Assembly: GCF_025353885.1 (NCBI RefSeq)
Contig: NZ_JANXNX010000068.1
Span: forward strand, 1 to 64,000
Reading direction: 5' to 3'
From: Sphingomonas sp.
GTDB taxonomy: Bacteria > Pseudomonadota > Alphaproteobacteria > Sphingomonadales > Sphingomonadaceae
Length of the DNA stretch: 64,000 nucleotides
Shown here: one piece after another, positions 1 to 64,000 of the stretch
Layout: each line of letters starts with the position of its first letter
Numbering within the stretch: position 1 is the first letter of the stretch
Notes under the pieces: generated by a model
Told to the model about the DNA's origin: nothing
The model's input: only the letters and a program-made list of their open reading frames with translations
Databases searched by the model: none
Translations under genes and position numbers: made by a program

Positions 1-61
1 TTTTACGGTTGGTCCTTGCGAGCAGCGCCGTGTTCTCCTGAGCATCTTTGGACCGACCAGT

Positions 62-1459
62 TTAAAATGCCACCCAAGTGAAGACGCGGACCGTATTGTT
101 ATCGGATGCGCTCCGACCGGTGCCATCATAGTCGAGCTTGGCACCATCAAAACGAGAATACGCAATATACTGAATGCCCACTCGTGTTGCGAAACGAGTA
201 CCGAATGGAGAGTTCGGCCCGCTGAAAGGGGTGCCATCGAGTTGGAGTAGCAGACCCGTGCTGTCTGGTCGGTCGATCCGATTGCCTGAATATAACGAGG
301 CGTTGCGTCGCCCTGTTATATCAAACGCACCGATCGTCGCGCCGATTTTGTTGCGCCAGTAATACGAAATGTCGCCGCGTACTTCATTTAGTGATCCGTC
401 AGCACACGTGCGCAGGGGTGTCGGCGAGATTGAACCGTCGGCGATGCCCAATGCACAGCTAGCAAGCAGCGACTGTCGTTCATGAGTATAGCGGGTGTTG
501 AACGTGATTGTATCGCTCGACCCGAACGTCCTGATGAACGACGCATCGAGGCCCACGTCTGAATAGTGGTTGGTGAGACCGGTGGTCCGGTCACGGCCTG
601 GTCGGATATTAGCCTTGAGGGCAAAGGCACCGATTTCGGCCGTCCCGCCTGCGAGCTCCTGGCTGAACGCGACGCGGGCATAGGGAGCGGTTCCCCTGAT
701 ATCGCCGGGACTGAACGGGTCAGCGCCGAGCCAACCAAGCGTACTCGCTCGCGGCGTCGAATAGCCGCCAACCTCAAGATAAATCTTTGAATCTATCCAG
801 GCATAGGCGTTGAGACCGATGACATTCTGCGCGAGGCCCCCTGAAATGAGCGGGCTTGCTGACGGCCCTGGTGCCAGAGCTGACCCTGTATAGGGGTAGC
901 CCCATGCCGGCAAAGTATTCCACGCATCGGTCACCGTTGGGTTATTGTTGAGGCTCAATCCGTAAACCAGATCCTTGCCGCCGATCGTTCCGGTGTTCAC
1001 CGCGCGGAGATCGAGGTTGTCCCACGAAAAGTGCTTGCCGATTCCGTCATAGGTCGTTTGTACAAAGCCGCCGAAGTGCGATCCGATTCCTCCGCCGACG
1101 AAAATGCTTACCTGGTCCAGCGCCAGATTGTTGTTATCAGCAAAACCATCAGCGGCAGGCGACGGCAGAGGGCGCTTGGTGCTGGTAAAGGAAGCAACCG
1201 CCATCGCGGATACGGGCAGGTTGAAAGGCTTGGTTCGCAGCGTATAACCACCAAGCTTGAACGCACGACCGAATGGGGTCAGTTGCGGGCCAAAACCGCC
1301 GACATGGCAAGCGACGCATCGTTGCCCAGTCTGCTCGGCGAATGCTGGGATGGCAGACGCTGGTGCGGTCCCCACACCGCTGGCTACGACCAAGGCCAGA
1401 ATTGAAGCTGCCCCGACCAAAGGCCAACGACCACGAAAAACACTGAGCGCGGTCGGCAT
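62..1459 (-). CDS. Outer-membrane barrel with N-terminal monoheme cytochrome c site
   Basis: The 465-residue product has an N-terminal signal sequence (hydrophobic stretch about residues 15-35), then one CxxCH heme motif (CVACH) near residue 48 followed by the segment FGPQLTPFGRAFKLGGY. The remaining ~400 residues are rich in alternating polar/aromatic segments with Gly, Asn and Tyr and end in Phe, as outer-membrane beta-barrels do. One heme in front of a porin is the layout of Cyc2-type porin cytochromes, but I cannot show homology to Cyc2 itself; databases usually name this family just cytochrome c. It lies 72 bp downstream of a HiPIP gene on the same strand, suggesting a two-gene electron-transfer operon. 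The ATG at 1459 is preceded by a GAGG-type ribosome site. Function inferred: electron transfer across or at the outer membrane. Confidence 0.72.
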   Translation of the reverse strand: MPTALSVFRGRWPLVGAASILALVVASGVGTAPASAIPAFAEQTGQRCVACHVGGFGPQLTPFGRAFKLGGYTLRTKPFNLPVSAMAVASFTSTKRPLPSPAADGFADNNNLALDQVSIFVGGGIGSHFGGFVQTTYDGIGKHFSWDNLDLRAVNTGTIGGKDLVYGLSLNNNPTVTDAWNTLPAWGYPYTGSALAPGPSASPLISGGLAQNVIGLNAYAWIDSKIYLEVGGYSTPRASTLGWLGADPFSPGDIRGTAPYARVAFSQELAGGTAEIGAFALKANIRPGRDRTTGLTNHYSDVGLDASFIRTFGSSDTITFNTRYTHERQSLLASCALGIADGSISPTPLRTCADGSLNEVRGDISYYWRNKIGATIGAFDITGRRNASLYSGNRIDRPDSTGLLLQLDGTPFSGPNSPFGTRFATRVGIQYIAYSRFDGAKLDYDGTGRSASDNNTVRVFTWVAF

Positions 1460-1531
1460 CAGTCTATCCTCAGGTTATGTGCGCGAAACTGAGAATCGAC
1501 GCCGCCGGTCAGTGGTGGGTTCGCCCTCATA

Positions 1532-1807
1532 TTACGCTTTTGCCGCGTAGATCGTGCACCAGCCCGACGGGCTGATCGTTCCGGTGACCACTTTGCACGC
1601 AGCAGGCGGCTGCCATTGAAGGCATCCATCGCAGCGCGACTTGCCGCTAGGTTTTGGTCGATAGTTAACCGCCTTTTGCGAAACCTTGGTCGACGCCTCG
1701 GCGGGAGCGAATGCAATGGTGCCAGCGGCGACTATTCCCCCACCAGCGGCAGCGAGCAGGATCATCTCACGGCGTGAAAGACGGGAGAAAGCTTTGTTCG
1801 TTGTCAT
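1532..1807 (-). CDS. High-potential iron-sulfur protein (HiPIP), Tat-exported
   Basis: This 91-residue protein begins with a twin-arginine type leader (SRREMILLAAAGG, residues 11-23). The mature part carries four cysteines at residues 59, 62, 71 and 84 in the order CDGC, AACKV and SGWCTIY, with a Tyr before the cluster; the ending ISPSGWC is typical of short HiPIPs. HiPIPs hold a [4Fe-4S] cluster cycling 3+/2+ and carry single electrons in the periplasm. It is the first gene of a probable operon with the cytochrome-barrel gene downstream, so it may be that protein's electron partner (inference). Folding before export through Tat fits a cluster-bearing protein. Confidence 0.85.
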   Translation of the reverse strand: MTTNKAFSRLSRREMILLAAAGGGIVAAGTIAFAPAEASTKVSQKAVNYRPKPSGKSRCDGCLQWQPPAACKVVTGTISPSGWCTIYAAKA

Positions 1808-2223
1808 GATGTCAGGTCCGAGCAGTTTGCGGACTTACGATTAGAGCGCGTCGCAGCGTCGCGTAACCCTCGGAAAACACCTAGCGAGAAGATATATTAA
1901 CCGGTTCAATCCCGGACGTTGGCGACTGGCTCTAACCAAGAGCGTGCGCCCGGCTCAGTTTGTTGCGACAGGGCTCCCTTCCGCAACGCCACTTCGCCAG
2001 TCACAAGATCAACAGCTCGGCCGACGCATAAGGCCGATGCAAAATGTCAGCTTTGGCGGTGGTTATTTCGTTATTCCCGCAACCTGCCGGACCTCTTTCC
2101 ACCACGTTGCGACGTTCGCGATCAATCCCAAGCGCACATCGCCTGATAGCCGACCGGCAGCTTACGGGGAGAAAAGCGGACGTTGCCTAGCAAGCTTGTA
2201 GCGACGTATGCTCGGCAGGTATT
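1808..2223. other. Intergenic stretch without a recognised gene
   Basis: Between the HiPIP start and the insertion sequence I see only short overlapping reading frames without recognisable domains or good ribosome sites. The HiPIP promoter must lie in its first part. No repeat or RNA gene was recognised. Confidence 0.5.
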
Positions 2224-2254
2224 GTTGCCCCCTAAAGGCGTGACAGAGCCTCGC
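2224..2254. repeat. Terminal inverted repeat of the IS2-group element (transposase 3-prime end)
   Basis: Aligned with the reverse complement of 3495-3526: both begin GT-x-GCCCCCTAAA and end GCCTCGC, with one single-base gap in the middle. Confidence 0.75.
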
Positions 2255-3482
2255 AGGTTTTCGCGATGAACTCGCGGGGTGATCGATAGCGCAAAGCGCG
2301 GTGCGGATGCACCTCGTTATAATGGGCGAACCAACCGGGCAGTTGATCGATGACGCTCTGCGCATTGGGCTTGGGGTTCACACGGACATAATCGCGTTTC
2401 AGGGTGCGCACGAACGCCTCCGCCATGCCATTCGATTGAGGACTGCTGACCGGGGGCGTGCGCGGGATCAGTCCAATGCCTCGGGCGAAGGCACGCGTAT
2501 CGCTGGCGGTGTAGCAGCTGCCGTTATCGGTGAGCCACTCGATGGGCTCGGGCACGCGATTCACCCGTCCGTAGCGATGCTCGACGGTGACGACCATCAA
2601 GTCCTGGACATCCTCGGCGGTGATGCCGCCCGTCGTCGCCACATGTCCCATCGCCTCGCGGTCGCAGCAGTCGAGCGCGAATGCGACACGCACCTTCTCA
2701 CCATTCTCGCAGGTGATCTCCAACCCGTCGGAGCACCAGCGAGTGTTGCGCAGATCGACGGCGACCTGGCCGTCGTGACGCCGTTCCTCGCGGCGTTCGC
2801 CGTCTCGCTGTAGCAGCAGCCCGTGCACTTTCATGACGCGGTAGACGCGTTTCGGATTGGGCGCTCCGCGCCCGGTCTTCTCGGCTTGTCGGCGCAGCAA
2901 AGCATGAACACGGCGATAGCCGTAGGTCGGCAAATCGGCGACGAGCACGCGGATCTCGGCGACCAGGTCGGCATCGGGCAGCGGCGGTCGTCCTCGCGGC
3001 CGCGGCGGAGGTCGATTACGTACCGCGGACAAGTGTGGGCGGGCGACCCCGATCGCTTCTGCGACCGCGCTCACCGTCCATCCCCTGGCAACGAGGTCGA
3101 GCGTAACAGCAGTTTTTTTTGGGCCTGCGACCCGGGACACGGCCTCGCGGAGCAGCTCATTCTCCATGGCCTTCTTGCCGAGTAGCCGGTGCAGTTCGCG
3201 CACCTGTGCTTCCAGGGCGCGATACTCGGACGCTGGCACCACTTCCTCACCAGCTGCTGCGGCAGTCAGTGCGCCCTGGTTCATCAGCCTGCGCCATGTG
3301 AAGACCTGGCTGCCGCTGATGCCGTGCTGGCGGGCGACGAGCGATACGCTCATCCCCGGCAAATACGTCTCCTCGACGATCCGGACCTTTTCCTCCGGTG
3401 TCCACCGCCTCCGCCGCTGAACACCGGAGAGGACCTCGCCATCATTGTAACGTCTGATCGTACTGTTAGTCATATCCCTCAC
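2232..3482 (-). CDS. IS3-family (IS2 group) transposase, OrfA and OrfB in one frame
   Basis: 416 residues. Residues 20-120 are an OrfA-like helix-turn-helix and leucine-zipper part ([35 protein letters not shown]). From about residue 130 comes the OrfB part with the DDE integrase core: D in [10 protein letters not shown] in [10 protein letters not shown] and E in [17 protein letters not shown]. In IS2 the two parts are in different frames and joined by a -1 shift on an A-rich site. Here they are continuous across a run of eight A (3113-3120, seen as T on the plus strand). The first start is GTG at 3482; an ATG at 3473 is the alternative. The transposase looks complete. Confidence 0.9.
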
Positions 3483-3494
3483 TCTTATATAAGA

Positions 3495-3526
3495 GCGAGG
3501 CCCTGTCAGGTCATTTAGGGGGCCAC
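3495..3526. repeat. Terminal inverted repeat of the IS2-group element (transposase 5-prime end)
   Basis: Partner of 2224-2254. Just inside it is the 14-bp palindrome CTCTTATATAAGAG at 3482-3495, directly upstream of the transposase start, which could belong to the element's promoter. Confidence 0.75.
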
Positions 3527-3674
3527 TTCAATAACGGACCGGGTTTCGCCGACACCTCTTGTGAATGAACACCCTTTAACCTGCGAGTTGGGCTGAGTTC
3601 ATGTTGACGCGCTCACGCACCTTTCCGCCTGTATCGCGAACTTTTCAAACTCACTACGGACCAGAGGTCGTAAG

Positions 3675-4262
3675 ATGTTAGAACCCGAAGATGCCAAGGA
3701 TCTTATCGATGAAGCAATCGAAAGGGCCGAGGATAAACATGACGATAGCGAACGCGACGAGCGGGCGAAGGAACGAAAATTTCGCGATCGGGTATCGCTA
3801 CTGGTCGGTATTTTCGCGGTAAGCCTGGCATTCGTCCACATGGCGGCAGCCGGGGCGCAGCGCGAAAGCCTCCGTCTCGGGATCGAAGCGTCGGATACCT
3901 TTGCTTATATGCAGGCGAAGATCGTGCGCGAGACCGTTTTGAAGACGGCAACTGCGGACCAGAATAACGCTGCCGGGAGTGGCGACTGGGCCAAGGAAGC
4001 CAAGCGACTGCGAGCGCCCGACAAAGCAGGACACGGCATTACACAGTTGCAGAAATCGGGAGAACAACAGCGCGAGACTGCCGAACATTCTGCCACCATT
4101 GGCGAACATTACGAGATCAGTGAAACGGCGCTCCAAATGGCCATCGTCCTCCTGTCGATTGCGCTTATTGGCCGGTCCTGGGTCGTGGCGAGCGGAGCAT
4201 CCCTCATTGCGCTTTCCGGAATAGCTTTTGCGATCCTAACCAAGCTAGGCGTTATACTTTAA
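3675..4262 (+). CDS. DUF4337 family membrane protein
   Basis: 195 residues. A charged N-terminus (residues 1-38, rich in Asp, Glu, Lys and Arg) is followed by a membrane segment around 39-58 (SLLVGIFAVSLAFVHMAA), a long polar helical middle with the family signature RESLRLGIEASDTFAYMQAK, then two more hydrophobic segments at about 150-170 and 172-194. This order matches DUF4337, a bacterial family of unknown function. It stands alone between the IS element and a convergent lipoprotein gene. A weak TGAAC-N16-GTT pattern at 3566-3589 resembles the EcfG general-stress promoter of alphaproteobacteria, which is only a suggestion. Confidence 0.8.
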   Translation: MLEPEDAKDLIDEAIERAEDKHDDSERDERAKERKFRDRVSLLVGIFAVSLAFVHMAAAGAQRESLRLGIEASDTFAYMQAKIVRETVLKTATADQNNAAGSGDWAKEAKRLRAPDKAGHGITQLQKSGEQQRETAEHSATIGEHYEISETALQMAIVLLSIALIGRSWVVASGASLIALSGIAFAILTKLGVIL

Positions 4263-4304
4263 CCTCAGTTCTCACGGCAGACGGCGGCCCCTGAGCGCCA
4301 CGAT

Positions 4305-5960
<1,656 letters not shown>

Positions 5961-6095
5961 TTCGTCACTCCATCTTAGCCACAAGTGATCATCCTAGACC
6001 GATGAATATGAACGCCTGACGCACGTTATGTTAAAGAACGTCCACTCCCTTGCGTGAACTTTCGTGACCTTCGGTCTTGTCGCCTGAAGCACGGC

Positions 6096-6710
6096 TCAAG
6101 ATGCGCCGCACCAGCCCGGCAGGTGGTTGGCTTTCTGGCTATGGGACAGAGCCAGCGCCTTTGTCACCGCCTTATCCATGTCGTGCCCGATCAGCTTCGC
6201 GTCGATGCGATGCCGAAAAAAGTCGGCCCACAGGAACTCGGAATAGGGCGTCAGATCCTTGGCATAGCCGCCAGCGCGCCGCACCGCGCCCGCGATTGAG
6301 CGATAAGGATCATCCTCCATCTTCGATAATTTGCGCGGGATGTCATCGTAACGTCGCCGGACCCCCTTTACGTCAAAGGGGTGAAGCCAGTTGCGATTGT
6401 CCATGAAGGTCATGAACGCCGAGCGATCGAGCCGGTCGAGCCGCGCAACCACGCTGACAAGGACATGCTCGACCCCCTCATCAAGCAAGGCGCGGGCAAG
6501 GTGGTGGTTGTCAATCATCCAGGGAGTTTGCTTGGGACCAATGATGACGGGGATCATATGCGTTCCCAGAAATTCCGGGCCATCGCTCGCCACGCGCGCG
6601 CGCCAGCCGTGCCGCTTGCGTTCAACTTCTAGCATGCCAACTGTCATCTGCGTTGGTCGAAGATCGGCAAGCGCGATGGGACTGAGCTGCGGTTCCATTC
6701 TGCTATACAT
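6096..6710 (-). CDS. ParB-like protein (ParBc_2 type)
   Basis: 204 residues. Residues ~10-80 (LADLRPTQMTVGMLEVERKR, then GTHMIPVIIGPKQTPWMIDN and HHLARALLDEG) match the ParBc_2 family, a ParB/sulfiredoxin-like fold named putative ParB-like nuclease; the second half (WLHPFDVKGVRRRYDDIPRK, YSEFLWADFFR) is also typical. No helix-turn-helix of chromosomal ParB is present, so a partition role should not be assumed. It starts 3 bp after the stop of the SulP transporter gene, so the two are probably translated from one message. Its biochemical role is unknown to me. Confidence 0.8.
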   Translation of the reverse strand: MYSRMEPQLSPIALADLRPTQMTVGMLEVERKRHGWRARVASDGPEFLGTHMIPVIIGPKQTPWMIDNHHLARALLDEGVEHVLVSVVARLDRLDRSAFMTFMDNRNWLHPFDVKGVRRRYDDIPRKLSKMEDDPYRSIAGAVRRAGGYAKDLTPYSEFLWADFFRHRIDAKLIGHDMDKAVTKALALSHSQKANHLPGWCGAS

Positions 6711-6713
6711 ACA

Positions 6714-8336
6714 TCATAATCCTTTTCGCTGAGCTGCTTCGACCGAGTCGGCAACACTGAAACCCGCGTCGCTCGCCAGTTCTGTCAGACCTGCCGCTGT
6801 CAACAACTCGCGCACCCGGTCGTGCGTCCGTGCCAGTCGCAAAACCATCCCTCTGTTCTGGATCAGCTTTTCGAACTCCGCCAGCACCTCGACCGCGCTG
6901 CTGTCGAAATCGTTGCTTTCTTCAAGACTGAGGATGACCTGCGTCCCGGCAGGATGTCTGACAGCGAGTTTACCGACGGCAGCCAGAGCCATATCGGCGT
7001 TGGCGAAAAACAATGGCGCATTGGGGCGATAGATCGCAATGCCATCGACCAGCCCGGCATCGTCATGGCGCGCCCGATCGACGAAGTCGTGACTGGTCCC
7101 GATCCTGCCCAATTCGCTGATCGTGGGCCTGCTAAGCCGGTGCAACAGCACACCGACCGACAGCGCCACAGCAATCAGCATTCCGTTCAGCACGCCGAAG
7201 CCGATGACGCCCGCGACTGCTGCCAGCGCAATCCACTGATCACGGTCGATCCGGAACAGTCGGCTGAAAGGACCGATCGCGAGCGCATGCGTAAGAGCGG
7301 CAATCACGACCGCCGCCAGCACCGGCTCCGGTATTCGCGCAACCGCCGATCCTGCAAAAACCACCAGCGCCGCCAAGGCAAACGACGCTACGGCAGCACT
7401 AAGCTGGCTGCTCGCACCCGCCGCCTCACTGGCGGACCCCGCCGAAAAGCCCGCGCCGACCGGCATTCCCTGAAAGAGCGCCGCCACCAGATTTGCGCCG
7501 CCGAGTGCGCCCAGTTCGCGATTGGCCGATAGCGTGTCGCCATGCCGCAAAGCCAATGCGCGCATCGTTCCCCAGCTTTCGGCGAAAAGGATCAGCGTCA
7601 GCGGCAGCGCCAGTTGCACTAGATGCGACCAGGTCTGGAACCCGAAGTTGGGAAGCGAGGGTTTGTCGAGTACGATCGCAATTGGCCCGACCAGCGCAAC
7701 GCCGTGCGCCGGAAGATCGACCAGCGACGCCAGACCGACCCCACAACCAAGCACGATCAATGCTCCCGGCAATTTGCCAGCACGCCGTATCGCAAGGATA
7801 GCCGCCAGAGCGGCTCCACCGATAAGGATGCTGTACAGGCTCATTGCCTGAGTTTGCGACGCCAGTCTGCCGACCAGCAAGAAGATGTTCGGCGCTGCTA
7901 AGTGCAATCCCGTCAGACTTGGCAGCTGGCGCAGGATTATGGTGATCGCCAATCCAAAAGCAAAGCCACGCAGAACCGGACGCGCGATAAACCCGGCGAG
8001 GCCGCCAAGCCGAAAAAGCGCAATGACGCCGAACAATGCGGCGACGATCGCTACCATCGCCGTTGCAAGCATTGCCTTGTCGCTCGCGGTTCCCGGCAAC
8101 GTTGCGAGAGCAGCAGCCAAAATCGCGGCGGAAGATGACGTCGGCGCAATTATAGCAAAGCGGCTCTGCCCGATAAGCGCATAGGCAAGCCCGCCAGCGA
8201 CCGCGGCGACCAACGCTCGTCCAGGAGGAAGTCCTGCAATTGCCGCATAGGCAACCGCTTCGGGCAGCATGAGCCCGGCCACAGACAAGCCCGCGATCAC
8301 ATCCGCATTTCTTGAAGATTTTGATCTCGCGTTCAT
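6714..8336 (-). CDS. SulP family inorganic anion transporter with STAS domain
   Basis: 540 residues. The N-terminal ~400 residues form a many-pass membrane region opening with the SulP signature (DVIAGLSVAGLMLPEAVAYA, then AAIAGLPP). The C-terminal ~110 residues are a STAS domain (IYRPNAPLFFANADMAL, LEESNDFDSSAVEVLAEFEK). SulP proteins carry sulfate, bicarbonate, chloride or dicarboxylates across the inner membrane; the substrate cannot be read from sequence here. The ParB-like gene follows 3 bp downstream. No sulfate-assimilation or carbonic-anhydrase gene lies nearby to narrow the substrate. Confidence 0.9.
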   Translation of the reverse strand: MNARSKSSRNADVIAGLSVAGLMLPEAVAYAAIAGLPPGRALVAAVAGGLAYALIGQSRFAIIAPTSSSAAILAAALATLPGTASDKAMLATAMVAIVAALFGVIALFRLGGLAGFIARPVLRGFAFGLAITIILRQLPSLTGLHLAAPNIFLLVGRLASQTQAMSLYSILIGGAALAAILAIRRAGKLPGALIVLGCGVGLASLVDLPAHGVALVGPIAIVLDKPSLPNFGFQTWSHLVQLALPLTLILFAESWGTMRALALRHGDTLSANRELGALGGANLVAALFQGMPVGAGFSAGSASEAAGASSQLSAAVASFALAALVVFAGSAVARIPEPVLAAVVIAALTHALAIGPFSRLFRIDRDQWIALAAVAGVIGFGVLNGMLIAVALSVGVLLHRLSRPTISELGRIGTSHDFVDRARHDDAGLVDGIAIYRPNAPLFFANADMALAAVGKLAVRHPAGTQVILSLEESNDFDSSAVEVLAEFEKLIQNRGMVLRLARTHDRVRELLTAAGLTELASDAGFSVADSVEAAQRKGL

Positions 8337-8493
8337 AACTTTTCGGGCATCGGCGATCTCAACGCAAATGACAATCTGCGGATATTTTAGAGGTCAGTAT
8401 TTTTCACTATTACTCGTCCAGTACGCCGGACTCCGGGGCTTGCATTCATTTCGACCGAACGCCAGTTGTGTCGCGGGAGCCAATCAGGAGAGT

Positions 8494-8718
8494 ATGATGA
8501 AACTGATCAATAGCTGTAGGGCAGTATTAACCGGAATTCTGGCATTCTGCCTCATCAGCGGAGTGACTGCGGCAGATGCAAAAGGCGTGGTCAAGGGCGC
8601 GGTCGTGGGTGCGACCGCTGGTCACTTTGTCGGCCACGGTCATGCAAAAGCAGGTGCTGTTGCGGGCGCAGTTGCCGGTCATCACCATGCAGCAAAGAAA
8701 GCTGCCCACGCAAAATAA
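8494..8718 (+). CDS. Small secreted His-rich glycine-zipper protein
   Basis: 74 residues starting MMKLIN, behind a CAGGAG ribosome site at 8485-8490; a longer upstream reading frame has no support. A signal peptide likely ends at ADA near residue 28. The mature part is KGVVKGAVVGATAGHFVGHG and then repeated GxxAGH units with a Lys-rich tail. It is clearly related to the product of 20036-20242, which shares AKG-x3-GA and two AGH blocks. Glycine zippers usually pack helices in or on membranes; the role is unknown. A strong stem-loop follows the stop. Confidence 0.72.
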   Translation: MMKLINSCRAVLTGILAFCLISGVTAADAKGVVKGAVVGATAGHFVGHGHAKAGAVAGAVAGHHHAAKKAAHAK

Positions 8719-8730
8719 CAGTTGAGCCTC

Positions 8731-8760
8731 GCACCGCCTGATCACCCGATCAGGCGGTGC
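8731..8760. terminator. Stem-loop terminator
   Basis: Perfect 13-bp inverted repeat (GCACCGCCTGATC and its complement) with an ACCC loop, followed by CTCTTT. It lies between two converging genes and could stop transcription from both sides. Confidence 0.8.
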
Positions 8761-8788
8761 CTCTTTACTAAGCTTCCTTAGGGGAAAA

Positions 8789-9763
8789 TCAGGCTTCCTG
8801 AATTGCAAAGAGCTTCCAGATGTCGCTCTCCTCGCGAACGAACGTCCACACCTCATTGGCTTCGGTTGGAGCGTTGGCCATTCCGCCGATTATCGTGCCG
8901 GTCGTTCGATCGCGCATCACATCGATACTTTCATAGCGCAGGCGTATGGTCGCAAAGTCGGCCTTCTCCTCCTGCCACGCTTCCAGGACTTCTGCGTCAA
9001 TCAGTCTGGTAGCCGAGACCTCATTGCGCCTGTTGTGCGTTGCATTTTCGCCCAGCTCCTCTGCGAGAAACGACATGATTTCCCGCGTGGTCAGGCCACG
9101 CAAACGGCGATAGTCCTCTCTCCCAAAAGCATCCTGGACCTCGATCAACAATTGCTCGAACGTATTTTGGTCTGCCGGAGTGAGCGCGATATCTGCCGTT
9201 TCTACAGGATACTGGGATTGTTGCTGTGCGTCCCAGGGACGGGAGCCTACAGAAGGTGTAAATGGCAGTGGGTTCGTATAGCCCTGCTGGATTGTTGATT
9301 GCAGGGCCGTCCGTCGCCTCCAGAAAAAACCTATTACCAACCACGCGATTCCGCCGAAAAGAGCAATCTGAATCAAGGACAACAGGAATCCGCCACCTGC
9401 ACTGCCACCGCCCCATCCTGATCCGCCACCGAGAAAATGACCGATGAGGCCGCCAGCGACCAAGCCCCCAAGCAGCCCACCACCCAAGCCGCCAAAGCGA
9501 CTGCGTTGAGGCCCATAAGGCTGCGCGCCTGTGCCGGAGCGGAAAACGCTTCGGTCCGGCGCCATCGAACGCAGCGTCATAGAACGTTCGATTGGCGGAA
9601 CATAGCGGCTCGTCCCATAGCCTGACCGTGGAGCGACATAGGTTCGCGATCCACGGCTCCCGAAACTTCCGCCGCGCCGCGCCTCGACAGGTTGGGTCAG
9701 CAGGCCAGCCAACATCAGAAAAGTGGCGATTAAAGTAACAAATCGGATCGATCGTGTGGACAC
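8789..9763 (-). CDS. Tim44-like domain protein, membrane-anchored
   Basis: 324 residues. A signal or anchor segment (residues 8-28) is followed by an Arg/Ser/Gly-rich linker (FGSRGSRTYVAPRSGYGTSR), a Gly-rich hydrophobic segment (GGLLGGLVAGGLIGHFLGGG) and a second membrane segment (FLLSLIQIALFGGIAWLVIG, ~130-150). A C-terminal Tim44-like domain spans ~185-324 (FEQLLIEVQDAFGREDYRRL, VWTFVREESDIWKLFAIQEA). In bacteria this family is of unclear function; mitochondrial Tim44 and MRPL45 share the fold. No partner gene is adjacent. Confidence 0.85.
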   Translation of the reverse strand: MSTRSIRFVTLIATFLMLAGLLTQPVEARRGGSFGSRGSRTYVAPRSGYGTSRYVPPIERSMTLRSMAPDRSVFRSGTGAQPYGPQRSRFGGLGGGLLGGLVAGGLIGHFLGGGSGWGGGSAGGGFLLSLIQIALFGGIAWLVIGFFWRRRTALQSTIQQGYTNPLPFTPSVGSRPWDAQQQSQYPVETADIALTPADQNTFEQLLIEVQDAFGREDYRRLRGLTTREIMSFLAEELGENATHNRRNEVSATRLIDAEVLEAWQEEKADFATIRLRYESIDVMRDRTTGTIIGGMANAPTEANEVWTFVREESDIWKLFAIQEA

Positions 9764-9989
9764 CGGGTACCTCCGTAATGATGCAAGATAGGTGGCGACC
9801 GCCGACCTGCCAATGGCGTCAGAAGCGTATCATCCTTTCAAGTTCATTGGCGCGAGAGGCCGTCTTGCCGACCAGACAGCTATCGTCGAGTGTCTGATGA
9901 TCCACCTTGCAGCTAGCCGACTTGCTGGACGTACGGCGGATATGGCGGGCGCGCCGCTCGCGATCGTGCTGATCGCGATGTTTTGCGCA

Positions 9990-10380
9990 TGACATCCCCC
10001 TGTTTTTTAGTCCATTTTAAGCGAGAGTTTCCAGCCTTGTGAAGCCTTCGGCGAGGAGTTGGAAATGAAGAAATCTAGGTATACCGACGAGCAGATTGCG
10101 TTTGCGCTGAAGCAGGCGGAGACCGGGACGCCGGTGGCCGAAGTCATCCGGCGGATGGGAATTTCGGAGCAAACATTTTACCGTTGGAAGAAAGTGTATG
10201 GCGGTCTCGGCGTCGGCGAGCTGAGGCGTCTAAAGCAGCTCGAGGACGAGAATCGGCAGTTGAAGCAGTTGGTTGCCGATCTGAGCCTGGACAAGCACAT
10301 CCTGCAGGATGTCCTGTCAAAAAAGCTCTGACGCCTGGACGACGGCGCGAGCTCGTCGCGTACGTCCATGCCCGGCCGAG
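9990..10380 (+). mobile_element. Remnant of an IS3-family element (IS407-like group)
   Basis: Begins with TGACATCCCCCTGTTTTTTA, which looks like a terminal repeat. It then has the complete orfA and only the first few codons of orfB (KKALTPGRRRELVAYVH in the overlapping frame) before the similarity stops at about 10375. No right end was found, so the element is truncated and cannot move by itself. Confidence 0.7.
10065..10331 (+). CDS. IS3-family transposase OrfA
   Basis: 88 residues from ATG 10065 (a TTG two codons upstream overlaps the ribosome site). It holds the helix-turn-helix YTDEQIAFALKQAETGTPVA, the motif ISEQTFYRWKKVYGG and the leucine-zipper part LKQLEDENRQLKQLVADLSL, as in IS407-group OrfA proteins. 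OrfA binds element ends and is used with OrfB through a frameshift. Here OrfB is almost wholly missing, so the gene is a leftover, though its own frame is intact. Confidence 0.85.
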   Translation: MKKSRYTDEQIAFALKQAETGTPVAEVIRRMGISEQTFYRWKKVYGGLGVGELRRLKQLEDENRQLKQLVADLSLDKHILQDVLSKKL

Positions 10381-10539
10381 GTTAGCTCGGTCACCGAGGG
10401 GGAGTGAGACCAACTCGATATTCGTTGTTCTTGATCTCTTTTGGGATGCCGATGCGCATTTGGTTTGTTAGCTTCTGCTGAAGGTGCGATTGGAAAGAGC
10501 GCCGTTGCGCTAACGCTGCTAGTGACGCACCGCCTGCCC

Positions 10540-10982
10540 GGTCGAGAGCTTGCGGTAGTCAGCTTCCGCGAAACCTGCTCGGCCTGACCCATGACGCGGA
10601 GGACGTTCCCGCCGGTGAGCATTCCGACGTCTTGGTCCGTCCACCCCCGGCGCATCAACTCGGCGAGCAGGGCGAGGCAGCTGGAAACGTCTTCAAGGCC
10701 ATGCGGCAAGACGCTGCCAACCCCGTCGAAGTCCGATCCGATGCCAACTTGGTCTTTCCCAGCGACCTGCGCGATATGCTCGATGTGATCCGCGACCATC
10801 GACAGCGTTACGGGCGGCGGCGGGTTAGCCTTTTTCCAGGCTGCGACGGCGGCCGCTGCCCGGTCCGACTGGCCGATATACAGGCCGTTGAAGGGTGGGG
10901 AATTCATTTGTGACGTTTCGGTTGCCTCATCCGCGGCCCAGTGGCGATATGCATCGGAGATGTAGAATGAGGCAAAGTTCAA
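10540..10982 (-). pseudogene. Membrane dipeptidase (peptidase M19) C-terminal fragment
   Basis: About 145 residues match the C-terminal third of M19 dipeptidases: VADHIEHIAQVAGKDQVGIG then SDFDGV, followed by HGLEDVSSCLALLAELMRRG and GGNVLRVM. The N-terminal two thirds with the zinc-binding sites are absent, because the next gene upstream (dnaE2, end at 11040) lies immediately behind. After about 10540 the frame runs on into unrelated residues and the IS remnant. The fragment is squeezed between a broken IS and dnaE2, which suggests deletion at that junction. Confidence 0.75.
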
Positions 10983-11039
10983 AGCAGACGTTTTTCTTAC
11001 GCAAAACTGCGCGTGAAAGCGGCCACTTGTTCACTGACA

Positions 11040-14000
11040 TTAGTGGAAATCGTGGCTTTTGATCGGAATTAATTCGCCAGCGTTTCTGAAGTGATAATCG
11101 GACCGTACGTGTGGCCGCCATTCGAAATCGCCACGATCAGGGGCGCCGGGATAGGTGGCGCCATCGCCGCGTGAAACCAGCCGGGGCAGATCGATATCGC
11201 CAACGGTGCGCAGCATCGGGGTAAGGTCGGCGAGGTGGTCGACAATGACGTGTATCACGCTTGCTTCCCTCTGCACCCGGCCAGAGATCGAAAGCATGGC
11301 CGATCCCATCACGACGCGGCGATTGGCCTCGAAACGGTCGGGCCAGAGGATCGCGTTGGCGACGCCGGTTTCATCCTCCAGCGTGATAAAGAGAACGCCC
11401 TTAGCGCTGCCCGGACGCTGGCGGACCAAGATGATCCCCGCGAGTTCGATGCGGCGTCCATCCTTGGTGCGATCGAGATCGGCGCAGGTAATCATGCCGC
11501 GCCGGGCGAGTTCACCGCGAAGAAAAGTAAGTGGATGCGCGCGCAGGCTGAGCTGAGTGGCACGGTAATCCTCAACCACCTCGCGTCCGGCAGTGAGCGG
11601 AGCGAGCACCGGATCGGGCTCGATGGTTTCTAGCAGCGCGAGTAGCGGTGGCGGACGGTCGCCCAGCCCTTTGATTGCCCATAGCGCCGCGCGCCGGTCG
11701 AGCCCGAATGCCTGAAACGCATCGGCCTGCGCGAGCCTTTCGAGCGCCGCGGGTTTGACCCCCGATTGCCGCCAGATATCGCCGATACTGCTATAGGGGC
11801 GCGCTCCCCGCGCCAGCAGGATGCGGCCAACGTCATTTGCTGCCAGCCCAGTAACGACGCGCATCCCCAGCCGCAACGGGCGCAGCGGCGAGCCATCGGG
11901 AGCACGCGCCGCATTCGAATCGTTGAACGGCTCGATTATGGTGTCCCATTCGCTATTTAGCACACAGACCGGGCGTATCTCGACGCCGTGGGCGCGGGCA
12001 TCGCGCACGATCTGCGCGGGCGCGTAGAACCCCATCGGCTGGGCGTTAAGCAAAGCCGCGCAGAAAATGTCGGGATGGTGACACTTCAGCCATGACGAGG
12101 CATAGGCAATCTTGGCAAAACTGGCAGCGTGGCTTTCAGGGAAGCCGTAGCTGCCGAAACCCTCGATCTGTTTGACCAGCCGTTCAGCAAACTCCTCCTT
12201 AATGCCGTTTTTGCGCATGCCGCCGATCAGCCGGTCGCGAAAACCACCGACGCCGCCGGTCAGCTTGAAAGTCGCCATTGCCCGACGCAAGCTGTCGGCC
12301 TCGCTCGGCAGAAAGCCAGCACCGAGGATCGCGACCTGCATCGCTTGTTCCTGAAAGAGTGGCACGCCCAACGTCTTTTCGAGCACTTGTTTAAGCTTTG
12401 GGCTGGGATATTCGAAAATGGTGGCAGGATTGTTGCGGCGTTGCTCGCGACGCTTGAGATAGGGGTGGACCATGTCGCCCTGAATAGGTCCTGGGCGGAC
12501 GATCGCGACTTGAATGGCAATATCGTAGAAGTTTTCGGGGCGCATACGCGGCAGCATCGACATCTGCGCGCGACTCTCGATCTGAAAGACGCCCAGCGTA
12601 TCGGCGCGGCGCATCATTTCAAAAGTTGCCGCGTCCTCCTTCTGCAGGATGGGATCGGCCATTTCGATATCAATTTGCTTGTGGTGGCGGAGTAGATCGA
12701 AGGCACGGCGCATGCAGCCGAGCATGCCCAGTCCAAGAATATCGACTTTCATAAAGCCAAGTTCCTCGAGATCGAGCTTTTCCCATTCAATGACCTGGCG
12801 ATTGGCCATCGCCGCAGGCTCGATCGGAACGAGATCGGCAAGCTTGTCGCGCGTCAGCACGAAGCCGCCGGGATGCTGCGAAAGATGGCGCGGCGTGCCG
12901 ACCAAATCGCGCGCTAGTTCAAGCGCAAGCGCCAGCCGGGGCTCATCCTTGTCGAGGTTCAGTGCCTCAACATGTTCATCGGGCACCCCGTCGTTCGACC
13001 AGCCCCACACCTGCTTTGCCAATGCTGCGGTCATGTCTTCGGGAAGGCCCAGCACCTTGCCGACTTCGCGGATCGCGCCACGCGTGCGGAATCGGCTGAC
13101 GACTGCGGTCAGGGCAGAATGATCACGGCCATAGCTGTCGTAGATCCACTGGATCACTTCCTCGCGGCGTTCATGCTCGAAATCGATATCGATATCCGGC
13201 GGTTCGCGCCGGTCCTCAGACAGGAAACGCTCGAACAGGAGCTGGTGCTTGACTGGATCGATCGAAGTAATACCAAGCACGAAGCAAATTACCGAGTTGG
13301 CTGCCGAACCCCGCCCCTGGCAAAGGATCTGCTGGCTTCGTGCGAATTGCACGATCGAATTCACGGTTAGAAAATAGGCAGCATACTGCCAATGCCCGAC
13401 GAGCCTGAGTTCTTTGGTGAGCAATTTGCGATAGGCCGGGGTGGGGCGGTCGCCATGATTCATTTTATTGAGCGCCAGCCACGCCATCTTCTCGAGCGCC
13501 TTTTGCGGGGTGTGCCCGCTCATCACCCGTTCCTCGGGGTATTGATGCTTCAGTTCGCGCAGCGAAAAGGTGCAGCGTTCGACGATTGCCTGCCCGGCAG
13601 ACAGCGCCTCAGGGTGGTGACGAAACAACCGCGCCATTTGCCCAGGCGGCTGGAGGTGGCGCCCAGCGTTGCGTTCGCGGGCAAAGCCAAGTGCGTCGAT
13701 CGTGGTCTTTTCCCGAATTGCGGTGACCACGTCCTGGAGCATTCGCCGCGCCGGATCGTGATAGAGCACATCCCCGGTGGCGAGCGGCGTCAGCCCATGG
13801 GCCTGCGCGGCAAGCGCGGTTTCATGAAGCCTTTGCGCCTCTCCCGGCCGCCGCCAATGGGTCAGGCAAACATGACCGCGGCCCGGAAACAAATCTGCCA
13901 TCCAGCCGAGCTGGATCGGGTCGGGCATCGCATCAGGGACCAGCGCCGCGACCAGCCCTTGCGACTGAGCGGCGACATCTTCCCAGTGGAGAAAGCATTT

Positions 14001-14339
14001 GCCCTTTTCACCACGTTGGGTGTCGGCCCGGCCCTTGCCCAGACTGAGCAACTGCGTAAGTCGCGACCAGGCTTGCTTGTCCTCAGGCCAGACAAGAAGC
14101 GAACTGCCATCGACAAGATCAAGCCGGCAACCGAACACTGGCCTCATGACCAGTTGCTGTTCTTTTTCAATCTGCTCGGCAGCAAATAGCGCCTGCACCA
14201 CCCCCGCCACAGAATTCCGGTCGGTAATACCGAGCGCAGGCATGCCCATCATGGCCGCTATGACGAACAGTTCCTGAGGGCTCGATGCACCGCGCAGAAA
14301 GCTGAAATGGGTGGTGACCTGAAGTTCGCTGTAGGTCAT
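11040..14339 (-). CDS. dnaE2: Error-prone DNA polymerase DnaE2
   Basis: About 1099 residues, full length for DnaE2. An N-terminal PHP domain (HFSFLRGASSPQELFVIAAM) is followed by the polymerase III alpha-type catalytic region with PPDIDIDFEHERREEV, a helix-hairpin-helix region (VKPAALERLAQADAFQAFGL) and a C-terminal OB fold (IELAGIILVRQRPGSAKGV). The start is set at 14339 because its ATG overlaps the imuB stop as ATGA; an upstream in-frame GTG at 14363 is less likely. Acts with ImuA and ImuB in damage-induced mutagenic translesion synthesis. Third gene of the imuA-imuB-dnaE2 operon. Confidence 0.93.
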   Translation of the reverse strand: MTYSELQVTTHFSFLRGASSPQELFVIAAMMGMPALGITDRNSVAGVVQALFAAEQIEKEQQLVMRPVFGCRLDLVDGSSLLVWPEDKQAWSRLTQLLSLGKGRADTQRGEKGKCFLHWEDVAAQSQGLVAALVPDAMPDPIQLGWMADLFPGRGHVCLTHWRRPGEAQRLHETALAAQAHGLTPLATGDVLYHDPARRMLQDVVTAIREKTTIDALGFARERNAGRHLQPPGQMARLFRHHPEALSAGQAIVERCTFSLRELKHQYPEERVMSGHTPQKALEKMAWLALNKMNHGDRPTPAYRKLLTKELRLVGHWQYAAYFLTVNSIVQFARSQQILCQGRGSAANSVICFVLGITSIDPVKHQLLFERFLSEDRREPPDIDIDFEHERREEVIQWIYDSYGRDHSALTAVVSRFRTRGAIREVGKVLGLPEDMTAALAKQVWGWSNDGVPDEHVEALNLDKDEPRLALALELARDLVGTPRHLSQHPGGFVLTRDKLADLVPIEPAAMANRQVIEWEKLDLEELGFMKVDILGLGMLGCMRRAFDLLRHHKQIDIEMADPILQKEDAATFEMMRRADTLGVFQIESRAQMSMLPRMRPENFYDIAIQVAIVRPGPIQGDMVHPYLKRREQRRNNPATIFEYPSPKLKQVLEKTLGVPLFQEQAMQVAILGAGFLPSEADSLRRAMATFKLTGGVGGFRDRLIGGMRKNGIKEEFAERLVKQIEGFGSYGFPESHAASFAKIAYASSWLKCHHPDIFCAALLNAQPMGFYAPAQIVRDARAHGVEIRPVCVLNSEWDTIIEPFNDSNAARAPDGSPLRPLRLGMRVVTGLAANDVGRILLARGARPYSSIGDIWRQSGVKPAALERLAQADAFQAFGLDRRAALWAIKGLGDRPPPLLALLETIEPDPVLAPLTAGREVVEDYRATQLSLRAHPLTFLRGELARRGMITCADLDRTKDGRRIELAGIILVRQRPGSAKGVLFITLEDETGVANAILWPDRFEANRRVVMGSAMLSISGRVQREASVIHVIVDHLADLTPMLRTVGDIDLPRLVSRGDGATYPGAPDRGDFEWRPHVRSDYHFRNAGELIPIKSHDFH

Positions 14340-16396
14340 CCAAAGCGGCCATGGAGGTACCATGTAAGGTCGCCGGTCTGGCCGCGTTCGCCATCCCCTC
14401 GACGAAACAGCCAGAAACGTTGCCCCGCAGCATCCTCGACCAGGAAATAATCGCGCACCGCGTCACGCTCGGCTGAATTCTTCCACCATTCGCCGGTAAT
14501 GCGTTCGGGGCCGTCGGCACGGACGACAACGTGGCTATTACCACGCCAGGTAAAACGCTGCGGTGGTTGATCGGGTAATTCTGCAATGACATGATCCAGC
14601 CGCTCGGGCCGACGCAGGACGCGGGTAGGCCGCGGCCAGCGCGATTGCCAGGGATGTTCGATCACGCGCCTGTCGAGCTGCCGCACGTCGTCGCGCTTGT
14701 TTGCCTGCTGCTGACGGTTAGCAGCATCGAGGATCGGTCGTCGCCCTACGCTGCGTTCTGGAACATCACTTTCCAGCGGAATTTCGCGCCAGGTCGGCAC
14801 CGAACGATTGGCAAGGATATCAACCAAGCTGCCAAGATCTGGCGCCGTGCTGTCCAGGGTTTCGTCGAACGGCTGTGCGCCCAACGGCTCAGCGCGTCTG
14901 ACATGGAGGTGCAAGGCATCGACACCGTAACCGGGGTCGATTTCCTCGATCCTCCGGCAGATCAGGCGCAAAATATGCGTCGGATCGCGATTTGGCCGGG
15001 CAAAGCCGATACGGATCGGTTGCGGCTGGCCATCGATCCGGTCGGCGACAAAAAATAGAAGGCGAGCGCCCTGTCCCGCTTGGGCCAGCGCCTCGCATAA
15101 TTGCGGAACCAGTTTGGCAAGCCAATGCTTGATGACCTCCGCCGATCCGATCGGCTCTGCAAAGCGCTGAACGACATGGATAGTTTCGGGCGGTATTACT
15201 GGAACCAGCGGTTCTGCGGCGTGGCCCAGCGCTTGGTCGAGACGCCGCGCAGCCTCTGCCCCAAAACGGCGGGCAAATGGCGCGCGCGGCAAGGCCGCAA
15301 CATCGCCAATAGTTTCGATGCCCAGCCGCTGGAACAGCGCAAGGGTTGGCTCGGGAAGGCGAAGCGCCGCGGTCGGCAACCGCACCAGTGCATTGGCGTG
15401 GGTGCCCGGCGGGCAATGCAAAATCGGATCGGCCACAAACCGCGCCAATGCCCAAGCCGCGCCGGGTGTATCGGCAATGCCGATCCGCGCTGAAAAGCCT
15501 GTTCGCGCCAGCAATCGAAACAGCCTAGAGGCCATGCGCGCCTCACCACCATAAAGGTGCGCCACTCCCGTCAGGTCGAGGAAAAGCGCGTCGCTATCTG
15601 ATTTTGCGACTATCGGCGTCCAGCGGCGGGCGATCAGCACCGCCAGCCGATGCAAATCGGCGGCATCGCCCGATGGATCGGCATTGCGGAGGATCGCTTC
15701 AGGAACCGAGGCGCGGACCTGAGTAAGCCGCATACCCGGCACCAGCCCCAAGGCCTGCGCCGCGGGTGATACCGCAGCAACCTCAATCCGGGACCCTATT
15801 CTGTGAGTGGTGACGAGGACCACGCCTCCAACGGGTATGGTCGGGGTTTGTTCGTCGCGGCAAACCTGACTGATCAGACCGGACATTGTCCGGCCCGTAT
15901 CGTAAAACGCTGCAACCCCTGGCGGCCCGCTATGCGGATCGTTCGAGCCCCGCTCAAGATGCTTGTCTGGCCGTTGGCCTTCGCCGGGATAGCGCACGCT
16001 TGGCACTGCGGTGCGACGAAACGGGTGTTCAGCGCCCTCCGTCAGGCGTGACATCTTTTGCATCGGCGCTGCCCCTTCATCGAGCAGCATCGTTGTGAAC
16101 GGATGATCGGCAGCTTCACTTGACCGGCCGAGCATTTGCATCGACGGCCGTTTATGATGTGGCAGTGCGGCGATCTGCATTTCAATGTTCTGGCGCGCCC
16201 AGCGTGCACCAGGTCGCCAGCCGGTATTTTTGGGCGCGTCGCATTGCAGCACCTGTTCGGCCAGAGCCGTAGTACGCAGGTCGCTCAAATTAGGACTAGC
16301 GACACAGCGTTCAGGCAGCGGCGCGAACGTCGGCTCGGCGTGCAAAATCCGATCGATCGACCAGTTCGACAGCCAGAGCGCAGCGACCCGTTTCAT
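14336..16396 (-). CDS. imuB: ImuB, inactive Y-family polymerase homolog
   Basis: 686 residues. It opens with ALWLSNWSIDRI, where active Y-family polymerases have catalytic acidic residues, as expected for ImuB. The palm/finger core resumes at ~175 (GSRIEVAAVSPAAQALGLVP, DSDALFLDLTGVAHLYGGEA) and little-finger and C-terminal parts follow (HVVQRFAEPIGSAEVIKHWL, ending WYLHGRFG). Residues ~60-170 are an extra polar segment, making the protein longer than the usual ~500. ImuB recruits DnaE2 to the beta clamp. The start lies inside imuA (86-bp overlap) and the stop overlaps dnaE2 by 4 bp, so translation is tightly coupled. Confidence 0.9.
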   Translation of the reverse strand: MKRVAALWLSNWSIDRILHAEPTFAPLPERCVASPNLSDLRTTALAEQVLQCDAPKNTGWRPGARWARQNIEMQIAALPHHKRPSMQMLGRSSEAADHPFTTMLLDEGAAPMQKMSRLTEGAEHPFRRTAVPSVRYPGEGQRPDKHLERGSNDPHSGPPGVAAFYDTGRTMSGLISQVCRDEQTPTIPVGGVVLVTTHRIGSRIEVAAVSPAAQALGLVPGMRLTQVRASVPEAILRNADPSGDAADLHRLAVLIARRWTPIVAKSDSDALFLDLTGVAHLYGGEARMASRLFRLLARTGFSARIGIADTPGAAWALARFVADPILHCPPGTHANALVRLPTAALRLPEPTLALFQRLGIETIGDVAALPRAPFARRFGAEAARRLDQALGHAAEPLVPVIPPETIHVVQRFAEPIGSAEVIKHWLAKLVPQLCEALAQAGQGARLLFFVADRIDGQPQPIRIGFARPNRDPTHILRLICRRIEEIDPGYGVDALHLHVRRAEPLGAQPFDETLDSTAPDLGSLVDILANRSVPTWREIPLESDVPERSVGRRPILDAANRQQQANKRDDVRQLDRRVIEHPWQSRWPRPTRVLRRPERLDHVIAELPDQPPQRFTWRGNSHVVVRADGPERITGEWWKNSAERDAVRDYFLVEDAAGQRFWLFRRGDGERGQTGDLTWYLHGRFG

Positions 16397-17054
16397 CGCA
16401 AGCCTCCAATATCATTTCAAAAGGATCGCCGCCGCGTTGGCGCACAAGTTCCGTGCGCCAACGCGCACGGCCAACTCCTTCCACCGCTAGTGGGACAGAG
16501 GGCACCGACGCGATCCGCCAGCGTGTGGTAGCGGCCGAAGGTTGGCTAAGCGGATCAACACCAAGCTTTGTGTGGTGCCGCATCAACAAGGGCAGTGTCG
16601 TTCCGCCTTCTGCGGCAAGCTGGAGCCTACGGGTCGCGGTAAGCCCCGCCTTCCTGACTTCTCCGACTACGGCACCAAGGCCGCGATGACGCAAAGCATC
16701 CTCCATTACCGCCAGCAATTCGTTATCGTCACGAGCTTCGGCATGGATCAGCCGTTCCGGCGGAAGTCCGGCCTGGAACAAGCCCGGCGCAAAGAGGCTG
16801 CTTCGGGTTACAAGCCAGAGCACTTGCCCACTCTGTCGGCCCGCAATGCCGGCTAGGAACAGTGTAGCAGCAGCGTCATCGCCCCAACGCGCTCCCGCTG
16901 CCGCCACCTCGTGCAGAGTGTCGATGCGGAGGCCCTTATCGGCAAGCCTGCTATCAGCTTCCGTAATCTCGAAGGGCAAGACTGCCCTGCCCGCACGATC
17001 TGCGGTTTCCATCGCAGCAAGCTGCTGACGAAGAAGGGATACAGCATAATTCAT
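16311..17054 (-). CDS. imuA: ImuA, RecA-like mutagenesis protein
   Basis: About 247 residues from MNYAVSLLRQQLA; a longer form from 17081 would overlap the probable LexA box, so the shorter start is preferred. It is related to RecA/SulA-like proteins (LHEVAAAGARWGDDAAATLF, GQVLWLVTRSSLFAPGLFQA, GLGAVVGEVRKAGLTATRRL). ImuA with ImuB supports DnaE2-dependent mutagenesis after DNA damage. First gene of the cassette. Confidence 0.88.
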   Translation of the reverse strand: MNYAVSLLRQQLAAMETADRAGRAVLPFEITEADSRLADKGLRIDTLHEVAAAGARWGDDAAATLFLAGIAGRQSGQVLWLVTRSSLFAPGLFQAGLPPERLIHAEARDDNELLAVMEDALRHRGLGAVVGEVRKAGLTATRRLQLAAEGGTTLPLLMRHHTKLGVDPLSQPSAATTRWRIASVPSVPLAVEGVGRARWRTELVRQRGGDPFEMILEACDETGRCALAVELVDRSDFARRADVRAAA

Positions 17055-17073
17055 ACTCGACTCGCAAAGTGAT

Positions 17074-17088
17074 GTTGCCATTTTGTTC
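17074..17088. promoter_or_regulatory. Probable LexA box for imuA-imuB-dnaE2
   Basis: GTTG-N7-GTTC on the plus strand, one mismatch from the alphaproteobacterial LexA site GTTC-N7-GTTC. It is placed 20 bp upstream of the preferred imuA start, where SOS operators of this cassette normally sit. Confidence 0.6.
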
Positions 17089-17260
17089 CTATTGGCGGAT
17101 TTGTCAAATCAGGCATGTGTCTACCGGTTTTGCGTTAGCCCGGCACCTCCCCAACACTGAACCTTCGCGAGGTGGCCGATTACTCCGGGAGTTGTCGTGC
17201 CTTCAGCGTGAGAAACGCTCCCCGCTATGCGAGCGCCGTCCTTTTCAAATTTTCGTGCGC

Positions 17261-17560
17261 TCAGCGAGTATAAAAGACAACAGCGTCCATTTGCGATGTT
17301 GCATTGCGAAAGGTCTCCTTCAGGCAACGTCTGACGTTATTCTGGCCGCGGAGGTCGCTCGCAAGCGCATACCCGCACACTTTATCGACGGCTGTGCGGA
17401 GGCGATGATTAAGCCTGGTTCGATCGGCCTGTTGCTTAAGATCAAGGTCGGAGTGCGGCACCCGGGCTATTGGCAACGCAGATGGCACAGAGTGGGAGGG
17501 TGTCGTATGCACAGATAGCCAGACTGCGAAAACTGCAGAAGCGCAGCGCTTTTTCATCAT
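17261..17560 (-). CDS. UrcA family secreted protein
   Basis: 99 residues. A signal peptide (KKRCASAVFAVWLSV) is followed by the UrcA pattern: HSDLDLKQQADRTRLNHRL then AVDKVCGYA and a second Cys in VRRCLKETFRNA. UrcA proteins are small secreted proteins with two conserved cysteines, frequent in sphingomonads, function unknown. Divergent from the LysR gene at 17668, which may control it. Confidence 0.72.
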   Translation of the reverse strand: MMKKRCASAVFAVWLSVHTTPSHSVPSALPIARVPHSDLDLKQQADRTRLNHRLRTAVDKVCGYALASDLRGQNNVRRCLKETFRNATSQMDAVVFYTR

Positions 17561-17643
17561 AGCGTTCCTAAGCGTTCATCATTGAGGTGAACCAAGGTAG
17601 CCGATAATTTCGATACGCATGATCAACGATGTTGGACAACCGC

Positions 17644-17659
17644 TCTGCAAAAGTGCAGA
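17644..17659. promoter_or_regulatory. Inverted repeat before the LysR gene
   Basis: TCTGCA-AAAG-TGCAGA, perfect 6-bp arms, ending 8 bp upstream of the LysR start inside the divergent region shared with the UrcA gene. Possible autoregulatory site. Confidence 0.35.
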
Positions 17660-17667
17660 ACGAAAAT

Positions 17668-18591
17668 ATGATTGCTTGGGATGATTTACGCCATTTTCTG
17701 GCGGTTGCGCGAACCGGAAGCACCTTGGCTGGCGGCAGGTCGTTGCGGGTAAGCCAGACGACAACTTCGCGGCGAGTGTCGGCGTTGGAAGACGCGATCG
17801 GATTTGCCTTGTTCGAGCGCAAACCATCCGGTTTCACGATAACTCCAGCCGGGCAAACTTTGCTGGAGCATGCAGAAGCTGCAGAGTCCGCTGTCGAACG
17901 GTTTACCGATTGTGCAGGGGGGCAGGTCCGAGATATCTCGGGCCTTGTGCGCGTCACGGCGTTGGACATTTATGCGTTCACCCTGCTGACGCCGCTGCTC
18001 AGCGACCTGCACCGCCGTCATCCATCTCTTCGCATTGAACTCGACACTTCCGACCAGGCCCGTGACTTGGCAGAAGGGGCGGCCGATGTGGCGCTCCGCG
18101 TTGGCATAGCGCCTTCTGGCAGGGGGATAGTGCGACGCAAACTAGCCGTCGATTCCTGGACGCTATACTGTAGCCGATCTTATGCCGCTGCGCATAAGAA
18201 GCCGAGTTCCGCGGCCGATTTACGCCAGCATTCATTTGTTGGTGGAGGCGGGCCCGAAGTTTGGCGCAGATATTCATCGTGGCTTAAGCGCCATAAGCTT
18301 GAGGAGGCAGTTGTCATTCACTACTCAACCTGCCCCGGCCTGCTGGCGGCCGTTCGTGCCGGCTCAGGTTTTGCGGTTCTACCCTGCTTCGTCGCGGACC
18401 AAGATGAAGAACTGGTGAGATGCCTTGAACCGGTTGCAAATGAGGCTTCTGGCCTCTGGTTGGTTACACATGAACGCGTCCGACATTCTCCTCAAGTGCG
18501 CGCTGTGTACGATTTCCTGGCCGAACAGCTTAGCGAAATGGCGCGTGCCAAACGTCTCGATTGTTCTGATGCCTGGATTGTAGCTAGTTAA
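17668..18591 (+). CDS. LysR family transcriptional regulator
   Basis: 307 residues from MIAWDDLRHFLAVARTG; an in-frame ATG 39 bp upstream would add a non-homologous leader overlapping the inverted repeat. The N-terminal winged helix-turn-helix (residues 1-60, SQTTTSRRVSALEDAIGFAL) and the C-terminal type-2 periplasmic-binding-fold effector domain (~90-290) are both present. The GVxxxPSGRGIV-type segments resemble LysR proteins of the DsdC/GcvA-like group. The end overlaps the converging protease gene by 8 bp. Target unknown; the divergent UrcA gene is the nearest candidate. Confidence 0.88.
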   Translation: MIAWDDLRHFLAVARTGSTLAGGRSLRVSQTTTSRRVSALEDAIGFALFERKPSGFTITPAGQTLLEHAEAAESAVERFTDCAGGQVRDISGLVRVTALDIYAFTLLTPLLSDLHRRHPSLRIELDTSDQARDLAEGAADVALRVGIAPSGRGIVRRKLAVDSWTLYCSRSYAAAHKKPSSAADLRQHSFVGGGGPEVWRRYSSWLKRHKLEEAVVIHYSTCPGLLAAVRAGSGFAVLPCFVADQDEELVRCLEPVANEASGLWLVTHERVRHSPQVRAVYDFLAEQLSEMARAKRLDCSDAWIVAS

Positions 18592-19906
18592 TTTTTGCTG
18601 CAGAAATTGGCGGCAATACTCTGGTGCTCGACGGCGACAACGTCGCACGACGCAGGGTCCAGCCTGACGGTAGATAGTCGATGGGCATGTAAAAATAGAA
18701 TGCACAGGACCCATCGGGTCGATAGCTTGCGCCTTTGACAAGTCCGAACGCGGTGGTGCCGCTGAACACCGGAGACCCGCTATCACCTGCTTTGCATTTT
18801 GGTCCTGAAATCGTGACCCACGTTGGCAGGCAAGCCCCGCCGCAAAGGTCGCCTGCCGGGGCAAAATCGGTCAACTCAACAAGAGCACAGCTATAGCCCG
18901 TGGCCTCGCCGCGATGACATACAAAATCCCCAGCGCGAGTTGCGGCATGCGTACGCTGCGAGTTCACCGGTCGTGATCGGGTGCGCGCACTGTCCGCATA
19001 GAAGAGCGGTGGCAGGGCATATGGGGCAGCATTGATTTGGACGTCTCGATAACCCCAGCCCCACTGACCGACGAACGTCAACGGGGTCGGATTGTGCTGA
19101 GGATCATAGTAAGTCATCGTGTCCGCACAGTGCGCCGCGGTAGCCACACCGTCACGCACGCCATCAGTGACAACAAATCCGCTGGTGCACATATAGCGTC
19201 GGTTATTGGCTGCGCCCATGCTTTCGAGACGCGACCCGCCCTCTACAGACAGGTTTTTGTCGATCCTGTCTAAGACCCGGACTTGTACGGGCACCCCGGC
19301 AATGGCTTCGAGCTTCGCTTTGACGGCGTTTACTCCCTCCGATGCCTCGGCTTTGCTGATGATGACAACGAGTTCACCTGACCGGGGATCAAGGCCCATA
19401 CCGGATGGTCGCGTAAGGGCCGAACGAATTGCGGCCTGGTGATTGGTCATTGCCCAAATCACACGGTCGCGGGTGACTAGTGCACCGGTTCGAAAGACGA
19501 TCGGGGTCGTCTGGCCGTTCAGCACCATCCGCTCTGCGGCCACTGGCTTCATACCCGTCAAGTTCACGACGATGCGATAGCTAGGGCGGTGTTCTATAGC
19601 GATACCTGCCAGTCGGTCGCGGTAGCGCTCGGCCAGCGCATCAGTGACAGGCACGCTTGCCTCCTGAGCAGCAAGGCGGTGCATTGCCTCTTCATGCGAC
19701 ACTCCGAATTGACTGGCATATTCCACTGCGTCCTCGGCCAAGGCATCTCCATCGGACTCGACAGTCGGTTCGATCTGTTCCGAGTAGCTGGCGGCCTGCG
19801 CAGGCCTTTGCAACTCTGTCGCCTCTGCCATTCCCGGCGATAATAAAACTGCTATCCTGAAAGCCAAGCTCAGTGAAAAACTGAAGATGGTATTTCGCAA
19901 TATCAT
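18584..19906 (-). CDS. Secreted chymotrypsin-fold serine protease with prodomain
   Basis: 440 residues. Signal peptide ~1-28; a propeptide-like region ~45-225 similar to those of streptogrisin/alpha-lytic proteases (SYRIVVNLTGMKPVAAERM, LEAIAGVPVQVRVLD); then the protease domain. The catalytic triad can be placed at His259 (VATAAHCAD), Asp288 (GYRDVQ) and Ser376 (CKAGDSGSPVF). Several Cys pairs fit disulfides. Probably secreted and self-processed. It converges on the LysR gene; no inhibitor or secretion gene lies nearby. Confidence 0.85.
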   Translation of the reverse strand: MILRNTIFSFSLSLAFRIAVLLSPGMAEATELQRPAQAASYSEQIEPTVESDGDALAEDAVEYASQFGVSHEEAMHRLAAQEASVPVTDALAERYRDRLAGIAIEHRPSYRIVVNLTGMKPVAAERMVLNGQTTPIVFRTGALVTRDRVIWAMTNHQAAIRSALTRPSGMGLDPRSGELVVIISKAEASEGVNAVKAKLEAIAGVPVQVRVLDRIDKNLSVEGGSRLESMGAANNRRYMCTSGFVVTDGVRDGVATAAHCADTMTYYDPQHNPTPLTFVGQWGWGYRDVQINAAPYALPPLFYADSARTRSRPVNSQRTHAATRAGDFVCHRGEATGYSCALVELTDFAPAGDLCGGACLPTWVTISGPKCKAGDSGSPVFSGTTAFGLVKGASYRPDGSCAFYFYMPIDYLPSGWTLRRATLSPSSTRVLPPISAAKIN

Positions 19907-20035
19907 TGCCTCTGTTTAACAGGTCAAATCAGATATGGGTCAAGTACTCATCTGCGGGTCGGTCCGCCCGCCTCAATTTCCGGCAGGCAGAACTGGCGTT
20001 CATGGGTGCGACATCGAGGGCCCACTCATCGTCCG

Positions 20036-20242
20036 CTACCGGGCAGAAACCTTCTCCTTGTGTTTATAATAATAATGACCCGCCGCGCACCCGGCCATGG
20101 CGCCAGCGATGGCATGATGATGCACATAGTGTCCGGCTACGCCGCCCGCCAAAGCACCCCGAATGCAACCTTTGGCAAGCACAGCAGTGGGCACAAGCGT
20201 CACAGCGGACGCAAGCAGGGCGATTGCAATCTTTTGTATCAT
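20036..20242 (-). CDS. Small secreted His-rich glycine-zipper protein (paralog of 8494-8718)
   Basis: 68 residues from ATG 20242, which sits 7 bp after AAGGAG; a TTG upstream overlaps that ribosome site and is rejected. A signal peptide ends at VLA. The mature part is KGCIRGALAGGVAGHYVHHH followed by AGAMAGCAAGHYYYKHK. Compared with 8494-8718 the AKG, GA and AGH positions are conserved, but two Cys and several Tyr are added. It lies 27 bp downstream of the DUF2383 gene, probably in one operon. Confidence 0.72.
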   Translation of the reverse strand: MIQKIAIALLASAVTLVPTAVLAKGCIRGALAGGVAGHYVHHHAIAGAMAGCAAGHYYYKHKEKVSAR

Positions 20243-20269
20243 GGTCGTCTCCTTCAATTTTTGGCTCTA

Positions 20270-20722
20270 TTAATTCCCGAGAGCATGCTTGAGGTCGCGC
20301 ATCTGATCGTGGCCCTGGCGCACCGAGGTAAAGCAGCCTTCGATCTTCGCGCCGACTTCGGACGACAGGTCGGCGTCCGCCATCGCATTCTCGAACTTGA
20401 CTTTGATATGATCCTCGCCACGTTCGACCTCACTCACAATTGCCTGATCGTCGTTTCCGGTAACCGTCGCCTTTAAGTTTAGGAATACCCGGTGTGCGCC
20501 TGCAAGTACGGTGCCATCGTCTTCGGGATTGCCGCCCAGACGCGAGACTTCGCTTTGAAGCGCGGTCGCGACCGTGCGCCGTTCGCTCGCTCGCTCCGTA
20601 AACATCTGCTGGTAACGACTATTCTCCGCATCCTTCGCAGCCTCGGTGTAGCCATCAATGCTGTCGAGCGTTGTCGCAATCAGACTGTTCAGCGTATGGA
20701 TGTCGTGATCGGTATCGGCCAT
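20270..20722 (-). CDS. PA2169-family four-helix-bundle protein (DUF2383)
   Basis: 150 residues starting MADTDHDIHTLNSLIATTLD; an upstream ATG 111 bp earlier would add an unrelated leader. The motif RYQQMFTERASERRTVATAL and the Glu/His-rich helices match DUF2383, a ferritin-like four-helix bundle. Function unknown, often stress-linked. A CGAAC-N17-CGTC pattern upstream (20841-20866, minus strand) weakly resembles an EcfG stress promoter. The glycine-zipper gene follows. Confidence 0.82.
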   Translation of the reverse strand: MADTDHDIHTLNSLIATTLDSIDGYTEAAKDAENSRYQQMFTERASERRTVATALQSEVSRLGGNPEDDGTVLAGAHRVFLNLKATVTGNDDQAIVSEVERGEDHIKVKFENAMADADLSSEVGAKIEGCFTSVRQGHDQMRDLKHALGN

Positions 20723-21012
20723 AATATATTTCTCGTTGCAAAGTTGACCGGATAACGCTTGAGCGAGAAATAGGTCCATGGGCAGCCATGGTTTTTCGCG
20801 CATTGTAGCGCTGGCGTGTGAGGCATCGTTCAAACGCAGGGACGGTTTTAATAGTAACCCCGTTCGGCTTGGGGTCCTACTTCTTCAAATGACATCCTCG
20901 ATAGAAGCGGTAAACATTAACGGCACGCTACAAGCTGTTCAGCTGTAAAAAATCAACACTGTTCGATATCTTTGTGGGCATCGGCTAACGATGTTACAGA
21001 GGAGAGAGTTAT

Positions 21013-21651
21013 ATGAAGCGTTCATTATTGCTCACACGCGGCCTTAGCGTGTCGGTACTCTTGCTAATGGCTGCGCCTGCTTTGGCGGACGGAAAAGGGG
21101 ATCGGGCAAAGGAAGCCATGGCGGCTGCCGAAGCCAAAGTTGAGATAGCCAACAAAATTGGCGCAACCGGGGAAACACCTCGCCTGCAGGCCCAAGCTCA
21201 GGCGGCACTTCGCGCCGCACATGAAGCCTTTGCCGCTGGACATAAGGAAGAGTCCATCGCGCAGGCCAATCACGCCGTCCAACTTTCGGATGAGGCAATC
21301 GGCACGACACAGAAAAACCGTGCTGCAGACAATCGTGAACAGCGCGCCGTGACTGAGGCGAGTGCCGCTGCTGCGCGTGAAGATGCTGCTGCAGCGAACG
21401 TCCGGGCCGATGCCGCCCAGCAGTCGGCGGCCGTCGCGACCGCTCAGGCTACGGCCGCGCGGGCTGCTCCGGTCATAGTGGCCGCACCAGCGCCGCAAGC
21501 AACGACCGTCACGACGGAATCAGAGGAGCGTTCTTCTGGATCGGCGTCGGCCGCAGCAAAGCGACCGGTCGTACGTCACGTCGTTCATCGCCGGGCTCAT
21601 CACACGGTGACAAAAAGAACCCGCGTTACAGTGTCGACAAAAACGAACTGA
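21013..21651 (+). CDS. Secreted alanine-rich helical protein, unknown function
   Basis: 212 residues, start supported by AGAGGAGAG 5-10 bp upstream. The signal peptide ends at ALA (residue 25). The middle (30-150) is an Ala/Glu/Gln-rich helix likely to form a coiled coil (AQAQAALRAAHEAFAAGHKE). The tail is Lys/Arg/His-rich (RPVVRHVVHRRAHHTVTKRT), which could bind an acidic partner such as peptidoglycan or DNA (inference). I do not recognise the family. A terminator follows. Confidence 0.65.
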   Translation: MKRSLLLTRGLSVSVLLLMAAPALADGKGDRAKEAMAAAEAKVEIANKIGATGETPRLQAQAQAALRAAHEAFAAGHKEESIAQANHAVQLSDEAIGTTQKNRAADNREQRAVTEASAAAAREDAAAANVRADAAQQSAAVATAQATAARAAPVIVAAPAPQATTVTTESEERSSGSASAAAKRPVVRHVVHRRAHHTVTKRTRVTVSTKTN

Positions 21652-21662
21652 TCTGCACAGGG

Positions 21663-21681
21663 GCGGCCTCACCTAGGCCGC
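21663..21681. terminator. Stem-loop after the Ala-rich protein gene
   Basis: GCGGCCT-CACCT-AGGCCGC, perfect 7-bp arms with a 5-nt loop, 12 bp after the stop, followed by a short pyrimidine stretch. Confidence 0.6.
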
Positions 21682-21742
21682 TCCTGCCTTTCGTCGTCTA
21701 CGTGAAAAATGATCTGCCCAGTGCTGGGCGAAAAAGCCTCTG

Positions 21743-21949
21743 ATTCGAAAAATTGCTTTACTTGGCTTCATGATCTGCCTGGCGGCAAGCAACCGCTTTC
21801 GCCTGACGCCGCGTCTCGATGCGGCGACTAAGGGTGATGAGACCAAAATGGCCTTGGCAGCTCTGCAGCGCAGCATTGTAGCCGAGGCTTTTTCAGCCGT
21901 GCTTATCGTTGAATTGGCTGTCTGGCTGGCACGCTTTAACCGCCCGCTT
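21743..21949 (+). pseudogene. C-terminal fragment of a CopD-like copper membrane protein
   Basis: The translated segment KIALLGFMICLAASNRFRLT, followed by a loop and ALQRSIVAEAFSAVLIVELA then VWLA, has the layout of the last two membrane helices of CopD (helix, NRFRLTP, ALRRS, helix). No upstream part of copD exists before it, since a different gene and its terminator precede. It is thus a 3-prime remnant. The neighbouring cation exporter and distant merR-like gene suggest a former metal-resistance cluster. Confidence 0.55.
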
Positions 21950-22033
21950 TGCTGTAAGGGTGCCGGGTCGGCGCGTAGATTGCGGTCAAGCCGGCCAACG
22001 AAGAACCTGCCGAAAGCGCAACTTGGGCGTTGT

Positions 22034-22846
22034 TTAAACGGAACGATGCTCTTCTCGGGCGGCCTCCCAAACCTCGCGCGCAGCGTCGGCATTCATGAGT
22101 GCTATCGTGAGGCCTACAACGAGATCGGGCCAAACCGAACGCCACAGTAGCGCCGTGACCAGACCGGCAGCAATAATCGCGATATTGGCAAGCGCATCGT
22201 TACGCGCCGACAGAAAAGCCGCACGGGTCAGGCTTCCGCCATGATGACGGTAGCGGGCGAGCATAAAGGTGCAGGTCAGATTAATTGCCAGCGCGCCCAA
22301 GCCTGTAATCGTCAGCAACCGAGCATCGGGAGCAACGGGTGCAGCGAACTTGGCCCACGCTGTCCACAACGTCGCGAGCCCGGGCACCAGCAGGATGAGA
22401 GCAAGCATCATGCCAAGGCGAGCACGGCTCCGCGCAGACCAGCCGATCGCGATGAGGATCAGAAGGTTCCCGGCCGCGTCTTCAAGAAAATCGATGCTGT
22501 CGGCGAACAGCGACACCGATCCGATTGCACGTGCCACCGCGAACTCCACGCCGAAATAGGCGAGGTTTAGCAGCGCGACAAGACCGACTATCCGTCGGAG
22601 GCTGACGTTTCCTGTGGTGTTTATTTCCTGTGTAATCTGTTCTCTCTTCCGGGTTGGTTTTGGCAAAAGCACCGCGCCCGTGCCTAGCAGTGTGGCCGAA
22701 ATAGGCGAGTGCGTGGAGGCAAATGCGAAAAAAGTAAGCACAGCATGATAGGCGGGAATGCCTGAATGCTTGCTGCAGAGCACCCTCAGCTTCCATTCAA
22801 GTTCCGAGGTGCAAAGAGGGTGATATCGATTGAACAGTGCATTCAC
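22034..22846 (-). CDS. Cation diffusion facilitator family transporter
   Basis: The conserved part is about residues 80-270, with five or six membrane helices: GLVALLNLAYFGVEFAVARA, a metal-site helix with FADSIDFLEDAAGNLLI, and a later helix SARNDALANIAIIAAGLV. These match CDF proteins, which exchange Zn, Cd or Co for protons across the inner membrane. The first ~75 residues are unlike the family and no ATG lies between the first codon and the conserved part, so the true start is uncertain and may be a rare codon near 22610-22670. Short C-terminus without the usual cytoplasmic domain. Confidence 0.72.
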   Translation of the reverse strand: MNALFNRYHPLCTSELEWKLRVLCSKHSGIPAYHAVLTFFAFASTHSPISATLLGTGAVLLPKPTRKREQITQEINTTGNVSLRRIVGLVALLNLAYFGVEFAVARAIGSVSLFADSIDFLEDAAGNLLILIAIGWSARSRARLGMMLALILLVPGLATLWTAWAKFAAPVAPDARLLTITGLGALAINLTCTFMLARYRHHGGSLTRAAFLSARNDALANIAIIAAGLVTALLWRSVWPDLVVGLTIALMNADAAREVWEAAREEHRSV

Positions 22847-22877
22847 TTAAAACCACAGCGATATGAGGAGATACATT

Positions 22878-23387
22878 GTGGGATTTAAGCGATCACTCAA
22901 AACTGCGTTGGGCGTTGCAGCCGTTTTGGGTTCGTTGCCATCGGTCGCCTCTGCTGCGGGGAGTATCACCCTCTCAATTGGGTCGGGATACGATAATCCC
23001 TATTATGGTGTGGGCGGCTATTCCGATTATGGCCGCGATGTCTATTCAGACGGCAATTACGATGGTTCATACGATAGCCCGGCCATTTATGACGACGGCG
23101 ACTATAACGCTGGTTATTATTCGGACTCGTACTCGGGCGCGTCTATGTGACCCGTCCCTATGTCATTCGCCAAGACTACTCCTCTTCAGGTCAGCAGTAT
23201 CGGGGATCTCAGCGCTGCACTTCCGGAACTACCGGCACCATCGTTGGCGCGGTAGTCGGAGGGTTACTGGGAGGCGAAATAGGACGCGGTGGCTATTATG
23301 ACCGACGTAGCACGACAGGGGCCATTATTGGCGCTGGGGGTGGAGCGCTTGCGGGCCCGAGCAATTGAACGGAACGGTTGCAGGTAA
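22878..23387 (+). pseudogene. Glycine-zipper 2TM-type secreted protein, interrupted by frameshifts
   Basis: Start GTG 22878 follows GAGGAG at 22866. The first frame gives a signal peptide (KTALGVAAVLGSLPSVASAA) and a Tyr/Asp/Gly-rich region, and ends at 23150. The following frame (stop at 23368) continues with VYVTRPYVIRQDYSSS and the glycine zipper GTIVGAVVGGLLGGEIG and TTGAIIGAGGGALAG. A third frame then supplies AIERNGCR, the usual end (stop 23385-23387). Two single-base shifts near 23135 and 23358 would restore one gene. Either the gene is dead or the sequence has errors here. Confidence 0.65.
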
Positions 23388-23645
23388 CCGGTGTCGCGTC
23401 CTGTATTCGGTGCCGACGAATGGGTCAGCGGCGACTGCCCTCAGGGTAAATCTGGTGCCTCGGCGTGATCGTGCACCGTTTAGCCCGCTATGTTAACGAG
23501 CAGGTATCTCGCGCCTGAATCGCTCGGCACCCACCGCAAGTGCTTCATTTGAATACGGAGCGCTAAACGCGTAGCCCGGTCAAAGTCAGCCGTTCATGAG
23601 CGCCCATGATCGCGAGCGTTGCCACTGCGATGATGTTTCGCACCC

Positions 23646-24005
23646 TCAAAGTGAGGCCTTCAAAAGCGCGACAGAATCCAGCAATCGTTCGTGATCCAGT
23701 GGCTTTTCGAACACTCGAGAAAATCCGACAGCAAGAGCGCGCGCTTCGAGGGTGGCGTTAAAATGGCCCGTTATCAGAAGAGCTGATTCCGACCAGCCCT
23801 GCGTTCGCAGCCGCCCAAGCAGCGTCAACCCGTCGATGTCCGGCATAAGATAGTCTACGATTAGGCAGGTCCGCGCGCGGCTGTCGAGCTTTGCCTCAAG
23901 CAGCGCCTCGCCGCCAGCATAGAGGTCGACGTCGTAACCCCGCGCTGCCAGCAACAGCCTTAGAGATTCCGCACCGCTACGTCGTCGTCGAAAGACCACG
24001 TTCAT
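23646..24005 (-). CDS. Single-domain response regulator with damaged acidic pocket
   Basis: 119 residues, receiver domain only. The phosphate-accepting Asp51 (CLIVDYLMPDIDG), the Thr/Ser-type site (LLITGHF) and the Lys (FEKPLD) are present. The N-terminus reads NVVFRRRRSGAESLRLLL where receivers have V-DDD; the +1 frame of the same DNA encodes DDDVAVRN, so two nearby compensating indels appear to have erased the Mg-binding acids. It lies 91 bp downstream of fixJ on the same strand and was probably part of that signalling group. Phosphorylation is doubtful in the present form. Confidence 0.75.
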   Translation of the reverse strand: MNVVFRRRRSGAESLRLLLAARGYDVDLYAGGEALLEAKLDSRARTCLIVDYLMPDIDGLTLLGRLRTQGWSESALLITGHFNATLEARALAVGFSRVFEKPLDHERLLDSVALLKASL

Positions 24006-24096
24006 TTGCTTGTCCCAGGCCCATATTTAATAAGGATGGTGACAGGAACGACAGGCGAGCGCTTTACGTAGAAGTCCCGACTCCGTCGTCGGGTAA

Positions 24097-24708
24097 TTAG
24101 CTCCACCCTGCCGCGAACGCGATGCGAAGGACTTCGGCAAGGCTGCGAACTTCGAGCTTTGTCATCAAATGCGCGCGGTAAATTTCCACCGTGCGGGCGC
24201 TTATTCCAAGGTCGTAGCCGATTGTCTTGTTCGGCAAACCGTTGACAAGGCCACGCAATACTTCGCGCTCGCGCAGCGTCAACGCCTCCAACCGAACGAC
24301 CGCGCGTTCGGCACGGTCGGCGCGGTGCCCGCTTTGGTCGATGCGGGCAAAGCCATCGCTTAGCGCCGCAAGTAGCTCTAACTTCTCGAATGGTTTTTCG
24401 AGGAAATCGACAGCCCCCCCTTTCATCGCGGAGACGGCGACGGTTACGTCGCCATGACCTGTCATTACGATTACCGGTAAAACAATCCCTCGCGCCTTCA
24501 ACTCGGCCTGGACAGCCAGCCCGTCGATATCGGGCATTCGCACGTCGAGCAGGACACACCCGGGACCAAGCCCGTTGGCGGCTTTCAGAAAGTCTATGCC
24601 AGATGCAAATGCTGTCACAATGAACCCAGACGTCTTCAGCATAAAGCTCGCCGAATGCCGAATTGCTTCATCATCGTCGACAAGATACACATGGCGTGGG
24701 ATGGTCAT
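24097..24708 (-). CDS. fixJ: FixJ family response regulator
   Basis: 203 residues. The receiver domain (1-120) has DDD at 11-13, phospho-Asp55 ([11 protein letters not shown]), Thr in [10 protein letters not shown] and Lys in FLEKPFEK. The LuxR-type helix-turn-helix (~137-200) contains [20 protein letters not shown]. FixJ phosphorylated by FixL activates oxygen-regulated genes. The ATG overlaps the fixL stop as ATGA, so the pair is translationally coupled. The alternative oxidase gene nearby is a plausible but unproven target. Confidence 0.88.
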
Positions 24709-25958
24709 TGGCCAACCTCAGCTGCCGCAAGTGTGAAGCGGAAAGCCGTTCCTCCGTCCGCAGGCTTATCGAGCCAGATCGTGCCGTTGTGCGCCTCGAT
24801 GATTGTCTGGCATATCGATAGCCCTAGGCCCATTCCAGCATCCTTTGTGCGGACGAATGGTCGAAACAGCCTACTCTCGACTTCGGTGTCGAGACCGGGT
24901 CCGGTATCCACAATGCTAATCCTGACCATTTGGTTGGCAATCGGGATTGCCGAGATCGACAGCCGTCGAACCGATGCATCCGCGAGCGCCTCAACGGCAT
25001 TCTGGATAAGGTTGACCAGCACCTGCTGGACCTGAACCTTATTGACCAGTACGCCGGTGATCCGGTCATCGATGTCAAGGCGGACATCAATGCCCAGCTC
25101 GGCCACGCCGATCAAAGCGAGCGCATTGGCCTCGTTGATCAGTCCGCGCAGATTTTCAACACGCTTGTCGGTGTCACCGCGCGCAATAAAGTCCCGCAAG
25201 CGACGCACGATCTGTCCCGCGCGCACGGCTTGCATCGCGGCGTCGCCAAGCGCTTCGCGGACGATCGCGACATTCTCAGCATTGGGCACGTTAAGCAGGC
25301 CACGCGCGGCCTCCACGTAATTCGCTACCGCCGTCAGCGGCTGGTTGAGTTCGTGTGCCAGCGCCGACGCCACAGTGCCCATCGCACTGACGCGCGACGC
25401 ATGAGCCAGTTCAGCCTGCATTTCCTCGAGGCGAACCTCGGTCTCCTGGCGACGTGTAAGGTCACGGATGAGGCCGGTGAATACGCGACTGTGTGCAGTT
25501 CTCGCCTCGCCTACCGATAACTCGATCGGGAAGGTTGATCCGTCGCGCCGCTGGCCAACAGTGATGCGACCAATGCCGATGATTTGCTTCTGACCTGTTG
25601 CCAGATAGCGGTTTATGTAATTGGCATGCTGTCGTCTGTCTGGCTCGGGCATCAGTATCGTGACGTTCTGCCCAATCACCTCGTTTTCGGCGAATCCAAA
25701 CAAGTTTGTTGCCGCAGCGCTAAACGACACGATGACGCCGTCCTCGTCGATCACGATCATGGCGTCCGGAACCGTCGCCAGAATTGAATGAAGCAATGCC
25801 TCGCTGGTCGCTGTCGTTGCTTCAATCAAGATTGTGCTCAGTTTGATAGGCGTGGGACACCTTCTAGCACATTCGGCTTGGATTGCTGCGCCAGCATCAA
25901 TGCACAAGGGGAAGCAGGATCGGACTATGGGCGAGCATGTGGCGCGACACCCCACCAC
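24705..25958 (-). CDS. fixL: FixL-type oxygen-sensing heme PAS histidine kinase
   Basis: 417 residues in the longest form; the first ~40 are non-homologous and the real start may be internal. The PAS domain (~55-170) keeps the FixL signature: His111 in [11 protein letters not shown] (equivalent to the heme-ligating His200 of Bradyrhizobium FixL) and Arg131 in IIGIGRI (equivalent to Arg220, which contacts oxygen). HisKA has His202 in [10 protein letters not shown]; the HATPase domain has [10 protein letters not shown] and GMGLGLSI. Heme binding in the sequence is therefore well supported. No transmembrane segments, so a soluble sensor. Upstream of and coupled to fixJ. Confidence 0.88.
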
Positions 25959-26105
25959 GTCTTCGTTGTCCGTCTAACTCAGCAAGATCAGGTCGCATAC
26001 GTGCCGGCGATTGACAATTGCCCCTCGACGTTGCCGGTGTGTACGAACCAATCGCACGTAATATCTTCGTTTAGCAATTGGGTGTCGATGCGCATCCCTG
26101 TGGCA

Positions 26106-26665
26106 TTAAGCGTGCGCGTTACGCAACGGTCCAGCTTGCCAACGTTCCGCGTCAGTAGTTTGCGATCCAACCATTGACGCACCAGCCGACTTCGGCGCCG
26201 AAGGCAACCATCGTCCCGCATGGCGGCGATAATCGAAGAAGCGCCCCGACCAAGCCCGCTCCTCAACGGTTTTTCCGTTGGAAAGAGGCCGATTGCTCGC
26301 GAAAATGCCCCCGATTCGCCCTTCGTCGTCGAGATCGATCCGCACAGAGCGGTGACCCGCCTCGGAGCTTGCTGCGACTTTGAGCGTGCGACTGTCGATC
26401 ACCGACCAGACGAGCGAGCGATTGATCAACATCGCGTCGGTAGCCCAGGCGATCTCGGCGAGATAACGCATGATTTCCGCTTTTGCGAACGCTGGTCCGG
26501 TCATATGCGCCAGGCTGATCAGGCCGAATAGGGGCACATCGAGCGCCACGCAAAGCCCGTGTCGTTGACCTCAATCGTCTGTCGTGCGTGAAACTGCGAC
26601 CGACGCGTTCCCTCGCCAAGGCGCATATCGCCAGATCGAGCACTGGTCCGGCCAACGTGGTGTCT
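26106..26665 (-). pseudogene. DUF6920-type gene, frameshifted and broken
   Basis: The middle part is open (EIMRYLAEIAWATDAMLINR, then LVWSVIDSRTLKV and GRFFDYRRHAGRWLPS), the DUF6920 pattern. The upstream frame reads RSQFHARQTIEVNDTGFAW, the usual N-terminal strand, but is out of frame with the middle and several residues are missing between. Downstream the proper ending AEVGWCVNGWIANY-stop-RGTL lies one frame over, with TGA where Trp is usual. At least two shifts and one stop make this a pseudogene. Confidence 0.65.
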
Positions 26666-26733
26666 ACAAACTCATGGGCACCTCCTTTTCCCAACGTGCC
26701 AGCGCCAATGGCCCCGGCATCGTTGGCGAAAGA

Positions 26734-27459
26734 TCAGACGTTGAGCCGAACCTCGGTAGCGTGTTCGGGATAGGGCGCAGCGAGCGACCGATCGACGACT
26801 TGTCCGCTAAGCTTTGAGGAATAGCCGTGATTGATGTCGCGGTGATGTGCCTCGTCGGCGCGCACGATTAGGATGACATCGCGCAGCGTCGCATCGGGGG
26901 CCATCTTCCAATAATGGATAGCGATGGTCGGTGCCGGCACATTCTCCGACCGGCCCTCATCTAGTTCCTTCAGGTAGAGCGTGTAGCTGATCACTGCTTC
27001 TTCCTCGAAATACCCAACGACACGGTGGGCGGTACGCGCCGAGACGAGGTAGAGAACCGAGTAGAGCAGCAGGAAGACCCACTGCGCGCCGAGGATAACC
27101 AGCCGTTCGAAAAGTGTCGGCTTTGCAATCTCGATGAAGGTCATCAAATGCATTCGCTCGTTCTCGGCTTCCTCGAGTAAGGTGCGTATCCAGCCATCGT
27201 CATCGCGCATCTGGCGTAGCGATGTCAGATGCGTGAACATGCCCCCCACCATACCCGGTACGGCGGCGACCGTTTCAAGAACGATCGCGCGGTGGCCGTA
27301 GCGTTTGGCAAAAAAAGTGTCCGCCGTAAAACGCAGCAGCTTGGTGAAGCCAAGCGCAAATCGGTCGGAGAACCCATCAGGAACGTGATGGATGACGGGC
27401 TGCGCGGTATGCTCTTCGGCAAGCCCGCGCGCATCGGGCTGGAGAATAGTATTGGCCAT
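26734..27459 (-). CDS. aox: Alternative oxidase (cyanide-insensitive ubiquinol oxidase)
   Basis: 241 residues, membrane-bound di-iron oxidase that passes electrons from ubiquinol to oxygen without pumping protons. The iron ligands are visible in the four family motifs: LETVAAVPGMVGG (Glu62), EEAENERMHLM (Glu101, His104), YFEEEAVISY (Glu153 region) and RADEAHHRDINH (Glu203, His206). The hydrophobic helix VILGAQWVFLLLYSVLYLVS matches the family. Ribosome site AGGA lies 8 bp before the ATG. It stands alone; FixL/FixJ lie about 1.7 kb downstream. No FNR/FixK box was seen upstream. It can relieve quinone over-reduction and tolerate NO or cyanide. Confidence 0.93.
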   Translation of the reverse strand: MANTILQPDARGLAEEHTAQPVIHHVPDGFSDRFALGFTKLLRFTADTFFAKRYGHRAIVLETVAAVPGMVGGMFTHLTSLRQMRDDDGWIRTLLEEAENERMHLMTFIEIAKPTLFERLVILGAQWVFLLLYSVLYLVSARTAHRVVGYFEEEAVISYTLYLKELDEGRSENVPAPTIAIHYWKMAPDATLRDVILIVRADEAHHRDINHGYSSKLSGQVVDRSLAAPYPEHATEVRLNV

Positions 27460-27765
27460 TTTTTCGTATCCTTTTTTGGCGTCGACATGCGGGTTGGTCG
27501 GTTGAGACTGTTCCGCCTAGGCGCCAATTGCCCCAGCCAGGATCGCAAAGGCTATCCGTAACTCTCCTGATAGCGCCGTCTCCGATTGAGCCGCCATTGT
27601 GGCGCCGAGCGAGTGAGCCACACGAACACGTGCGCAGGGGCAGGCCATGCTCAGGATGATAGATGCGCCCAATTCCGATCTGGTCGAGTTCGCGCGCCCC
27701 TGGTGGGTATCGCTCAAGACGCGGCCCCCAGCATTTTCACGCTAAGTGCGGGCGATCGCAAATAG
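27460..27765. other. Intergenic stretch upstream of the alternative oxidase gene
   Basis: No gene recognised. It should hold the oxidase promoter, but I found no clear FNR/FixK box (TTGAT-N4-ATCAA) here. Confidence 0.5.
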
Positions 27766-28446
27766 TTAACGTCGCCAAACGATCCGGTGTTGATCAATCA
27801 AAACTGCCCAATCAAGCCGTGTAAATGCATAAAGCGCAGCCATCACCGCGAGCTGAGTCACGATAAAATAACCACTGGCATAAATTGTTGATTCAAACGT
27901 ATCGATCTGGAATCGTCGCCCTGCGGCTTGGCCACCGACAATGAAAAACGCATAGCTGACGCATCGACCCAGAAAGAACGGCAGTGCCACTTTGGCTAAC
28001 GAAAGACCCGTCAGGCCATAGGCGATGAACAGGAAGTTCGAAGGTAGGGGACTGAATGCGTAGGACAGAAAAATACCAAAGGTCAGAACAGGCCGTTTGT
28101 CTAGACGCTGCTTAACTACATATATGTTCGTCTGTTGTGCTGCGTTTAACAGCTTTTTTCCGACAATCCTATGCGAGAACAGCGCCAATGTTAGCCGCCC
28201 AAAAGTCGCCGCCGCGGCACCAATCAAAGCCAATGCCCAGGCACCGGTTTCAGGAAACTGAAATCCTACAAACGCCAAGGCCATCCACGTCGGCGGCGCA
28301 AAGACCGGAATTAGGTTAAGCGCAAAGACCAAAGCGAAGAGAAGGAACAGGGCCACCAACTGGTCGATAATTTGTTTCCGTTGCGTTGTGGAAATTAGTA
28401 TGTAGCACCTACGCGCAGTCGTAACTATTCCGCCACGAACCAGCAA
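27766..28446 (-). CDS. VTT (SNARE-associated/DedA-like) membrane protein
   Basis: 226 residues with about five hydrophobic segments. The order VALFLLFALVFALNLIPVFA, GAAAATFGRLTLALFSHRIV, SYAFSPLPSNFLFIAYGLTG, VALPFFLGRCVSYAFFIVGG resembles the VTT domain with its re-entrant Pro/Gly loops. Relatives are linked to lipid scrambling and membrane homeostasis; the specific role here is unknown. The first ~20 residues may be upstream of the real start. No operon partner. Confidence 0.6.
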   Translation of the reverse strand: MLVRGGIVTTARRCYILISTTQRKQIIDQLVALFLLFALVFALNLIPVFAPPTWMALAFVGFQFPETGAWALALIGAAAATFGRLTLALFSHRIVGKKLLNAAQQTNIYVVKQRLDKRPVLTFGIFLSYAFSPLPSNFLFIAYGLTGLSLAKVALPFFLGRCVSYAFFIVGGQAAGRRFQIDTFESTIYASGYFIVTQLAVMAALYAFTRLDWAVLIDQHRIVWRR

Positions 28447-28795
28447 TATGGCACTGTCAGTGGGATGGCACCCGGTAAAGGTGCTGTTAGCCGAGGCGCG
28501 ACTGTCAAATCTAGCCAGCTACGTACCGTTTCGGCACTCGATGGGGATGCCTGATATCTTCAGGCGGTGTAATGCTGAACAGACCTTTGGGTTGTCATGG
28601 CACAGGGAAGCCGACCGTTGATCAAGGCGCGATATGTCTCTTTTCACGAGACGGCAGCCCCAATTAAGGGCGTATGGTCGCCTCAGTACAGCAGACGGTG
28701 TTTCAATGCCAACGGACTGCGTCTGCTGTGCGGATATGCGCTCGAAGCGAGCAATCACCGTTTTATCTGGCTTCAATGGAATGACCCGATCTATT
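28447..28795. other. Intergenic stretch without a recognised gene
   Basis: Short reading frames occur on both strands (for example 28597-28881 on the plus strand) but none has a recognisable domain or convincing ribosome site. Possibly decayed sequence. Confidence 0.45.
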
Positions 28796-29209
28796 TCACG
28801 ACGGCAGAACGACCGCTGAATCTCCATCGAAAGCAGATAGGATTGGGCAGGCTCTGCCTATTCCCGCGCCGCACTCCTTAGCTAAGCGCTCAAGCGCATC
28901 TCGGGCAGAACGCAGCACCGCGATTTTGACGTCCAGCGCACCCACGCGCACTTGCGCCATTTCGCGTGCCCGCAATCTATCCTCGGTGGCCTCAAGAGCC
29001 AGCAGTTCGCCGATCTCCTCCAACGTGAATCCTGCTGCCTGTGCTTGGCGGATAAAACGTAGCCGACGAACATCGGCCTCACCGTAGCTACGAAAACCGC
29101 CGCTGCTTGGTCGATTCGGTTCGTTCAACAGCCCCCGCTTCTGGTAATATCGGACGGTCTCGACCCCCACAGCGCCCGCCTTCGCCAACTTCGCAATCGT
29201 TATCGACAT
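28796..29209 (-). CDS. MerR family regulator, mercury-type with one metal Cys missing
   Basis: 137 residues from MSITIAKLAKAGAVGVETVR; longer upstream frames have no homology. The helix-turn-helix (1-70, YYQKRGLLNEPNRPSSGGFR, YGEADVRRLRFIRQAQAAGF) and the dimer helix are standard. The C-terminal CGAGIGRACP pair matches Cys117 and Cys126 of Tn501 MerR, but where MerR has Cys82 (THCEEA) this protein has EDRLRA. Mercury sensing needs all three, so the inducer may differ or the function may be lost. No merTPA-like genes are found on either side. Confidence 0.78.
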   Translation of the reverse strand: MSITIAKLAKAGAVGVETVRYYQKRGLLNEPNRPSSGGFRSYGEADVRRLRFIRQAQAAGFTLEEIGELLALEATEDRLRAREMAQVRVGALDVKIAVLRSARDALERLAKECGAGIGRACPILSAFDGDSAVVLPS

Positions 29210-29215
29210 CAGCTC

Positions 29216-29247
29216 TTGTCTCCGGACTATGGTACGGACTCTAGATA
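29216..29247 (+). promoter_or_regulatory. MerR-type divergent operator-promoter
   Basis: TTGTCT (29216) and TAGATA (29242) are separated by 20 bp containing the dyad CTCCGGACTATGGTACGGAC, close to the Tn501 mer operator. The long spacer is typical of MerR-activated promoters. It points to the right, away from the regulator, where no structural gene remains. Confidence 0.5.
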
Positions 29248-29249
29248 GG

Positions 29250-29640
29250 TTGGGTGCCGCCTTCCGGCAATCAGGAGCGCCCCATTGTCGAACCGTCCAA
29301 CAGCCATCCTCTACCGCATGGTCATACCCCAGCATACCTGCCCCTATCCGCGTCGGCACGCTGGTCTGCCCAGTGAGCAAGGCGTTTTCGTCGATCGGCG
29401 CAGGTTGATCCCTAGCTCGACGTACAGCTCAACTTATAGAGAACGGTCAAACTTGGACGTGTGATAAGTGCAATTATCACAGACACTTAGAAGAGATATC
29501 CGCGAGCCAGTAAGCCGTCGGCGCATTGACTAAATTCAAGTATCGTACTGGTATCGTTGATAGCCCTTTTTGACCCAGAAAATGGGTTTCAGCATCGTCT
29601 TTTCCACGGTTTCCCGCGGATGAGTGGCGCTTTTGTCGCT
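29250..29640. other. Gene-free stretch between the MerR-type promoter and the tRNA fragment
   Basis: I see no coding gene here. The promoter at 29216-29247 fires into this region, so its former target genes appear to have been lost. Confidence 0.45.
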
Positions 29641-29681
29641 CTCCGAAGGCAGAGGTCACAGGTTCGAATCCTGTCGGGCCA
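29641..29681 (+). tRNA. tRNA-Arg(CCG) 3-prime fragment, probable attachment site
   Basis: The run contains anticodon loop CTCCGAA, the 3-prime anticodon stem GGCAG, variable loop AGGTC, T arm CACAGG-TTCGAAT-CCTGT and acceptor strand CGGGCC plus A. Upstream bases do not form the anticodon 5-prime stem, D arm or acceptor partner, so only the 3-prime portion exists. Such a piece is what tyrosine-integrase elements leave at the far end of an island inserted in a tRNA gene. The orientation places the island to its left and the intact tRNA beyond the window start. No integrase gene is visible in the window. Confidence 0.7.
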
Positions 29682-29920
29682 AAATCTATCAAGCCAATCC
29701 GTAATTTTTGATTCTTACGTTCCCGGCGATGAGAATGCCCGGTACCACGCCGGTGAACTGCTCATTGAGCCAGTTTTTGAATGTCATCCATTGGCGGTTC
29801 GGTGGCGGCAAACGTACGCCCAGGACAAGGAAACGCGCTTGGCCTTTGGCTACGGTTGAGGCGATTGCTGATCTATTCTTCGACTTCGTTGATCGCCCCA
29901 ACCGATTACAGAATTTTGTC
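29682..29920. other. Gene-free stretch to the right of the tRNA fragment
   Basis: No gene recognised before the end of the TonB-dependent receptor gene. Confidence 0.45.
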
Positions 29921-32269
29921 TTAAAAATGGTAACCGATCGTTGCGCCATAGGTCCGTGGCGCGCCCGGCGTTACCTGAAAACTGTTAGACACCAGACCAG
30001 TGGCATAAACATACTGGTTGGTGAGATTTCGGACGAATAGCTGGGCATCGAAATGCCCAGCGGGTGCAACCCACCCGATCGAGGCATCGACCAGATGATG
30101 AGACTGCTGAATCATGTAATTATCGCCGGACAGCGGATAAGGTGAATTGTAGCGGTCGTTGACGTTGAATGTGAAATCACCCCTCGTCGGCGTTTCGAGT
30201 TTGTAGGTCACGCCGATCGACCCTGAAAAAGGTGGCGCATAAGCAACCCGGTTACCGGCGAAATTGCATGTCCGGGAAACCGGGGCGCCGATGGTGACGC
30301 CCCCCACGACACGTGTGCCTGGAACGATGCACGTGGCACCGGGGTAATCGGCAAATTTTGCGTTGAGAACTTCAAACGCACCTTGGATGGTCAGGCCGCG
30401 GATCAGAACCAACGCAAAGTCGGCATCGACACCATCGATGCGTTCCCTGGCGACATTCAACAAAATGGGGAAACCAGGCACCGCTGGCGGTGCCTGAGTG
30501 CGGACCTGCACATCTTTGTAGGTGTAATGGAAGTAAGCGATGTTGAACCGTAGCCGGTTGTCGAACAATTGCGATTTCAGGCCCACCTCTGTCGCATAAA
30601 GCAACTCTGGGTTCACCGGCGGATTGGTAAATGAATTGCCATTGTAGGCACCCGATTTAAAACCCAAGTCATGCGATGCGTAGAGGCGAATGTTTTTGCC
30701 GATTTCTTGGGAAAGCACGAAGCGATACGTCAACTTTCCAAAATGCAACCGCGTCGGTATTCCGGGGAACAACGTCGTTACTCCGCCGACGGCGAGCGTA
30801 TAGGGCTGACCGGGCGTCAGGGCGACGACCGTGGGCTGCGGATTGCCTGCGGGCGTACTGGGAGGAACAGGAATGGCGGTGACCGAATTGGGGAAGCCTG
30901 CGAGTGGCGAAAGCAATCCGGTCAGACCCTTGGTTTCATCGGTGTAACGAAGGCCAACGGTCAATTTTGTCGCGTTGAGGAATCGATAACTGACGTCGCC
31001 ATAAGCCGAATATGATTCGGTCGTGGGTCGACCGAAGTTGCGATTCGGGGTGCCGGGCGCGCAGACTGTGCCAACACAGGTCTGGGACGAATTTAGCTCA
31101 AGACGCGTTATGTCATTATAATAGAAAGCGCCGACGATCCATTGGAAACGCGCTGCCTTTGCCGAGGACGTCAGCTGGAACTCTTGGCTCCAAGTCCGGT
31201 TGCTCTGAGCAAAATAGGTTGGCGTCGATGATTGCCCGGGAAGCGGCTGGCCAAGGATCGGACTACCATCGAACAGAATGTTCAACGCGCTCGATTGATA
31301 ACCGGTCAAACTCATCAGGCGAGCAAAGCCCAGATCCTGTTCGATCTTCAGGCTTGCGATATTAGCATGAAAAGGCGCCGTTTGGTCGAACCGGCCAGTC
31401 ACGCGATATTCGCCAAGGTATGGCGTACCGTCGCTTCCAAGCGTGCCGGGATAAACCTGCCTCGCCGCGCCAAATGTACGATTATTCCAATCGTAGATAA
31501 AGCTGCCGGTAACGCGAGTGTCGACGCCAGGTTTCCAGACGAACTTCGCCTGAACGCCGAACTCCTCCGATTTTTGAGCATCATTGCCGGTGAATATATT
31601 GCGTGACCAGCCCTTGCCCTGCTTTTGGTAGAACACGGCTGTGTTGACAGCGAACGTGTCTGAAAGCGGGGTCGAGCCGTAAAAGTTGGCGGTGACCGTA
31701 TCAAAATTTCCATAGCCCAAGGACGCGTCGACCTTCACGGCGTCGCCCGGGTCGCGTGTTGTGACTGAGATCAAGCCAGCAGTGACATTGCGGCCGTACA
31801 GCGTCCCCTGCGGACCCTTAAGCACCTCGATGCGTTCGATATTATTGAATGAGTAAATGCTCATCGCCGGATTGGGCAGGTAGAGGCCGTCGATATATAC
31901 CGCTGTCTGGCCTTCGTTATATCCGGTGCTGCTGGATCCGATCCCGCGCAGGTAAATATTGTTGCCGCCCGATGGCGCCACAACGAGGCCAGGAACCAAA
32001 TTCGGCAACTGAAGCACACCGTCGATCTTAAACGCTTTCAACTGGGTAGCGGATACGGCCTGAATTGAGGCAGGCACGTCCTGGAGGCTTTGCGAACGCC
32101 GCGTCGCGGTCACGATAATATCGACGACTTTAGTGTCGCTCGCGTCCGCGGTGCTATCTGTGGCTTCGGCCGTACTGGCCGCTGCTTGGCCAGCGACCTG
32201 AGCAAAAGCGCTGTTGGTAAAGCCAGTGCTGGCGACAACGGCCGTGCTGGCCAACAAAAATACACGCAT
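29921..32269 (-). CDS. TonB-dependent outer-membrane receptor
   Basis: About 782 residues from MRVFLLASTAVVASTGF, chosen because GGGGAGA precedes that ATG; an ATG 15 bp upstream overlaps this site. Signal peptide to ~FAQ, TonB-box region DIIVTATRRSQSLQDVP, plug domain with VYIDGLYLPNPAM and VLKGPQGTLYGRNVTAG, and a 22-strand barrel ending ATIGYHF. It belongs to the Sphingomonadaceae receptors with the GTLYGRN plug motif, usually importing organic compounds rather than only siderophores. A TTTTACA-N6-TGTAAAA site lies ~90 bp upstream. No partner in an operon; the hydrolase gene upstream has its own promoter gap. Confidence 0.92.
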   Translation of the reverse strand: MRVFLLASTAVVASTGFTNSAFAQVAGQAAASTAEATDSTADASDTKVVDIIVTATRRSQSLQDVPASIQAVSATQLKAFKIDGVLQLPNLVPGLVVAPSGGNNIYLRGIGSSSTGYNEGQTAVYIDGLYLPNPAMSIYSFNNIERIEVLKGPQGTLYGRNVTAGLISVTTRDPGDAVKVDASLGYGNFDTVTANFYGSTPLSDTFAVNTAVFYQKQGKGWSRNIFTGNDAQKSEEFGVQAKFVWKPGVDTRVTGSFIYDWNNRTFGAARQVYPGTLGSDGTPYLGEYRVTGRFDQTAPFHANIASLKIEQDLGFARLMSLTGYQSSALNILFDGSPILGQPLPGQSSTPTYFAQSNRTWSQEFQLTSSAKAARFQWIVGAFYYNDITRLELNSSQTCVGTVCAPGTPNRNFGRPTTESYSAYGDVSYRFLNATKLTVGLRYTDETKGLTGLLSPLAGFPNSVTAIPVPPSTPAGNPQPTVVALTPGQPYTLAVGGVTTLFPGIPTRLHFGKLTYRFVLSQEIGKNIRLYASHDLGFKSGAYNGNSFTNPPVNPELLYATEVGLKSQLFDNRLRFNIAYFHYTYKDVQVRTQAPPAVPGFPILLNVARERIDGVDADFALVLIRGLTIQGAFEVLNAKFADYPGATCIVPGTRVVGGVTIGAPVSRTCNFAGNRVAYAPPFSGSIGVTYKLETPTRGDFTFNVNDRYNSPYPLSGDNYMIQQSHHLVDASIGWVAPAGHFDAQLFVRNLTNQYVYATGLVSNSFQVTPGAPRTYGATIGYHF

Positions 32270-32354
32270 CCAGATTCTCCCCATTATTCGCGTCGATTCC
32301 CGCGCGAATTTTCTGCGGAGTCGTTTGAAGCTGCCCCGCCCACTGAAAATCATA

Positions 32355-32374
32355 TTTTACAGACGCGTGTAAAA
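32355..32374. promoter_or_regulatory. Perfect inverted repeat upstream of the TonB receptor gene
   Basis: TTTTACA-GACGCG-TGTAAAA: 7-bp arms, 6-bp spacer, 86 bp upstream of the receptor start. The shape is typical of TetR- or GntR-type operators; no such regulator gene is in the window. Confidence 0.5.
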
Positions 32375-32599
32375 GAACTCGCTGGTGGATAGACGATGCC
32401 TGTTTGGCATAGGGGACACGAGTTATCGTTGCGCTGTGCGCTACGTCTGCGATCATTGTTTTACGGCCAATGGTGGCCAATCGCCTCCGCAACGCCTAGA
32501 CTGGTCAATGCCGCCCTAATGGGCGCCAGGATCGTTCCCGCCCGTGCAAGAAGAATAGCGAACTCCCCGACACAGCCCTGCGGACGTTGTCGATTGCAC

Positions 32600-33394
32600 T
32601 TATGAGGCGGAAATTGCCGGGGTCATGTCTGCCGCGCGCATGAAAGCGTCGAGGCGATCGTTAAACTCTTCGGACACGCTTTGAGGGAAATGGTGCGGCG
32701 AAGTGATTATTTGATGGAAGCCTCCGCCCGCTTCCGCGACCCGGCGACTGACGACATCGAAAGCCGGGCTCCAGCCGCCACTTACAAGCATCAGCGGGAT
32801 TTTTGCCTGCTTCACGACGGCAAGTTCGCGGGCAACGTCAGCTTTGGCGGGAATTTTAAGTTTGCGGATCGCACGTCCCATCGCCTTCATTTCGTCATAG
32901 GGACGGTCGCCGTCGATGAACGAAGGTATATTGACCACGCGTGCAAAGCGCTGAACGCGTTTTGCATCGCTCAGCGTCAGAAGCAAAGCGCGGATGAGGC
33001 TGATTACAAATTTGCGCACTTCCGGATCGTCGCCTGCGAGCTTCTGCATCGCTGGCTCGATGATCGTTAGTGATTTCACCGCATCGGGTCGCCGCGCGGC
33101 TGCCGCAAGCGCAACAGCGCCGCCAAAAGAGTGGCCGACAAGATGAGCGCCGTCCTGTAACATTTCAGCAACCCAAATAGCATCCGCCTCGGCGTCATCC
33201 GGTCGCCCCGGGTCGCTGCTCTGCCCGTGACCAGGTCGGTCCGGCACAATGACCTGCCATCCTCGCGCCGCCAGCCCCTGTTGTCTTGCAAAATGGCGGT
33301 CGCCACCGATTTTACTACCCTGCGCGCTGCCATGGATCAGGACAACTCGCTCGCCCTGATCGCCCCAATGCGTCACGTGGATTTTTTCGGTCAT
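32600..33394 (-). CDS. Alpha/beta hydrolase
   Basis: 264 residues from MTEKIHVTHWGDQGERVVL. Oxyanion-hole LIHGSAQG, nucleophile elbow LVGHSFGGAVAL (Ser) and a late His (TSPHHFPQ) are visible, with Asp candidates between. It lacks a signal peptide, so it acts in the cytoplasm. It could hydrolyse an ester or a C-C bond of an aromatic substrate imported by the neighbouring receptor, but substrate cannot be read from sequence. Divergent from the 33576 operon. Confidence 0.85.
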   Translation of the reverse strand: MTEKIHVTHWGDQGERVVLIHGSAQGSKIGGDRHFARQQGLAARGWQVIVPDRPGHGQSSDPGRPDDAEADAIWVAEMLQDGAHLVGHSFGGAVALAAAARRPDAVKSLTIIEPAMQKLAGDDPEVRKFVISLIRALLLTLSDAKRVQRFARVVNIPSFIDGDRPYDEMKAMGRAIRKLKIPAKADVARELAVVKQAKIPLMLVSGGWSPAFDVVSRRVAEAGGGFHQIITSPHHFPQSVSEEFNDRLDAFMRAADMTPAISAS

Positions 33395-33575
33395 CGCCTC
33401 TTGTCGGCCCAATTCGTATGACAGGATAGACTCCAACAGGCTTTAACCGATACGCTGGCAGCATCGCTAAGCCCGATGCGCCAGCGGCATCGGCCCACCG
33501 AAATTTCGATCATGGCGGCGTGATTTGCTTTCCCTAGAACGGCAGCGAACCGCGAAAGCGGACTTGGAGAGATTA

Positions 33576-34226
33576 ATGTCTGACCGCGCTCCTGCGCTTG
33601 CGCAAGATCGCCTCGCCATTCGCGAAGCGATCGATAATTGGATGATCTGGCGCGACGGGGGCGACTGGGACCGGTTCGCGACGGTATGGCATCCTGAGGG
33701 CCGCATGCAAACAACATGGTTCCAAGCGAGCGGCGCTGAATTCGTGACGCGAAGTCGGCTTGCATTCGAGACAGGCATCACCGTACTCCACCTGATGAGC
33801 GGTACGAGCATTGATGTTGTGGGTAACCGCGCGATCTCGCAAACGCGCAGCACGATCATGCAACGCGGCGCGATCGACGGGGTCGAAGTCGACGTCTCGT
33901 GCCATGGTCGTTTCTGGGATGCCTGGGAACGCGTTGGCGATGTATGGCTGTTAAGGTTGCGTCAGCCGATTTATGAGATCGACCATCTAACGCCGCTCGA
34001 CCCGGCGGCTGTATTGAAGCTAGACCCGACATTGCTGGGTTCGTTTCCAGTCGGCTATCGCCACTTGGCCTATTTACAAGCCAAGCTCGGTTTCGACGTC
34101 ATCAAATCGATGCCGGGGACGCATGGGCCTGAAACCGCGCACTTACGCGTCCGGGGGCAAGCGTGGCTGGATGGAACCGATGCAAGCTGCCTGACCGCAA
34201 CGCATGAGTTTGCCCAATGCGCCTGA
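33576..34226 (+). CDS. NTF2-like (SnoaL-type) protein with C-terminal extension
   Basis: 216 residues from ATG 33576 behind GGAGAGATTA; an earlier in-frame start lacks a ribosome site. Residues ~1-140 form an NTF2/SnoaL-like cone (DRLAIREAIDNWMIWRDGGD, FATVWHPEGRMQTTWFQASG, GRFWDAWERVGDVWLLRLRQ). The 80-residue tail is not part of the usual fold. Members include small hydratases, isomerases and dehydratases. Its end overlaps the decarboxylase-like gene by 10 bp, so the two probably act in the same pathway. Confidence 0.75.
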   Translation: MSDRAPALAQDRLAIREAIDNWMIWRDGGDWDRFATVWHPEGRMQTTWFQASGAEFVTRSRLAFETGITVLHLMSGTSIDVVGNRAISQTRSTIMQRGAIDGVEVDVSCHGRFWDAWERVGDVWLLRLRQPIYEIDHLTPLDPAAVLKLDPTLLGSFPVGYRHLAYLQAKLGFDVIKSMPGTHGPETAHLRVRGQAWLDGTDASCLTATHEFAQCA

Positions 34227-35251
34227 TCGCAACCGAAGAAGCATTCGCTCCGCTTGAGTATATTTCGGAATACCTCAAGCTGGGCGCGCGCATCGACAGC
34301 GCCGCATCGCGCTACCTCTCGATTTATTACCAGCAGGATGAAGCGGTACGCCAACTGACGGACCTCGATTATCGTTTAGCCGAGATGGACCGGTTTCACG
34401 TCGATATGCATGTACTTAGCATCACCGGACCTGGCGTCCAGGCGTTCGATGCCGATCTCGGTAGCGAACTGGCGATCGTGGCGAACGACATGCTGGCCGA
34501 CGCAATTAAAAAGCACCCAACACGTTTTGCCGGACTTGCAGCAATCGCCCCTCAGGATCCCGCACGCGCCGTCCGCGAGATTAACCGCGCGATCGGTGCG
34601 CTGAAGCTAAATGGCATCATTATCAATTCGCATACATACGGCGAGTATCTCGACGATCCAAAATTCTGGCCGATTTTCGAGGCGGCGGTTGCGCATGACG
34701 TCGCCATTTATCTGCATCCCACCTTCCCATCCGATGCGATGATCGCGCCTTACGCCGATTACGGCATGATGGGCGCATTGTGGGGATTCGGAGCAGACAC
34801 TTCGATGCACGCCGTTCGGATGATCATGGGCGGCGTATTTGACGCATTCCCGACGCTGCAGATTGTGCTGGGACATCTCGGGGAAGCAATTCCGTTTTGG
34901 CTGGGGCGGCTTGACAATCGCTATGCCAATATCGTGCGACGCGGCGGGCTGGGGCCGTTAGGTATGAAGCAGTTGTTGCGTCTGCCGAGCGAGTATTTTC
35001 GGGACAACTTCCACATTACGACAAGCGGGATGATGACCGACCAGCCTCTTGATTTCTGTCTCGGGCTGCTGGGCGATGACCGCGCGATGTTTGCCGTTGA
35101 TTATCCTTATGAGCAGACGGCCGAAGCCGTACCGTTTTTCAGGGCTGCTCCCCTCCCCGATGCCACGCGTCGCAAGCTTGCGCACGAGAATGCCGAACGG
35201 CTGTTCCATATCACGCCAGCACCGCCGCTGTTCGACAGCAGCGCAACGTGA
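34217..35251 (+). CDS. Metal-dependent decarboxylase of the amidohydrolase family (LigW/gamma-resorcylate type)
   Basis: 344 residues. The start RLIATEEAF, His167 (IYLHPTFP), His220 (VLGHLGEAIPFWLGR) and Asp295 (MFAVDYPYE) match the metal-binding Glu, His, His and Asp of LigW, gamma-resorcylate decarboxylase and ACMSD. The TEEA start is like LigW rather than the E-x-H of other members. These enzymes remove carboxylate from aromatic acids without oxygen. Substrate here unknown. Translationally coupled to the NTF2-like gene upstream. Confidence 0.83.
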   Translation: MRLIATEEAFAPLEYISEYLKLGARIDSAASRYLSIYYQQDEAVRQLTDLDYRLAEMDRFHVDMHVLSITGPGVQAFDADLGSELAIVANDMLADAIKKHPTRFAGLAAIAPQDPARAVREINRAIGALKLNGIIINSHTYGEYLDDPKFWPIFEAAVAHDVAIYLHPTFPSDAMIAPYADYGMMGALWGFGADTSMHAVRMIMGGVFDAFPTLQIVLGHLGEAIPFWLGRLDNRYANIVRRGGLGPLGMKQLLRLPSEYFRDNFHITTSGMMTDQPLDFCLGLLGDDRAMFAVDYPYEQTAEAVPFFRAAPLPDATRRKLAHENAERLFHITPAPPLFDSSAT

Positions 35252-35375
35252 AGGCGCCCGAGATTGAGCGACTGAGGCATTATTTATGGGCACGGGCGCG
35301 CACCGTATGCGGGGGCGATTTGTGGCGCCGCATATTGACGGCAGCCCCGCTGGCCGAAGCTTGAGGGAGAAGAAC

Positions 35376-36149
35376 ATGCCAAAGCGTCTCATCACCGCCG
35401 CGTTCGCCGCGTCCATGCTTGCCGGGTCCGCCGCGGTCGCGCAGACGGCGACCTTACCCGTTGTTCGTCCTCCCTCGCAGCTAAGCTGGTACGGCGACCC
35501 CTCCGCGCCCGATATAAGCGGCGTGTGGATCCGCAACAAAGCCGCCGCGACCGGCGCTGGGGTAAGTAAGGAAGGCTGGCTGCCGTGGCCACCACCACTC
35601 AAGCCAGAGCTCGCCGACGTGTGGAAAAAGCGCGTCGCCGACAACGCCGTGGGCAAACGCACGGATGATCCGGTGCGCGCCTGCCTGCCACCGGGAATGC
35701 CGCGCTTTATTACCGGGACGAACGGGCCGATGCAGATCATCCAGACGCCGGGGCGCGTGACGCTTTACCGTGATGGCATTCCGGTGCGACGGGTGTGGAC
35801 CGACGGCCGTGCGCAACCAGCGGCCAAAGACCTTGAGGATTTTTCGAACGGCAACGCAGTCGGCCGCTACGTCGGTCCCGAACTTGTCACCGACTTGATC
35901 GGGGTGAAGGACTATCCGATCGACGGAACGGGCGTTCCGCACAGCCCATCGTTGAAGATCGTCGAGCGCTATCACCGCATCGACGCAAAGACCCTCCGCG
36001 TTACGGTGACTCTGACCGATCCGCTTGCCTATACCCGGACAATGACGAGCGTCACTACCTATACCGCGCTCGACGATCCCCATTGGGAACCGCGCGAGTT
36101 CATCTGTACGCCATCTACGAACTACTATCCCGATAAATACGTCCGCTGA
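35376..36149 (+). CDS. Secreted protein with GDPSAPDISGVW motif, unknown family (copy A)
   Basis: 257 residues from ATG 35376 behind GAGGGAGAAG; the 30 residues upstream in the open frame are not counted. A signal peptide ends at VAQ. Shared with 51688-52518: YGDPSAPDISGVWI, CLPPGMPRF (there CLPFGLPN), QTPGRVTLY (QTPGQVTIY), VWTDGRAQP (IWTDGRPHP), and the later pattern of TL-R/H-VTLTD. Single Cys in the CLPPG loop and one near the C-terminus. I do not recognise a characterised family. It stands between a decarboxylase and DUF6152/cytochrome genes. Confidence 0.7.
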   Translation: MPKRLITAAFAASMLAGSAAVAQTATLPVVRPPSQLSWYGDPSAPDISGVWIRNKAAATGAGVSKEGWLPWPPPLKPELADVWKKRVADNAVGKRTDDPVRACLPPGMPRFITGTNGPMQIIQTPGRVTLYRDGIPVRRVWTDGRAQPAAKDLEDFSNGNAVGRYVGPELVTDLIGVKDYPIDGTGVPHSPSLKIVERYHRIDAKTLRVTVTLTDPLAYTRTMTSVTTYTALDDPHWEPREFICTPSTNYYPDKYVR

Positions 36150-36186
36150 GCCGTCTCGGTCCGGACGATCGAGCAAGGAGAAGATC

Positions 36187-36555
36187 ATGAATCGCAAGGC
36201 AATCCAGGGCGCCGTCCTGGCGACGGTGGCACTGTCCGCATCCGCCAGCGCGCACCATTCGTTTGCAATGTTCGACAAGGCCCGCGAAATCGAACTGAAG
36301 AATGTGACGGTCAAGGACTGGCAGTGGACCAGCCCACATACTTGGCTGTTCGTCGTCGCGGCTGACGGGACCAAGTACAGCATCGAGGGCGGCAATCCGG
36401 GCGTCATGCGCCGTATGGGCTTTGCCAAAGGCACGATCGCTGCCGGTGACAAGCTGACGGTCTACATTTCGCCACTTAAAAACGGCGAGAAAGGCGGCGC
36501 GATCAATGCGGTGCGTCTGCCCAACGGCAAGATACTTGGCGAGCGTTTGAAATAG
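36187..36555 (+). CDS. DUF6152 family secreted protein
   Basis: 122 residues, AAGGAG before the ATG. The signal peptide ends at SASA. The mature part begins HHSFAMFD and has WQWTSPHTWLFVVAADG and LTVYISPLKNGEKGG, the DUF6152 pattern. The N-terminal His-His after cleavage and the later His could bind a metal ion such as copper (inference). It sits 37 bp after copy A of the GDPSAPDISGVW family. Confidence 0.82.
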   Translation: MNRKAIQGAVLATVALSASASAHHSFAMFDKAREIELKNVTVKDWQWTSPHTWLFVVAADGTKYSIEGGNPGVMRRMGFAKGTIAAGDKLTVYISPLKNGEKGGAINAVRLPNGKILGERLK

Positions 36556-36556
36556 G

Positions 36557-36853
36557 ATGAAGCGCGGCAGGGTGTACTTCGCCTTGTTATTAGCGGGTGC
36601 CCCTGCCGTTGCTGCCCCGCCACCGCTCAATGGCGACACCGGAATGCCAAACATTTCGGCGCTCTGGATTGAGGTATGGCGATGGAGTTGGTCAAGATTG
36701 TGCGCGATGGCCCGTGTGCGCAGAGGTTCGCTGACGGCGGCATTTGCCCGTTGCCGACCCGGCCATCGAAACGCAGCTGAGAGGGGAGTTGTCCAGTCGG
36801 TGCAAGTCGAGGGCATTGGCATCGTTGCAAACACCGTCACTGACAAACACTGA
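36557..36853 (+). pseudogene. Truncated third member of the GDPSAPDISGVW family
   Basis: Starts one base after the DUF6152 stop. The first ~40 residues are a signal peptide (YFALLLAGAPAVAAPPPL) followed by GDTGMPNISALWI, which lines up with GDPSAPDISGVWI of copies at 35376 and 51688. The rest is Arg-rich and unrelated, and the body of the family is missing. Looks like a deletion remnant that still lies in the operon. Confidence 0.45.
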
Positions 36854-36926
36854 TAACCGTTGCCGCAACCCGTGCGGAACCGTTGATCGTTTGACGCAGA
36901 CATTCACGACTGGAAGCGCGATTGTC

Positions 36927-37679
36927 ATGAACCGAATGCGTAATCTCTGGCTGACAGGCGTCGCGGCGGCGATCGCGATTGCCGCCGTTGCCGCTAGCCA
37001 AGCGAGCAACCGCGCCGGCCGCGACGCGCTGATGCGTGCGGACCCCGAGCGTAGTCTCGCCGATCCCCGGCTCGCACCGGTTGCTCTTCGCATCGGTCGG
37101 ACGCAGTTTGCAGACCATTGCGCATCATGTCACCAGGACGGTCGGCCCGACCGTGGGCGCGGTGTTCCCGACCTCACCGATGGCGAGCACCTTTATGGCA
37201 CAGGCAGCGTCGCCGAAATCGAGCAGATTGTGCTTTACGGCATTCGATCGGGCAGCCCGCGTGGCTGGAACCTGGCAGCGATGCCCGCCTATGCGAGCGC
37301 CAAGCCGTCGGCTAGCGAGCCGGTTCCGGCTATGACTCCGCGGGCGATTGCCGACGTTACTCAGTATCTGATGCAGCGCCGAGGCAACCCGGCCGACGCA
37401 CCGGCTGCCGGACGCGGTGCAATTCTGTTTGCGGGCAGCGGTGGCTGCTGGGATTGTCACGCCGCCGACGGTGGCGGAAATGACGCGATCGGCGCTCCAA
37501 GCCTCATCGATGACGTCTGGCTCTATGGCGATGGCTCGGCGGCGAGCATTGCGCGGTCGATCGCCTACGGGCGTCATGGTTTCAGTCCGGCCTTCAAATC
37601 GAAGCTGTCGCCGGTGGAAGCGCGCGCGGTCGCGGTATATGTCGCGTCGCTGTCCCAACCGCAAAGGATTGCCCGATGA
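36927..37679 (+). CDS. CcoP-like diheme cytochrome c
   Basis: 250 residues from MNRMRNLWLTGVAAA, a signal or membrane anchor. Two CxxCH sites at 65-69 (CASCH) and 174-178 (CWDCH) lie in domains typical of CcoP of cbb3 oxidase (GVPDLTDGEHLYGTG, APSLIDDVWLYGDG). The first heme has Met119 (AAMPAY) as a likely axial ligand, but the second domain reads GRHGFSPAF where CcoP has GRxGxMPAW, so its Met is replaced by Ser. No ccoN/ccoO is present. Overlaps the chaperone gene by 4 bp. Likely a periplasmic electron carrier. Confidence 0.82.
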   Translation: MNRMRNLWLTGVAAAIAIAAVAASQASNRAGRDALMRADPERSLADPRLAPVALRIGRTQFADHCASCHQDGRPDRGRGVPDLTDGEHLYGTGSVAEIEQIVLYGIRSGSPRGWNLAAMPAYASAKPSASEPVPAMTPRAIADVTQYLMQRRGNPADAPAAGRGAILFAGSGGCWDCHAADGGGNDAIGAPSLIDDVWLYGDGSAASIARSIAYGRHGFSPAFKSKLSPVEARAVAVYVASLSQPQRIAR

Positions 37680-38581
37680 GCGTTATCGACGGCGCCCCCG
37701 CCAATGCTTGGGCATTAAGCGAACCGAGCGCACGACGCTCGCTGATACTCTGCGGAATCGGCGCGCTTTTTGGCCTCGCGATTGCCGGACTTGGGCTGTT
37801 TACCGCCCATGGCACACGCACCAGTGGAGTCGCCGCGGAAAACGTCGCGACGGTCAATCAAGTACCAATTCTAATGAGCGATTTCATTCAGCAGCTTCGC
37901 GCGGTCGACGATGTTTCGCTGGCGGAGGCGACACGACCACAAAAGCAGAAGGTCCTTGCTGACATGATCCGCGAAGAACTTTATGTTCAACGCGGCATCG
38001 AGCTCGGCATGCAAGCCGATACGATCGAAGTGCGAGCCGCCCTGACCGGATCGGTAGAGGCGCAGAGCGCTTCCGATGCAACGATGGCACAGCCGAGCGA
38101 AGCTGAGCTGCGCTCTTGGTACGACAGCCATAGCAACGACTTTGCCGACGAAGGCAGGCTTGCCCTCGCCGATTACGTCTTGCCGGCCACATCTACGCCA
38201 GCCCGGATAGCAGCTGCGCGAAACGCACTGATCGCGGCGCGCGGCAACGAAGCAATCGAAGGCCGCGCCTCAACTAGATCGTCACTGATGACACAGGGCG
38301 AGGAGTTTTATTTCGCCGCGCGCATCCATCTCGGCGACCGGCTCTTTGCTGCAGCGCGAGCGATGAAACCGGGCGCAGTTTCGGTGCCGATCATATTGCC
38401 CGATGGCATTCACCTCATCGTTGTCCGTAGCAATGTCCAACCTGTGCCGCCGCCCTTTGAAAAAGTCCGCGACCGGGTGCTCAGCGCGCTGGTCGCAGCG
38501 CAGACCAAATTGCTCACCGCAGCCAACGAACGCTTCCTGCACAAGCGCGCCGACATCCAGGTCGCGAGAGGCTTCGAATGA
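37676..38581 (+). CDS. Membrane-anchored periplasmic peptidyl-prolyl isomerase (SurA/parvulin type)
   Basis: 301 residues. Membrane anchor ~23-46 (SLILCGIGALFGLAIAGLGL), SurA-like chaperone helices (QKQKVLADMIREELYVQRGI) and a C-terminal rotamase region (HLGDRLFAAARAMKPGAVSV, DGIHLIVVRSNV). It would help fold exported proteins of the operon. Starts by ATGA overlap with the cytochrome gene and its end overlaps the HupE-type gene by 4 bp. Confidence 0.8.
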   Translation: MSVIDGAPANAWALSEPSARRSLILCGIGALFGLAIAGLGLFTAHGTRTSGVAAENVATVNQVPILMSDFIQQLRAVDDVSLAEATRPQKQKVLADMIREELYVQRGIELGMQADTIEVRAALTGSVEAQSASDATMAQPSEAELRSWYDSHSNDFADEGRLALADYVLPATSTPARIAAARNALIAARGNEAIEGRASTRSSLMTQGEEFYFAARIHLGDRLFAAARAMKPGAVSVPIILPDGIHLIVVRSNVQPVPPPFEKVRDRVLSALVAAQTKLLTAANERFLHKRADIQVARGFE

Positions 38582-39768
38582 TACGCGTGCTGCTGACGAT
38601 CGTGCTGCTCGCTTGGGCGGCACCCGCGTTCGCGCACACGCGCAGCCAGTCACACAGTACATGGACGATTGACGGGCCCAACGTCCGCATGAGCTTCAGC
38701 GTCGCCGACACCGAGACGATTAGGATCACGCCCGCCGGGCTTCGGCCCGACAACGCCGCGTTCCTTGCTTATTTGACGCCGCGCCTTGGCGCGACGGCAT
38801 CGGGTGTCCCCTGCAAACTGATCGGGGAGCCGCACATGCTCGCAGCAGCCGCCGGGTTCCGTCGTGCCGAATTGCAGTTCCTCTGTTCTTCCGGCAACAG
38901 ATTGCGGCTGATCGACATCGCCTTCTTCGATGCCATTCCGACGCACATCAACTTTGCCCAGGTGCAACGCCCCGATGGCGATTTCATCGAACAACTAATC
39001 ACCGCCGACGACCAAGGTCTCGACCTCGCCGATGCCGATGGCAATGGACTGGCCACCGCCAGCTTCATCCGCTTTGTCGGCATGGGTGTCATGCACATCT
39101 TCACCGGCATCGATCACATCTCTTTCCTAGTCGGGCTGGTGCTGATTTCGCGACGCACGAAAGACCTCGTCTTCGTCATAACCGGTTTCACGCTTGGTCA
39201 TAGCCTTACGCTCGCACTTGCAGTCACCGGGATCATCCGTCCGCATGCCGAGTTTATCGACGCGCTTGTAGCGCTGACTATAGCGTTGATCGGTGCCGAA
39301 AACGTGGGACTGGCATCCAAACGCCCTGGCACGGTGGCGCTCTTTACCGGGCTCGCGCTCGCCGTGATGGCGGGGCTGCGCTTGGCGGGCATCGGCCTCC
39401 TGCCGCCACTCCTGTTGATCGGAGCAGCAATATTTTCGGTCAACTACTTGTTGATTTCGGGGTATCTGCGCGACGCTGGGCGGCTCCGCCTGGTCGTGAC
39501 GCTCGTCTTTGGGTTGATCCACGGCTTCGGTTTTGCCGCCGATCTACTTGAAAGTCGCTTGCCGACCGAAAAGCTCGCAGAGATTCTCGTAGGATTTAAC
39601 GTCGGCGTGGAGGCCGGCCAGTTGAGCGTCGTGCTGGTGTTGATCGGCTTGGTGGCAGTATTGCGCCGCTACGGGCTTGCACTGCCGCGCCCGCTTGTCG
39701 TTGATTTTGCCGCCGCAGCGCTGGTCGGGGTCGGTACCTATTGGTTCGTCGGGCGCAGCTTCGCCTGA
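38578..39768 (+). CDS. HupE/UreJ family membrane protein with periplasmic domain
   Basis: 396 residues. Signal peptide (to FAHT), a ~150-residue periplasmic domain and a membrane region with the HupE/UreJ motif GMGVMHIFTGIDHISFLVGL and TGFTLGHSLTLALAVTG, six or so helices and LVFGLIHGFGFAADL. HupE proteins are linked to nickel or cobalt uptake, but many relatives lie beside cytochromes and chaperones with unknown role. Last gene of the operon; overlaps the converging MarR gene by 31 bp. Confidence 0.85.
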   Translation: MIRVLLTIVLLAWAAPAFAHTRSQSHSTWTIDGPNVRMSFSVADTETIRITPAGLRPDNAAFLAYLTPRLGATASGVPCKLIGEPHMLAAAAGFRRAELQFLCSSGNRLRLIDIAFFDAIPTHINFAQVQRPDGDFIEQLITADDQGLDLADADGNGLATASFIRFVGMGVMHIFTGIDHISFLVGLVLISRRTKDLVFVITGFTLGHSLTLALAVTGIIRPHAEFIDALVALTIALIGAENVGLASKRPGTVALFTGLALAVMAGLRLAGIGLLPPLLLIGAAIFSVNYLLISGYLRDAGRLRLVVTLVFGLIHGFGFAADLLESRLPTEKLAEILVGFNVGVEAGQLSVVLVLIGLVAVLRRYGLALPRPLVVDFAAAALVGVGTYWFVGRSFA

Positions 39769-40628
39769 TCTGTAGCCAGCCAAGTTTTCAGCTGTCGTCG
39801 CAGATCGCCAAGCGCCGGGTCGCCCAACAGACAGGCTACGTCGCGCTCAGCGTCGGTCACCGCCAGCCGCAACTGGGCGAGAACGGTCAGCCCGGTAGGT
39901 GTGAAGGCAAGCAGTCGTGCGCGCCCGTCCTCGGGGTCTGGCCGTGCCTCGATAAAGCCCGCCTGCACCGCGAGCGCTATCGTTTCCCGCATCGCTTGTT
40001 TCGTCACATTGCTCCGCGCGGCGACGTCAGTCAGCCGCGTCCCGTCCAGATCGAGCGCCCGAAACAGCATTAGCCGCGGCTCGCCAATATTGCCGTCGGT
40101 TCGGGCCAGCACATCGCCAACGAAACGTCTGGCCGCGCGCCCAAATAGCCTTCCGATATTGCCGCTTGCTGCGGTCCCATCCAATTCGGCATATTGTGCG
40201 AGCGTCGCCACGGTGTGCCGCATTGCCACTGGACCAACGGCGGCCAAAAATCCGTCGTCCGCGACCGCAATCGCGGTTTCGAGCAGCTCGAGGAAGGCAA
40301 GTCCCGGCGGCGTATAGCATATTCGCTTGGCGCGACCGTCGTGCGGGTCGGCAACACGCTCTACCAGACCCATCACAACCGCGCGCTCAACCAGTTCTGA
40401 AATGCTCGACTTCGTCAAACCGGCGCGCTCGGCGATCAGCGTCGGTCGTGCGCCGCTACGATCCAGGTTGTGAAAAAGCGCGAGTTGCGCATCGGTTACT
40501 ATCGCATGGCCCTGCCCGTAAAGCACGGCGAGTTTTGCCTGAACGGCGCGGTTCCGCGCCGCGAACAACAAGGCTCCCAGATTTTCGGTGCGCCACCCAA
40601 CCTCAGACTGCATCACGAGCGTCGCCAT
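39738..40628 (-). CDS. MarR regulator with two MarR domains in one chain
   Basis: 296 residues. Domain 1 spans ~18-145 with recognition helix TKSSISELVERAVVMGLVER and wing DPHDGRAKRI (94-103). Domain 2 spans ~160-285 with TKQAMRETIALAVQAGFIEA and wing DPEDGRARLL (231-240). MarR proteins normally work as dimers of one domain each; here the pair is fused. Starts 2 bp after the alcohol dehydrogenase stop, in the same operon. Likely controls the divergent promoter at 41738-41816. Overlaps the HupE-type gene at its end. Confidence 0.82.
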   Translation of the reverse strand: MATLVMQSEVGWRTENLGALLFAARNRAVQAKLAVLYGQGHAIVTDAQLALFHNLDRSGARPTLIAERAGLTKSSISELVERAVVMGLVERVADPHDGRAKRICYTPPGLAFLELLETAIAVADDGFLAAVGPVAMRHTVATLAQYAELDGTAASGNIGRLFGRAARRFVGDVLARTDGNIGEPRLMLFRALDLDGTRLTDVAARSNVTKQAMRETIALAVQAGFIEARPDPEDGRARLLAFTPTGLTVLAQLRLAVTDAERDVACLLGDPALGDLRRQLKTWLATDQAKLRPTNQ

Positions 40629-40630
40629 TC

Positions 40631-41737
40631 TCAGCGGCGCATTCCCTTAAGCAACGCCGCGTAGTCGGCGTGTGATGGGGCATAGGGGCTAGTGCGGTTG
40701 AAATGGCTGGCGACCATGTCTCGGACCAGCGCATCGCTGTCGTCAAAACGATATCCGGCGGCCGCCAGCGTGTCCGGCAGTCCCAGCGAGTGAATGAATT
40801 CCCGGAGGAAGTCGCCAAGGTTCGCGTCGGCAGCAAGGCCCATCGCCGCCCGGACACGCGCGCCTTTTGCCGGCACGTGGCGCGCCAACAGCGCGGTCGT
40901 CGATGGCAGCGCTATGGCAACCAACGTACCGTGGTGGATGTCCTGATCGCCGCAAACGAGCGCAATAGCATGTGCGGGACCAAGACCCTTATGGATCGCA
41001 GCTCCGCCTGCAAAGGCCGCAGCCATCAGCGAGGCGCGTGCTTCGGGGCCCTCAGGGCCGTCAGGGATCATCGCCGCCGCAGCGTTGGCGACGACGCGCG
41101 CGATGCCGTCGAGCGCAAGTGCATCGATCAACGGATGGGTGGGGTTTGCGAAATAACCCTCGATACAATGCGACAGCGCATCGACCGCAGTTGCCGCGAT
41201 TAAGCGCGGCGGCAGGGTACTGACAAGATCTGGATCGCACAGCGCAACATGCGGAACGAGCATCAGCGAGCGGGTGCCAATCGCTGGCGCTTGCGGGTCG
41301 CGGTGTAGCGCGGCAACCGGCGAACTTTCGCTGCCGGTTCCGACCGTCGTTGGAATCGCAATCAGCATGGCGACCGCGCGCACGGCGTCCGGACGACCGA
41401 GCAGTTCGCCAGTACTTGCACAGCCGGTGCCCGCAGCAGCAGCGACAAGCTTGGCAGTATCGAGGACCGACCCGCCGCCGAGCGCAACGATCACGTTGCA
41501 TTTATCATTTCGAAACGCGGCCAGTGCTGCATCGGCGCCCGCAATTGTTGGATTTTCCGGAACATCAAGGAACGTCGCAGAAAAATTTGCAGCGGCAGCT
41601 ACCTTGGCCACGAGCCCGGCGCGTTCAATGCCCCGATCGCTGATCAACAGCGCGCGCGCTGCACCTAGCTCAACACTTAGTGATGCAAGGCATCCCGATC
41701 CGAAAACGAGCTTCGGCAAAACAAACACCATAGCCAT
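40631..41737 (-). CDS. Iron-containing alcohol dehydrogenase
   Basis: 368 residues. Nucleotide-binding GGGSVLDTAK at 87-96, and metal ligands Asp186, His190 (AVDALSHCIEG), His256 (GPAHAIAL) and His269 (IHHGTLVAI), typical of group III alcohol dehydrogenases, which include maleylacetate reductases, lactaldehyde and 4-hydroxybutyrate dehydrogenases. Cytoplasmic, NAD(P)-dependent. The divergent aldehyde dehydrogenase suggests alcohol to aldehyde to acid oxidation of one substrate. Confidence 0.88.
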   Translation of the reverse strand: MAMVFVLPKLVFGSGCLASLSVELGAARALLISDRGIERAGLVAKVAAAANFSATFLDVPENPTIAGADAALAAFRNDKCNVIVALGGGSVLDTAKLVAAAAGTGCASTGELLGRPDAVRAVAMLIAIPTTVGTGSESSPVAALHRDPQAPAIGTRSLMLVPHVALCDPDLVSTLPPRLIAATAVDALSHCIEGYFANPTHPLIDALALDGIARVVANAAAAMIPDGPEGPEARASLMAAAFAGGAAIHKGLGPAHAIALVCGDQDIHHGTLVAIALPSTTALLARHVPAKGARVRAAMGLAADANLGDFLREFIHSLGLPDTLAAAGYRFDDSDALVRDMVASHFNRTSPYAPSHADYAALLKGMRR

Positions 41738-41763
41738 CGTCGATCCTTTCTTGATTTAATTGA

Positions 41764-41776
41764 TTACAGTTAGTAA
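41764..41776. promoter_or_regulatory. Candidate MarR operator between ADH and ALDH genes
   Basis: TTAC-AGTTA-GTAA, perfect 4-bp arms, preceded by two TTGATT repeats, in the 79-bp divergent region. A site here could control both directions. Confidence 0.3.
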
Positions 41777-41816
41777 GGAAGCCGAACTAGTTTGTCGAGC
41801 ATAGGGTTGTTGCACC

Positions 41817-43292
41817 ATGTCCAGTTTCCAGTCCGATTTTGCGCGCACGACCCACTTCATCAACGGCACATGGTCTCCAGAAGGAGGCGCGACATACCCT
41901 GATTACAATCCCTTCGACGGCTCATGCGTCGCCAATATCGCTGCAGGTGGGCGTGTTGAAGCGCAGGCGGCGGTGGACGCCGCGACCGCAGCCTTTCCCG
42001 CTTGGGCAGCCCTTCCCCCCGGCGAACGACAGCGGCTGTTCCTGAAGGCAGCTGACATTACCGAGCGCCGATTGGAAGATGCCGTCAAGCTGATGGCTGT
42101 TGAAAATGGATCAAGTCGCACTTTTGCCGCGTTCCAGGTCAAGCTGTCGGTCGCTATGCTGCGTCAGGCGGCAAGTTGGGGTTATTTGCCCCAAGGAGAT
42201 ATCATGCACAGTGATGTCCCTGGTCGCACCGCGCTCGTCGCACGCAAGCCGCTCGGAGTCGTCGCCGGCTTCACGCCTTGGAACGGCGCGTTCTACCTTG
42301 CATGGCGTACGTTTCTGCTGCCGATGGCGTTCGGTAATACGACGGTGATCAAGCCATCCGAAGAAGCGCCGATGTCTGCCGGGCTGGTCCACGCCGAGAT
42401 TTTGGAGGAGGCAGGATTTCCCAAAGGTAGCTTCAACGTCGTTACCCACGCTCCAGGCGCGGCTGAGGCAATTGCCGATGTGTTTTTCGCCGATCCCGCC
42501 GTCCGATGCATTAACTTTACGGGATCGGACAAGACCGCGCGGATCCTGGGCGCCCGGGCTGGGCAGGCGTTGAAGCGGATGGTTATGGAGCTGGGCGGTT
42601 ACAATCCGATGCTGATCCTGGACGACGCCGATATTGACGAGTCGGTCAAGGCCACGGTGTTCGGTGCGTTCCTGCATCAGGGCCAAGTTTGCATGAATAC
42701 GCGTAAGGTCTACGTCGCGAGATCGCTGCATGACACCTATGTTGAAAAGCTCGCTGCGAAGACTGCGGCGCTGAAACAGGGCAATCCGATCGACCCGAGT
42801 GTAATAATCGGGCCATTGATTAACGCGGCGGCACTCGCGCAGACCCAGGCGCGCATTAAAGATGCGCTTGATCGCGGCGCAACGCTCGTGACTGGCGGCA
42901 AGGCTGAAGGGCTTGTTCACGAGCCGACGATCTTGACCAACGTGCCGAAGGACGCAATCTGCACGACCGGATGCGACGAAACTTTCGGCCCGCTGCTCGT
43001 CGTCGAGGCGTTCGATGATGCCGAAATTGCGCTCGCGGGCGCACAGAACACGCCCTATGGGCTCAGTTCGTCGATCATGACGCGCGACCATGCGCGCGGT
43101 CTCGCGATGGCGCACCGACTTCACAGCGGCATCGTCCATATCAACGCGCCGACGATGGCGAGCGAGGCGGCCTTGCCGGTCGGCGGCGTCAAGGACAGTG
43201 GTTGGGGGCGCTCGGGCCATTATGCTATCGAAGATTTCACCGAGCTGCGCCTTATGACGATGAGCAGCGGCCCGGGCATGTATCCGTTCTAA
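41817..43292 (+). CDS. NAD(P)-dependent aldehyde dehydrogenase
   Basis: 491 residues. Catalytic Cys292 (GQVCMN), Glu258 (MELGGYNP), Asn156 (TPWNGAFY), and nucleotide-binding KPSEEAP and FTGSDKT are all present. It resembles benzaldehyde/salicylaldehyde/vanillin dehydrogenases in the AFYLAWRTFLLPMAFGNTTV region. Oxidises an aldehyde to the acid in the cytoplasm. Divergent from the alcohol dehydrogenase, likely in the same pathway. Confidence 0.9.
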   Translation: MSSFQSDFARTTHFINGTWSPEGGATYPDYNPFDGSCVANIAAGGRVEAQAAVDAATAAFPAWAALPPGERQRLFLKAADITERRLEDAVKLMAVENGSSRTFAAFQVKLSVAMLRQAASWGYLPQGDIMHSDVPGRTALVARKPLGVVAGFTPWNGAFYLAWRTFLLPMAFGNTTVIKPSEEAPMSAGLVHAEILEEAGFPKGSFNVVTHAPGAAEAIADVFFADPAVRCINFTGSDKTARILGARAGQALKRMVMELGGYNPMLILDDADIDESVKATVFGAFLHQGQVCMNTRKVYVARSLHDTYVEKLAAKTAALKQGNPIDPSVIIGPLINAAALAQTQARIKDALDRGATLVTGGKAEGLVHEPTILTNVPKDAICTTGCDETFGPLLVVEAFDDAEIALAGAQNTPYGLSSSIMTRDHARGLAMAHRLHSGIVHINAPTMASEAALPVGGVKDSGWGRSGHYAIEDFTELRLMTMSSGPGMYPF

Positions 43293-43847
43293 TCCGCCAA
43301 TATCGCCGTGCGGACGCGGTGCACGCTGAGCCGACGGCGCTGTCGCGATGTAAGGGAAGTCGTGCGACAACCCGAAGAAACACTTTTTTAGATCGGCGGC
43401 GCACGTCCGCCGTCCAAGTCCAGCGGCTTTAGGCTCGGTTCCGGGGCATATTCAACGAAGGACGCATCGCCGAGCACCGTCGTGTACTGAGCGCTTTGCG
43501 ACGAGTTGCCCTGTCTTCAGAATTGGCTCGCTGAATTTCAGCTTGGGAAAGCTCTGAATTTGCTTGCAGCATTACCTCCGCGCGCCATCGTCTTCCCCTG
43601 AGATTTTCCCGCTGGATACTTGATAGATCTGTCGGATGCTGACGACAGGTTTCCTTCGGCGACCCCCGATTACAAACGGGCATCACGTGCACAACAAGAC
43701 TATCTATTGTCGCCCTAGGGCAGTTTCTACCCAAGACTGCGAAGGACCCGAGCAGTCCGGATGCGGCAATCGAAGCGTCGATTGCCCAACATAATAAAAA
43801 CCCGCGCGGCCATTCCGACGCGGAAAAAATAGGTAGGGGATATCAAA
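43293..43847. other. Regulatory intergenic stretch upstream of the TonB receptor operon
   Basis: No gene recognised in 555 bp; the minus-strand reading frame at 43429-43734 has no recognisable domain. It contains a perfect inverted repeat at 43765-43786 and the promoter and long leader of the 43848 operon. Confidence 0.5.
43765..43786. promoter_or_regulatory. Perfect inverted repeat upstream of the 43848 operon
   Basis: GGCAATCGA-AGCG-TCGATTGCC: 9-bp arms with a 4-bp spacer, 61 bp upstream of the TTG start. Shape of a dimeric repressor site. Confidence 0.55.
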
Positions 43848-46232
43848 TTGCGCAGTTTCCTTTTTGCGACGACAGCTTTCATTGCATGTACAGCAGCAGG
43901 TGCAGTCCAGGCTCAGGGAACGACAAGTGGCACTCCCACGGTCACTTCACCCGACGGTACTGACCCGGCAAGCACCGGTCTTGCGGACATTATCGTGACG
44001 GCACAGCGCAAGGTTGAGACTGCGCAAAAAGCGGCAGTTGCCATCAGCGTAGTCGGCGGAGCCGATATCGTTCGCGGTGGTGTCGCCAATGTGACCACGC
44101 TGAGTTCGCTGGTCCCAGCCCTGACCATTCAGCAGATCGGCGCGTCGAACGCATCGTTCATTCGCGGTGTCGGAAACTTTTCGGTCTCCGTAACGAGCGA
44201 TCCCGCCGTCGCCTTCAATTACGACGGTGTGTATCTGGGCCGCATCAATTCGACATCGGGTACGTTTTACGATCTCGAGCGCATCGAAGTGCTCAAGGGC
44301 CCACAAGGCACATTATACGGGCGCAACGCCACGGCTGGTGTGATTAACATTCTGCCTACGCAGCCCAAGCTTGGCGAAACTTCGGGCTATGCCACAGCCT
44401 CCTACGGCAACTTCAACGACCTCGCGATAGAGGGGGCGGCCAATATCGCACTTGGCGAAAATGGCGCGATGCGCGTGTCTGGCGCTATCCACAATCGCGA
44501 CGGCTACAACAATGACGGCACCTCCGATAATAAGTCTGATGCCCTCCGAATTCAGTTGAAAGCACAGCTTACCCCACAGCTTATGGTGCGGGTGTCGGGG
44601 GATTACACCCATCTGGGCGGCCGCGGAGGCAGTTGGAGTTATCTCGGACGCTACACGGCAACAACGTTCACACCGTCGGGCCTGTCCCGCTCGGAAGGGG
44701 TGAATTCACCTGCGTCGCAGGCTTATTTTCAGGCGCTTGGCGCCGGTGCGATCGGGCAGGTTCGTGCGCGGCGCGACCCCTTCCCTCAGATTTTTCAGAA
44801 TAGCGATTTTTTCGGTACGAACGCGGTAGTCGAATATGATACCGGCGCGGGCGTATTGACGCTTGAGCCTGCGATCCGGTTCGATCGGATCCGAAATCTT
44901 AACCCGGCAGGCGGGTTCCCGTCGAACAACGACCAGCGCGATCTCCAGTATTCGATGGAGGCCCGGTTCGCCGGCAAAATCGGGCTATTTGACTACACGC
45001 TGGGCGGTTTCTATTTTAATGAGGATGTATCGTTACGCGGCGACACAACTACTTTTGGCAGCAACGCGAGCTTTAATACGACAAGCCAGAAAACTGATTC
45101 CTATGCGTTTTTCGGGCGAGTCACCGCTCATCTTACAGATAAGCTGCGTCTTGTCGGCGGTGTCCGGTATACTCACGACACAAAGACTCTCGATGCCAGT
45201 CGGATCGCGATCTCAGTTAACTGTAGTGTACCCTTCACGTGCATAAATACGATCCTTCCACCGTCCGTACCGTACCTAAGTCAGTTGCCCTTCGCGGTGC
45301 CGGCAGGGAACGGCCAGGTGGTTCCCGGCCCCGTTGCGGGTACAACGGTCAGCCGCAGCGACACTGTATTTGTCAGGCGGTCCACATTCACGCATCCCAC
45401 CTATCGCGGCGCTGTAGAATTCGACGTTGGCCCCAGGTCGCTGCTTTACGCCAGCGTCGAGACTGGCTTTCGTTCGGGTGGCTTTAATACAGCGGTAGGG
45501 TTTGAGACATTCGAACCTGAGTTTATAACAGCATTCACGCTGGGGTCGAAGAACCGCTTTTTTGACAACCGCCTGCAAATCAATCTGGAGGGTTTTTATT
45601 GGAAATATCGCAACCAGCAGACCGCGCATCCAGGTTTTGACCGCGGCCGCCCACCGAGCGCCAACAGCATTACGGAAAACATCGGAAAGTCGACGATCAA
45701 AGGCTTTGAGGTGGAAACACGCTTCCTGTTGACGCCAACCACTGTGCTCGGTGCCGACGTGCAATATCTGGATGCCGTCAATGATAGCTTTACCTACTCG
45801 ACATCCGCGGCGCTACAGTCTCGTACCGGGTGCCCGACGGCAGCTTCGGTCCCGGCGACGATCCCAGCTAGCATCGTCGTTAATTGCGCGGGTCTGCCAT
45901 CCTTCAATTCGCCGAAATGGACCGTGAACCTGTCGGCGCAGCAGACGGTGCCCGTCGGTAATTATAAGCTCGTGCTCAACGCCGACACCCAGTACAAGTC
46001 ATCGCGATTCATGGGCTTTGAATACCAGCCCGAGCAGTTGCAGTCGGCCAGTTGGACAAGCAACGCACAGATAACCTTCAGTCCCGAAAACGATCGCTGG
46101 TCGATCGGCGCGTATGTCCGCAACATCGAAAACAAGCGCCTGCTTGCTGCGCCATTTGCCTTTGGTGGTGTCCTGGTTGCATATACAACTGCACCAAGGA
46201 CCTACGGCGTGCGCGTTGCGGCCAAATTCTGA
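43848..46232 (+). CDS. TonB-dependent outer-membrane receptor
   Basis: 794 residues. TTG start supported by AGGTAGGGG 7-15 bp upstream. Signal peptide to VQAQ, TonB-box region DIIVTAQRKVETAQKAAVA, plug with VLKGPQGTLYGRNATAGVIN, barrel ending YGVRVAAKF. The stop overlaps the MFS gene start (TGATG). With an AAHS-type importer next, the pair probably brings one compound across outer and inner membranes. First gene of a nine-gene run. Confidence 0.93.
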   Translation: MRSFLFATTAFIACTAAGAVQAQGTTSGTPTVTSPDGTDPASTGLADIIVTAQRKVETAQKAAVAISVVGGADIVRGGVANVTTLSSLVPALTIQQIGASNASFIRGVGNFSVSVTSDPAVAFNYDGVYLGRINSTSGTFYDLERIEVLKGPQGTLYGRNATAGVINILPTQPKLGETSGYATASYGNFNDLAIEGAANIALGENGAMRVSGAIHNRDGYNNDGTSDNKSDALRIQLKAQLTPQLMVRVSGDYTHLGGRGGSWSYLGRYTATTFTPSGLSRSEGVNSPASQAYFQALGAGAIGQVRARRDPFPQIFQNSDFFGTNAVVEYDTGAGVLTLEPAIRFDRIRNLNPAGGFPSNNDQRDLQYSMEARFAGKIGLFDYTLGGFYFNEDVSLRGDTTTFGSNASFNTTSQKTDSYAFFGRVTAHLTDKLRLVGGVRYTHDTKTLDASRIAISVNCSVPFTCINTILPPSVPYLSQLPFAVPAGNGQVVPGPVAGTTVSRSDTVFVRRSTFTHPTYRGAVEFDVGPRSLLYASVETGFRSGGFNTAVGFETFEPEFITAFTLGSKNRFFDNRLQINLEGFYWKYRNQQTAHPGFDRGRPPSANSITENIGKSTIKGFEVETRFLLTPTTVLGADVQYLDAVNDSFTYSTSAALQSRTGCPTAASVPATIPASIVVNCAGLPSFNSPKWTVNLSAQQTVPVGNYKLVLNADTQYKSSRFMGFEYQPEQLQSASWTSNAQITFSPENDRWSIGAYVRNIENKRLLAAPFAFGGVLVAYTTAPRTYGVRVAAKF

Positions 46233-47626
46233 TGACATTGGATAGGCAGGCGCCAGTGACGATCGATCTCGACACCCTGGTCGATGGGCGGCCCGTACAG
46301 GTGTCCACTATACTGTTGATTGTCATAGCGGCGCTCGCGCTCATCAGCGACGGTTTCGATTTAGCAGCCATGGGCTATATCGCGCCCGAGTTGTCGAAGG
46401 AATGGCATCTCGCACAGGGTGCCTTGGTTCCTGCATTCTCTGCCGGCATTATCGGAATGATGATCGGTGGCCCGCTGCTCGGCTATCTTGGCGACAGATA
46501 TGGGCGAAAGCGCATAATTGTGCTCGGTCTGACCGTTATCGGCCTCACCACGCTGGTCACGATGGGGGCGACTTCGGTCACGCATTTCGTCGTGCTACGC
46601 TTTATAACAGGCGTGGGGCTTGGCGGCGTCATTCCTAACGTCGTCGCACTGGTCGCTGAATTGACCCCGCGCCGGACGCGGGGACGACTGATCGTATTGA
46701 TCACCCTTGGCATCGTTCTGGGGATTGCGCTTCCAGGCTTGCTCGGGGCCGCGTTGGTCCCCCTTTATGGATGGCGGGTTCTTCTCGTCATTGGGGGAGT
46801 TCTGCCACTCGCAATCGCGTTGATTTCTGTTTTCGTGCTACCCGAAAGTATCAAATACCTTCTGGTCCGTGGCGATCGCAACGATCGTGTTCGAGAGCTT
46901 GCTCGTCTGCTCCGACCCGATCTCGCTATTGATCCCGACGCCCGCATCACGATCGCCGCGACCGTGCCGTCGACATCGCGCGGATCGACTTCGGCGTTGT
47001 TTGCTGGACCATTTGCGCTGATCACGCCGTTGCTTTGGATCTGCCAGGCAGCCAACCAGATGGCCAATTTCTTCTCGCTCACGTGGCTGCCGACGTTGCT
47101 GCAATCGAGCGGGGCGACAACGGCGCAAGCAAGTACAATCGCGGCCCAGTTTTCGCTTGGAGGGTTTTTGGGGGGCATCGTCATGATGTTCATCATTGAC
47201 CGGCTTGGCGTTGTGCCACTGGTCATACTTTTTGCGCTTGGCTGCCCGCTGGTTGCAGCGATGGTTTTGCCCGGCTTGTCTCCGGTCATGCACGCGCTGG
47301 TGATAGCGGGTGCGGGTTTCTGCGTCGTGGGCGTGCAATGTGGCATGACGGGCCTTCTCGGCGTCCTTTATCCAACCCCAATCCGCTCGCTCGGCACAGG
47401 CTGGACGCAGTCCGCAGGCCGTCTTGGGGCACTTGCCGCTCCGGTGGTGGGTGGGATTTTGCTCGGCATGAATTTGCCCGCCCAGGAACTCACTCTCGCG
47501 CCCGCTTCGTTACTCGCTGTCGGTGCAGTTGCCAGCGCAGCGCTCGCCTGGGCGTGCTGGCGCCATTTCGGGGGCGTTCATGTGAGCGAAGTCATTGTCT
47601 CCCCAATCGAAGGACATCGTGCGTGA
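46232..47626 (+). CDS. MFS transporter, aromatic acid:H+ symporter (AAHS) type
   Basis: 464 residues from ATG 46232, overlapping the receptor stop. Twelve membrane helices. The first helix has ALISDGFDLAAMGYIAP, the DGFD motif needed in PcaK-type carriers, and the loop 2-3 motif GYLGDRYGRKR is present. AAHS members import aromatic acids with protons. Its stop overlaps the next gene's GTG by 4 bp. Confidence 0.9.
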   Translation: MTLDRQAPVTIDLDTLVDGRPVQVSTILLIVIAALALISDGFDLAAMGYIAPELSKEWHLAQGALVPAFSAGIIGMMIGGPLLGYLGDRYGRKRIIVLGLTVIGLTTLVTMGATSVTHFVVLRFITGVGLGGVIPNVVALVAELTPRRTRGRLIVLITLGIVLGIALPGLLGAALVPLYGWRVLLVIGGVLPLAIALISVFVLPESIKYLLVRGDRNDRVRELARLLRPDLAIDPDARITIAATVPSTSRGSTSALFAGPFALITPLLWICQAANQMANFFSLTWLPTLLQSSGATTAQASTIAAQFSLGGFLGGIVMMFIIDRLGVVPLVILFALGCPLVAAMVLPGLSPVMHALVIAGAGFCVVGVQCGMTGLLGVLYPTPIRSLGTGWTQSAGRLGALAAPVVGGILLGMNLPAQELTLAPASLLAVGAVASAALAWACWRHFGGVHVSEVIVSPIEGHRA

Positions 47627-48540
47627 TCAAATCTCTTCTCATTGGCGGCCTGCTTGCGACGTCGAGTGTGGCGATCGCTCAGGAGCGGCCGGGCCCGCCG
47701 CAAGTGCTCATGGTCAAGCCGCTCCGTGGCGGGGCCTATTGGATCGAGGGGGGGCGCGCCAACACCGGCTTCATCGTCGGTAAAACGAGCGTAATCGTCA
47801 TCGACGCCGAGATGAGCCCCGATATGGTCAAGCAAGAGCTGGCGGCAATCGCTAAACTCACTGACAAACCGATTTCCACAATTATCGTCACGCACGCCGA
47901 TCCAGATCACGTCGCGGGCGTTCCGCTCTATCCGGCGGCCGCGCGGCTGATCGAACACGAGAACACCTGGAGCGAAGTGGTTGCGTCATCAAACGATCCG
48001 ACCGGGGGACCACTGACTAGCGTGTACAAGCGAGTGGTTACCCACAAACCATCCCACACGATCGCCGGAAATGAGACGGTCACCCTAGATGGCGTCAGAA
48101 TACAGCTTATCCATATCGCCCCCGCGCACACCAGCGGCGACTTGATTGTCTATCTTCCGGCTCAAAAGATTGTCTACGCGGGTGACGTTGTAACGACCAA
48201 CCTCGGGCGATTCCCTGTCATTCATTTCGGGGGCTCTTCGCTTGGCTGGATCGCCACAATGAAGGCGATGCTCGCCCTTGACGCTACGACTTATGTTGGG
48301 GGCCACGGCAGCCTGGAGACAAAGGCGCAGCTTGAAGCGCGCGTTCATGATGCCGAGGAACGACGTGCGGCGGTCAAAACCATGGTTGAGCAAGGCAAGT
48401 CACTCAGCGACGTAGAGACTGCGTTGCCCGAACCCGGTGCCAACCCAATGTTTTTCAGTTTCACTCGGACCGTCTTTGACGAGCTGACGAAGGGCTATCC
48501 GCCAGCGAGCCCGCCTTGGACCAACATCGTCAAACATTAG
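47623..48540 (+). CDS. Periplasmic metallo-beta-lactamase-fold hydrolase with altered metal motif
   Basis: 305 residues from GTG 47623 (overlaps the MFS stop as GTGA). A signal peptide ends at AIAQ. The fold shows GFIVGKTSVIVIDAEMSPDM, the metal motif THADPDH at 90-96, a later AHTSGDL, AGDVV and VGGHGS. The usual motif is HxHxDH; here position 93 is Asp instead of the second His. Substrate unknown; could be an ester, lactone or thioester in the periplasm. Confidence 0.83.
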   Translation: MIKSLLIGGLLATSSVAIAQERPGPPQVLMVKPLRGGAYWIEGGRANTGFIVGKTSVIVIDAEMSPDMVKQELAAIAKLTDKPISTIIVTHADPDHVAGVPLYPAAARLIEHENTWSEVVASSNDPTGGPLTSVYKRVVTHKPSHTIAGNETVTLDGVRIQLIHIAPAHTSGDLIVYLPAQKIVYAGDVVTTNLGRFPVIHFGGSSLGWIATMKAMLALDATTYVGGHGSLETKAQLEARVHDAEERRAAVKTMVEQGKSLSDVETALPEPGANPMFFSFTRTVFDELTKGYPPASPPWTNIVKH

Positions 48541-48566
48541 AGTAATTGTCAGTCAGGAGAATTCCC

Positions 48567-49205
48567 GTGCTTTCGACCCGCCTCATCCTCGCAGCCGCAA
48601 CTTTATCCATTGTCGTTCCCGTTATTGCGCAGACGTCGACGCCGGCCCCTGCCCCTGCCGGTCCTCCCGGTGCACCGGATGCCAGCCGCGTTGTTGCAGG
48701 CAGCTACAAAGTGGACGTCAACCACACGCAAGTGGTTTGGACCCTAGACCATCTCGGTATTACTCCATTGACAGGTGCGTTTGGCGCAAGCAGCGGCACG
48801 CTCGAGATCGATCCCTCGAAATTATCGGCCGCGAAGGTCAACGTCACCTTTAATATTGCCGACATCGCAACAACGTCAAAAGGCTTTACTGAGCATTTGC
48901 TCAAAGCCGATCTGTTCGATGTGGCGAAATTCACGAACGCTAGTTTTACATCGACCGCGGTTGTGACCAACGGAACGTCGGCCCGCGTGTCAGGCAATCT
49001 CACGATCAAAGGGATTACCAAACCGGTAACGCTCGACATGAAATTCTACGGCGCGGGTGCGAACCCATTGAGCAAGAAGTTGCAGGTTGGATTCTCCGGT
49101 ACCGCGACAATTCAGCGCAGCGACTTTGGCCTCGGTTATTCGGTCCCGCGGGTCGGGGATGCAGTGATGCTGAGCCTCGTCGGCGCGTTTGAAAAAATAG
49201 GCTAA
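48567..49205 (+). CDS. YceI family periplasmic protein
   Basis: 212 residues from GTG 48567 behind CAGGAGA; signal peptide ends at VIAQ. The YceI lipocalin-like barrel begins VVAGSYKVDVNHTQVVWTLD and includes LLKADLFDVAKFTNASFTST and LTIKGITKPVTLDMKFYGAG. YceI proteins bind isoprenoid quinone-type lipids. The next gene carries another YceI domain fused to cytochrome b561. Confidence 0.88.
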   Translation: MLSTRLILAAATLSIVVPVIAQTSTPAPAPAGPPGAPDASRVVAGSYKVDVNHTQVVWTLDHLGITPLTGAFGASSGTLEIDPSKLSAAKVNVTFNIADIATTSKGFTEHLLKADLFDVAKFTNASFTSTAVVTNGTSARVSGNLTIKGITKPVTLDMKFYGAGANPLSKKLQVGFSGTATIQRSDFGLGYSVPRVGDAVMLSLVGAFEKIG

Positions 49206-49233
49206 TAAGGCTGCTCAGGCCACTGGAGCATTT

Positions 49234-50556
49234 GTGCCCTCGCTTACCCCCTCCCCCTCCACTGTTGCTACGCGGTACACCACTGTAGCGATCGTTCTTC
49301 ACTGGCTAATCGGTGCGCTCCTTCTTTTCGAAGTCGGTCTGGGCTTGCGCATGGAGGGCGCGCATGGAGCGGCGCGCTTCGCCTCGTTCCAGCTCCACAA
49401 GTCGATCGGGATAACGATATTGTTGCTGGTGGCGCTGCGGTTGGTCTGGCGGTGGCGCAACACCCCGCCGCCGCTGGTTCATAGCGGCTGGGAGCGCGCG
49501 TTAGCAGGCGGCGTCCATATTCTCTTCTACGGCCTTTTGCTGGTAATACCGTTCAGCGGCTGGCTCATCGTTTCCTCAAGCCGCATCGTCGTGCCGACAC
49601 TGCTCTACGGGGCAGTCCCATGGCCGCATCTGCCGGGATTGGACACTCTGCCCGCGGCAGCCCGCGATAACTGGAATGCTGTTGGCAAGTTCGCTCACCA
49701 CAATGGCGTCTATCTGATCTACGCTCTGTTCGCTCTCCATCTGGCTGGTGTTGTTAAACATCAGTTCGTCGATCGAGACGGTGATTTGGCGCGCATGGCG
49801 CCTGGCATCGCGCCGGGAGTTTGGCGCGACCCGCGCCTGATTGGCATCGTCGTAATCGCGATATTGGCCGTCGGGCTGGGCCTGCAATGGCTACCCATAA
49901 CCGGAACCGTAGTAAGCTCCCAAGTCGTGGCCAGCCCCGCTGTGACGTCGCCGCTTTCGAGTAACTTGGTAACCGACCCTAAAAAGGATGTCCCTGCCCC
50001 GATCGATGAGGACGCAACTCCCATTATTGGCAACACAAGTAGCGCTGAAAAAGCATCGACATCGCCGAATTGGAAGATTGCGCCCGGCTCGACATTACGG
50101 TTCACGACCAACTGGTCGGGTGACGCCATTGTGGGAAGTTTCTCGAATTTCGACGGCAACATCAGCTTCGACCCCGATCATCTTGATACCGCGCACGTCG
50201 AAATCCGTATCCCGCTTAATTCAGCCTCCACAGGTGATGCTCAACGTGACGAGACCCTAAAAAGCTCGGAATGGTTTGCGGCTTCGACATTTGGCACCGC
50301 GGTGTTCAAGGCAGACCGTTTTCGTAAGGCGGGCCGTGGTTATGTCGCGAGCGGCTCGCTTACGCTGAAAGGTAAAACACTCCCGATTACACTACCATTC
50401 ACGTTGACGATCAATGGCGACAAAGCGGCCATGCAAGGCACGGCGACGGTCGATCGTACCGCATATAAAATCGGTGAGGGCGAATATGCAGGGACAAGCG
50501 AAATTCCGGCTTCCGTTGGCGTGACCGTCAACGTTCATGCGATCCGGGGGGATTAG
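49234..50556 (+). CDS. Cytochrome b561-YceI fusion protein
   Basis: 440 residues from GTG. Residues 15-185 form a four-helix b561 with heme-ligand His candidates 23 (VLHWLIGALLL), 55 (QLHKSIGI), 155/156 (KFAHHNGVY) and 169 (FALHLAGV). One more membrane segment is at 197-215. A periplasmic YceI domain spans ~280-440 (WKIAPGSTLRFTTNWSGDAI, FVDGN-type FSNFDGNISFDPDHLDTAHV). b561 moves electrons from the quinone pool; the fused YceI could present a quinone or lipid. Such fusions exist in proteobacteria but their reaction is unknown. Confidence 0.9.
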   Translation: MPSLTPSPSTVATRYTTVAIVLHWLIGALLLFEVGLGLRMEGAHGAARFASFQLHKSIGITILLLVALRLVWRWRNTPPPLVHSGWERALAGGVHILFYGLLLVIPFSGWLIVSSSRIVVPTLLYGAVPWPHLPGLDTLPAAARDNWNAVGKFAHHNGVYLIYALFALHLAGVVKHQFVDRDGDLARMAPGIAPGVWRDPRLIGIVVIAILAVGLGLQWLPITGTVVSSQVVASPAVTSPLSSNLVTDPKKDVPAPIDEDATPIIGNTSSAEKASTSPNWKIAPGSTLRFTTNWSGDAIVGSFSNFDGNISFDPDHLDTAHVEIRIPLNSASTGDAQRDETLKSSEWFAASTFGTAVFKADRFRKAGRGYVASGSLTLKGKTLPITLPFTLTINGDKAAMQGTATVDRTAYKIGEGEYAGTSEIPASVGVTVNVHAIRGD

Positions 50557-50674
50557 CTTTGGGTATCGCCTGCAGCCAGGGGGCATCTTAAATCGGTCGC
50601 CATGCACCTTAGGATCGCGGTCAGAAATATAACGATCATCGGCTTGATGACGAAAACAGGATTGGAGCGACAGG

Positions 50675-51178
50675 GTGTCCACGATGGCCACTATCAGCGA
50701 ATGGCTCGCGGCGACATCGGTCAGCGTAGCGGTCTCCGGCGCGCCGTGGGTGATACCCACCGTGCAAAGCATCCATATTCTTGCGATCGCGATCGTTCTT
50801 TCGTCCGTCGCAATGCTCGATTTGCGCCTCGCAGGGTTTATCGGACACGAACGCCCGGCGCGCAGCACCGCACTTCGCACCTATCCATGGATATGGTGGG
50901 CACTCATCGTGCTAGTGACCACCGGCTTGATCATGATCATGGGCGAGCCTGAACGCGAGCTTCGCAATTGGATTTTCTGGACGAAGATGACACTGATTGT
51001 TGCTGCGGTCGTCGTCACGATGCCGGTCCAACATATGCTAGATGAGCGTCCTTATCGCGACCACGCTCGTGCACAGCGTCTTAAAATCAGAGGCTTAGCG
51101 CTTCTCTCCTTGGTATTCTGGGTGCTCGTCGTCGTGTGCGGCCGCTGGATTGCTTATGCGGGAGAGAACTCGCTGTGA
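50675..51178 (+). CDS. DUF6644 family membrane protein (first copy)
   Basis: 167 residues from GTG 50675, placed 8 bp after GGAG. TISEWLAATSVSVAVSGAPW followed by four membrane segments, including HILAIAIVLSSVAMLDLRLA and WALIVLVTTGLIMIMGEP, typical of DUF6644. Function unknown. Overlaps the second copy by 4 bp. Confidence 0.75.
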   Translation: MSTMATISEWLAATSVSVAVSGAPWVIPTVQSIHILAIAIVLSSVAMLDLRLAGFIGHERPARSTALRTYPWIWWALIVLVTTGLIMIMGEPERELRNWIFWTKMTLIVAAVVVTMPVQHMLDERPYRDHARAQRLKIRGLALLSLVFWVLVVVCGRWIAYAGENSL

Positions 51179-51663
51179 CCTTGCTCGATCTTTGCACTTC
51201 ACTCGAAGCGAGCAGTGTGGGTTCTGCGATTAGCGAGTCCGAATGGCTATTTCCAGCCATTGAAACCATCCATGTTCTTGCGCTGACGCTCGTTATAGGG
51301 TCGATTGCGATGCTCGATTTGCGATTGCTCGGTGTCTCGTCGCGCGACCGGGGTGTCGTGGCGCTGGCTGCGGAAACGCTCCCGTGGACGTGGGCCGCAT
51401 TTGCGATAGCCGCCATCAGTGGCTCGTTGATGTTTGTGTCCGCAGCGACAAAATATTATGGCAACACGCCGTTTCGCATCAAAATTATCCTGCTCGCGCT
51501 TGCCGGGGCCAACATGGCAGTCTTTCACTTTACGGCATATCGGCGCGTCCATCATTGGACTGAAGCAGTACCCACGCCGATCGCCGCACGGACAGCAGCG
51601 ACGCTTTCGTTGATATTCTGGATTGGTGTCGTTTTCGCAGGTCGCTGGATCGGCTTTGTTTGA
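51175..51663 (+). CDS. DUF6644 family membrane protein (second copy)
   Basis: 162 residues from GTG 51175, overlapping the previous stop as GTGA; the longer frame upstream has no support. It shares the pattern of its neighbour: SAISESEWLFPAIETIHVLA, TLVIGSIAMLDLRLLG, KIILLALAGANMAVFHF and WIGVVFAGRWIGF. The two copies may form a heteromeric membrane unit (inference). Confidence 0.75.
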   Translation: MTLLDLCTSLEASSVGSAISESEWLFPAIETIHVLALTLVIGSIAMLDLRLLGVSSRDRGVVALAAETLPWTWAAFAIAAISGSLMFVSAATKYYGNTPFRIKIILLALAGANMAVFHFTAYRRVHHWTEAVPTPIAARTAATLSLIFWIGVVFAGRWIGFV

Positions 51664-51687
51664 CGATGTGCAATAGAGGAGCCTGAG

Positions 51688-52518
51688 ATGAAATATAGGA
51701 CGAAGATCGCCGGGTTGACCTTGTTGTCCATGGCAATCAGCACGCAGGGGTTGGCGCAGACCCCTCCGGCGGCGCCCACAAAAACGGTTGAGCGCAGTAT
51801 CCGATTTTATGGAGATCCTTCAGCACCCGATATTTCGGGGGTTTGGCAGGGCACGGCCATGGGGATACCCGGCGAAGGGCCGGTGTCGAATTCGGGCCGC
51901 ACCGCCGACGGTAGCCCGCCCATCTATTGGGCGCCTTGGCCACTGCCCTACACTCCGGAATTTCGCAAAGTTTTCGAGGAACGCCTGGCCGCGACGAAGC
52001 GTGGCGTCGCGCTTGGCGATACTGGCGCGCGATGCCTCCCGTTCGGGTTGCCCAACATGCTGGCTTCAAAACATTACCCCGATGAATTTATCCAGACCCC
52101 TGGGCAAGTCACGATCTACCCCTTTGGCACCTTCCCCGTGACGATCTGGACAGACGGTCGACCGCATCCCGCCAACTTCGTGTCGAGTTATAACGGGCAC
52201 TCGATCGGCCACTGGGTCGGCGATACGTTGCACGTTGAAACCATTGGCATCCGGGGCAACACACCGCTCGACAGCAATCGCGATGCTCACAGCGACAAGC
52301 TGCGTCTTGAATGGACCATTCGACGTGTAACGCCCGATACGCTGCATCTTCATTTAACGCTGTTCGACGACGGCGCGTTTACCGAGCCGGTGACGATCAC
52401 CAATATTTATCACCGGAAAAACGGCCCGGAATGGGCCTTGCTTGATGACCAGTCGTGCTTCGAGAACAACCAGCACGTTGCACCGCCGCCGACAGCAGAA
52501 GGGTTCACAAAGTTTTGA
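51688..52518 (+). CDS. Secreted protein with GDPSAPDISGVW motif, unknown family (copy B)
   Basis: 276 residues. Signal peptide ends at LAQ. FYGDPSAPDISGVWQGTA, CLPFGLPN, FIQTPGQVTIYPFGTFPVTI and WTDGRPHPAN follow the same order as copy A (35376), and GHWVGDTLHVETIGI is a further conserved block. The C-terminus holds a single Cys in QSCFENN. The stop overlaps the TTG start of the SUMF1-fold gene. Not recognised as a characterised enzyme. Confidence 0.72.
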   Translation: MKYRTKIAGLTLLSMAISTQGLAQTPPAAPTKTVERSIRFYGDPSAPDISGVWQGTAMGIPGEGPVSNSGRTADGSPPIYWAPWPLPYTPEFRKVFEERLAATKRGVALGDTGARCLPFGLPNMLASKHYPDEFIQTPGQVTIYPFGTFPVTIWTDGRPHPANFVSSYNGHSIGHWVGDTLHVETIGIRGNTPLDSNRDAHSDKLRLEWTIRRVTPDTLHLHLTLFDDGAFTEPVTITNIYHRKNGPEWALLDDQSCFENNQHVAPPPTAEGFTKF

Positions 52519-53504
52519 CCCGCGCAGGCATCAGTCTGGTTGCGATTGTTGCGCTTTCAGTGCTCGGGTACACGCCTGCCAGCGCACACGACGATGTGGC
52601 GTGGAAAGCGGAACGCGAAGGGCGCTTCGCCGCTGTAAAGGCGGCACTGCCGCCCCAGGACGCCACCATTGCTACTATCAAATCGAAAACCGCCGCGATG
52701 GTTTCTGCATATCGGGCAGCCCCCGGTCCGGCGCTCCAGCATCCCCCGGTGGTCTGGCGCACCGCGGCGGCGCCCGTCGTCGTGTTTGATACAGCCGTAG
52801 CGCCGCGCATGGTCGTCGTGCCAGCTGGCGAATATACAATCGGTTCGCCAGATACCGAAGCTGGCAGGCAGCATGACGAAAAACGTCGCCGGGTGCGGTT
52901 GAATCGCGCTTTTGCTGTCTCAATGTTCCCGATCACTTATGGCGAATATTCGTGGTTTGTCCACGCGTCCGGACACAAGTCGGCGACGGCATGCACGATG
53001 CCGGACAATGTTTCGGCCAGCGGCGCGCGTGATTGGCTTAATCCCGGTTTCCCGCAAACGCCGCGCAGTCCAGTGACCTGCGTCGCATATGCCGACGCGC
53101 AAGCTTATGTGCGCTGGCTCGCGCAGACGACCGGTCACCGGTATCGACTGCTGTCAGACGCTGAATATGAATATGCTGCACGTGGTGGGACGACCACTGC
53201 GTATTGGTGGGGCGAAGACTTTGCCGCCGGGTGTGCACCGGTCAATTCAGCCGATGCCTGCGACCCCTTTGCGTTCACGGTCCCGCTCGACAAAAGCAAG
53301 GCAAACGCGTTCGGCCTGTTCGACGTCGCAGGGAACGTCGGTTCGTGGACGTCCGACTGCTGGCACGGCAACTGTGCGGCCCGCGTGGTGCGGGGCGGCT
53401 CATGGGCCACCCCTGCGAGCGACTTACGCGCTGCAGCACGGGTGCGCGGTGATGTCCGTGCGACCAGCGCCGACCGCGGGTTCCGTGTCGCTCGCGATCT
53501 TTAG
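52515..53504 (+). CDS. SUMF1/FGE-fold protein lacking the catalytic cysteines
   Basis: 329 residues from TTG 52515, which overlaps the preceding TGA. Signal peptide to ASAHD, helical region, then the SUMF1 domain from ~115: MVVVPAGEYTIGSPDTEAGR, PVTCVAYADAQAYVRWLAQT, YRLLSDAEYEYAARGG, NAFGLFDVAGNVGSWTSDCW and VVRGGSW near the end. Formylglycine-generating enzymes have Cys after GGS(F/Y/W) and in YCxRYR; here this stretch reads ATPASDLRAAAR with neither Cys. No sulfatase gene is near. So a different reaction or binding role is likely. Last gene of the operon. Confidence 0.82.
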   Translation: MTRAGISLVAIVALSVLGYTPASAHDDVAWKAEREGRFAAVKAALPPQDATIATIKSKTAAMVSAYRAAPGPALQHPPVVWRTAAAPVVVFDTAVAPRMVVVPAGEYTIGSPDTEAGRQHDEKRRRVRLNRAFAVSMFPITYGEYSWFVHASGHKSATACTMPDNVSASGARDWLNPGFPQTPRSPVTCVAYADAQAYVRWLAQTTGHRYRLLSDAEYEYAARGGTTTAYWWGEDFAAGCAPVNSADACDPFAFTVPLDKSKANAFGLFDVAGNVGSWTSDCWHGNCAARVVRGGSWATPASDLRAAARVRGDVRATSADRGFRVARDL

Positions 53505-53545
53505 TCAGAACTGGCACGAGCAGCGGATGCGTCACAGTACGGCTT

Positions 53546-54022
53546 TTGAAGTGTGAGGCGGTCAATGGCGCGCAGCAAGTTTTTGGCATCGCGATTTTCC
53601 TACGCGCTGGCGGAGCAGTACCAGTGTCGATGCCTTGGGGCGCCGGCATACTGGACGCATTAAAAGGCCGAACGCTCGACGGCGTTATGGTGAACGTAGA
53701 CGGCGGCGCGCAGCTAAACCTTGAAAGCACAGCACCCCATATTGTCTTATCCAATAAGCTTTGGCTCGGGCACCTATACCTTCTGGTGATGAACAAGCGC
53801 ACTTGGGACAGGCTGGCGAGGCGAGACCGCGATGCGATCCAACGCGCCGCACACACCGCCTATGCAGTGCCGGGTGCCGAAATGGACCGCAGTCTGGTGT
53901 CTCAGCGCGCGGAGTTGGAACAAAGGGGCGCCACGGTGCGAATTCCCGATGCCAATAAACTGGAGCGATGGACGACAACTTCCGCATATCGCAAATTTCA
54001 GGACAAGTGGGTGAAACGATAA
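53546..54022 (+). pseudogene. C-terminal fragment of a TRAP transporter substrate-binding protein (DctP type)
   Basis: About 150 residues resemble the last half of DctP proteins: SMPWGAGILDALKGRTLDGV, LVMNKRTWDRLARRDRDAIQ and RAAHTAYAV. The signal peptide and first half (~170 residues) are missing; the preceding DNA belongs to the SUMF1-fold gene. No dctQ/dctM genes follow. Confidence 0.65.
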
Positions 54023-54100
54023 CTACCCGAAACTCAGTCCAACGCTCGGCTTGTACGTGAGAAGTCAGGGCATTGATGAACGAGTTCTCAAGCTGAACTA

Positions 54101-55024
54101 TCAGCCCCCCGCCGATGCCGCCAGCTGTCGTACATGATTGGCAGCGATGCGATGGATCAGGTCGTTCAGATATTGCGCTGGCGGCGACAACTGGGTCCGT
54201 TCTAGCCGCACCACGCAGATCGGCGGCGCGAATGTCGACTCCCGGATCGGGATACGCACCAGCAAATTGGTCGAGGCAATCAGTTCCAGCCATTCGCGTG
54301 GTCCCGGAACCAGTAGGTCCGACGAGGCGACGACCGAGATGATGCTCATTCCCGACGCCGCCTGCGCGACGATCTTGGGCGACGACAGCCCCGCCGCTTC
54401 GTAGATCGCGTTGACCTCATTTTCGGTGTTGGGCATCACCGGCGTCGTCACCCAACAGGCATCGACGAGTTCGGCGATCGATGTCGCCGCGGCAAGCGGA
54501 TGGCCGCGTCGCCCGATGATGATGCGGGGATTTTCAAATAGCACGTCGCACACCAGGCCCCGGCTGCGCAAATCCTTTGGGACCGGCCCGACATAAGCGT
54601 CGATCTCACCATCGCGGATGCCAGCTTCCAACGCCGGATAAAGCCCTTCGATGATCTTCAGCCGCACATCGGGGTAGCGCCGAAGGAAAGGGTTTATGAT
54701 GCGCGGTAAAATCGCGACATGCGCGGCCGTCGACAAGGCCAGTGACAAGGTGCCTGACTCGGCACCTTTATAGCGTTGCACGTCCTCAAGCGTGTGCTGC
54801 ATTTGAGTTTGAATTGTCCGCGCATGATGCGTCACTGCACGCCCGGCTTCGGTTGGCATCACGCCACTCGACGAGCGCTCGAATAGCTGAACGCCGAGTT
54901 CGCGCTCTAGTTCGCGAATGCTCCGCGTCATCGCGGGCTGGGTCATGCCAAGTTGGCGCGCGGCTCCGCGCAAGCTACCCCGTTCGCTGATTGCGACGAG
55001 CACGTTAAAATGGCTTAGCTTCAT
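54101..55024 (-). CDS. LysR family transcriptional regulator
   Basis: 307 residues. Winged helix-turn-helix with SLRGAARQLGMTQPAMTRSI, followed by an effector domain (~90-295) of the periplasmic-binding type (SLALSTAAHVAILPRIINPF, IDAYVGPVPKD). Closely similar in plan to the LysR at 62712, suggesting the same subfamily, often found near aromatic and catabolic genes. Stands alone; the TRAP remnant converges on it. Confidence 0.9.
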   Translation of the reverse strand: MKLSHFNVLVAISERGSLRGAARQLGMTQPAMTRSIRELERELGVQLFERSSSGVMPTEAGRAVTHHARTIQTQMQHTLEDVQRYKGAESGTLSLALSTAAHVAILPRIINPFLRRYPDVRLKIIEGLYPALEAGIRDGEIDAYVGPVPKDLRSRGLVCDVLFENPRIIIGRRGHPLAAATSIAELVDACWVTTPVMPNTENEVNAIYEAAGLSSPKIVAQAASGMSIISVVASSDLLVPGPREWLELIASTNLLVRIPIRESTFAPPICVVRLERTQLSPPAQYLNDLIHRIAANHVRQLAASAGG

Positions 55025-55158
55025 CGACCTCCCTGTGCGCCTCTAGTTTGATGGAGGGGCGCTATCCTGTCCGATCAACCTATAAGGTAACGTCATCAGT
55101 CGCGATAGCGGCGACTGCATATCCGTAAAGCAAAGACCGGAAAAATTCTGCAATATCT

Positions 55159-56463
55159 TTAAGGGCTTTTGGCAAGGCTCGCCAAATTTGCTGTCACGCC
55201 CGTGGAGGAGTCGGGAAACACCTGCGGCTGGCCGTCCCACTTTGTCGCGCGCCGTGATCCCGCCCAAACGATGTTCGCGCGCAGGCCGACGCCACGAAGT
55301 GAATCGACCGCGAGCAACGCTTCGAAATCTTCAGCCGCTCCAACGGCCCGTGTTAACTCATTGAGCGTTTCGGGTCGCGTTGCAAAATCAGCAGCTTGCA
55401 TCAAGGCGGCGTCACGCGTGCCACCGATCACAACGATTTGGTTCCCGCCCACACCTTTAAAGCCCGCAATGAGTGCATAATCACGCGTTGGCGTGTCGGT
55501 GCCCGCGTCAAGGTGCGACCCCGCAAGAAAGCGCCGCCCGGTCCAGCGATCCACAATTTCATCATAGGACGAGCCAATTCCAAAGCGCGACCCGCTGAAG
55601 AGAGGATCGCGCAAAGACCCCAAGCCGCTCAGATAGCCCAGATACACGATATTAGTCAGCTTGAGTTGTTCAGGGGTGAGGTTTGAAGCCGGGATCACGA
55701 AACTCGGCACTTCAGCACGAGAATTGCGCCGCACGACCGGAGCAATAACGCGCAGCGCATTGCCAACGCCGACCGGCAAATAAGCGAGGTCCAGGTCTAT
55801 GACGTCGCGCACTTCTCCTTCACGGGCACTAAACCGCGCCGCCAGATCGCGACTTGAATTGACGTCAAATTCCCGAACCAAGCGCGATACGTCGCCATCG
55901 CGATTGCGCTCACCAAAGATATAATAATCGCCTACGACCAAAGCGATCCGCCTTTCGCCGTCGACGATTGGGCTCCACAAACGGCTGGCTCGTGCCGTCG
56001 CAAGCGGCGCTTCAGCGGCGTCGGGTCGGCGTGCGAGCCACCAGGTCCCGAGAATTGCGGCGATTAGCAACAGCATCGTGCCCATTTCCCAGCCGCGACG
56101 CGACGATGGTGTCACATCCGGTGTCACCGCTTCAACCACCTCGCGCGGAACGACGACGAGCCGGTACCCCCCTTTTGGCAGCGCGAGACGGAACGGAAAA
56201 TCGGCTCCTGGCCCTGCATAGAACTCGTCAAGTTTGCGGCGCAACCGATGGACGTGGACACGGATCGAGGCATCGTCTTCGGCTTCCTTGTCGAAAACTT
56301 CGCGCGCGATCTCGATCTCTTTTGGGGCGCGTCCTTCGCGCGCGCAGTCCACCAGGAACCGGAACAACCGGTCCAGCGCCTGCGAGCGCCCGAAGGCGTC
56401 GTGGCTGATTACAAGCGCAGCCTGGTCATCGAGCGAGGCTTCAGCAATAGGTCCCGTAGTCAT
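55159..56463 (-). CDS. Membrane-anchored winged-helix transcriptional regulator
   Basis: About 434 residues from MTTGPIAEASLDDQ; 34 upstream residues in the open frame are non-homologous and cross the operator region. The cytoplasmic OmpR-like winged helix spans ~20-105 (DRLFRFLVDCAREGRAPKEI, IRVHVHRLRRKLDEFY, FRLALPKGGYRLVV). A membrane helix at ~129-145 precedes a large periplasmic domain of unknown type. CadC-like layout: periplasmic sensing and DNA binding in one chain. Divergent from the TonB receptor at 56572, its likely target. Confidence 0.75.
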   Translation of the reverse strand: MTTGPIAEASLDDQAALVISHDAFGRSQALDRLFRFLVDCAREGRAPKEIEIAREVFDKEAEDDASIRVHVHRLRRKLDEFYAGPGADFPFRLALPKGGYRLVVVPREVVEAVTPDVTPSSRRGWEMGTMLLLIAAILGTWWLARRPDAAEAPLATARASRLWSPIVDGERRIALVVGDYYIFGERNRDGDVSRLVREFDVNSSRDLAARFSAREGEVRDVIDLDLAYLPVGVGNALRVIAPVVRRNSRAEVPSFVIPASNLTPEQLKLTNIVYLGYLSGLGSLRDPLFSGSRFGIGSSYDEIVDRWTGRRFLAGSHLDAGTDTPTRDYALIAGFKGVGGNQIVVIGGTRDAALMQAADFATRPETLNELTRAVGAAEDFEALLAVDSLRGVGLRANIVWAGSRRATKWDGQPQVFPDSSTGVTANLASLAKSP

Positions 56464-56484
56464 GCCAAATCTTAACGAAGTAGT

Positions 56485-56506
56485 CGTTACAATGCGAGAT
56501 GTAACG
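56485..56506. promoter_or_regulatory. Perfect inverted repeat in the divergent regulator/receptor region
   Basis: CGTTACA-ATGCGAGA-TGTAACG: 7-bp arms, 8-bp spacer. GTAAC-like half sites also occur near 56527. It lies between the winged-helix gene and the TonB receptor gene, a likely binding site of that regulator. Confidence 0.5.
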
Positions 56507-56571
56507 CTTAATAACGTGTCCGAACCGTAACTTGCTTGCCGCGCGAACGAGAAAACGGCCAGCACGTTTTC

Positions 56572-58608
56572 ATGACCCTGAACAAATACATTTTTGCGGC
56601 GACGCTGCTTATCCCCGCAAGCACATCTGTGAGCGCGCAGACTGCGCCGGATGCGATCCCTCCTGAAATCGTGGTCTTTGGCCGTGGCGAGTCGAAGATT
56701 GGAACGGCAACCGCTGCCAGCGAGGGAACAGTGGCAGGGGCGGATTTACTGGTCCGTCCGCTGTTACGCGTCGCCGAGCTGCTCGAAGCTGTCCCCGGCA
56801 TGATCGCCGCGCAACACTCGGGCAGCGGCAAGGCCAATCAGTATTTTTTGCGTGGCTTCAATCTGGATCATGGATCCGATTTCACGACGTACATCGATGG
56901 CGTACAAATGAATTTGCGCACGCATGGCCACGGCCAAGGCTATCTCGACCTTAACGGGCTGATCCCGGAAATCGTCGAGCGCGAGGATTATCGCAAAGGC
57001 CCCTATCGTGCTGCTGGCGGAGATTTCGCGCTTGCCGGCGCTGCAATGTTTCAGACCGTCTCGCGCTTCGATAAACCTTGGTTCTCGGTCGAAGCTGGGT
57101 CCTACGGCGCGGTGCGACTAGCTGGCGGTGCGACGGTTTCGACAGCGGGGGGCAGCTTGACCGTCGCTGCCCAGGCAAAGCACTATGACGGACCATGGGC
57201 CGCGCCCGAACGACTGCGTCATTATTCCGCGTTCGCCAAGCTGAGCCGTCCCGTCGGCGACGGCGCACTCGCGCTCAGCCTTCACCTTTACGACGCGCAC
57301 TGGAATCCAACCGAGCAAATTCCGGATCGCATCATTGGCAGTGCCGTATGTCGCGACGTGTTCTGTGCGCCGGATCCATCGGCGCGTGGCCAGACCCGGC
57401 GCGTCATCGTCGATGCGGCATTCATGGGCGACACCCTGAAGGCCAATGTCTATTCACAATATTATGACTGGTCGATGTATTCCAATCCGACCTACGCAAA
57501 CGCTGACGGCAGTAGCGCACAAATTTTTCAGTTTGACCGGCGCTGGGTGTTCGGCCTGCGGGGCGAGAAGACCTGGTCGTTGGGGCCAATGCTCGAGCTG
57601 ACGGTCGGGACTGAGAACCGCTATGATGCGATTGGGCGCGTCGGCGTTGCCAACACCAACAACCGGCAATTCATCGCAAGTCTCGGCGCTTATCGCGTTG
57701 CCGAGGGATCGGCTGCCATCCATGGGGAAGCCGTGTGGCGACCATTTAAAGGCGCACGCGTCACAGCAGGGCTGCGCGGCGATCACTATAGGTATGATGT
57801 AAAAGGGCTCGACGATGCAGCGCGAGCGATTGGCGAAGGGGGCGGCAGCGCCGATCTCGTCTCGCCCAAACTTGCGGTGGCCTATGCACTCTCGCCGCAT
57901 CTGGAGCTTTATGCCAACTGCGGACGGGGCTATCATTCGAACGACGTCCGCGGCGCAGTGACGGCGACACCGGTGCCCGTGCTTGTGCGCGGGACGGGCA
58001 AGGAAGTCGGCGCGCGGCTACAGGCTGGTAAGCTGAATTTCACCGCAACATATTGGTGGCTCGATGTCGGAAGCGAGTTGCGTTTTGTCGGCGACTCGAA
58101 TGCGGTCGAGCCGAGCGGTGCCAGTCGGCGGCGTGGTTATGAAGTCGTTGGCTTTTGGCGCCCCTTTGCGTGGCTCGCGCTCGACGCGAGCTACACTGCA
58201 AGTCACGCCCGTTATGAAAATGGCGATTTCATTCCGAATGCTTTCGAGAATGCCGGGCAGGTCGGCGTGTCAGTCGTCGCCGCACGCTGGGAAGCAGCCG
58301 CGCGGCTGCGTCATCTTGGCCCGTACCCACTTATCGAAGACAACAGCGACCGCGACCCCGGCAGCAATGTCGTCAACGTGCGCGCGGCATATCGGCTAGG
58401 TCAATTTCAGCTTTATGCCGAAGCTCTGAACCTGCTCGATAGCCGCGACAATGACATTAGTTATCGGTACACCAGCTATGTTCCCGCTTTTGACGCAGCT
58501 CCGACTGATGGCCGCCTCAGCCGCGTTGTCGAGCCACGAACGCTTAAGATCGGAATCAAAACTTCACTGTGCCAAGCGTTTATTTTTCGCTGTCGAGCGT
58601 CGACATGA
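56572..58608 (+). CDS. TonB-dependent outer-membrane receptor
   Basis: 678 residues from MTLNKYIFAATLLIPASTSV. Signal to VSAQ, plug with LLEAVPGMIAAQHSGSGKAN, QYFLRGFNLDHGSDFTTYID and a barrel. The LRGFNLDHGTDF-type plug is the kind found in receptors for various organics and metal chelates. Instead of ending near KIGIKTSL in an aromatic residue, the frame continues 11 residues (CQAFIFRCRAST), overlapping the converging aldo/keto reductase gene; an original stop may have been lost. No operon partners. Confidence 0.88.
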   Translation: MTLNKYIFAATLLIPASTSVSAQTAPDAIPPEIVVFGRGESKIGTATAASEGTVAGADLLVRPLLRVAELLEAVPGMIAAQHSGSGKANQYFLRGFNLDHGSDFTTYIDGVQMNLRTHGHGQGYLDLNGLIPEIVEREDYRKGPYRAAGGDFALAGAAMFQTVSRFDKPWFSVEAGSYGAVRLAGGATVSTAGGSLTVAAQAKHYDGPWAAPERLRHYSAFAKLSRPVGDGALALSLHLYDAHWNPTEQIPDRIIGSAVCRDVFCAPDPSARGQTRRVIVDAAFMGDTLKANVYSQYYDWSMYSNPTYANADGSSAQIFQFDRRWVFGLRGEKTWSLGPMLELTVGTENRYDAIGRVGVANTNNRQFIASLGAYRVAEGSAAIHGEAVWRPFKGARVTAGLRGDHYRYDVKGLDDAARAIGEGGGSADLVSPKLAVAYALSPHLELYANCGRGYHSNDVRGAVTATPVPVLVRGTGKEVGARLQAGKLNFTATYWWLDVGSELRFVGDSNAVEPSGASRRRGYEVVGFWRPFAWLALDASYTASHARYENGDFIPNAFENAGQVGVSVVAARWEAAARLRHLGPYPLIEDNSDRDPGSNVVNVRAAYRLGQFQLYAEALNLLDSRDNDISYRYTSYVPAFDAAPTDGRLSRVVEPRTLKIGIKTSLCQAFIFRCRAST

Positions 58609-59590
58609 GAGCGGGAGCATAGCGGTCACCTGCAGCCACTCCCCTAGGGAAAGTGGCTTCGATCGTCGCCAGTTCCTCAGTCGACAGCGCAATGTCCACG
58701 CTCTCAAGCGCGTTGGTCAATTGATCACGCCGCCGCGATCCAATCACCGGCACGATGTCGGCACCCTGATGCATGACCCAGGCAATCGCCATCTGCGCGA
58801 CGCTCGCGCCGCGCGCCTCGCCGATAGTCCGCAGCGCCTCGACAAGGCTCAGATTGGCTTCGACATTGCCTTCCTGAAAACGCGGCGAGTGGCCGCGTGC
58901 GTCGCCTTTGCCACCGCTATCCTTGCTCCAGTTGCCGCCAATCAGTCCGCGTGACAGGACGCCATAGGCCGAAATGCCGATGCCAAGTTCGCGGGCGGTT
59001 GGCAAAATCCTGTCTTCGATACCGCGCGAGATCAGCGAATATTCGATCTGTAGATCGCAGACCGGATGGACAGCAACCGCGCGCCGCAACGTGTCCACAC
59101 CAACTTCCGACAGGCCGATATGACGGATACGCCCCGCAGTCACAAGGTCGGCAAGTGCGCCCATCGTGTCCTCGATTGGCGTATCGGCATCCAGTCGCGA
59201 GGGGCGATAAATGTCGATGTGGTCGACGCCCAGCCGCTGCAGCGAATAGGCAAGAAAGTTCTGCACCGCCTTGGGTCGACTGTCGAAACCCAGAAATGCC
59301 CCGTCGGCGTTGCGCAAGGCATTAAACTTGACGCTTAACAAGTAGCGATCGCGCGGCACGCCCTTCAAGGCCTCGGCAATGAGCAGTTCGTTGTGCCCCA
59401 TGCCGTAAAAGTCGCCGGTGTCGATCAACGTCACACCGGCATCCAGCGCGGCATGGATCGTCGCAATGCTTTCGGCGCGATCTGCCGGGCCATACATTCC
59501 CGACATGCCCATGCAGCCGAGGCCGATCGTGGAGACAGTTGGGCCACCCTTGCCGAGAGTGCGCTGTCCGATGGTGATGCCGCTAGTCAT
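58580..59590 (-). CDS. Aldo/keto reductase
   Basis: 336 residues. Catalytic Asp and Tyr in LIDTGDFYGMGHNELLIAEA, Lys in LLSVKFNALR, and the strand IDIYRPSRLD where many members have the catalytic His; the PSRLD form resembles the YakC/AKR13-like branch. NADPH-dependent reduction of a carbonyl. Third gene of the hisD-like/SDR/AKR operon, 45 bp after the SDR gene; overlaps the converging receptor gene by 29 bp. Confidence 0.88.
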   Translation of the reverse strand: MTSGITIGQRTLGKGGPTVSTIGLGCMGMSGMYGPADRAESIATIHAALDAGVTLIDTGDFYGMGHNELLIAEALKGVPRDRYLLSVKFNALRNADGAFLGFDSRPKAVQNFLAYSLQRLGVDHIDIYRPSRLDADTPIEDTMGALADLVTAGRIRHIGLSEVGVDTLRRAVAVHPVCDLQIEYSLISRGIEDRILPTARELGIGISAYGVLSRGLIGGNWSKDSGGKGDARGHSPRFQEGNVEANLSLVEALRTIGEARGASVAQMAIAWVMHQGADIVPVIGSRRRDQLTNALESVDIALSTEELATIEATFPRGVAAGDRYAPALMSTLDSEK

Positions 59591-59635
59591 TCAAAAATCC
59601 TCATCTGAAAGCCCCGCCAGGCGGGGCTGGAAATA

Positions 59636-60391
59636 CTAATCGGCGGTCCAGCCACCATCGACGATCAGGCTGGTGCCGGTAACCAGCGCCGACGCATCCG
59701 ACGCGAGATAGACCGCAGCACCCATCAAGTCTTCGACTGTACCAACGCGCCCAAGCTTGATCTTTTCCAGGACGCTGGCCTTGAATGCCGGGTCATCAAA
59801 ATATGGTTTGGTCATGGGCGTTTCGACAAAGGTCGGCGCAATGGTGTTCGACCGAATTCCGTAGGACGCCAAATCGAGCGCGAAGGCCTTGCTCATTCCT
59901 TCTAACGCCCATTTCGAAGCGCAATACAGGCTGCGGTTTGGCCCGCCGACATGTCCCATCTGACTGCCAACGTGGATGAGGCTGCCGCGCAAGGCGTCGC
60001 GCAACATCGCTTTTACGCATCCCTGTGCCACGAAGAATGCACTCTTTACATTAAGGTCGAGCACCGCATCATAGTCTGCCTCGCTCACGTCCATCATCGG
60101 TTTGGGCCGATTGGTTCCCGCGTTATTAATGAGTATGTCGAATCCAGGACGCTCATCGAAGAACCGAGCGACCGACGGAAAATCGTCAACGTCGAGGATC
60201 AACGCCTGGGCCCCGTTGCCGATCGCTACCGCCCCAGCCGCGATCTCGTCACCCGATCGCGCCACCAGTGTAACCGCCGCGCCCGCTTCGCCGAGTGCCG
60301 CAGCAAGAGCCAGCCCGATGCCGCGCCCCGCACCGGTGACAACGGCGCGGCGACCGTCAAGGCCGAACGAGGGTGTGCGCGGCAATGTCAC
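59636..60391 (-). CDS. Short-chain dehydrogenase/reductase
   Basis: 251 residues from GTG 60391, just after the hisD-like stop. TGAGRGIG for NAD(P), NNAG, and the catalytic Ser-Tyr-Lys (VGSQMGHVGG, then LYCASKWALEG) are present. C-terminal VTGTSLIVDGGWTAD is standard. Cytoplasmic oxidoreductase on a hydroxyl or carbonyl group, probably in sequence with the hisD-like enzyme. Confidence 0.9.
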   Translation of the reverse strand: MTLPRTPSFGLDGRRAVVTGAGRGIGLALAAALGEAGAAVTLVARSGDEIAAGAVAIGNGAQALILDVDDFPSVARFFDERPGFDILINNAGTNRPKPMMDVSEADYDAVLDLNVKSAFFVAQGCVKAMLRDALRGSLIHVGSQMGHVGGPNRSLYCASKWALEGMSKAFALDLASYGIRSNTIAPTFVETPMTKPYFDDPAFKASVLEKIKLGRVGTVEDLMGAAVYLASDASALVTGTSLIVDGGWTAD

Positions 60392-60392
60392 G

Positions 60393-61712
60393 TTAGGCGA
60401 CCGGCTCGGCCTTGCCCGCATAGGGAATGTCACGCCCGCCGTAACGCCGCACCCGAATATTGGCCTGCTCGCCGTGTCCGGCAAACCCCTCGAGTGCGCA
60501 CAATCGGCTGCAATATTCGCCGATCAAAGTGCTCGCCTCATCGGTGAGGACGCGCTGATAGGTGCAGGTCTTGATGAACTTACCAACCCACAGGCCGCCC
60601 GTGTAGCGCGCCGCCTTCTTGGTTGGGAGCGTATGGTTGGTTCCTATCACCTTGTCGCCATAGCTGACGTTCGTGCGATTGCCGAGGAACAGAGCGCCGT
60701 AATTGGTCATGTGTGCCAAGAAGTAATCCGGATCCCGTGTCATGACTTGAACGTGTTCACTGGCGATCTCATCGGCAATGCGAACCATTTCTGCGTCATC
60801 TTCCGCCACGATCACTTCGCCAAAATTCTCCCATGCTCGCCGAGCGATTTCGGCGGTGGGGAGGATTTTAAGCAGCCTTTCAATTTCACGCATCGTTTCC
60901 TCGGCCAGAGCGCGGCTGGTCGTGAGCAGTACGGCGGGCGAGTCCGGCCCATGTTCGGCTTGGCCAAGCAAGTCCGTTGCCGCAAGTTCGCCGTCACAGC
61001 CAAATTCATCGGCGATCACCAATGTCTCGGTCGGGCCTGCAAACAAGTCGATTCCAACGCGTCCGAACAGCTGCCGCTTGGCTTCTGCGACAAAGGCATT
61101 GCCCGGGCCGACCAGAATGTCGACGGGGGCCATGCTGGCTGTTCCCAACGCCATCGCCCCCACTGCCTGAATGCCGCCCAAACACCAGATTTCGTCCGCG
61201 CCTGCCATGGCCTGCGCCGCGACGATCGCGGGTGCTGGCTTGCCACCGAACGGGGGAGCACACGTCACGACGCGCGGGACGCCTGCTACTTTGGCGGTAA
61301 GGACACTCATATGTGCTGACGCCAGCAGCGGATATTTACCGCCCGGGACATAACAGCCCGCGTTATTGACCGGCAAATGCTTGTGACCGAGCACGACGCC
61401 GGGCAACGTCTCGACTTCGACGTCCTTCATGCTGGCGCGCTGAATTCGTGCAAAATTGCGAACCTGTGTCTGCGCAAATTCGATATCTTTCAGGTCCTGC
61501 CCGGTTAATTGGTCAATGCAGGCTTGAATTTCGCCAGGCGCCAAACGGTAGTCGTCGCGGTCCCAGCCATCGAACTTGATCGAAAGTTCGCGCACGGCCG
61601 CATCGCCGCGCTTCGCGATATCTGCGAGGATGCCCTCGACTGTATCGCGCACCTTACGGTCGCTATCCGCCTTTGCCTCTGCGGTCGCTCCGCGCTTCAG
61701 ATATTCGGCCAT
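60393..61712 (-). CDS. Histidinol dehydrogenase-like oxidoreductase
   Basis: 439 residues from ATG 61712 behind AGGAG. Zinc ligands Gln251 and His254 (GQAEHGPDS), Asp353 ([10 protein letters not shown]) and His413 (FAGHGEQA), and the base pair Glu319-His320 (ASEHVQ) are conserved. Absence of other his genes and the catabolic setting point to a HisD paralog oxidising another polyol or hydroxy acid, as in HpsN-type enzymes. First gene of the minus-strand operon, divergent from the aldolase. Confidence 0.88.
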
Positions 61713-61856
61713 CTCTGCTCCTCTGATTTTAGGCGCTGCTACCGGCACGGCGCGCAATCGCAGAGACAGCGAAGCTGTAGGACCGATACCGTCGCGGCAT
61801 CATGGGGCGGCAGCTTCCTGCTCGTCAGGGGCAGCGTAAACGGCAATAGCGACGCC

Positions 61857-62630
61857 ATGAACATGACACACCCGACTCCAGACACGCGCCAGGCCGTTGC
61901 TGTCGCCATCGACGACCTGATAGCGGCGAATAGAATCCTCTCGAACGAAGCGGTTATCGACGCCTTCGGACACATCAGTTGTCGGCATCCCGAACGCCCA
62001 GCGCACTTTTTGATGTCGCGCGCCCGTGCGCCGGCTCTCGTCACTGCGGAGGATATCATTGAATTTGATGCTGCGGGCACGCCGATCGATGCCGGCGAGC
62101 GCAGGCCGTATGTCGAACGCTTTATTCATGCTGGCATCTATGAGACGCGTCCCGATATCGCGTCGGTCGTGCACGATCATAGTGTCGAGATCATCCCGTT
62201 CGGCCTATCTACTGTGCCGCTCCGCCCAGTATCGCACGTCGGGGGTTTCATCGGCGCGCAAGTGCCGGTCTGGGATATTGCCGACAAGTTTTCTGCGGAC
62301 AGCAATCTTTTGGTCGTGAATATTGAGATGGGGCGCGATCTCGCTTCGCGCCTCGGCATTGGTCAGACGGTTTTGATGCGCGGCCATGGGGCCGTGGCGG
62401 CTGGGCCATCGATACGTGTCGCAACGATCGCTGCAATCATGCTGAATCAGCAAGCACGCCTGTTACGCGAAACTATCTCACTCGGGGGAGGTGTCATTTA
62501 TCTCAGTCCCGGCGAAGTAGCGGCAACATCTCAAATTTTCGACGACGCAACTCCCGGCGACGCGATTGGCCGAACTTGGGAATATTGGTGCATGCGCGCG
62601 GGCTTGACCTATCATCCGCACGGTGCCTGA
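61857..62630 (+). CDS. Class II aldolase/adducin family protein
   Basis: 257 residues from ATG 61857 (61863 possible). Metal-site candidates are Glu87, His106 and His108 (VVHDHS) and the later RGHGAV His. Members cleave or decarboxylate small hydroxyketo acids and sugar phosphates. Divergent from the hisD-like operon and followed by a LysR gene, which suggests one pathway. Confidence 0.85.
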   Translation: MNMTHPTPDTRQAVAVAIDDLIAANRILSNEAVIDAFGHISCRHPERPAHFLMSRARAPALVTAEDIIEFDAAGTPIDAGERRPYVERFIHAGIYETRPDIASVVHDHSVEIIPFGLSTVPLRPVSHVGGFIGAQVPVWDIADKFSADSNLLVVNIEMGRDLASRLGIGQTVLMRGHGAVAAGPSIRVATIAAIMLNQQARLLRETISLGGGVIYLSPGEVAATSQIFDDATPGDAIGRTWEYWCMRAGLTYHPHGA

Positions 62631-62711
62631 CACCAGCGATACGCGCACGGCATCACTTTCTTGCGCTCTGCGGTTCGGCGAGTATACCCAATCGCGACAT
62701 AGGAGATGCCG

Positions 62712-63647
62712 GTGAAGCTCAGTCATTTGCGCGACGTTCTGATCGTTGCTGAATCGGGCAGCCTCCGATCAGCCGCACGCCAGCTTCGGGCGACGCAGCC
62801 CGCCCTAACCCGTAGCATTCGCGAACTCGAACATGAACTTGGCGTTGCACTGTTCGAGCGGCACGCAAAGGGCGTTAGGCTGACAGATATGGGCCGCGTC
62901 TTCATTCGACGCGCGCAGGCTGTCCAATCTGAGATTAAGCGCGCTCAGGAAGAGATCGAACAGCTCAAGGGGGGTACGACCGGCGAGGTGTCCGTCGCAC
63001 TGTCGACCGCGACGATCATGAGCCTGATGCCGCGCGCCGTGGCCGAGTTTCGTCGGCGCTTCCCGGAAGCGGTTCTCAAAATTCACGAGAGCTTCTTTCA
63101 ACCGATCGAGCGAGAGTTGGTCAGCGGTCGCATCGATTTTTACGTTGGCCCCTTAGACCGTGCGTCGAGCGCGCCACAATTTGTGGTCGAGCAGCTATTC
63201 ACCAACCATCGCGTTGTTGTCGCGCGCAGGGGCCATCCGTTGCGTGATGCGCAAACACTTGCCGAGCTTGTCGATGCACATTGGCTGCGCCCGACGTTAT
63301 CGTCGCATATCGTTGAGGGTGATTTTGAAGAGATGTTTGCGCGTGCGGGCCTGCCGCGTCCAGCAATCGTGCTGCAGGCACGCTCGGCACTAATCACCAT
63401 TCTTGCGCTGCGCGACAGTGATTTGCTTACCGTCGTGCCGCGTCAGTGGCTCGACGTCTCGATGATCGCCGATCTGATCGAACCACTAACCCTGCCGGCA
63501 ATCGCCGCTGCACCGATTGCGATCGTCCGGCGTCAGGACCTGCCGCTGACGCCAATCGCTGAGCATTTATGCGACCTCATGCGCCGGGTAGGCACGCATT
63601 ATGGAAATACTCACGTCGCAGAGGCGATGACTTCGCTCTCGGCCTGA
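62712..63647 (+). CDS. LysR family transcriptional regulator
   Basis: 311 residues from GTG 62712, 6 bp after AGGAG; the in-frame ATG at 62706 is too close to this ribosome site, and the related LysR at 55024 also begins MKLSH. Helix-turn-helix SLRSAARQLRATQPALTRSI; effector domain ~90-295. Probably governs the aldolase/hisD-like genes. Overlaps the converging monooxygenase gene by 37 bp. Confidence 0.9.
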   Translation: MKLSHLRDVLIVAESGSLRSAARQLRATQPALTRSIRELEHELGVALFERHAKGVRLTDMGRVFIRRAQAVQSEIKRAQEEIEQLKGGTTGEVSVALSTATIMSLMPRAVAEFRRRFPEAVLKIHESFFQPIERELVSGRIDFYVGPLDRASSAPQFVVEQLFTNHRVVVARRGHPLRDAQTLAELVDAHWLRPTLSSHIVEGDFEEMFARAGLPRPAIVLQARSALITILALRDSDLLTVVPRQWLDVSMIADLIEPLTLPAIAAAPIAIVRRQDLPLTPIAEHLCDLMRRVGTHYGNTHVAEAMTSLSA

Positions 63648-64000
63648 AGAACCTCACCCTGGAAAGCTTCAGCCGTTCGTCCGCTGACACGAGCGAGCAA
63701 CCCATCATCGGGCCATATTTTACCGCGCCACGCGACGTGCTGATCGGGTCGGATTAAGATAAGCGGCTCCTGATAAAGATCGCGAACCACATCATCGTCG
63801 ATCCGAACCACTACCAGCGGCACACCGAGAGCATGGGCCTCTTGCTGCGCTGCAGCGGCATTCGCGTCTTTGTCCAGGACAAGCAGAGTGTAGCCGTCAC
63901 CGAACAGATCGTAGAGCGACACGGTTTCGGTCATCCAGTGATGCGGCGCAAGGCACCCCGGAGTAGCGCTCGGACTATAGTCACGCGAGCGCTGCCAGTC
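63611..64000 (-). CDS. FAD-dependent aromatic monooxygenase, C-terminal part (cut by window edge)
   Basis: The visible ~130 residues read YSPSATPGCLAPHHW, then SLYDLFGDGYTLLVLDKDAN, LGVPLVVVRIDDD and PLILIRPDQHVAWRG, the thioredoxin-like C-terminal domain of PheA/TfdB/MhpA-type flavin hydroxylases. The frame is open across the window end, so the FAD and substrate domains lie beyond 64000. Such enzymes add a hydroxyl to a phenolic ring with NADPH and oxygen. The LysR gene at 62712 converges on it. Confidence 0.8.
   Translation of the reverse strand, partial: DWQRSRDYSPSATPGCLAPHHWMTETVSLYDLFGDGYTLLVLDKDANAAAAQQEAHALGVPLVVVRIDDDVVRDLYQEPLILIRPDQHVAWRGKIWPDDGLLARVSGRTAEAFQGEVLQAESEVIASAT

Follow-up and report, generated by a model that had tools for sequence, protein, structure and literature searches.

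Cyc2 is a fused cytochrome-porin, in which an N-terminal monoheme cytochrome is joined to a 16-strand porin (Keffer et al. 2021, PMC8406198). According to the same paper, the motif AXPXFAR[Q/K][T/Y] before CXXCH is unique to Cyc2, and PXL stands after CXXCH. The gene pair described here, from a Sphingomonas genome, encodes a HiPIP and a putative member of this family, and it resembles the pairs with which iron oxidisers import extracellular electrons. As in the described members (A. ferrooxidans Cyc2, M. ferrooxydans Cyc2PV-1, and Leptospirillum Cyt572), the porin cytochrome has a signal peptide, an N-terminal CxxCH, PxL, and a predicted 16-strand porin in a chain of more than 365 amino acids, whereas it has Glu instead of the signature Arg. 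In Bradyrhizobium, the Cyc2 gene is clustered with a HiPIP gene and three cytochrome c genes (He et al. 2017, PMC5566968, citing Percak-Dennett 2017). The present locus likewise has cyc2 beside a HiPIP gene in an alphaproteobacterium, but no cytochrome c gene is visible beside the pair, whose downstream side is truncated at the contig edge. On the HiPIP side, PioC of R. palustris TIE-1 is also the HiPIP partner of an outer-membrane porin-cytochrome system; it works, however, with decaheme PioA, the porin PioB, and the reaction centre, whereas the present genome gave no PioB-family or reaction-centre match. The other close relative is Iro, an iron oxidase represented by the NCBIfam model NF041615, of which the present HiPIP is not an equivalog by that model.

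Reports of Cyc2 homologs already cover heterotrophic bacteria from acid mine drainage and several orders of proteobacteria (PMC10654088), as well as bacteria for which no extracellular electron transfer is known (PMC6344600). What HiPIP does is described as unresolved for acidithiobacilli (PMC10715153) and as unknown for Ferrovum JA12 (PMC4725956). Among the papers listed in our literature searches, none dealt with a Cyc2-HiPIP pair in Sphingomonadaceae or Caulobacteraceae. The HiPIP-Cyc2 pairing itself is already known; the points of interest are that a signature residue has changed across a whole clade and that the carrier seems to be exchangeable. With the present locus, a Sphingomonadales lineage without RuBisCO or reaction-centre matches joins the carriers of Cyc2-type proteins, and a simple two-protein system becomes available for asking which soluble protein accepts the electrons of Cyc2.

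The window, i.e., the whole stretch of DNA that was analysed (64,000 nucleotides), starts at the first base of a contig of 80,669 bases. Read on the minus strand, the HiPIP gene (1532-1807, 91 amino acids) is followed by 72 bases (1460-1531) between its stop and the start of the cyc2-like gene (62-1459, 465 amino acids), and both frames are intact. An AGGA, read by eye as a ribosome-binding site, precedes the ATG of the porin cytochrome, and a simple scan indicated no terminator-like site between the two genes, which are probably cotranscribed. A simple scan that covered one promoter type detected no sigma-70-like promoter before the HiPIP gene. The GC3 values of the pair (0.61 and 0.62) fall within the range of 0.56-0.74 spanned by the 28 other long frames of the window. 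An IS3-family (IS2-like) transposase gene, assigned by Pfam and NCBIfam, lies at 2232-3482 on the minus strand, 425 bases upstream of the HiPIP start; it is not part of the pair, and could affect the promoter of the pair. Downstream of the porin cytochrome, 61 bases remain in the contig. A cytochrome c gene overlapping the end of cyc2, as found in relatives, was sought there and rejected; the matching frame starts with TTG, stops after 24 residues, and has no CxxCH.

The porin cytochrome begins with a Sec-like leader ending in PASA (read by eye), followed by the heme segment AIPAFAEQTGQRCVACHVGGFGPQLTPFGRAFK, and its C-terminus is RVFTWVAF. The heme c attachment site CVACH (residues 48-52; 1304-1318, minus strand) is the only CxxCH in the 465 residues and stands in the N-terminal position after the signal peptide, as expected for Cyc2. 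The preliminary description of this DNA, in which a Tat-exported HiPIP is followed by a protein with one CxxCH and a terminal Phe, was thus confirmed by the open frames, the leader, the four Cys residues of the HiPIP, and the single CxxCH. Database models were uninformative about the porin cytochrome: no Pfam family matched it at E <= 1, NCBIfam gave one unrelated family (E = 0.18), and PDB sequences gave two unrelated matches to the single sequence (E values of 0.6 and 0.71) and no match to the profile A4.

Homologs were found by sequence comparison, and 43 of them, including the window protein, were aligned. The window protein aligned over its full or nearly full length with 38 of the 42 other sequences, with identities of 27-61%, and over the N-terminus only with the remaining four; the latter matches include sequences with AIPAFARQT. 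A Caballeronia protein (L021) showed 37.6% identity over 439 columns and carries the canonical ALPAFARQT motif, and its gene is flanked by an annotated HiPIP gene and a c-type cytochrome gene. Since the homology to strict-motif proteins extends over the full length, we count the window protein among the Cyc2 homologs, although it departs from the strict motif. Membership in the Cyc2 family of fused cytochrome-porins is accordingly supported by the sequence comparison and the structure model, in agreement with the Cyc2-type architecture that had been proposed; the published signature is present except for Arg. In a family sample of 149 genomes, relatives of cyc2 occurred in five, including the window's own, and in a sample across the phylum they occurred in 89 of 398 genomes, many by the N-terminus alone. 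Relatives were also found on 14 genome contigs (Caulobacteraceae, Caulobacterales, Phenylobacterium, Sphingomonadaceae, Alphaproteobacteria, and Ferrovum) and in nine plasmid records; plasmid NZ_CP081849.1 of Polymorphobacter megasporae is among the carriers of a match, and this cultured relative has the locus with cytochrome c.

The signature stretch of the window protein is AIPAFAEQT (residues 36-44; 1328-1354, minus strand), which agrees with the published motif at every fixed position except that Glu42 replaces Arg; the strict motif is therefore absent. Downstream of the heme site, the segment P58-x-L ... G-R-x-F-K68 (1256-1288, minus strand) contains the expected PXL in the form of PQL, its Pro being kept in 43/43 and its Leu in 42/43 sequences. 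Across the alignment, the Ala, Pro, Gln, and Thr of the motif, the Cys and His residues of CxxCH, and the downstream Pro, Gly, Phe, and Lys were invariant (43/43). Fifteen sequences have the strict motif, seven keep Arg with another change, and 21 lack Arg, which is replaced by Glu, Val, Ile, Ala, Met, or Gln; this Arg-less share is a biased rate, because Arg-less sequences predominated among the seeds of the profile A4. The 43 sequences are those left after removal of L004 and L026 (with L020 and L025 kept as their stand-ins), the partial L012, L015, and L017, and the short L079; matches of the phylum sample without extended sequence were also outside this set.

A tree was built from the alignment without the motif columns, with warnings of a long branch for L081 and of odd composition for L080 and L060. 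The Arg-less sequences fell into a 13-member clade with the window protein (support 100/99), a 7-member clade (100/100), and one single sequence. The presence or absence of Arg requires three changes on this tree, of which the well-supported branches force only one. The 7-member clade includes four loci of metagenome-assembled genomes (MAGs) labelled Ferrovum. Of all His, Met, Lys, and Cys positions, only those of CxxCH and Lys68 (mature position 34, in GRxFK) reached a conservation of at least 85% in the 43 sequences, Lys68 being present in 43/43. No conserved Met or second His was present across the 43 sequences; a His at mature position 94 was kept in 12 of the 13 members of the window's clade. 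These close Arg-less homologs of Cyc2 would be missed by a screen restricted to PXFAR[Q/K][T/Y], like that behind the 2021 data set.

A barrel-like remainder had been proposed for the protein behind the heme site. Indeed, the structure model contained 16 strands (mean pLDDT 70.1, pTM 0.77), as counted without two short strands in the low-confidence N-terminus and with an input of 14 sequences, two of which were partial. The heme segment was modelled at pLDDT < 50 (residues 1-29), and the model is without heme. Foldseek gave 174 matches at E <= 0.001, and the 50 listed were all outer-membrane proteins, designs derived from them, or an entry containing one. A second structural alignment of 50 entries likewise consisted of porins, OmpF-based designs, or an entry with OmpC in it. 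The top match was Omp35 (Z 21.6, rmsd 3.5 over 295 residues), and the best solved matches were of the OmpF/OmpC type. OprO, the porin to which Keffer et al. likened Cyc2 (PMC8406198), was also among the Foldseek matches (4rjw, E = 4.4e-6). A 16-strand outer-membrane porin barrel is thus predicted by the model, as described for Cyc2. The alternative candidate of a soluble periplasmic cytochrome was dropped on account of this predicted barrel.

The HiPIP carries a leader judged by eye to be of the twin-arginine type (SRREMILLAA), and its four Cys residues (Cys59, 62, 71, and 84) form a CxxC..C..C pattern, in the order of HiPIP cluster ligands; these Cys residues and the twin Arg were invariant in all ten aligned HiPIPs, i.e., that of the window and nine from other cyc2 loci. 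The best solved relative was PioC (PDB 6xyv, E = 1.3e-11), aligned with residues 40-91 of the HiPIP. The best NCBIfam match was Feoxidase_Iro (NF041615, E = 4.7e-16), which aligned over profile positions 9-88 of 90. The score was 58.9 bits against a cut-off of 100; hence, the Iro-like character that had been suggested stands as a resemblance and not as an assignment to the curated Iro family. Six other cyc2-linked HiPIPs scanned with NF041615 scored 43.4-66.1 bits, likewise below the cut-off. With the Pfam model HIPIP (PF01355), the window HiPIP scored 18.7 bits (cut-off 22), the one linked relative that was scanned (L010) scored 18.1 bits, and a profile search of the window's genome gave no match. 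Because PioC matches at 1.3e-11 despite the score below the cut-off, HiPIPs of this short type seem to be poorly captured by the Pfam model, and we assigned the 91-residue protein to the short HiPIPs resembling PioC and Iro. Its structure model, obtained from four input sequences, was poor (mean pLDDT 49.6, pTM 0.28).

Next to cyc2 in the relatives, a HiPIP gene was found within 2.5 kb in at least eight of the 43 loci (the window, L006, L010, L011, L021, L061, L065, and L066), a lower bound since several loci end closer to cyc2 than 2.5 kb. The HiPIP gene lies downstream of cyc2 in L011 and on the opposite strand in L061, and L065 and L066 are near copies from related genomes. In the latter two, two tandem HiPIP genes stand directly before cyc2. 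The label of HiPIP linkage requires seven changes on the tree, and the adjacency of cyc2 and HiPIP recurs in other lineages. At other loci, cyc2 has a monoheme or diheme cytochrome c or, in the 7-member clade, a cupredoxin beside it, and some show none of these carriers; the cupredoxin and CxxCH tags were crude patterns that include ghost frames, and among those scanned Pfam confirmed five cupredoxins, three monoheme cytochromes, and one diheme cytochrome. The cytochrome of L057 was recovered as a homolog in a separate search. In the four MAG contigs labelled Ferrovum (L013, L014, L018, and L019), a long chemotaxis-like frame (methyl-accepting, read by eye) precedes cyc2 and one or two small cupredoxin-like frames follow it, one each in L014 and L018 being confirmed by Pfam.

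Within the 13-member clade of the window, four loci have HiPIP and eight have cytochrome c instead, and six of these eight cytochrome c genes start inside the last 16 bases of cyc2. The contrast between HiPIP and cytochrome c gave a Fisher p of 0.002, a value that treats related loci as independent, omits L016 (upstream side cut), includes the near copies L009 and L057, and judges the window on its 61 downstream bases. Since the loci of the clade carry HiPIP in some cases and cytochrome c in others, the comparison suggests that the periplasmic carriers are exchangeable in this clade. The exclusion is not general, because L021 and L061 each combine a HiPIP with a CxxCH protein; in L011, a cupredoxin is present in addition to the HiPIP.

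At the genome level, the profile A5, which was built from cyc2-linked HiPIPs, was applied to 22 cyc2-bearing genomes. It detected 12 HiPIP genes in nine of them, and six of the 12, in four genomes, adjoin cyc2, these six being among the sequences from which the profile was built. No HiPIP was detected with A5 in the same-genus relative G090 or in three other cyc2-bearing genomes of the family; because G090 is without a match, the Cyc2-HiPIP pairing is not constant even between members of one genus. Among up to 35 candidates scored per genome, the HiPIP type of the window was found in one of the 149 family genomes, namely the window's own, where no second HiPIP was detected.

The genome containing the window was estimated to be 98.2% complete. 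It gave two COX1 matches and two other cytochrome c-type matches, the latter on other contigs. No match was found in it for the RuBisCO large chain or for an MtrB/PioB-type porin, and none for the photosynthetic reaction centre either in it or in the same-genus relative. Because COX1 is present and the RuBisCO, reaction-centre, and MtrB/PioB matches are absent, we describe the host as a respiring organism without the RuBisCO route and without reaction-centre photosynthesis, which is consistent with the heterotrophic host assumed in the preliminary description. In the five family genomes checked, a reaction-centre match was found in two, two weak MtrB/PioB matches below the cut-off in two, and a RuBisCO large-chain match in one (G111, which has the cytochrome c version of the locus); the RuBisCO family search also matches the B. 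subtilis control, so that a match alone does not mean carbon fixation. A photosynthetic role for the HiPIP was dropped in the absence of a reaction-centre match in the window's genome or the same-genus relative, and so was the identification of the barrel as an MtrB/PioB-type porin, for which the window's genome gave no match.

Taken together, the family membership, the predicted barrel, the single heme site, the linkage to HiPIP, and the oxidase genes suggest that the pair is an outer-membrane electron inlet, whatever its donor or benefit, and we give this reading a probability of roughly 0.68; so defined, it overlaps with the detoxification and different-donor alternatives discussed below. 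In such an inlet, the 465-residue protein would be exported, with one heme c attached at CVACH, and its porin part would adopt the 16-strand fold in the outer membrane, plugged from the periplasmic side by the heme segment. The heme would be reduced by a small donor that enters the pore in reduced form, most likely Fe(II). The Tat-exported HiPIP would then accept the electron, probably directly from the heme, cross the periplasm, and deliver it inward to a haem-copper oxidase, either directly or via a soluble cytochrome c. Fe(II) is our best guess for the donor, being the one with the most support for the Cyc2 family. Cyc2PV-1 was reduced by Fe(II) and had a potential of +208 mV (Keffer et al., PMC8406198), and an Em of 450 mV at pH 9 is given for PioC (PMC10879576); since the latter value is higher than the former, the step from Cyc2 to HiPIP would be downhill if the proteins of the window are similar to these two. 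Because the searches for RuBisCO and a reaction centre gave no match, supplementary energy or iron detoxification is a more likely benefit than autotrophy. The Glu at the position of the signature Arg, the low-confidence model of the heme segment, the lack of a Met or second His conserved across the 43 sequences, the HiPIP scores below the cut-offs, the poor HiPIP model, and the lack of conservation of the pairing within the genus count against an inlet, and Keffer et al. caution against firm functional claims for proteins distant from the characterised Cyc2 (PMC8406198).

The same path might serve metal detoxification or redox homeostasis, in which Fe(II) or another reduced metal would be kept oxidised outside the cell or in the pore without energy gain. 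We consider this rather improbable, although it is the best placed of the alternatives. The genome without RuBisCO and reaction-centre matches would suit such a role, and the R. palustris HiPIP Rpal_4085 supplies no electrons to the reaction centre and apparently takes part in a response to divalent metals (PMC10304953). On the other hand, the two COX1 matches make energy use possible, and the recurrent soluble electron carriers near cyc2 fit a respiratory path as well or better.

The missing Arg raises a further alternative, i.e., a Cyc2-derived inlet with a different donor, such as Mn(II), phenolics, or humic hydroquinones, in which the loss of Arg marks a change of substrate. Arg is absent in all 13 members of the window's clade, in all seven of the separate clade, and in 21 of the 43 sequences overall, which would suit such a change; the 7-member clade, however, holds the four Ferrovum-labelled MAG loci, and Ferrovaceae MAGs have been reported with Cyc2-like proteins of cluster 2, assigned to Fe(II) oxidation (PMC13390463), which may be those of the Ferrovum-labelled loci. 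A changed donor is unlikely in our view. As a separate and tentative reading, the Arg-less Cyc2 clade may be a modular inlet, in which the same barrel is served by a swapped carrier (HiPIP, monoheme cytochrome c or, in another Arg-less clade, cupredoxin), in alphaproteobacteria including non-phototrophs without RuBisCO, and in which the lost Arg tunes the heme potential or the donor.

Electrons might also flow outward, with the pair reducing Fe(III), humic substances, or another acceptor outside the cell. Cyc2 and Cyc1 isoforms of acidithiobacilli have been described as a path of ferric iron reduction (PMC10715153), and He et al. left extracellular electron transfer other than Fe(II) oxidation possible for Cyc2 in bacteria that are not known to oxidise iron (PMC5566968). 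HiPIPs are, however, high-potential proteins (500 to 50 mV; PMC7462912) and would be poor reductants of Fe(III) minerals at neutral pH, and the window's genome gave no match to an MtrB/PioB-type porin; we regard the outward direction as quite improbable. Least probable is a silent or decaying remnant of a transferred cassette that is not expressed, for which the IS3-family transposase gene 425 bases upstream, the lack of a promoter-like site before the HiPIP gene, and the patchy occurrence (5/149) could be cited, against the intact frames, the preserved leaders, heme site, and Cys ligands, GC3 values within the range of the window, and a promoter scan that covered one promoter type only.

Elsewhere in the window, a diheme c-type cytochrome gene (PF13442, PF00034) is immediately followed by genes for a PPIC-type PPIase and a HupE/UreJ-like protein (36744-39768, plus strand); the pairing of the cytochrome and the PPIase is reminiscent of clusters of the MofB/MofC type. 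Genes for a metallo-beta-lactamase-fold protein, YceI, a cytochrome b561-YceI fusion, a DUF6644 protein, and a sulfatase-modifying-factor-like protein are located at 47338-53504 (plus strand). At 11040-16396 (minus strand), genes for a DNA polymerase III alpha-type enzyme and for an ImuB-like Y-family polymerase stand in a row, an arrangement that we take to resemble SOS mutagenesis cassettes. Furthermore, a short transposase-like frame (read by eye) at 10059-10982 overlaps the end of an apparent dipeptidase-like frame on the opposite strand, perhaps as a result of an IS insertion into the dipeptidase-like gene.

Follow-up and report, generated by a model that had tools for sequence, protein, structure and literature searches.

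A nine-gene operon in a Sphingomonas sp. catabolic island and its candidate DUF6152–GDP–DUF6644 metal unit

A nine-gene operon in the window (the whole stretch of 64 000 nucleotides that was analysed, from a Sphingomonas sp.) was interpreted as one half of a catabolic island for a carboxylated phenolic, the half concerned with uptake and the envelope; its core would be a DUF6152–GDP–DUF6644 metal unit, most likely for copper (estimated probability about 0.6). The nesting of the three families across genomes, their fusions, a His pattern in DUF6152 and the resemblance of DUF6644 to CopD led to the unit being read as a metal module of the CopC/CopD kind that includes one more secreted subunit. 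Together the three proteins would most likely bind a metal ion at the periplasmic side of the inner membrane, with copper the probable metal. Judged from genome sequences, the unit, which is not known to have been described before, is widespread and is repeated across catabolic clusters, several times beside b561-YceI genes.

In the proposed scheme, a compound would be imported by the TonB receptor and then by the AAHS carrier, and would be processed by the cytoplasmic LigW-like decarboxylase and the aldehyde dehydrogenase. Periplasmic DUF6152 would hold the metal, most likely Cu, through its mature N-terminal His and a second His. The GDP protein, secreted and probably disulfide-bonded, would dock on DUF6152. 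DUF6644, a four-segment membrane protein present as an a/b pair, would anchor DUF6152 or exchange metal or electrons with it, and b561-YceI, YceI and the cytochrome c would link the unit to quinol. PF19649, PF20349 and one unnamed family, which lack an assigned function, would be parts of a single machine open to testing, with a predicted metal site and naturally occurring fusions. About one tenth of the sampled Pseudomonadota genomes carry at least the DUF6152 part, and the unit is expanded in the sphingomonads, which are known to degrade aromatic compounds. If the reading is correct, periplasmic metal chemistry would be linked to how lignin-type compounds are taken up, a poorly understood step.

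The operon and the upstream island

All nine genes lie on the + strand between 43848 and 53504 (Table 1), and the strand and families stated by the sequence-only reading were confirmed with Pfam and NCBIfam. The tight packing that it described also stood; its count of five close junctions was too low, as seven of the eight overlap or are separated by at most 30 bp. The overlaps are 1, 4, 4 and 4 bp (at 46232, 47623, 51175 and 52515), the other gaps are 5, 28 and 24 bp, and the sole wide junction (50556/50675) spans 118 bp. Terminator-like and promoter-like matches were not clearly above those in shuffled sequence; the nine genes are presumed to share a single transcript.

Table 1. Coordinates and family matches of the operon and island features in the window.
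Feature	Position	Strand	Match or remark
TonB-dependent receptor, first operon gene	43848..46232	+	Pfam PF00593 E 2.1e-30, PF07715 E 2.1e-13
MFS carrier, aromatic acid/H+ symport (AAHS) kind	46232..47626	+	TIGR00895; 1-bp overlap with receptor gene
Metallo-beta-lactamase-fold (MBL) protein, secreted, HADPDH motif	47623..48540	+	PF00753 E 4.6e-22
YceI, secreted (polyisoprenoid/quinone-binding lipocalin-like)	48546..49205	+	PF04264 E 2.7e-40
Cytochrome b561 fused to YceI (b561-YceI)	49234..50556	+	PF01292 E 2e-27, PF04264 E 2.2e-29
DUF6644 membrane protein a, 4 hydrophobic segments (hydropathy)	50675..51178	+	PF20349 E 4.1e-16
DUF6644 membrane protein b	51175..51663	+	PF20349 E 9.7e-12
GDP1, the GDPSAPDISGVW protein, GDP family, secreted, two invariant Cys (family alignment)	51688..52518	+	
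SUMF1-fold protein, secreted	52515..53504	+	PF03781 E 1.9e-46; best PDB match 5hha PvdO E 2.3e-40
Amidohydrolase-2 family decarboxylase, LigW-like	34217..35251	+	4icm 5-carboxyvanillate decarboxylase E 6.6e-96
GDP2, second GDP-family protein	35286..36149	+	36% identical to GDP1, residues 13-250
DUF6152	36187..36555	+	PF19649 E 1e-24; predicted mature N-terminus His-His, third His residue 51
GDP gene relic, directly 3' of DUF6152	36557..36670	+	tblastn E 0.003 to L051 gene
Cytochrome c, two c-type domains	36744..37679	+	PF13442, PF00034
HupE/UreJ-2 membrane protein	38578..39768	+	PF13795 E 3.9e-39; predicted mature N-terminal His, cleaved between AFA and HTRSQ

The MFS carrier scored 319 bits against TIGR00895, below the cut-off of 418.55, this still being its best-scoring family. 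The nearest NCBIfam to the MBL protein is TIGR04559 (SoxH-related, quinoprotein relay; 107.7 bits, below the cut-off). In the MBL protein HADPDH stands in place of the HxHxDH found in most of the fold, so that one usual zinc ligand would be Asp.

In formylglycine-generating enzymes the catalytic Cys pair sits in the C-terminal RGGS stretch. The SUMF1-fold protein had been described as cysteine-less; it contains six Cys residues, and Cys is absent only from the RGGSWATPASDLRAAAR stretch, where the catalytic pair is therefore lacking. It scored 164.4 bits against the PvdO model NF051459 (cut-off 500) and falls outside that family. PvdO, which acts in dihydropyoverdine oxidation (PMC6206403), is its closest solved relative and is likewise periplasmic; unlike in the PvdO context, no pyoverdine genes were recognised around the SUMF1-fold gene. 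Inspection by eye predicts a mature N-terminal His for this protein as well (cleavage between ASA and HDD). The operon is followed by a remnant of a TRAP substrate-binding protein gene (53546-54022, +), a 158-aa C-terminal piece that covers positions 151-274 of PF03480 and lacks the N-terminal half, with a LysR gene beyond it.

Upstream of the operon the gene order is SnoaL, amidohydrolase-2, GDP2, DUF6152, GDP relic, cytochrome c, PPIase and HupE/UreJ, then MarR and Fe-ADH on the − strand (a divergent pair) and an aldehyde dehydrogenase. The LigW-like decarboxylase points to a carboxylated phenolic as the probable substrate. The Fe-dependent dehydrogenase was considered as a maleylacetate reductase and rejected, as no such enzyme was among its best PDB matches. 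The island resembles the system for uptake and catabolism of DDVA in Sphingobium SYK-6 (ddvT/ddvK/ddvR), where the receptor DdvT and then the carrier DdvK import DDVA (PMC6874591): a TonB receptor, an MFS carrier and a MarR gene likewise lie by aromatic genes, the likeness to DdvT and DdvK being one of gene kinds. The LigW-like decarboxylase also recalls this lignin-dimer system (PMC6874591). Of the DDVA pathway genes ligXa, ligZ and ligY, none was recognised among the window genes by Pfam. An alternative oxidase gene (PF01786, E 2.8e-83) is located at 26734-27459 on the − strand.

The DUF6152 gene lies outside the operon, beside GDP2, and its position 7.6 kb upstream, beyond the divergent MarR/ADH pair, weighs against the metal-unit reading. 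The relic 3' of DUF6152 occupies, by synteny, the position of an intact GDP1 counterpart in two relatives (L051 and L052); the intact GDP1 of the window lies in the operon, an arrangement that links both halves of the island. In L051, a lichen metagenome genome, GDP2, DUF6152 and GDP1 are followed by a fumarylacetoacetate-hydrolase-like gene (assigned by eye), cytochrome c and PPIase, and the cytochrome c gene is kept beside GDP/DUF6152 genes both there and in L035. A genome of the same genus (G004) carries an 80% identical amidohydrolase; next come a ferredoxin and a Rieske-type oxygenase, each assigned by eye from its sequence, and then GDP2, DUF6152 and GDP1.

The complete nine-gene set was not seen in any other genome examined; it is thus not a conserved pathway unit, and the operon seems to have been put together locally from modules. 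Among 15 related genomes there was no full SUMF1 counterpart (the best was a 111-residue stretch, E 3.6e-13) and no close MBL relative (identity 34% at most), and the closest relatives of the operon GDP gene occupy different gene arrangements. The idea that the nine genes form one conserved system or pathway was therefore rejected.

Distribution of the GDP, DUF6644 and DUF6152 families

Across 399 Pseudomonadota genomes the three families are strictly nested: the 12 genomes with GDP lie within the 29 with DUF6644, and these within the 42 with DUF6152, so that each GDP genome carries both others and each DUF6644 genome carries DUF6152 (Fisher 1.8e-15 and 2.4e-34). Among 151 relatives, GDP was found in 14 genomes, DUF6644 in 14 and DUF6152 in 19; DUF6644 was present in 11 of the 14 GDP genomes (Fisher 7.8e-12) and DUF6152 in all 14 DUF6644 genomes (5.9e-16). 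These P values ignore shared ancestry; the 399 genomes span many families. The families also adjoin one another, with GDP or DUF6644 within about 1.5 kb in 29 of 30 sampled DUF6152 loci. In one locus (L090) a single frame without interruption runs through DUF6152, then GDP, then DUF6644; in another (L087) a single frame encodes DUF6152-GDP with DUF6644 adjoining. Among sequence signs of a physical unit, natural fusion of this kind is the strongest, and it suggests that the proteins form a complex. The sequence-only reading had placed the uncharacterised families together: nesting, adjacency and the two fusions bear this out strongly for GDP, DUF6644 and DUF6152, and the claim fails for all nine genes. 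The co-occurrence check that it proposed for the GDP family came out positive, with DUF6644 and DUF6152 co-occurring and b561-YceI genes recurring alongside.

DUF6644 is mostly a tandem pair in GDP-bearing clusters and a single gene beside DUF6152 of a second, HHGWS type. In L053-L061 this second type always adjoins one DUF6644 gene and GDP is absent; in L060 the two lie beside secDF-resembling genes. A narrow GDP alignment gave two loci in the genome-contig scan, and the viral-contig scans gave no GDP and one extra DUF6152 sequence. No mention of DUF6152 or DUF6644 was found in the literature searched.

Genes for b561-YceI adjoin GDP/DUF6152 in four further genomes (L032, L033, L036 and L037), where a rough estimate by hand gives a chance expectation of less than one case. 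A cytochrome b561 with a YceI protein protects lipids in Burkholderia (PMC9113575), and this LcoA-BcnA pair, which detoxifies lipid peroxyl radicals, shares cytochrome b561 and a YceI lipocalin with the operon. The redox module, called uncharacterised in the sequence-only reading, is thus not wholly so, since its b561-YceI part is of a described kind. Unlike in LcoA-BcnA, b561 and YceI are here fused in one protein, a second YceI is added and both lie inside an import operon. That the redox genes serve solely to protect the envelope from radicals of aromatic breakdown, in the manner of LcoA-BcnA, would suit this arrangement, which limits lipid peroxidation (PMC9113575), and the presence of genes matching parts of the b561-YceI protein in 137 of 151 relatives; it leaves GDP, DUF6644 and DUF6152 uncovered and is distinctly unlikely.

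GDP reaches up to 14 copies per genome and DUF6152 up to 10, and the catabolic clusters that contain these copies vary, with P450, FMO-like, PQQ dehydrogenase or COesterase genes among their members. Conserved clusters in L065 and L071 contain several GDP genes, a PQQ dehydrogenase, a cytochrome c-PQQ protein, a carboxylesterase, DUF6152 and paired DUF6644. In L067 (5759-10064) a DUF6644 pair lies between protocatechuate 4,5-dioxygenase-subunit-like genes and a LigW-like amidohydrolase.

The GDP family has no Pfam, NCBIfam or PDB sequence match and its fold prediction was poor (pLDDT 59); membership of a known family was rejected. TonB receptor genes are present in about half of the GDP neighbourhoods, which would fit a substrate-specific uptake relay of DUF6152, GDP and DUF6644 from the receptor to the inner-membrane carrier, in which the His residues would be structural or substrate-binding. 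A weak beta-barrel resemblance of GDP to ligand-binding calycins points the same way, in a model of that low confidence. The relay would leave two invariant N-terminal His residues at the cleavage site and the resemblance to CopD unexplained, and we regard it as highly improbable.

Predicted metal site and membrane partner

In all 69 distinct DUF6152 sequences H23, H24, P50 and H51 are invariant, and no further His or Cys is kept. H23 directly follows an AxA-type signal-peptidase site (A/S/G at −1 in 69/69, A at −3 in 58/69), so mature DUF6152 should begin with His-His. In a copper histidine brace, the N-terminal His binds copper through its amino group and ring, together with a second His (PMC10952591). 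With cleavage as predicted, a mature N-terminal His is present in 69/69 DUF6152 sequences and H51, the putative second ligand, likewise in 69/69. At the sequence level such a pattern marks N-terminal-histidine metal sites such as those of CopC and LPMOs, and suggests copper as the metal. PF19649 is the sole Pfam match of DUF6152, which places it outside the CopC sequence family. The AlphaFold model is an OB-like barrel (pLDDT 81, pTM 0.75), and OB proteins head its fold matches, with no match at E < 0.01. The predicted fold is unlike CopC, and residues 1-4, on which a T-shaped brace geometry would depend, have pLDDT < 50; both points count against the metal-unit reading.

DUF4198, DUF6702 and the HupE-linked anglerases were found by a search for N-terminal His and shown to bind metal (PMC12537917); DUF6152 is absent from the main text of that paper. 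Like these signal-strapping metalloproteins (DUF4198, DUF6702, Ang-1 and Ang-2), DUF6152 has a His right after the signal cleavage site, and the HupE protein of the island shares with Ang-1, as reported, a two-part layout and an N-terminal His (PMC12537917). Unlike them, DUF6152 keeps His-His and one more His and is linked with GDP and DUF6644.

A His in the first membrane segment is invariant in 63/63 DUF6644 sequences, as are a Lys, a Trp and a Gly. The CopD profile matched one DUF6644 gene (G430) at 37.2 bits, above the cut-off of 32.1; several others fell below it, and DUF6644 a of the window gave a weak match (E 0.003). Profile alignment with hhalign places the invariant His of DUF6644 on that of CopD with weak scores (E 0.0027 to 0.11; few CopD sequences), so DUF6644 was not taken as a proven CopD. 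We call it a putative remote relative of CopD and not a member of the family. The weak profile comparison, and the location of GDP genes away from DUF6644 in several genomes, also weigh against the metal-unit reading. The unit recalls CopC-CopD and YcnI-YcnJ, in which an N-terminal-His secreted protein likewise stands beside a membrane protein with a conserved first-segment His, and the CopD profile matches some DUF6644 genes. It differs from CopC-CopD in that DUF6152 has no CopC Pfam match and an OB-like predicted fold, in the extra GDP subunit and in its many copies in catabolic clusters.

The same His pattern would suit an enzyme that acts in the periplasm on the imported compound: DUF6152 would serve as the oxidase or oxygenase, with a copper histidine brace, GDP as substrate-binding subunit, and DUF6644 and b561-YceI as the electron supply. 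The multiple copies of GDP and DUF6152 (14 and 10) in different catabolic clusters suit substrate-specific roles over general metal supply, b561-YceI recurs beside GDP/DUF6152, and YceI and cytochrome domains are also found together in the LPMO-linked Cbp2D of Cellvibrio, whose cytochrome domain reduces LPMOs (PMC8981238). HupE-linked N-terminal-His proteins, however, are without substantial oxidase activity (PMC12537917), and DUF6152-DUF6644 pairs that occur in single copy and lack GDP suggest metal handling; the enzyme is a tentative and rather unlikely alternative. Less credible again is its boldest form, in which these would be membrane-anchored copper histidine-brace enzymes of a new family. 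Supplied with quinol via b561-YceI, they would oxidise imported aromatics or terpenoids in the periplasm, and in sphingomonads they would have been amplified into copies each specific for a substrate. For the core itself, metal handling would be as simple an explanation as a periplasmic chemical step: the single-copy DUF6152-DUF6644 pairs speak for handling, and the number of copies spread over separate catabolic clusters speaks for a role tied to the substrate.

Elsewhere in the window, a partial CopD match (21740-21928, +; PF05425 positions 45-105, E 2.6e-10), apparently truncated, lies near a cation efflux gene.
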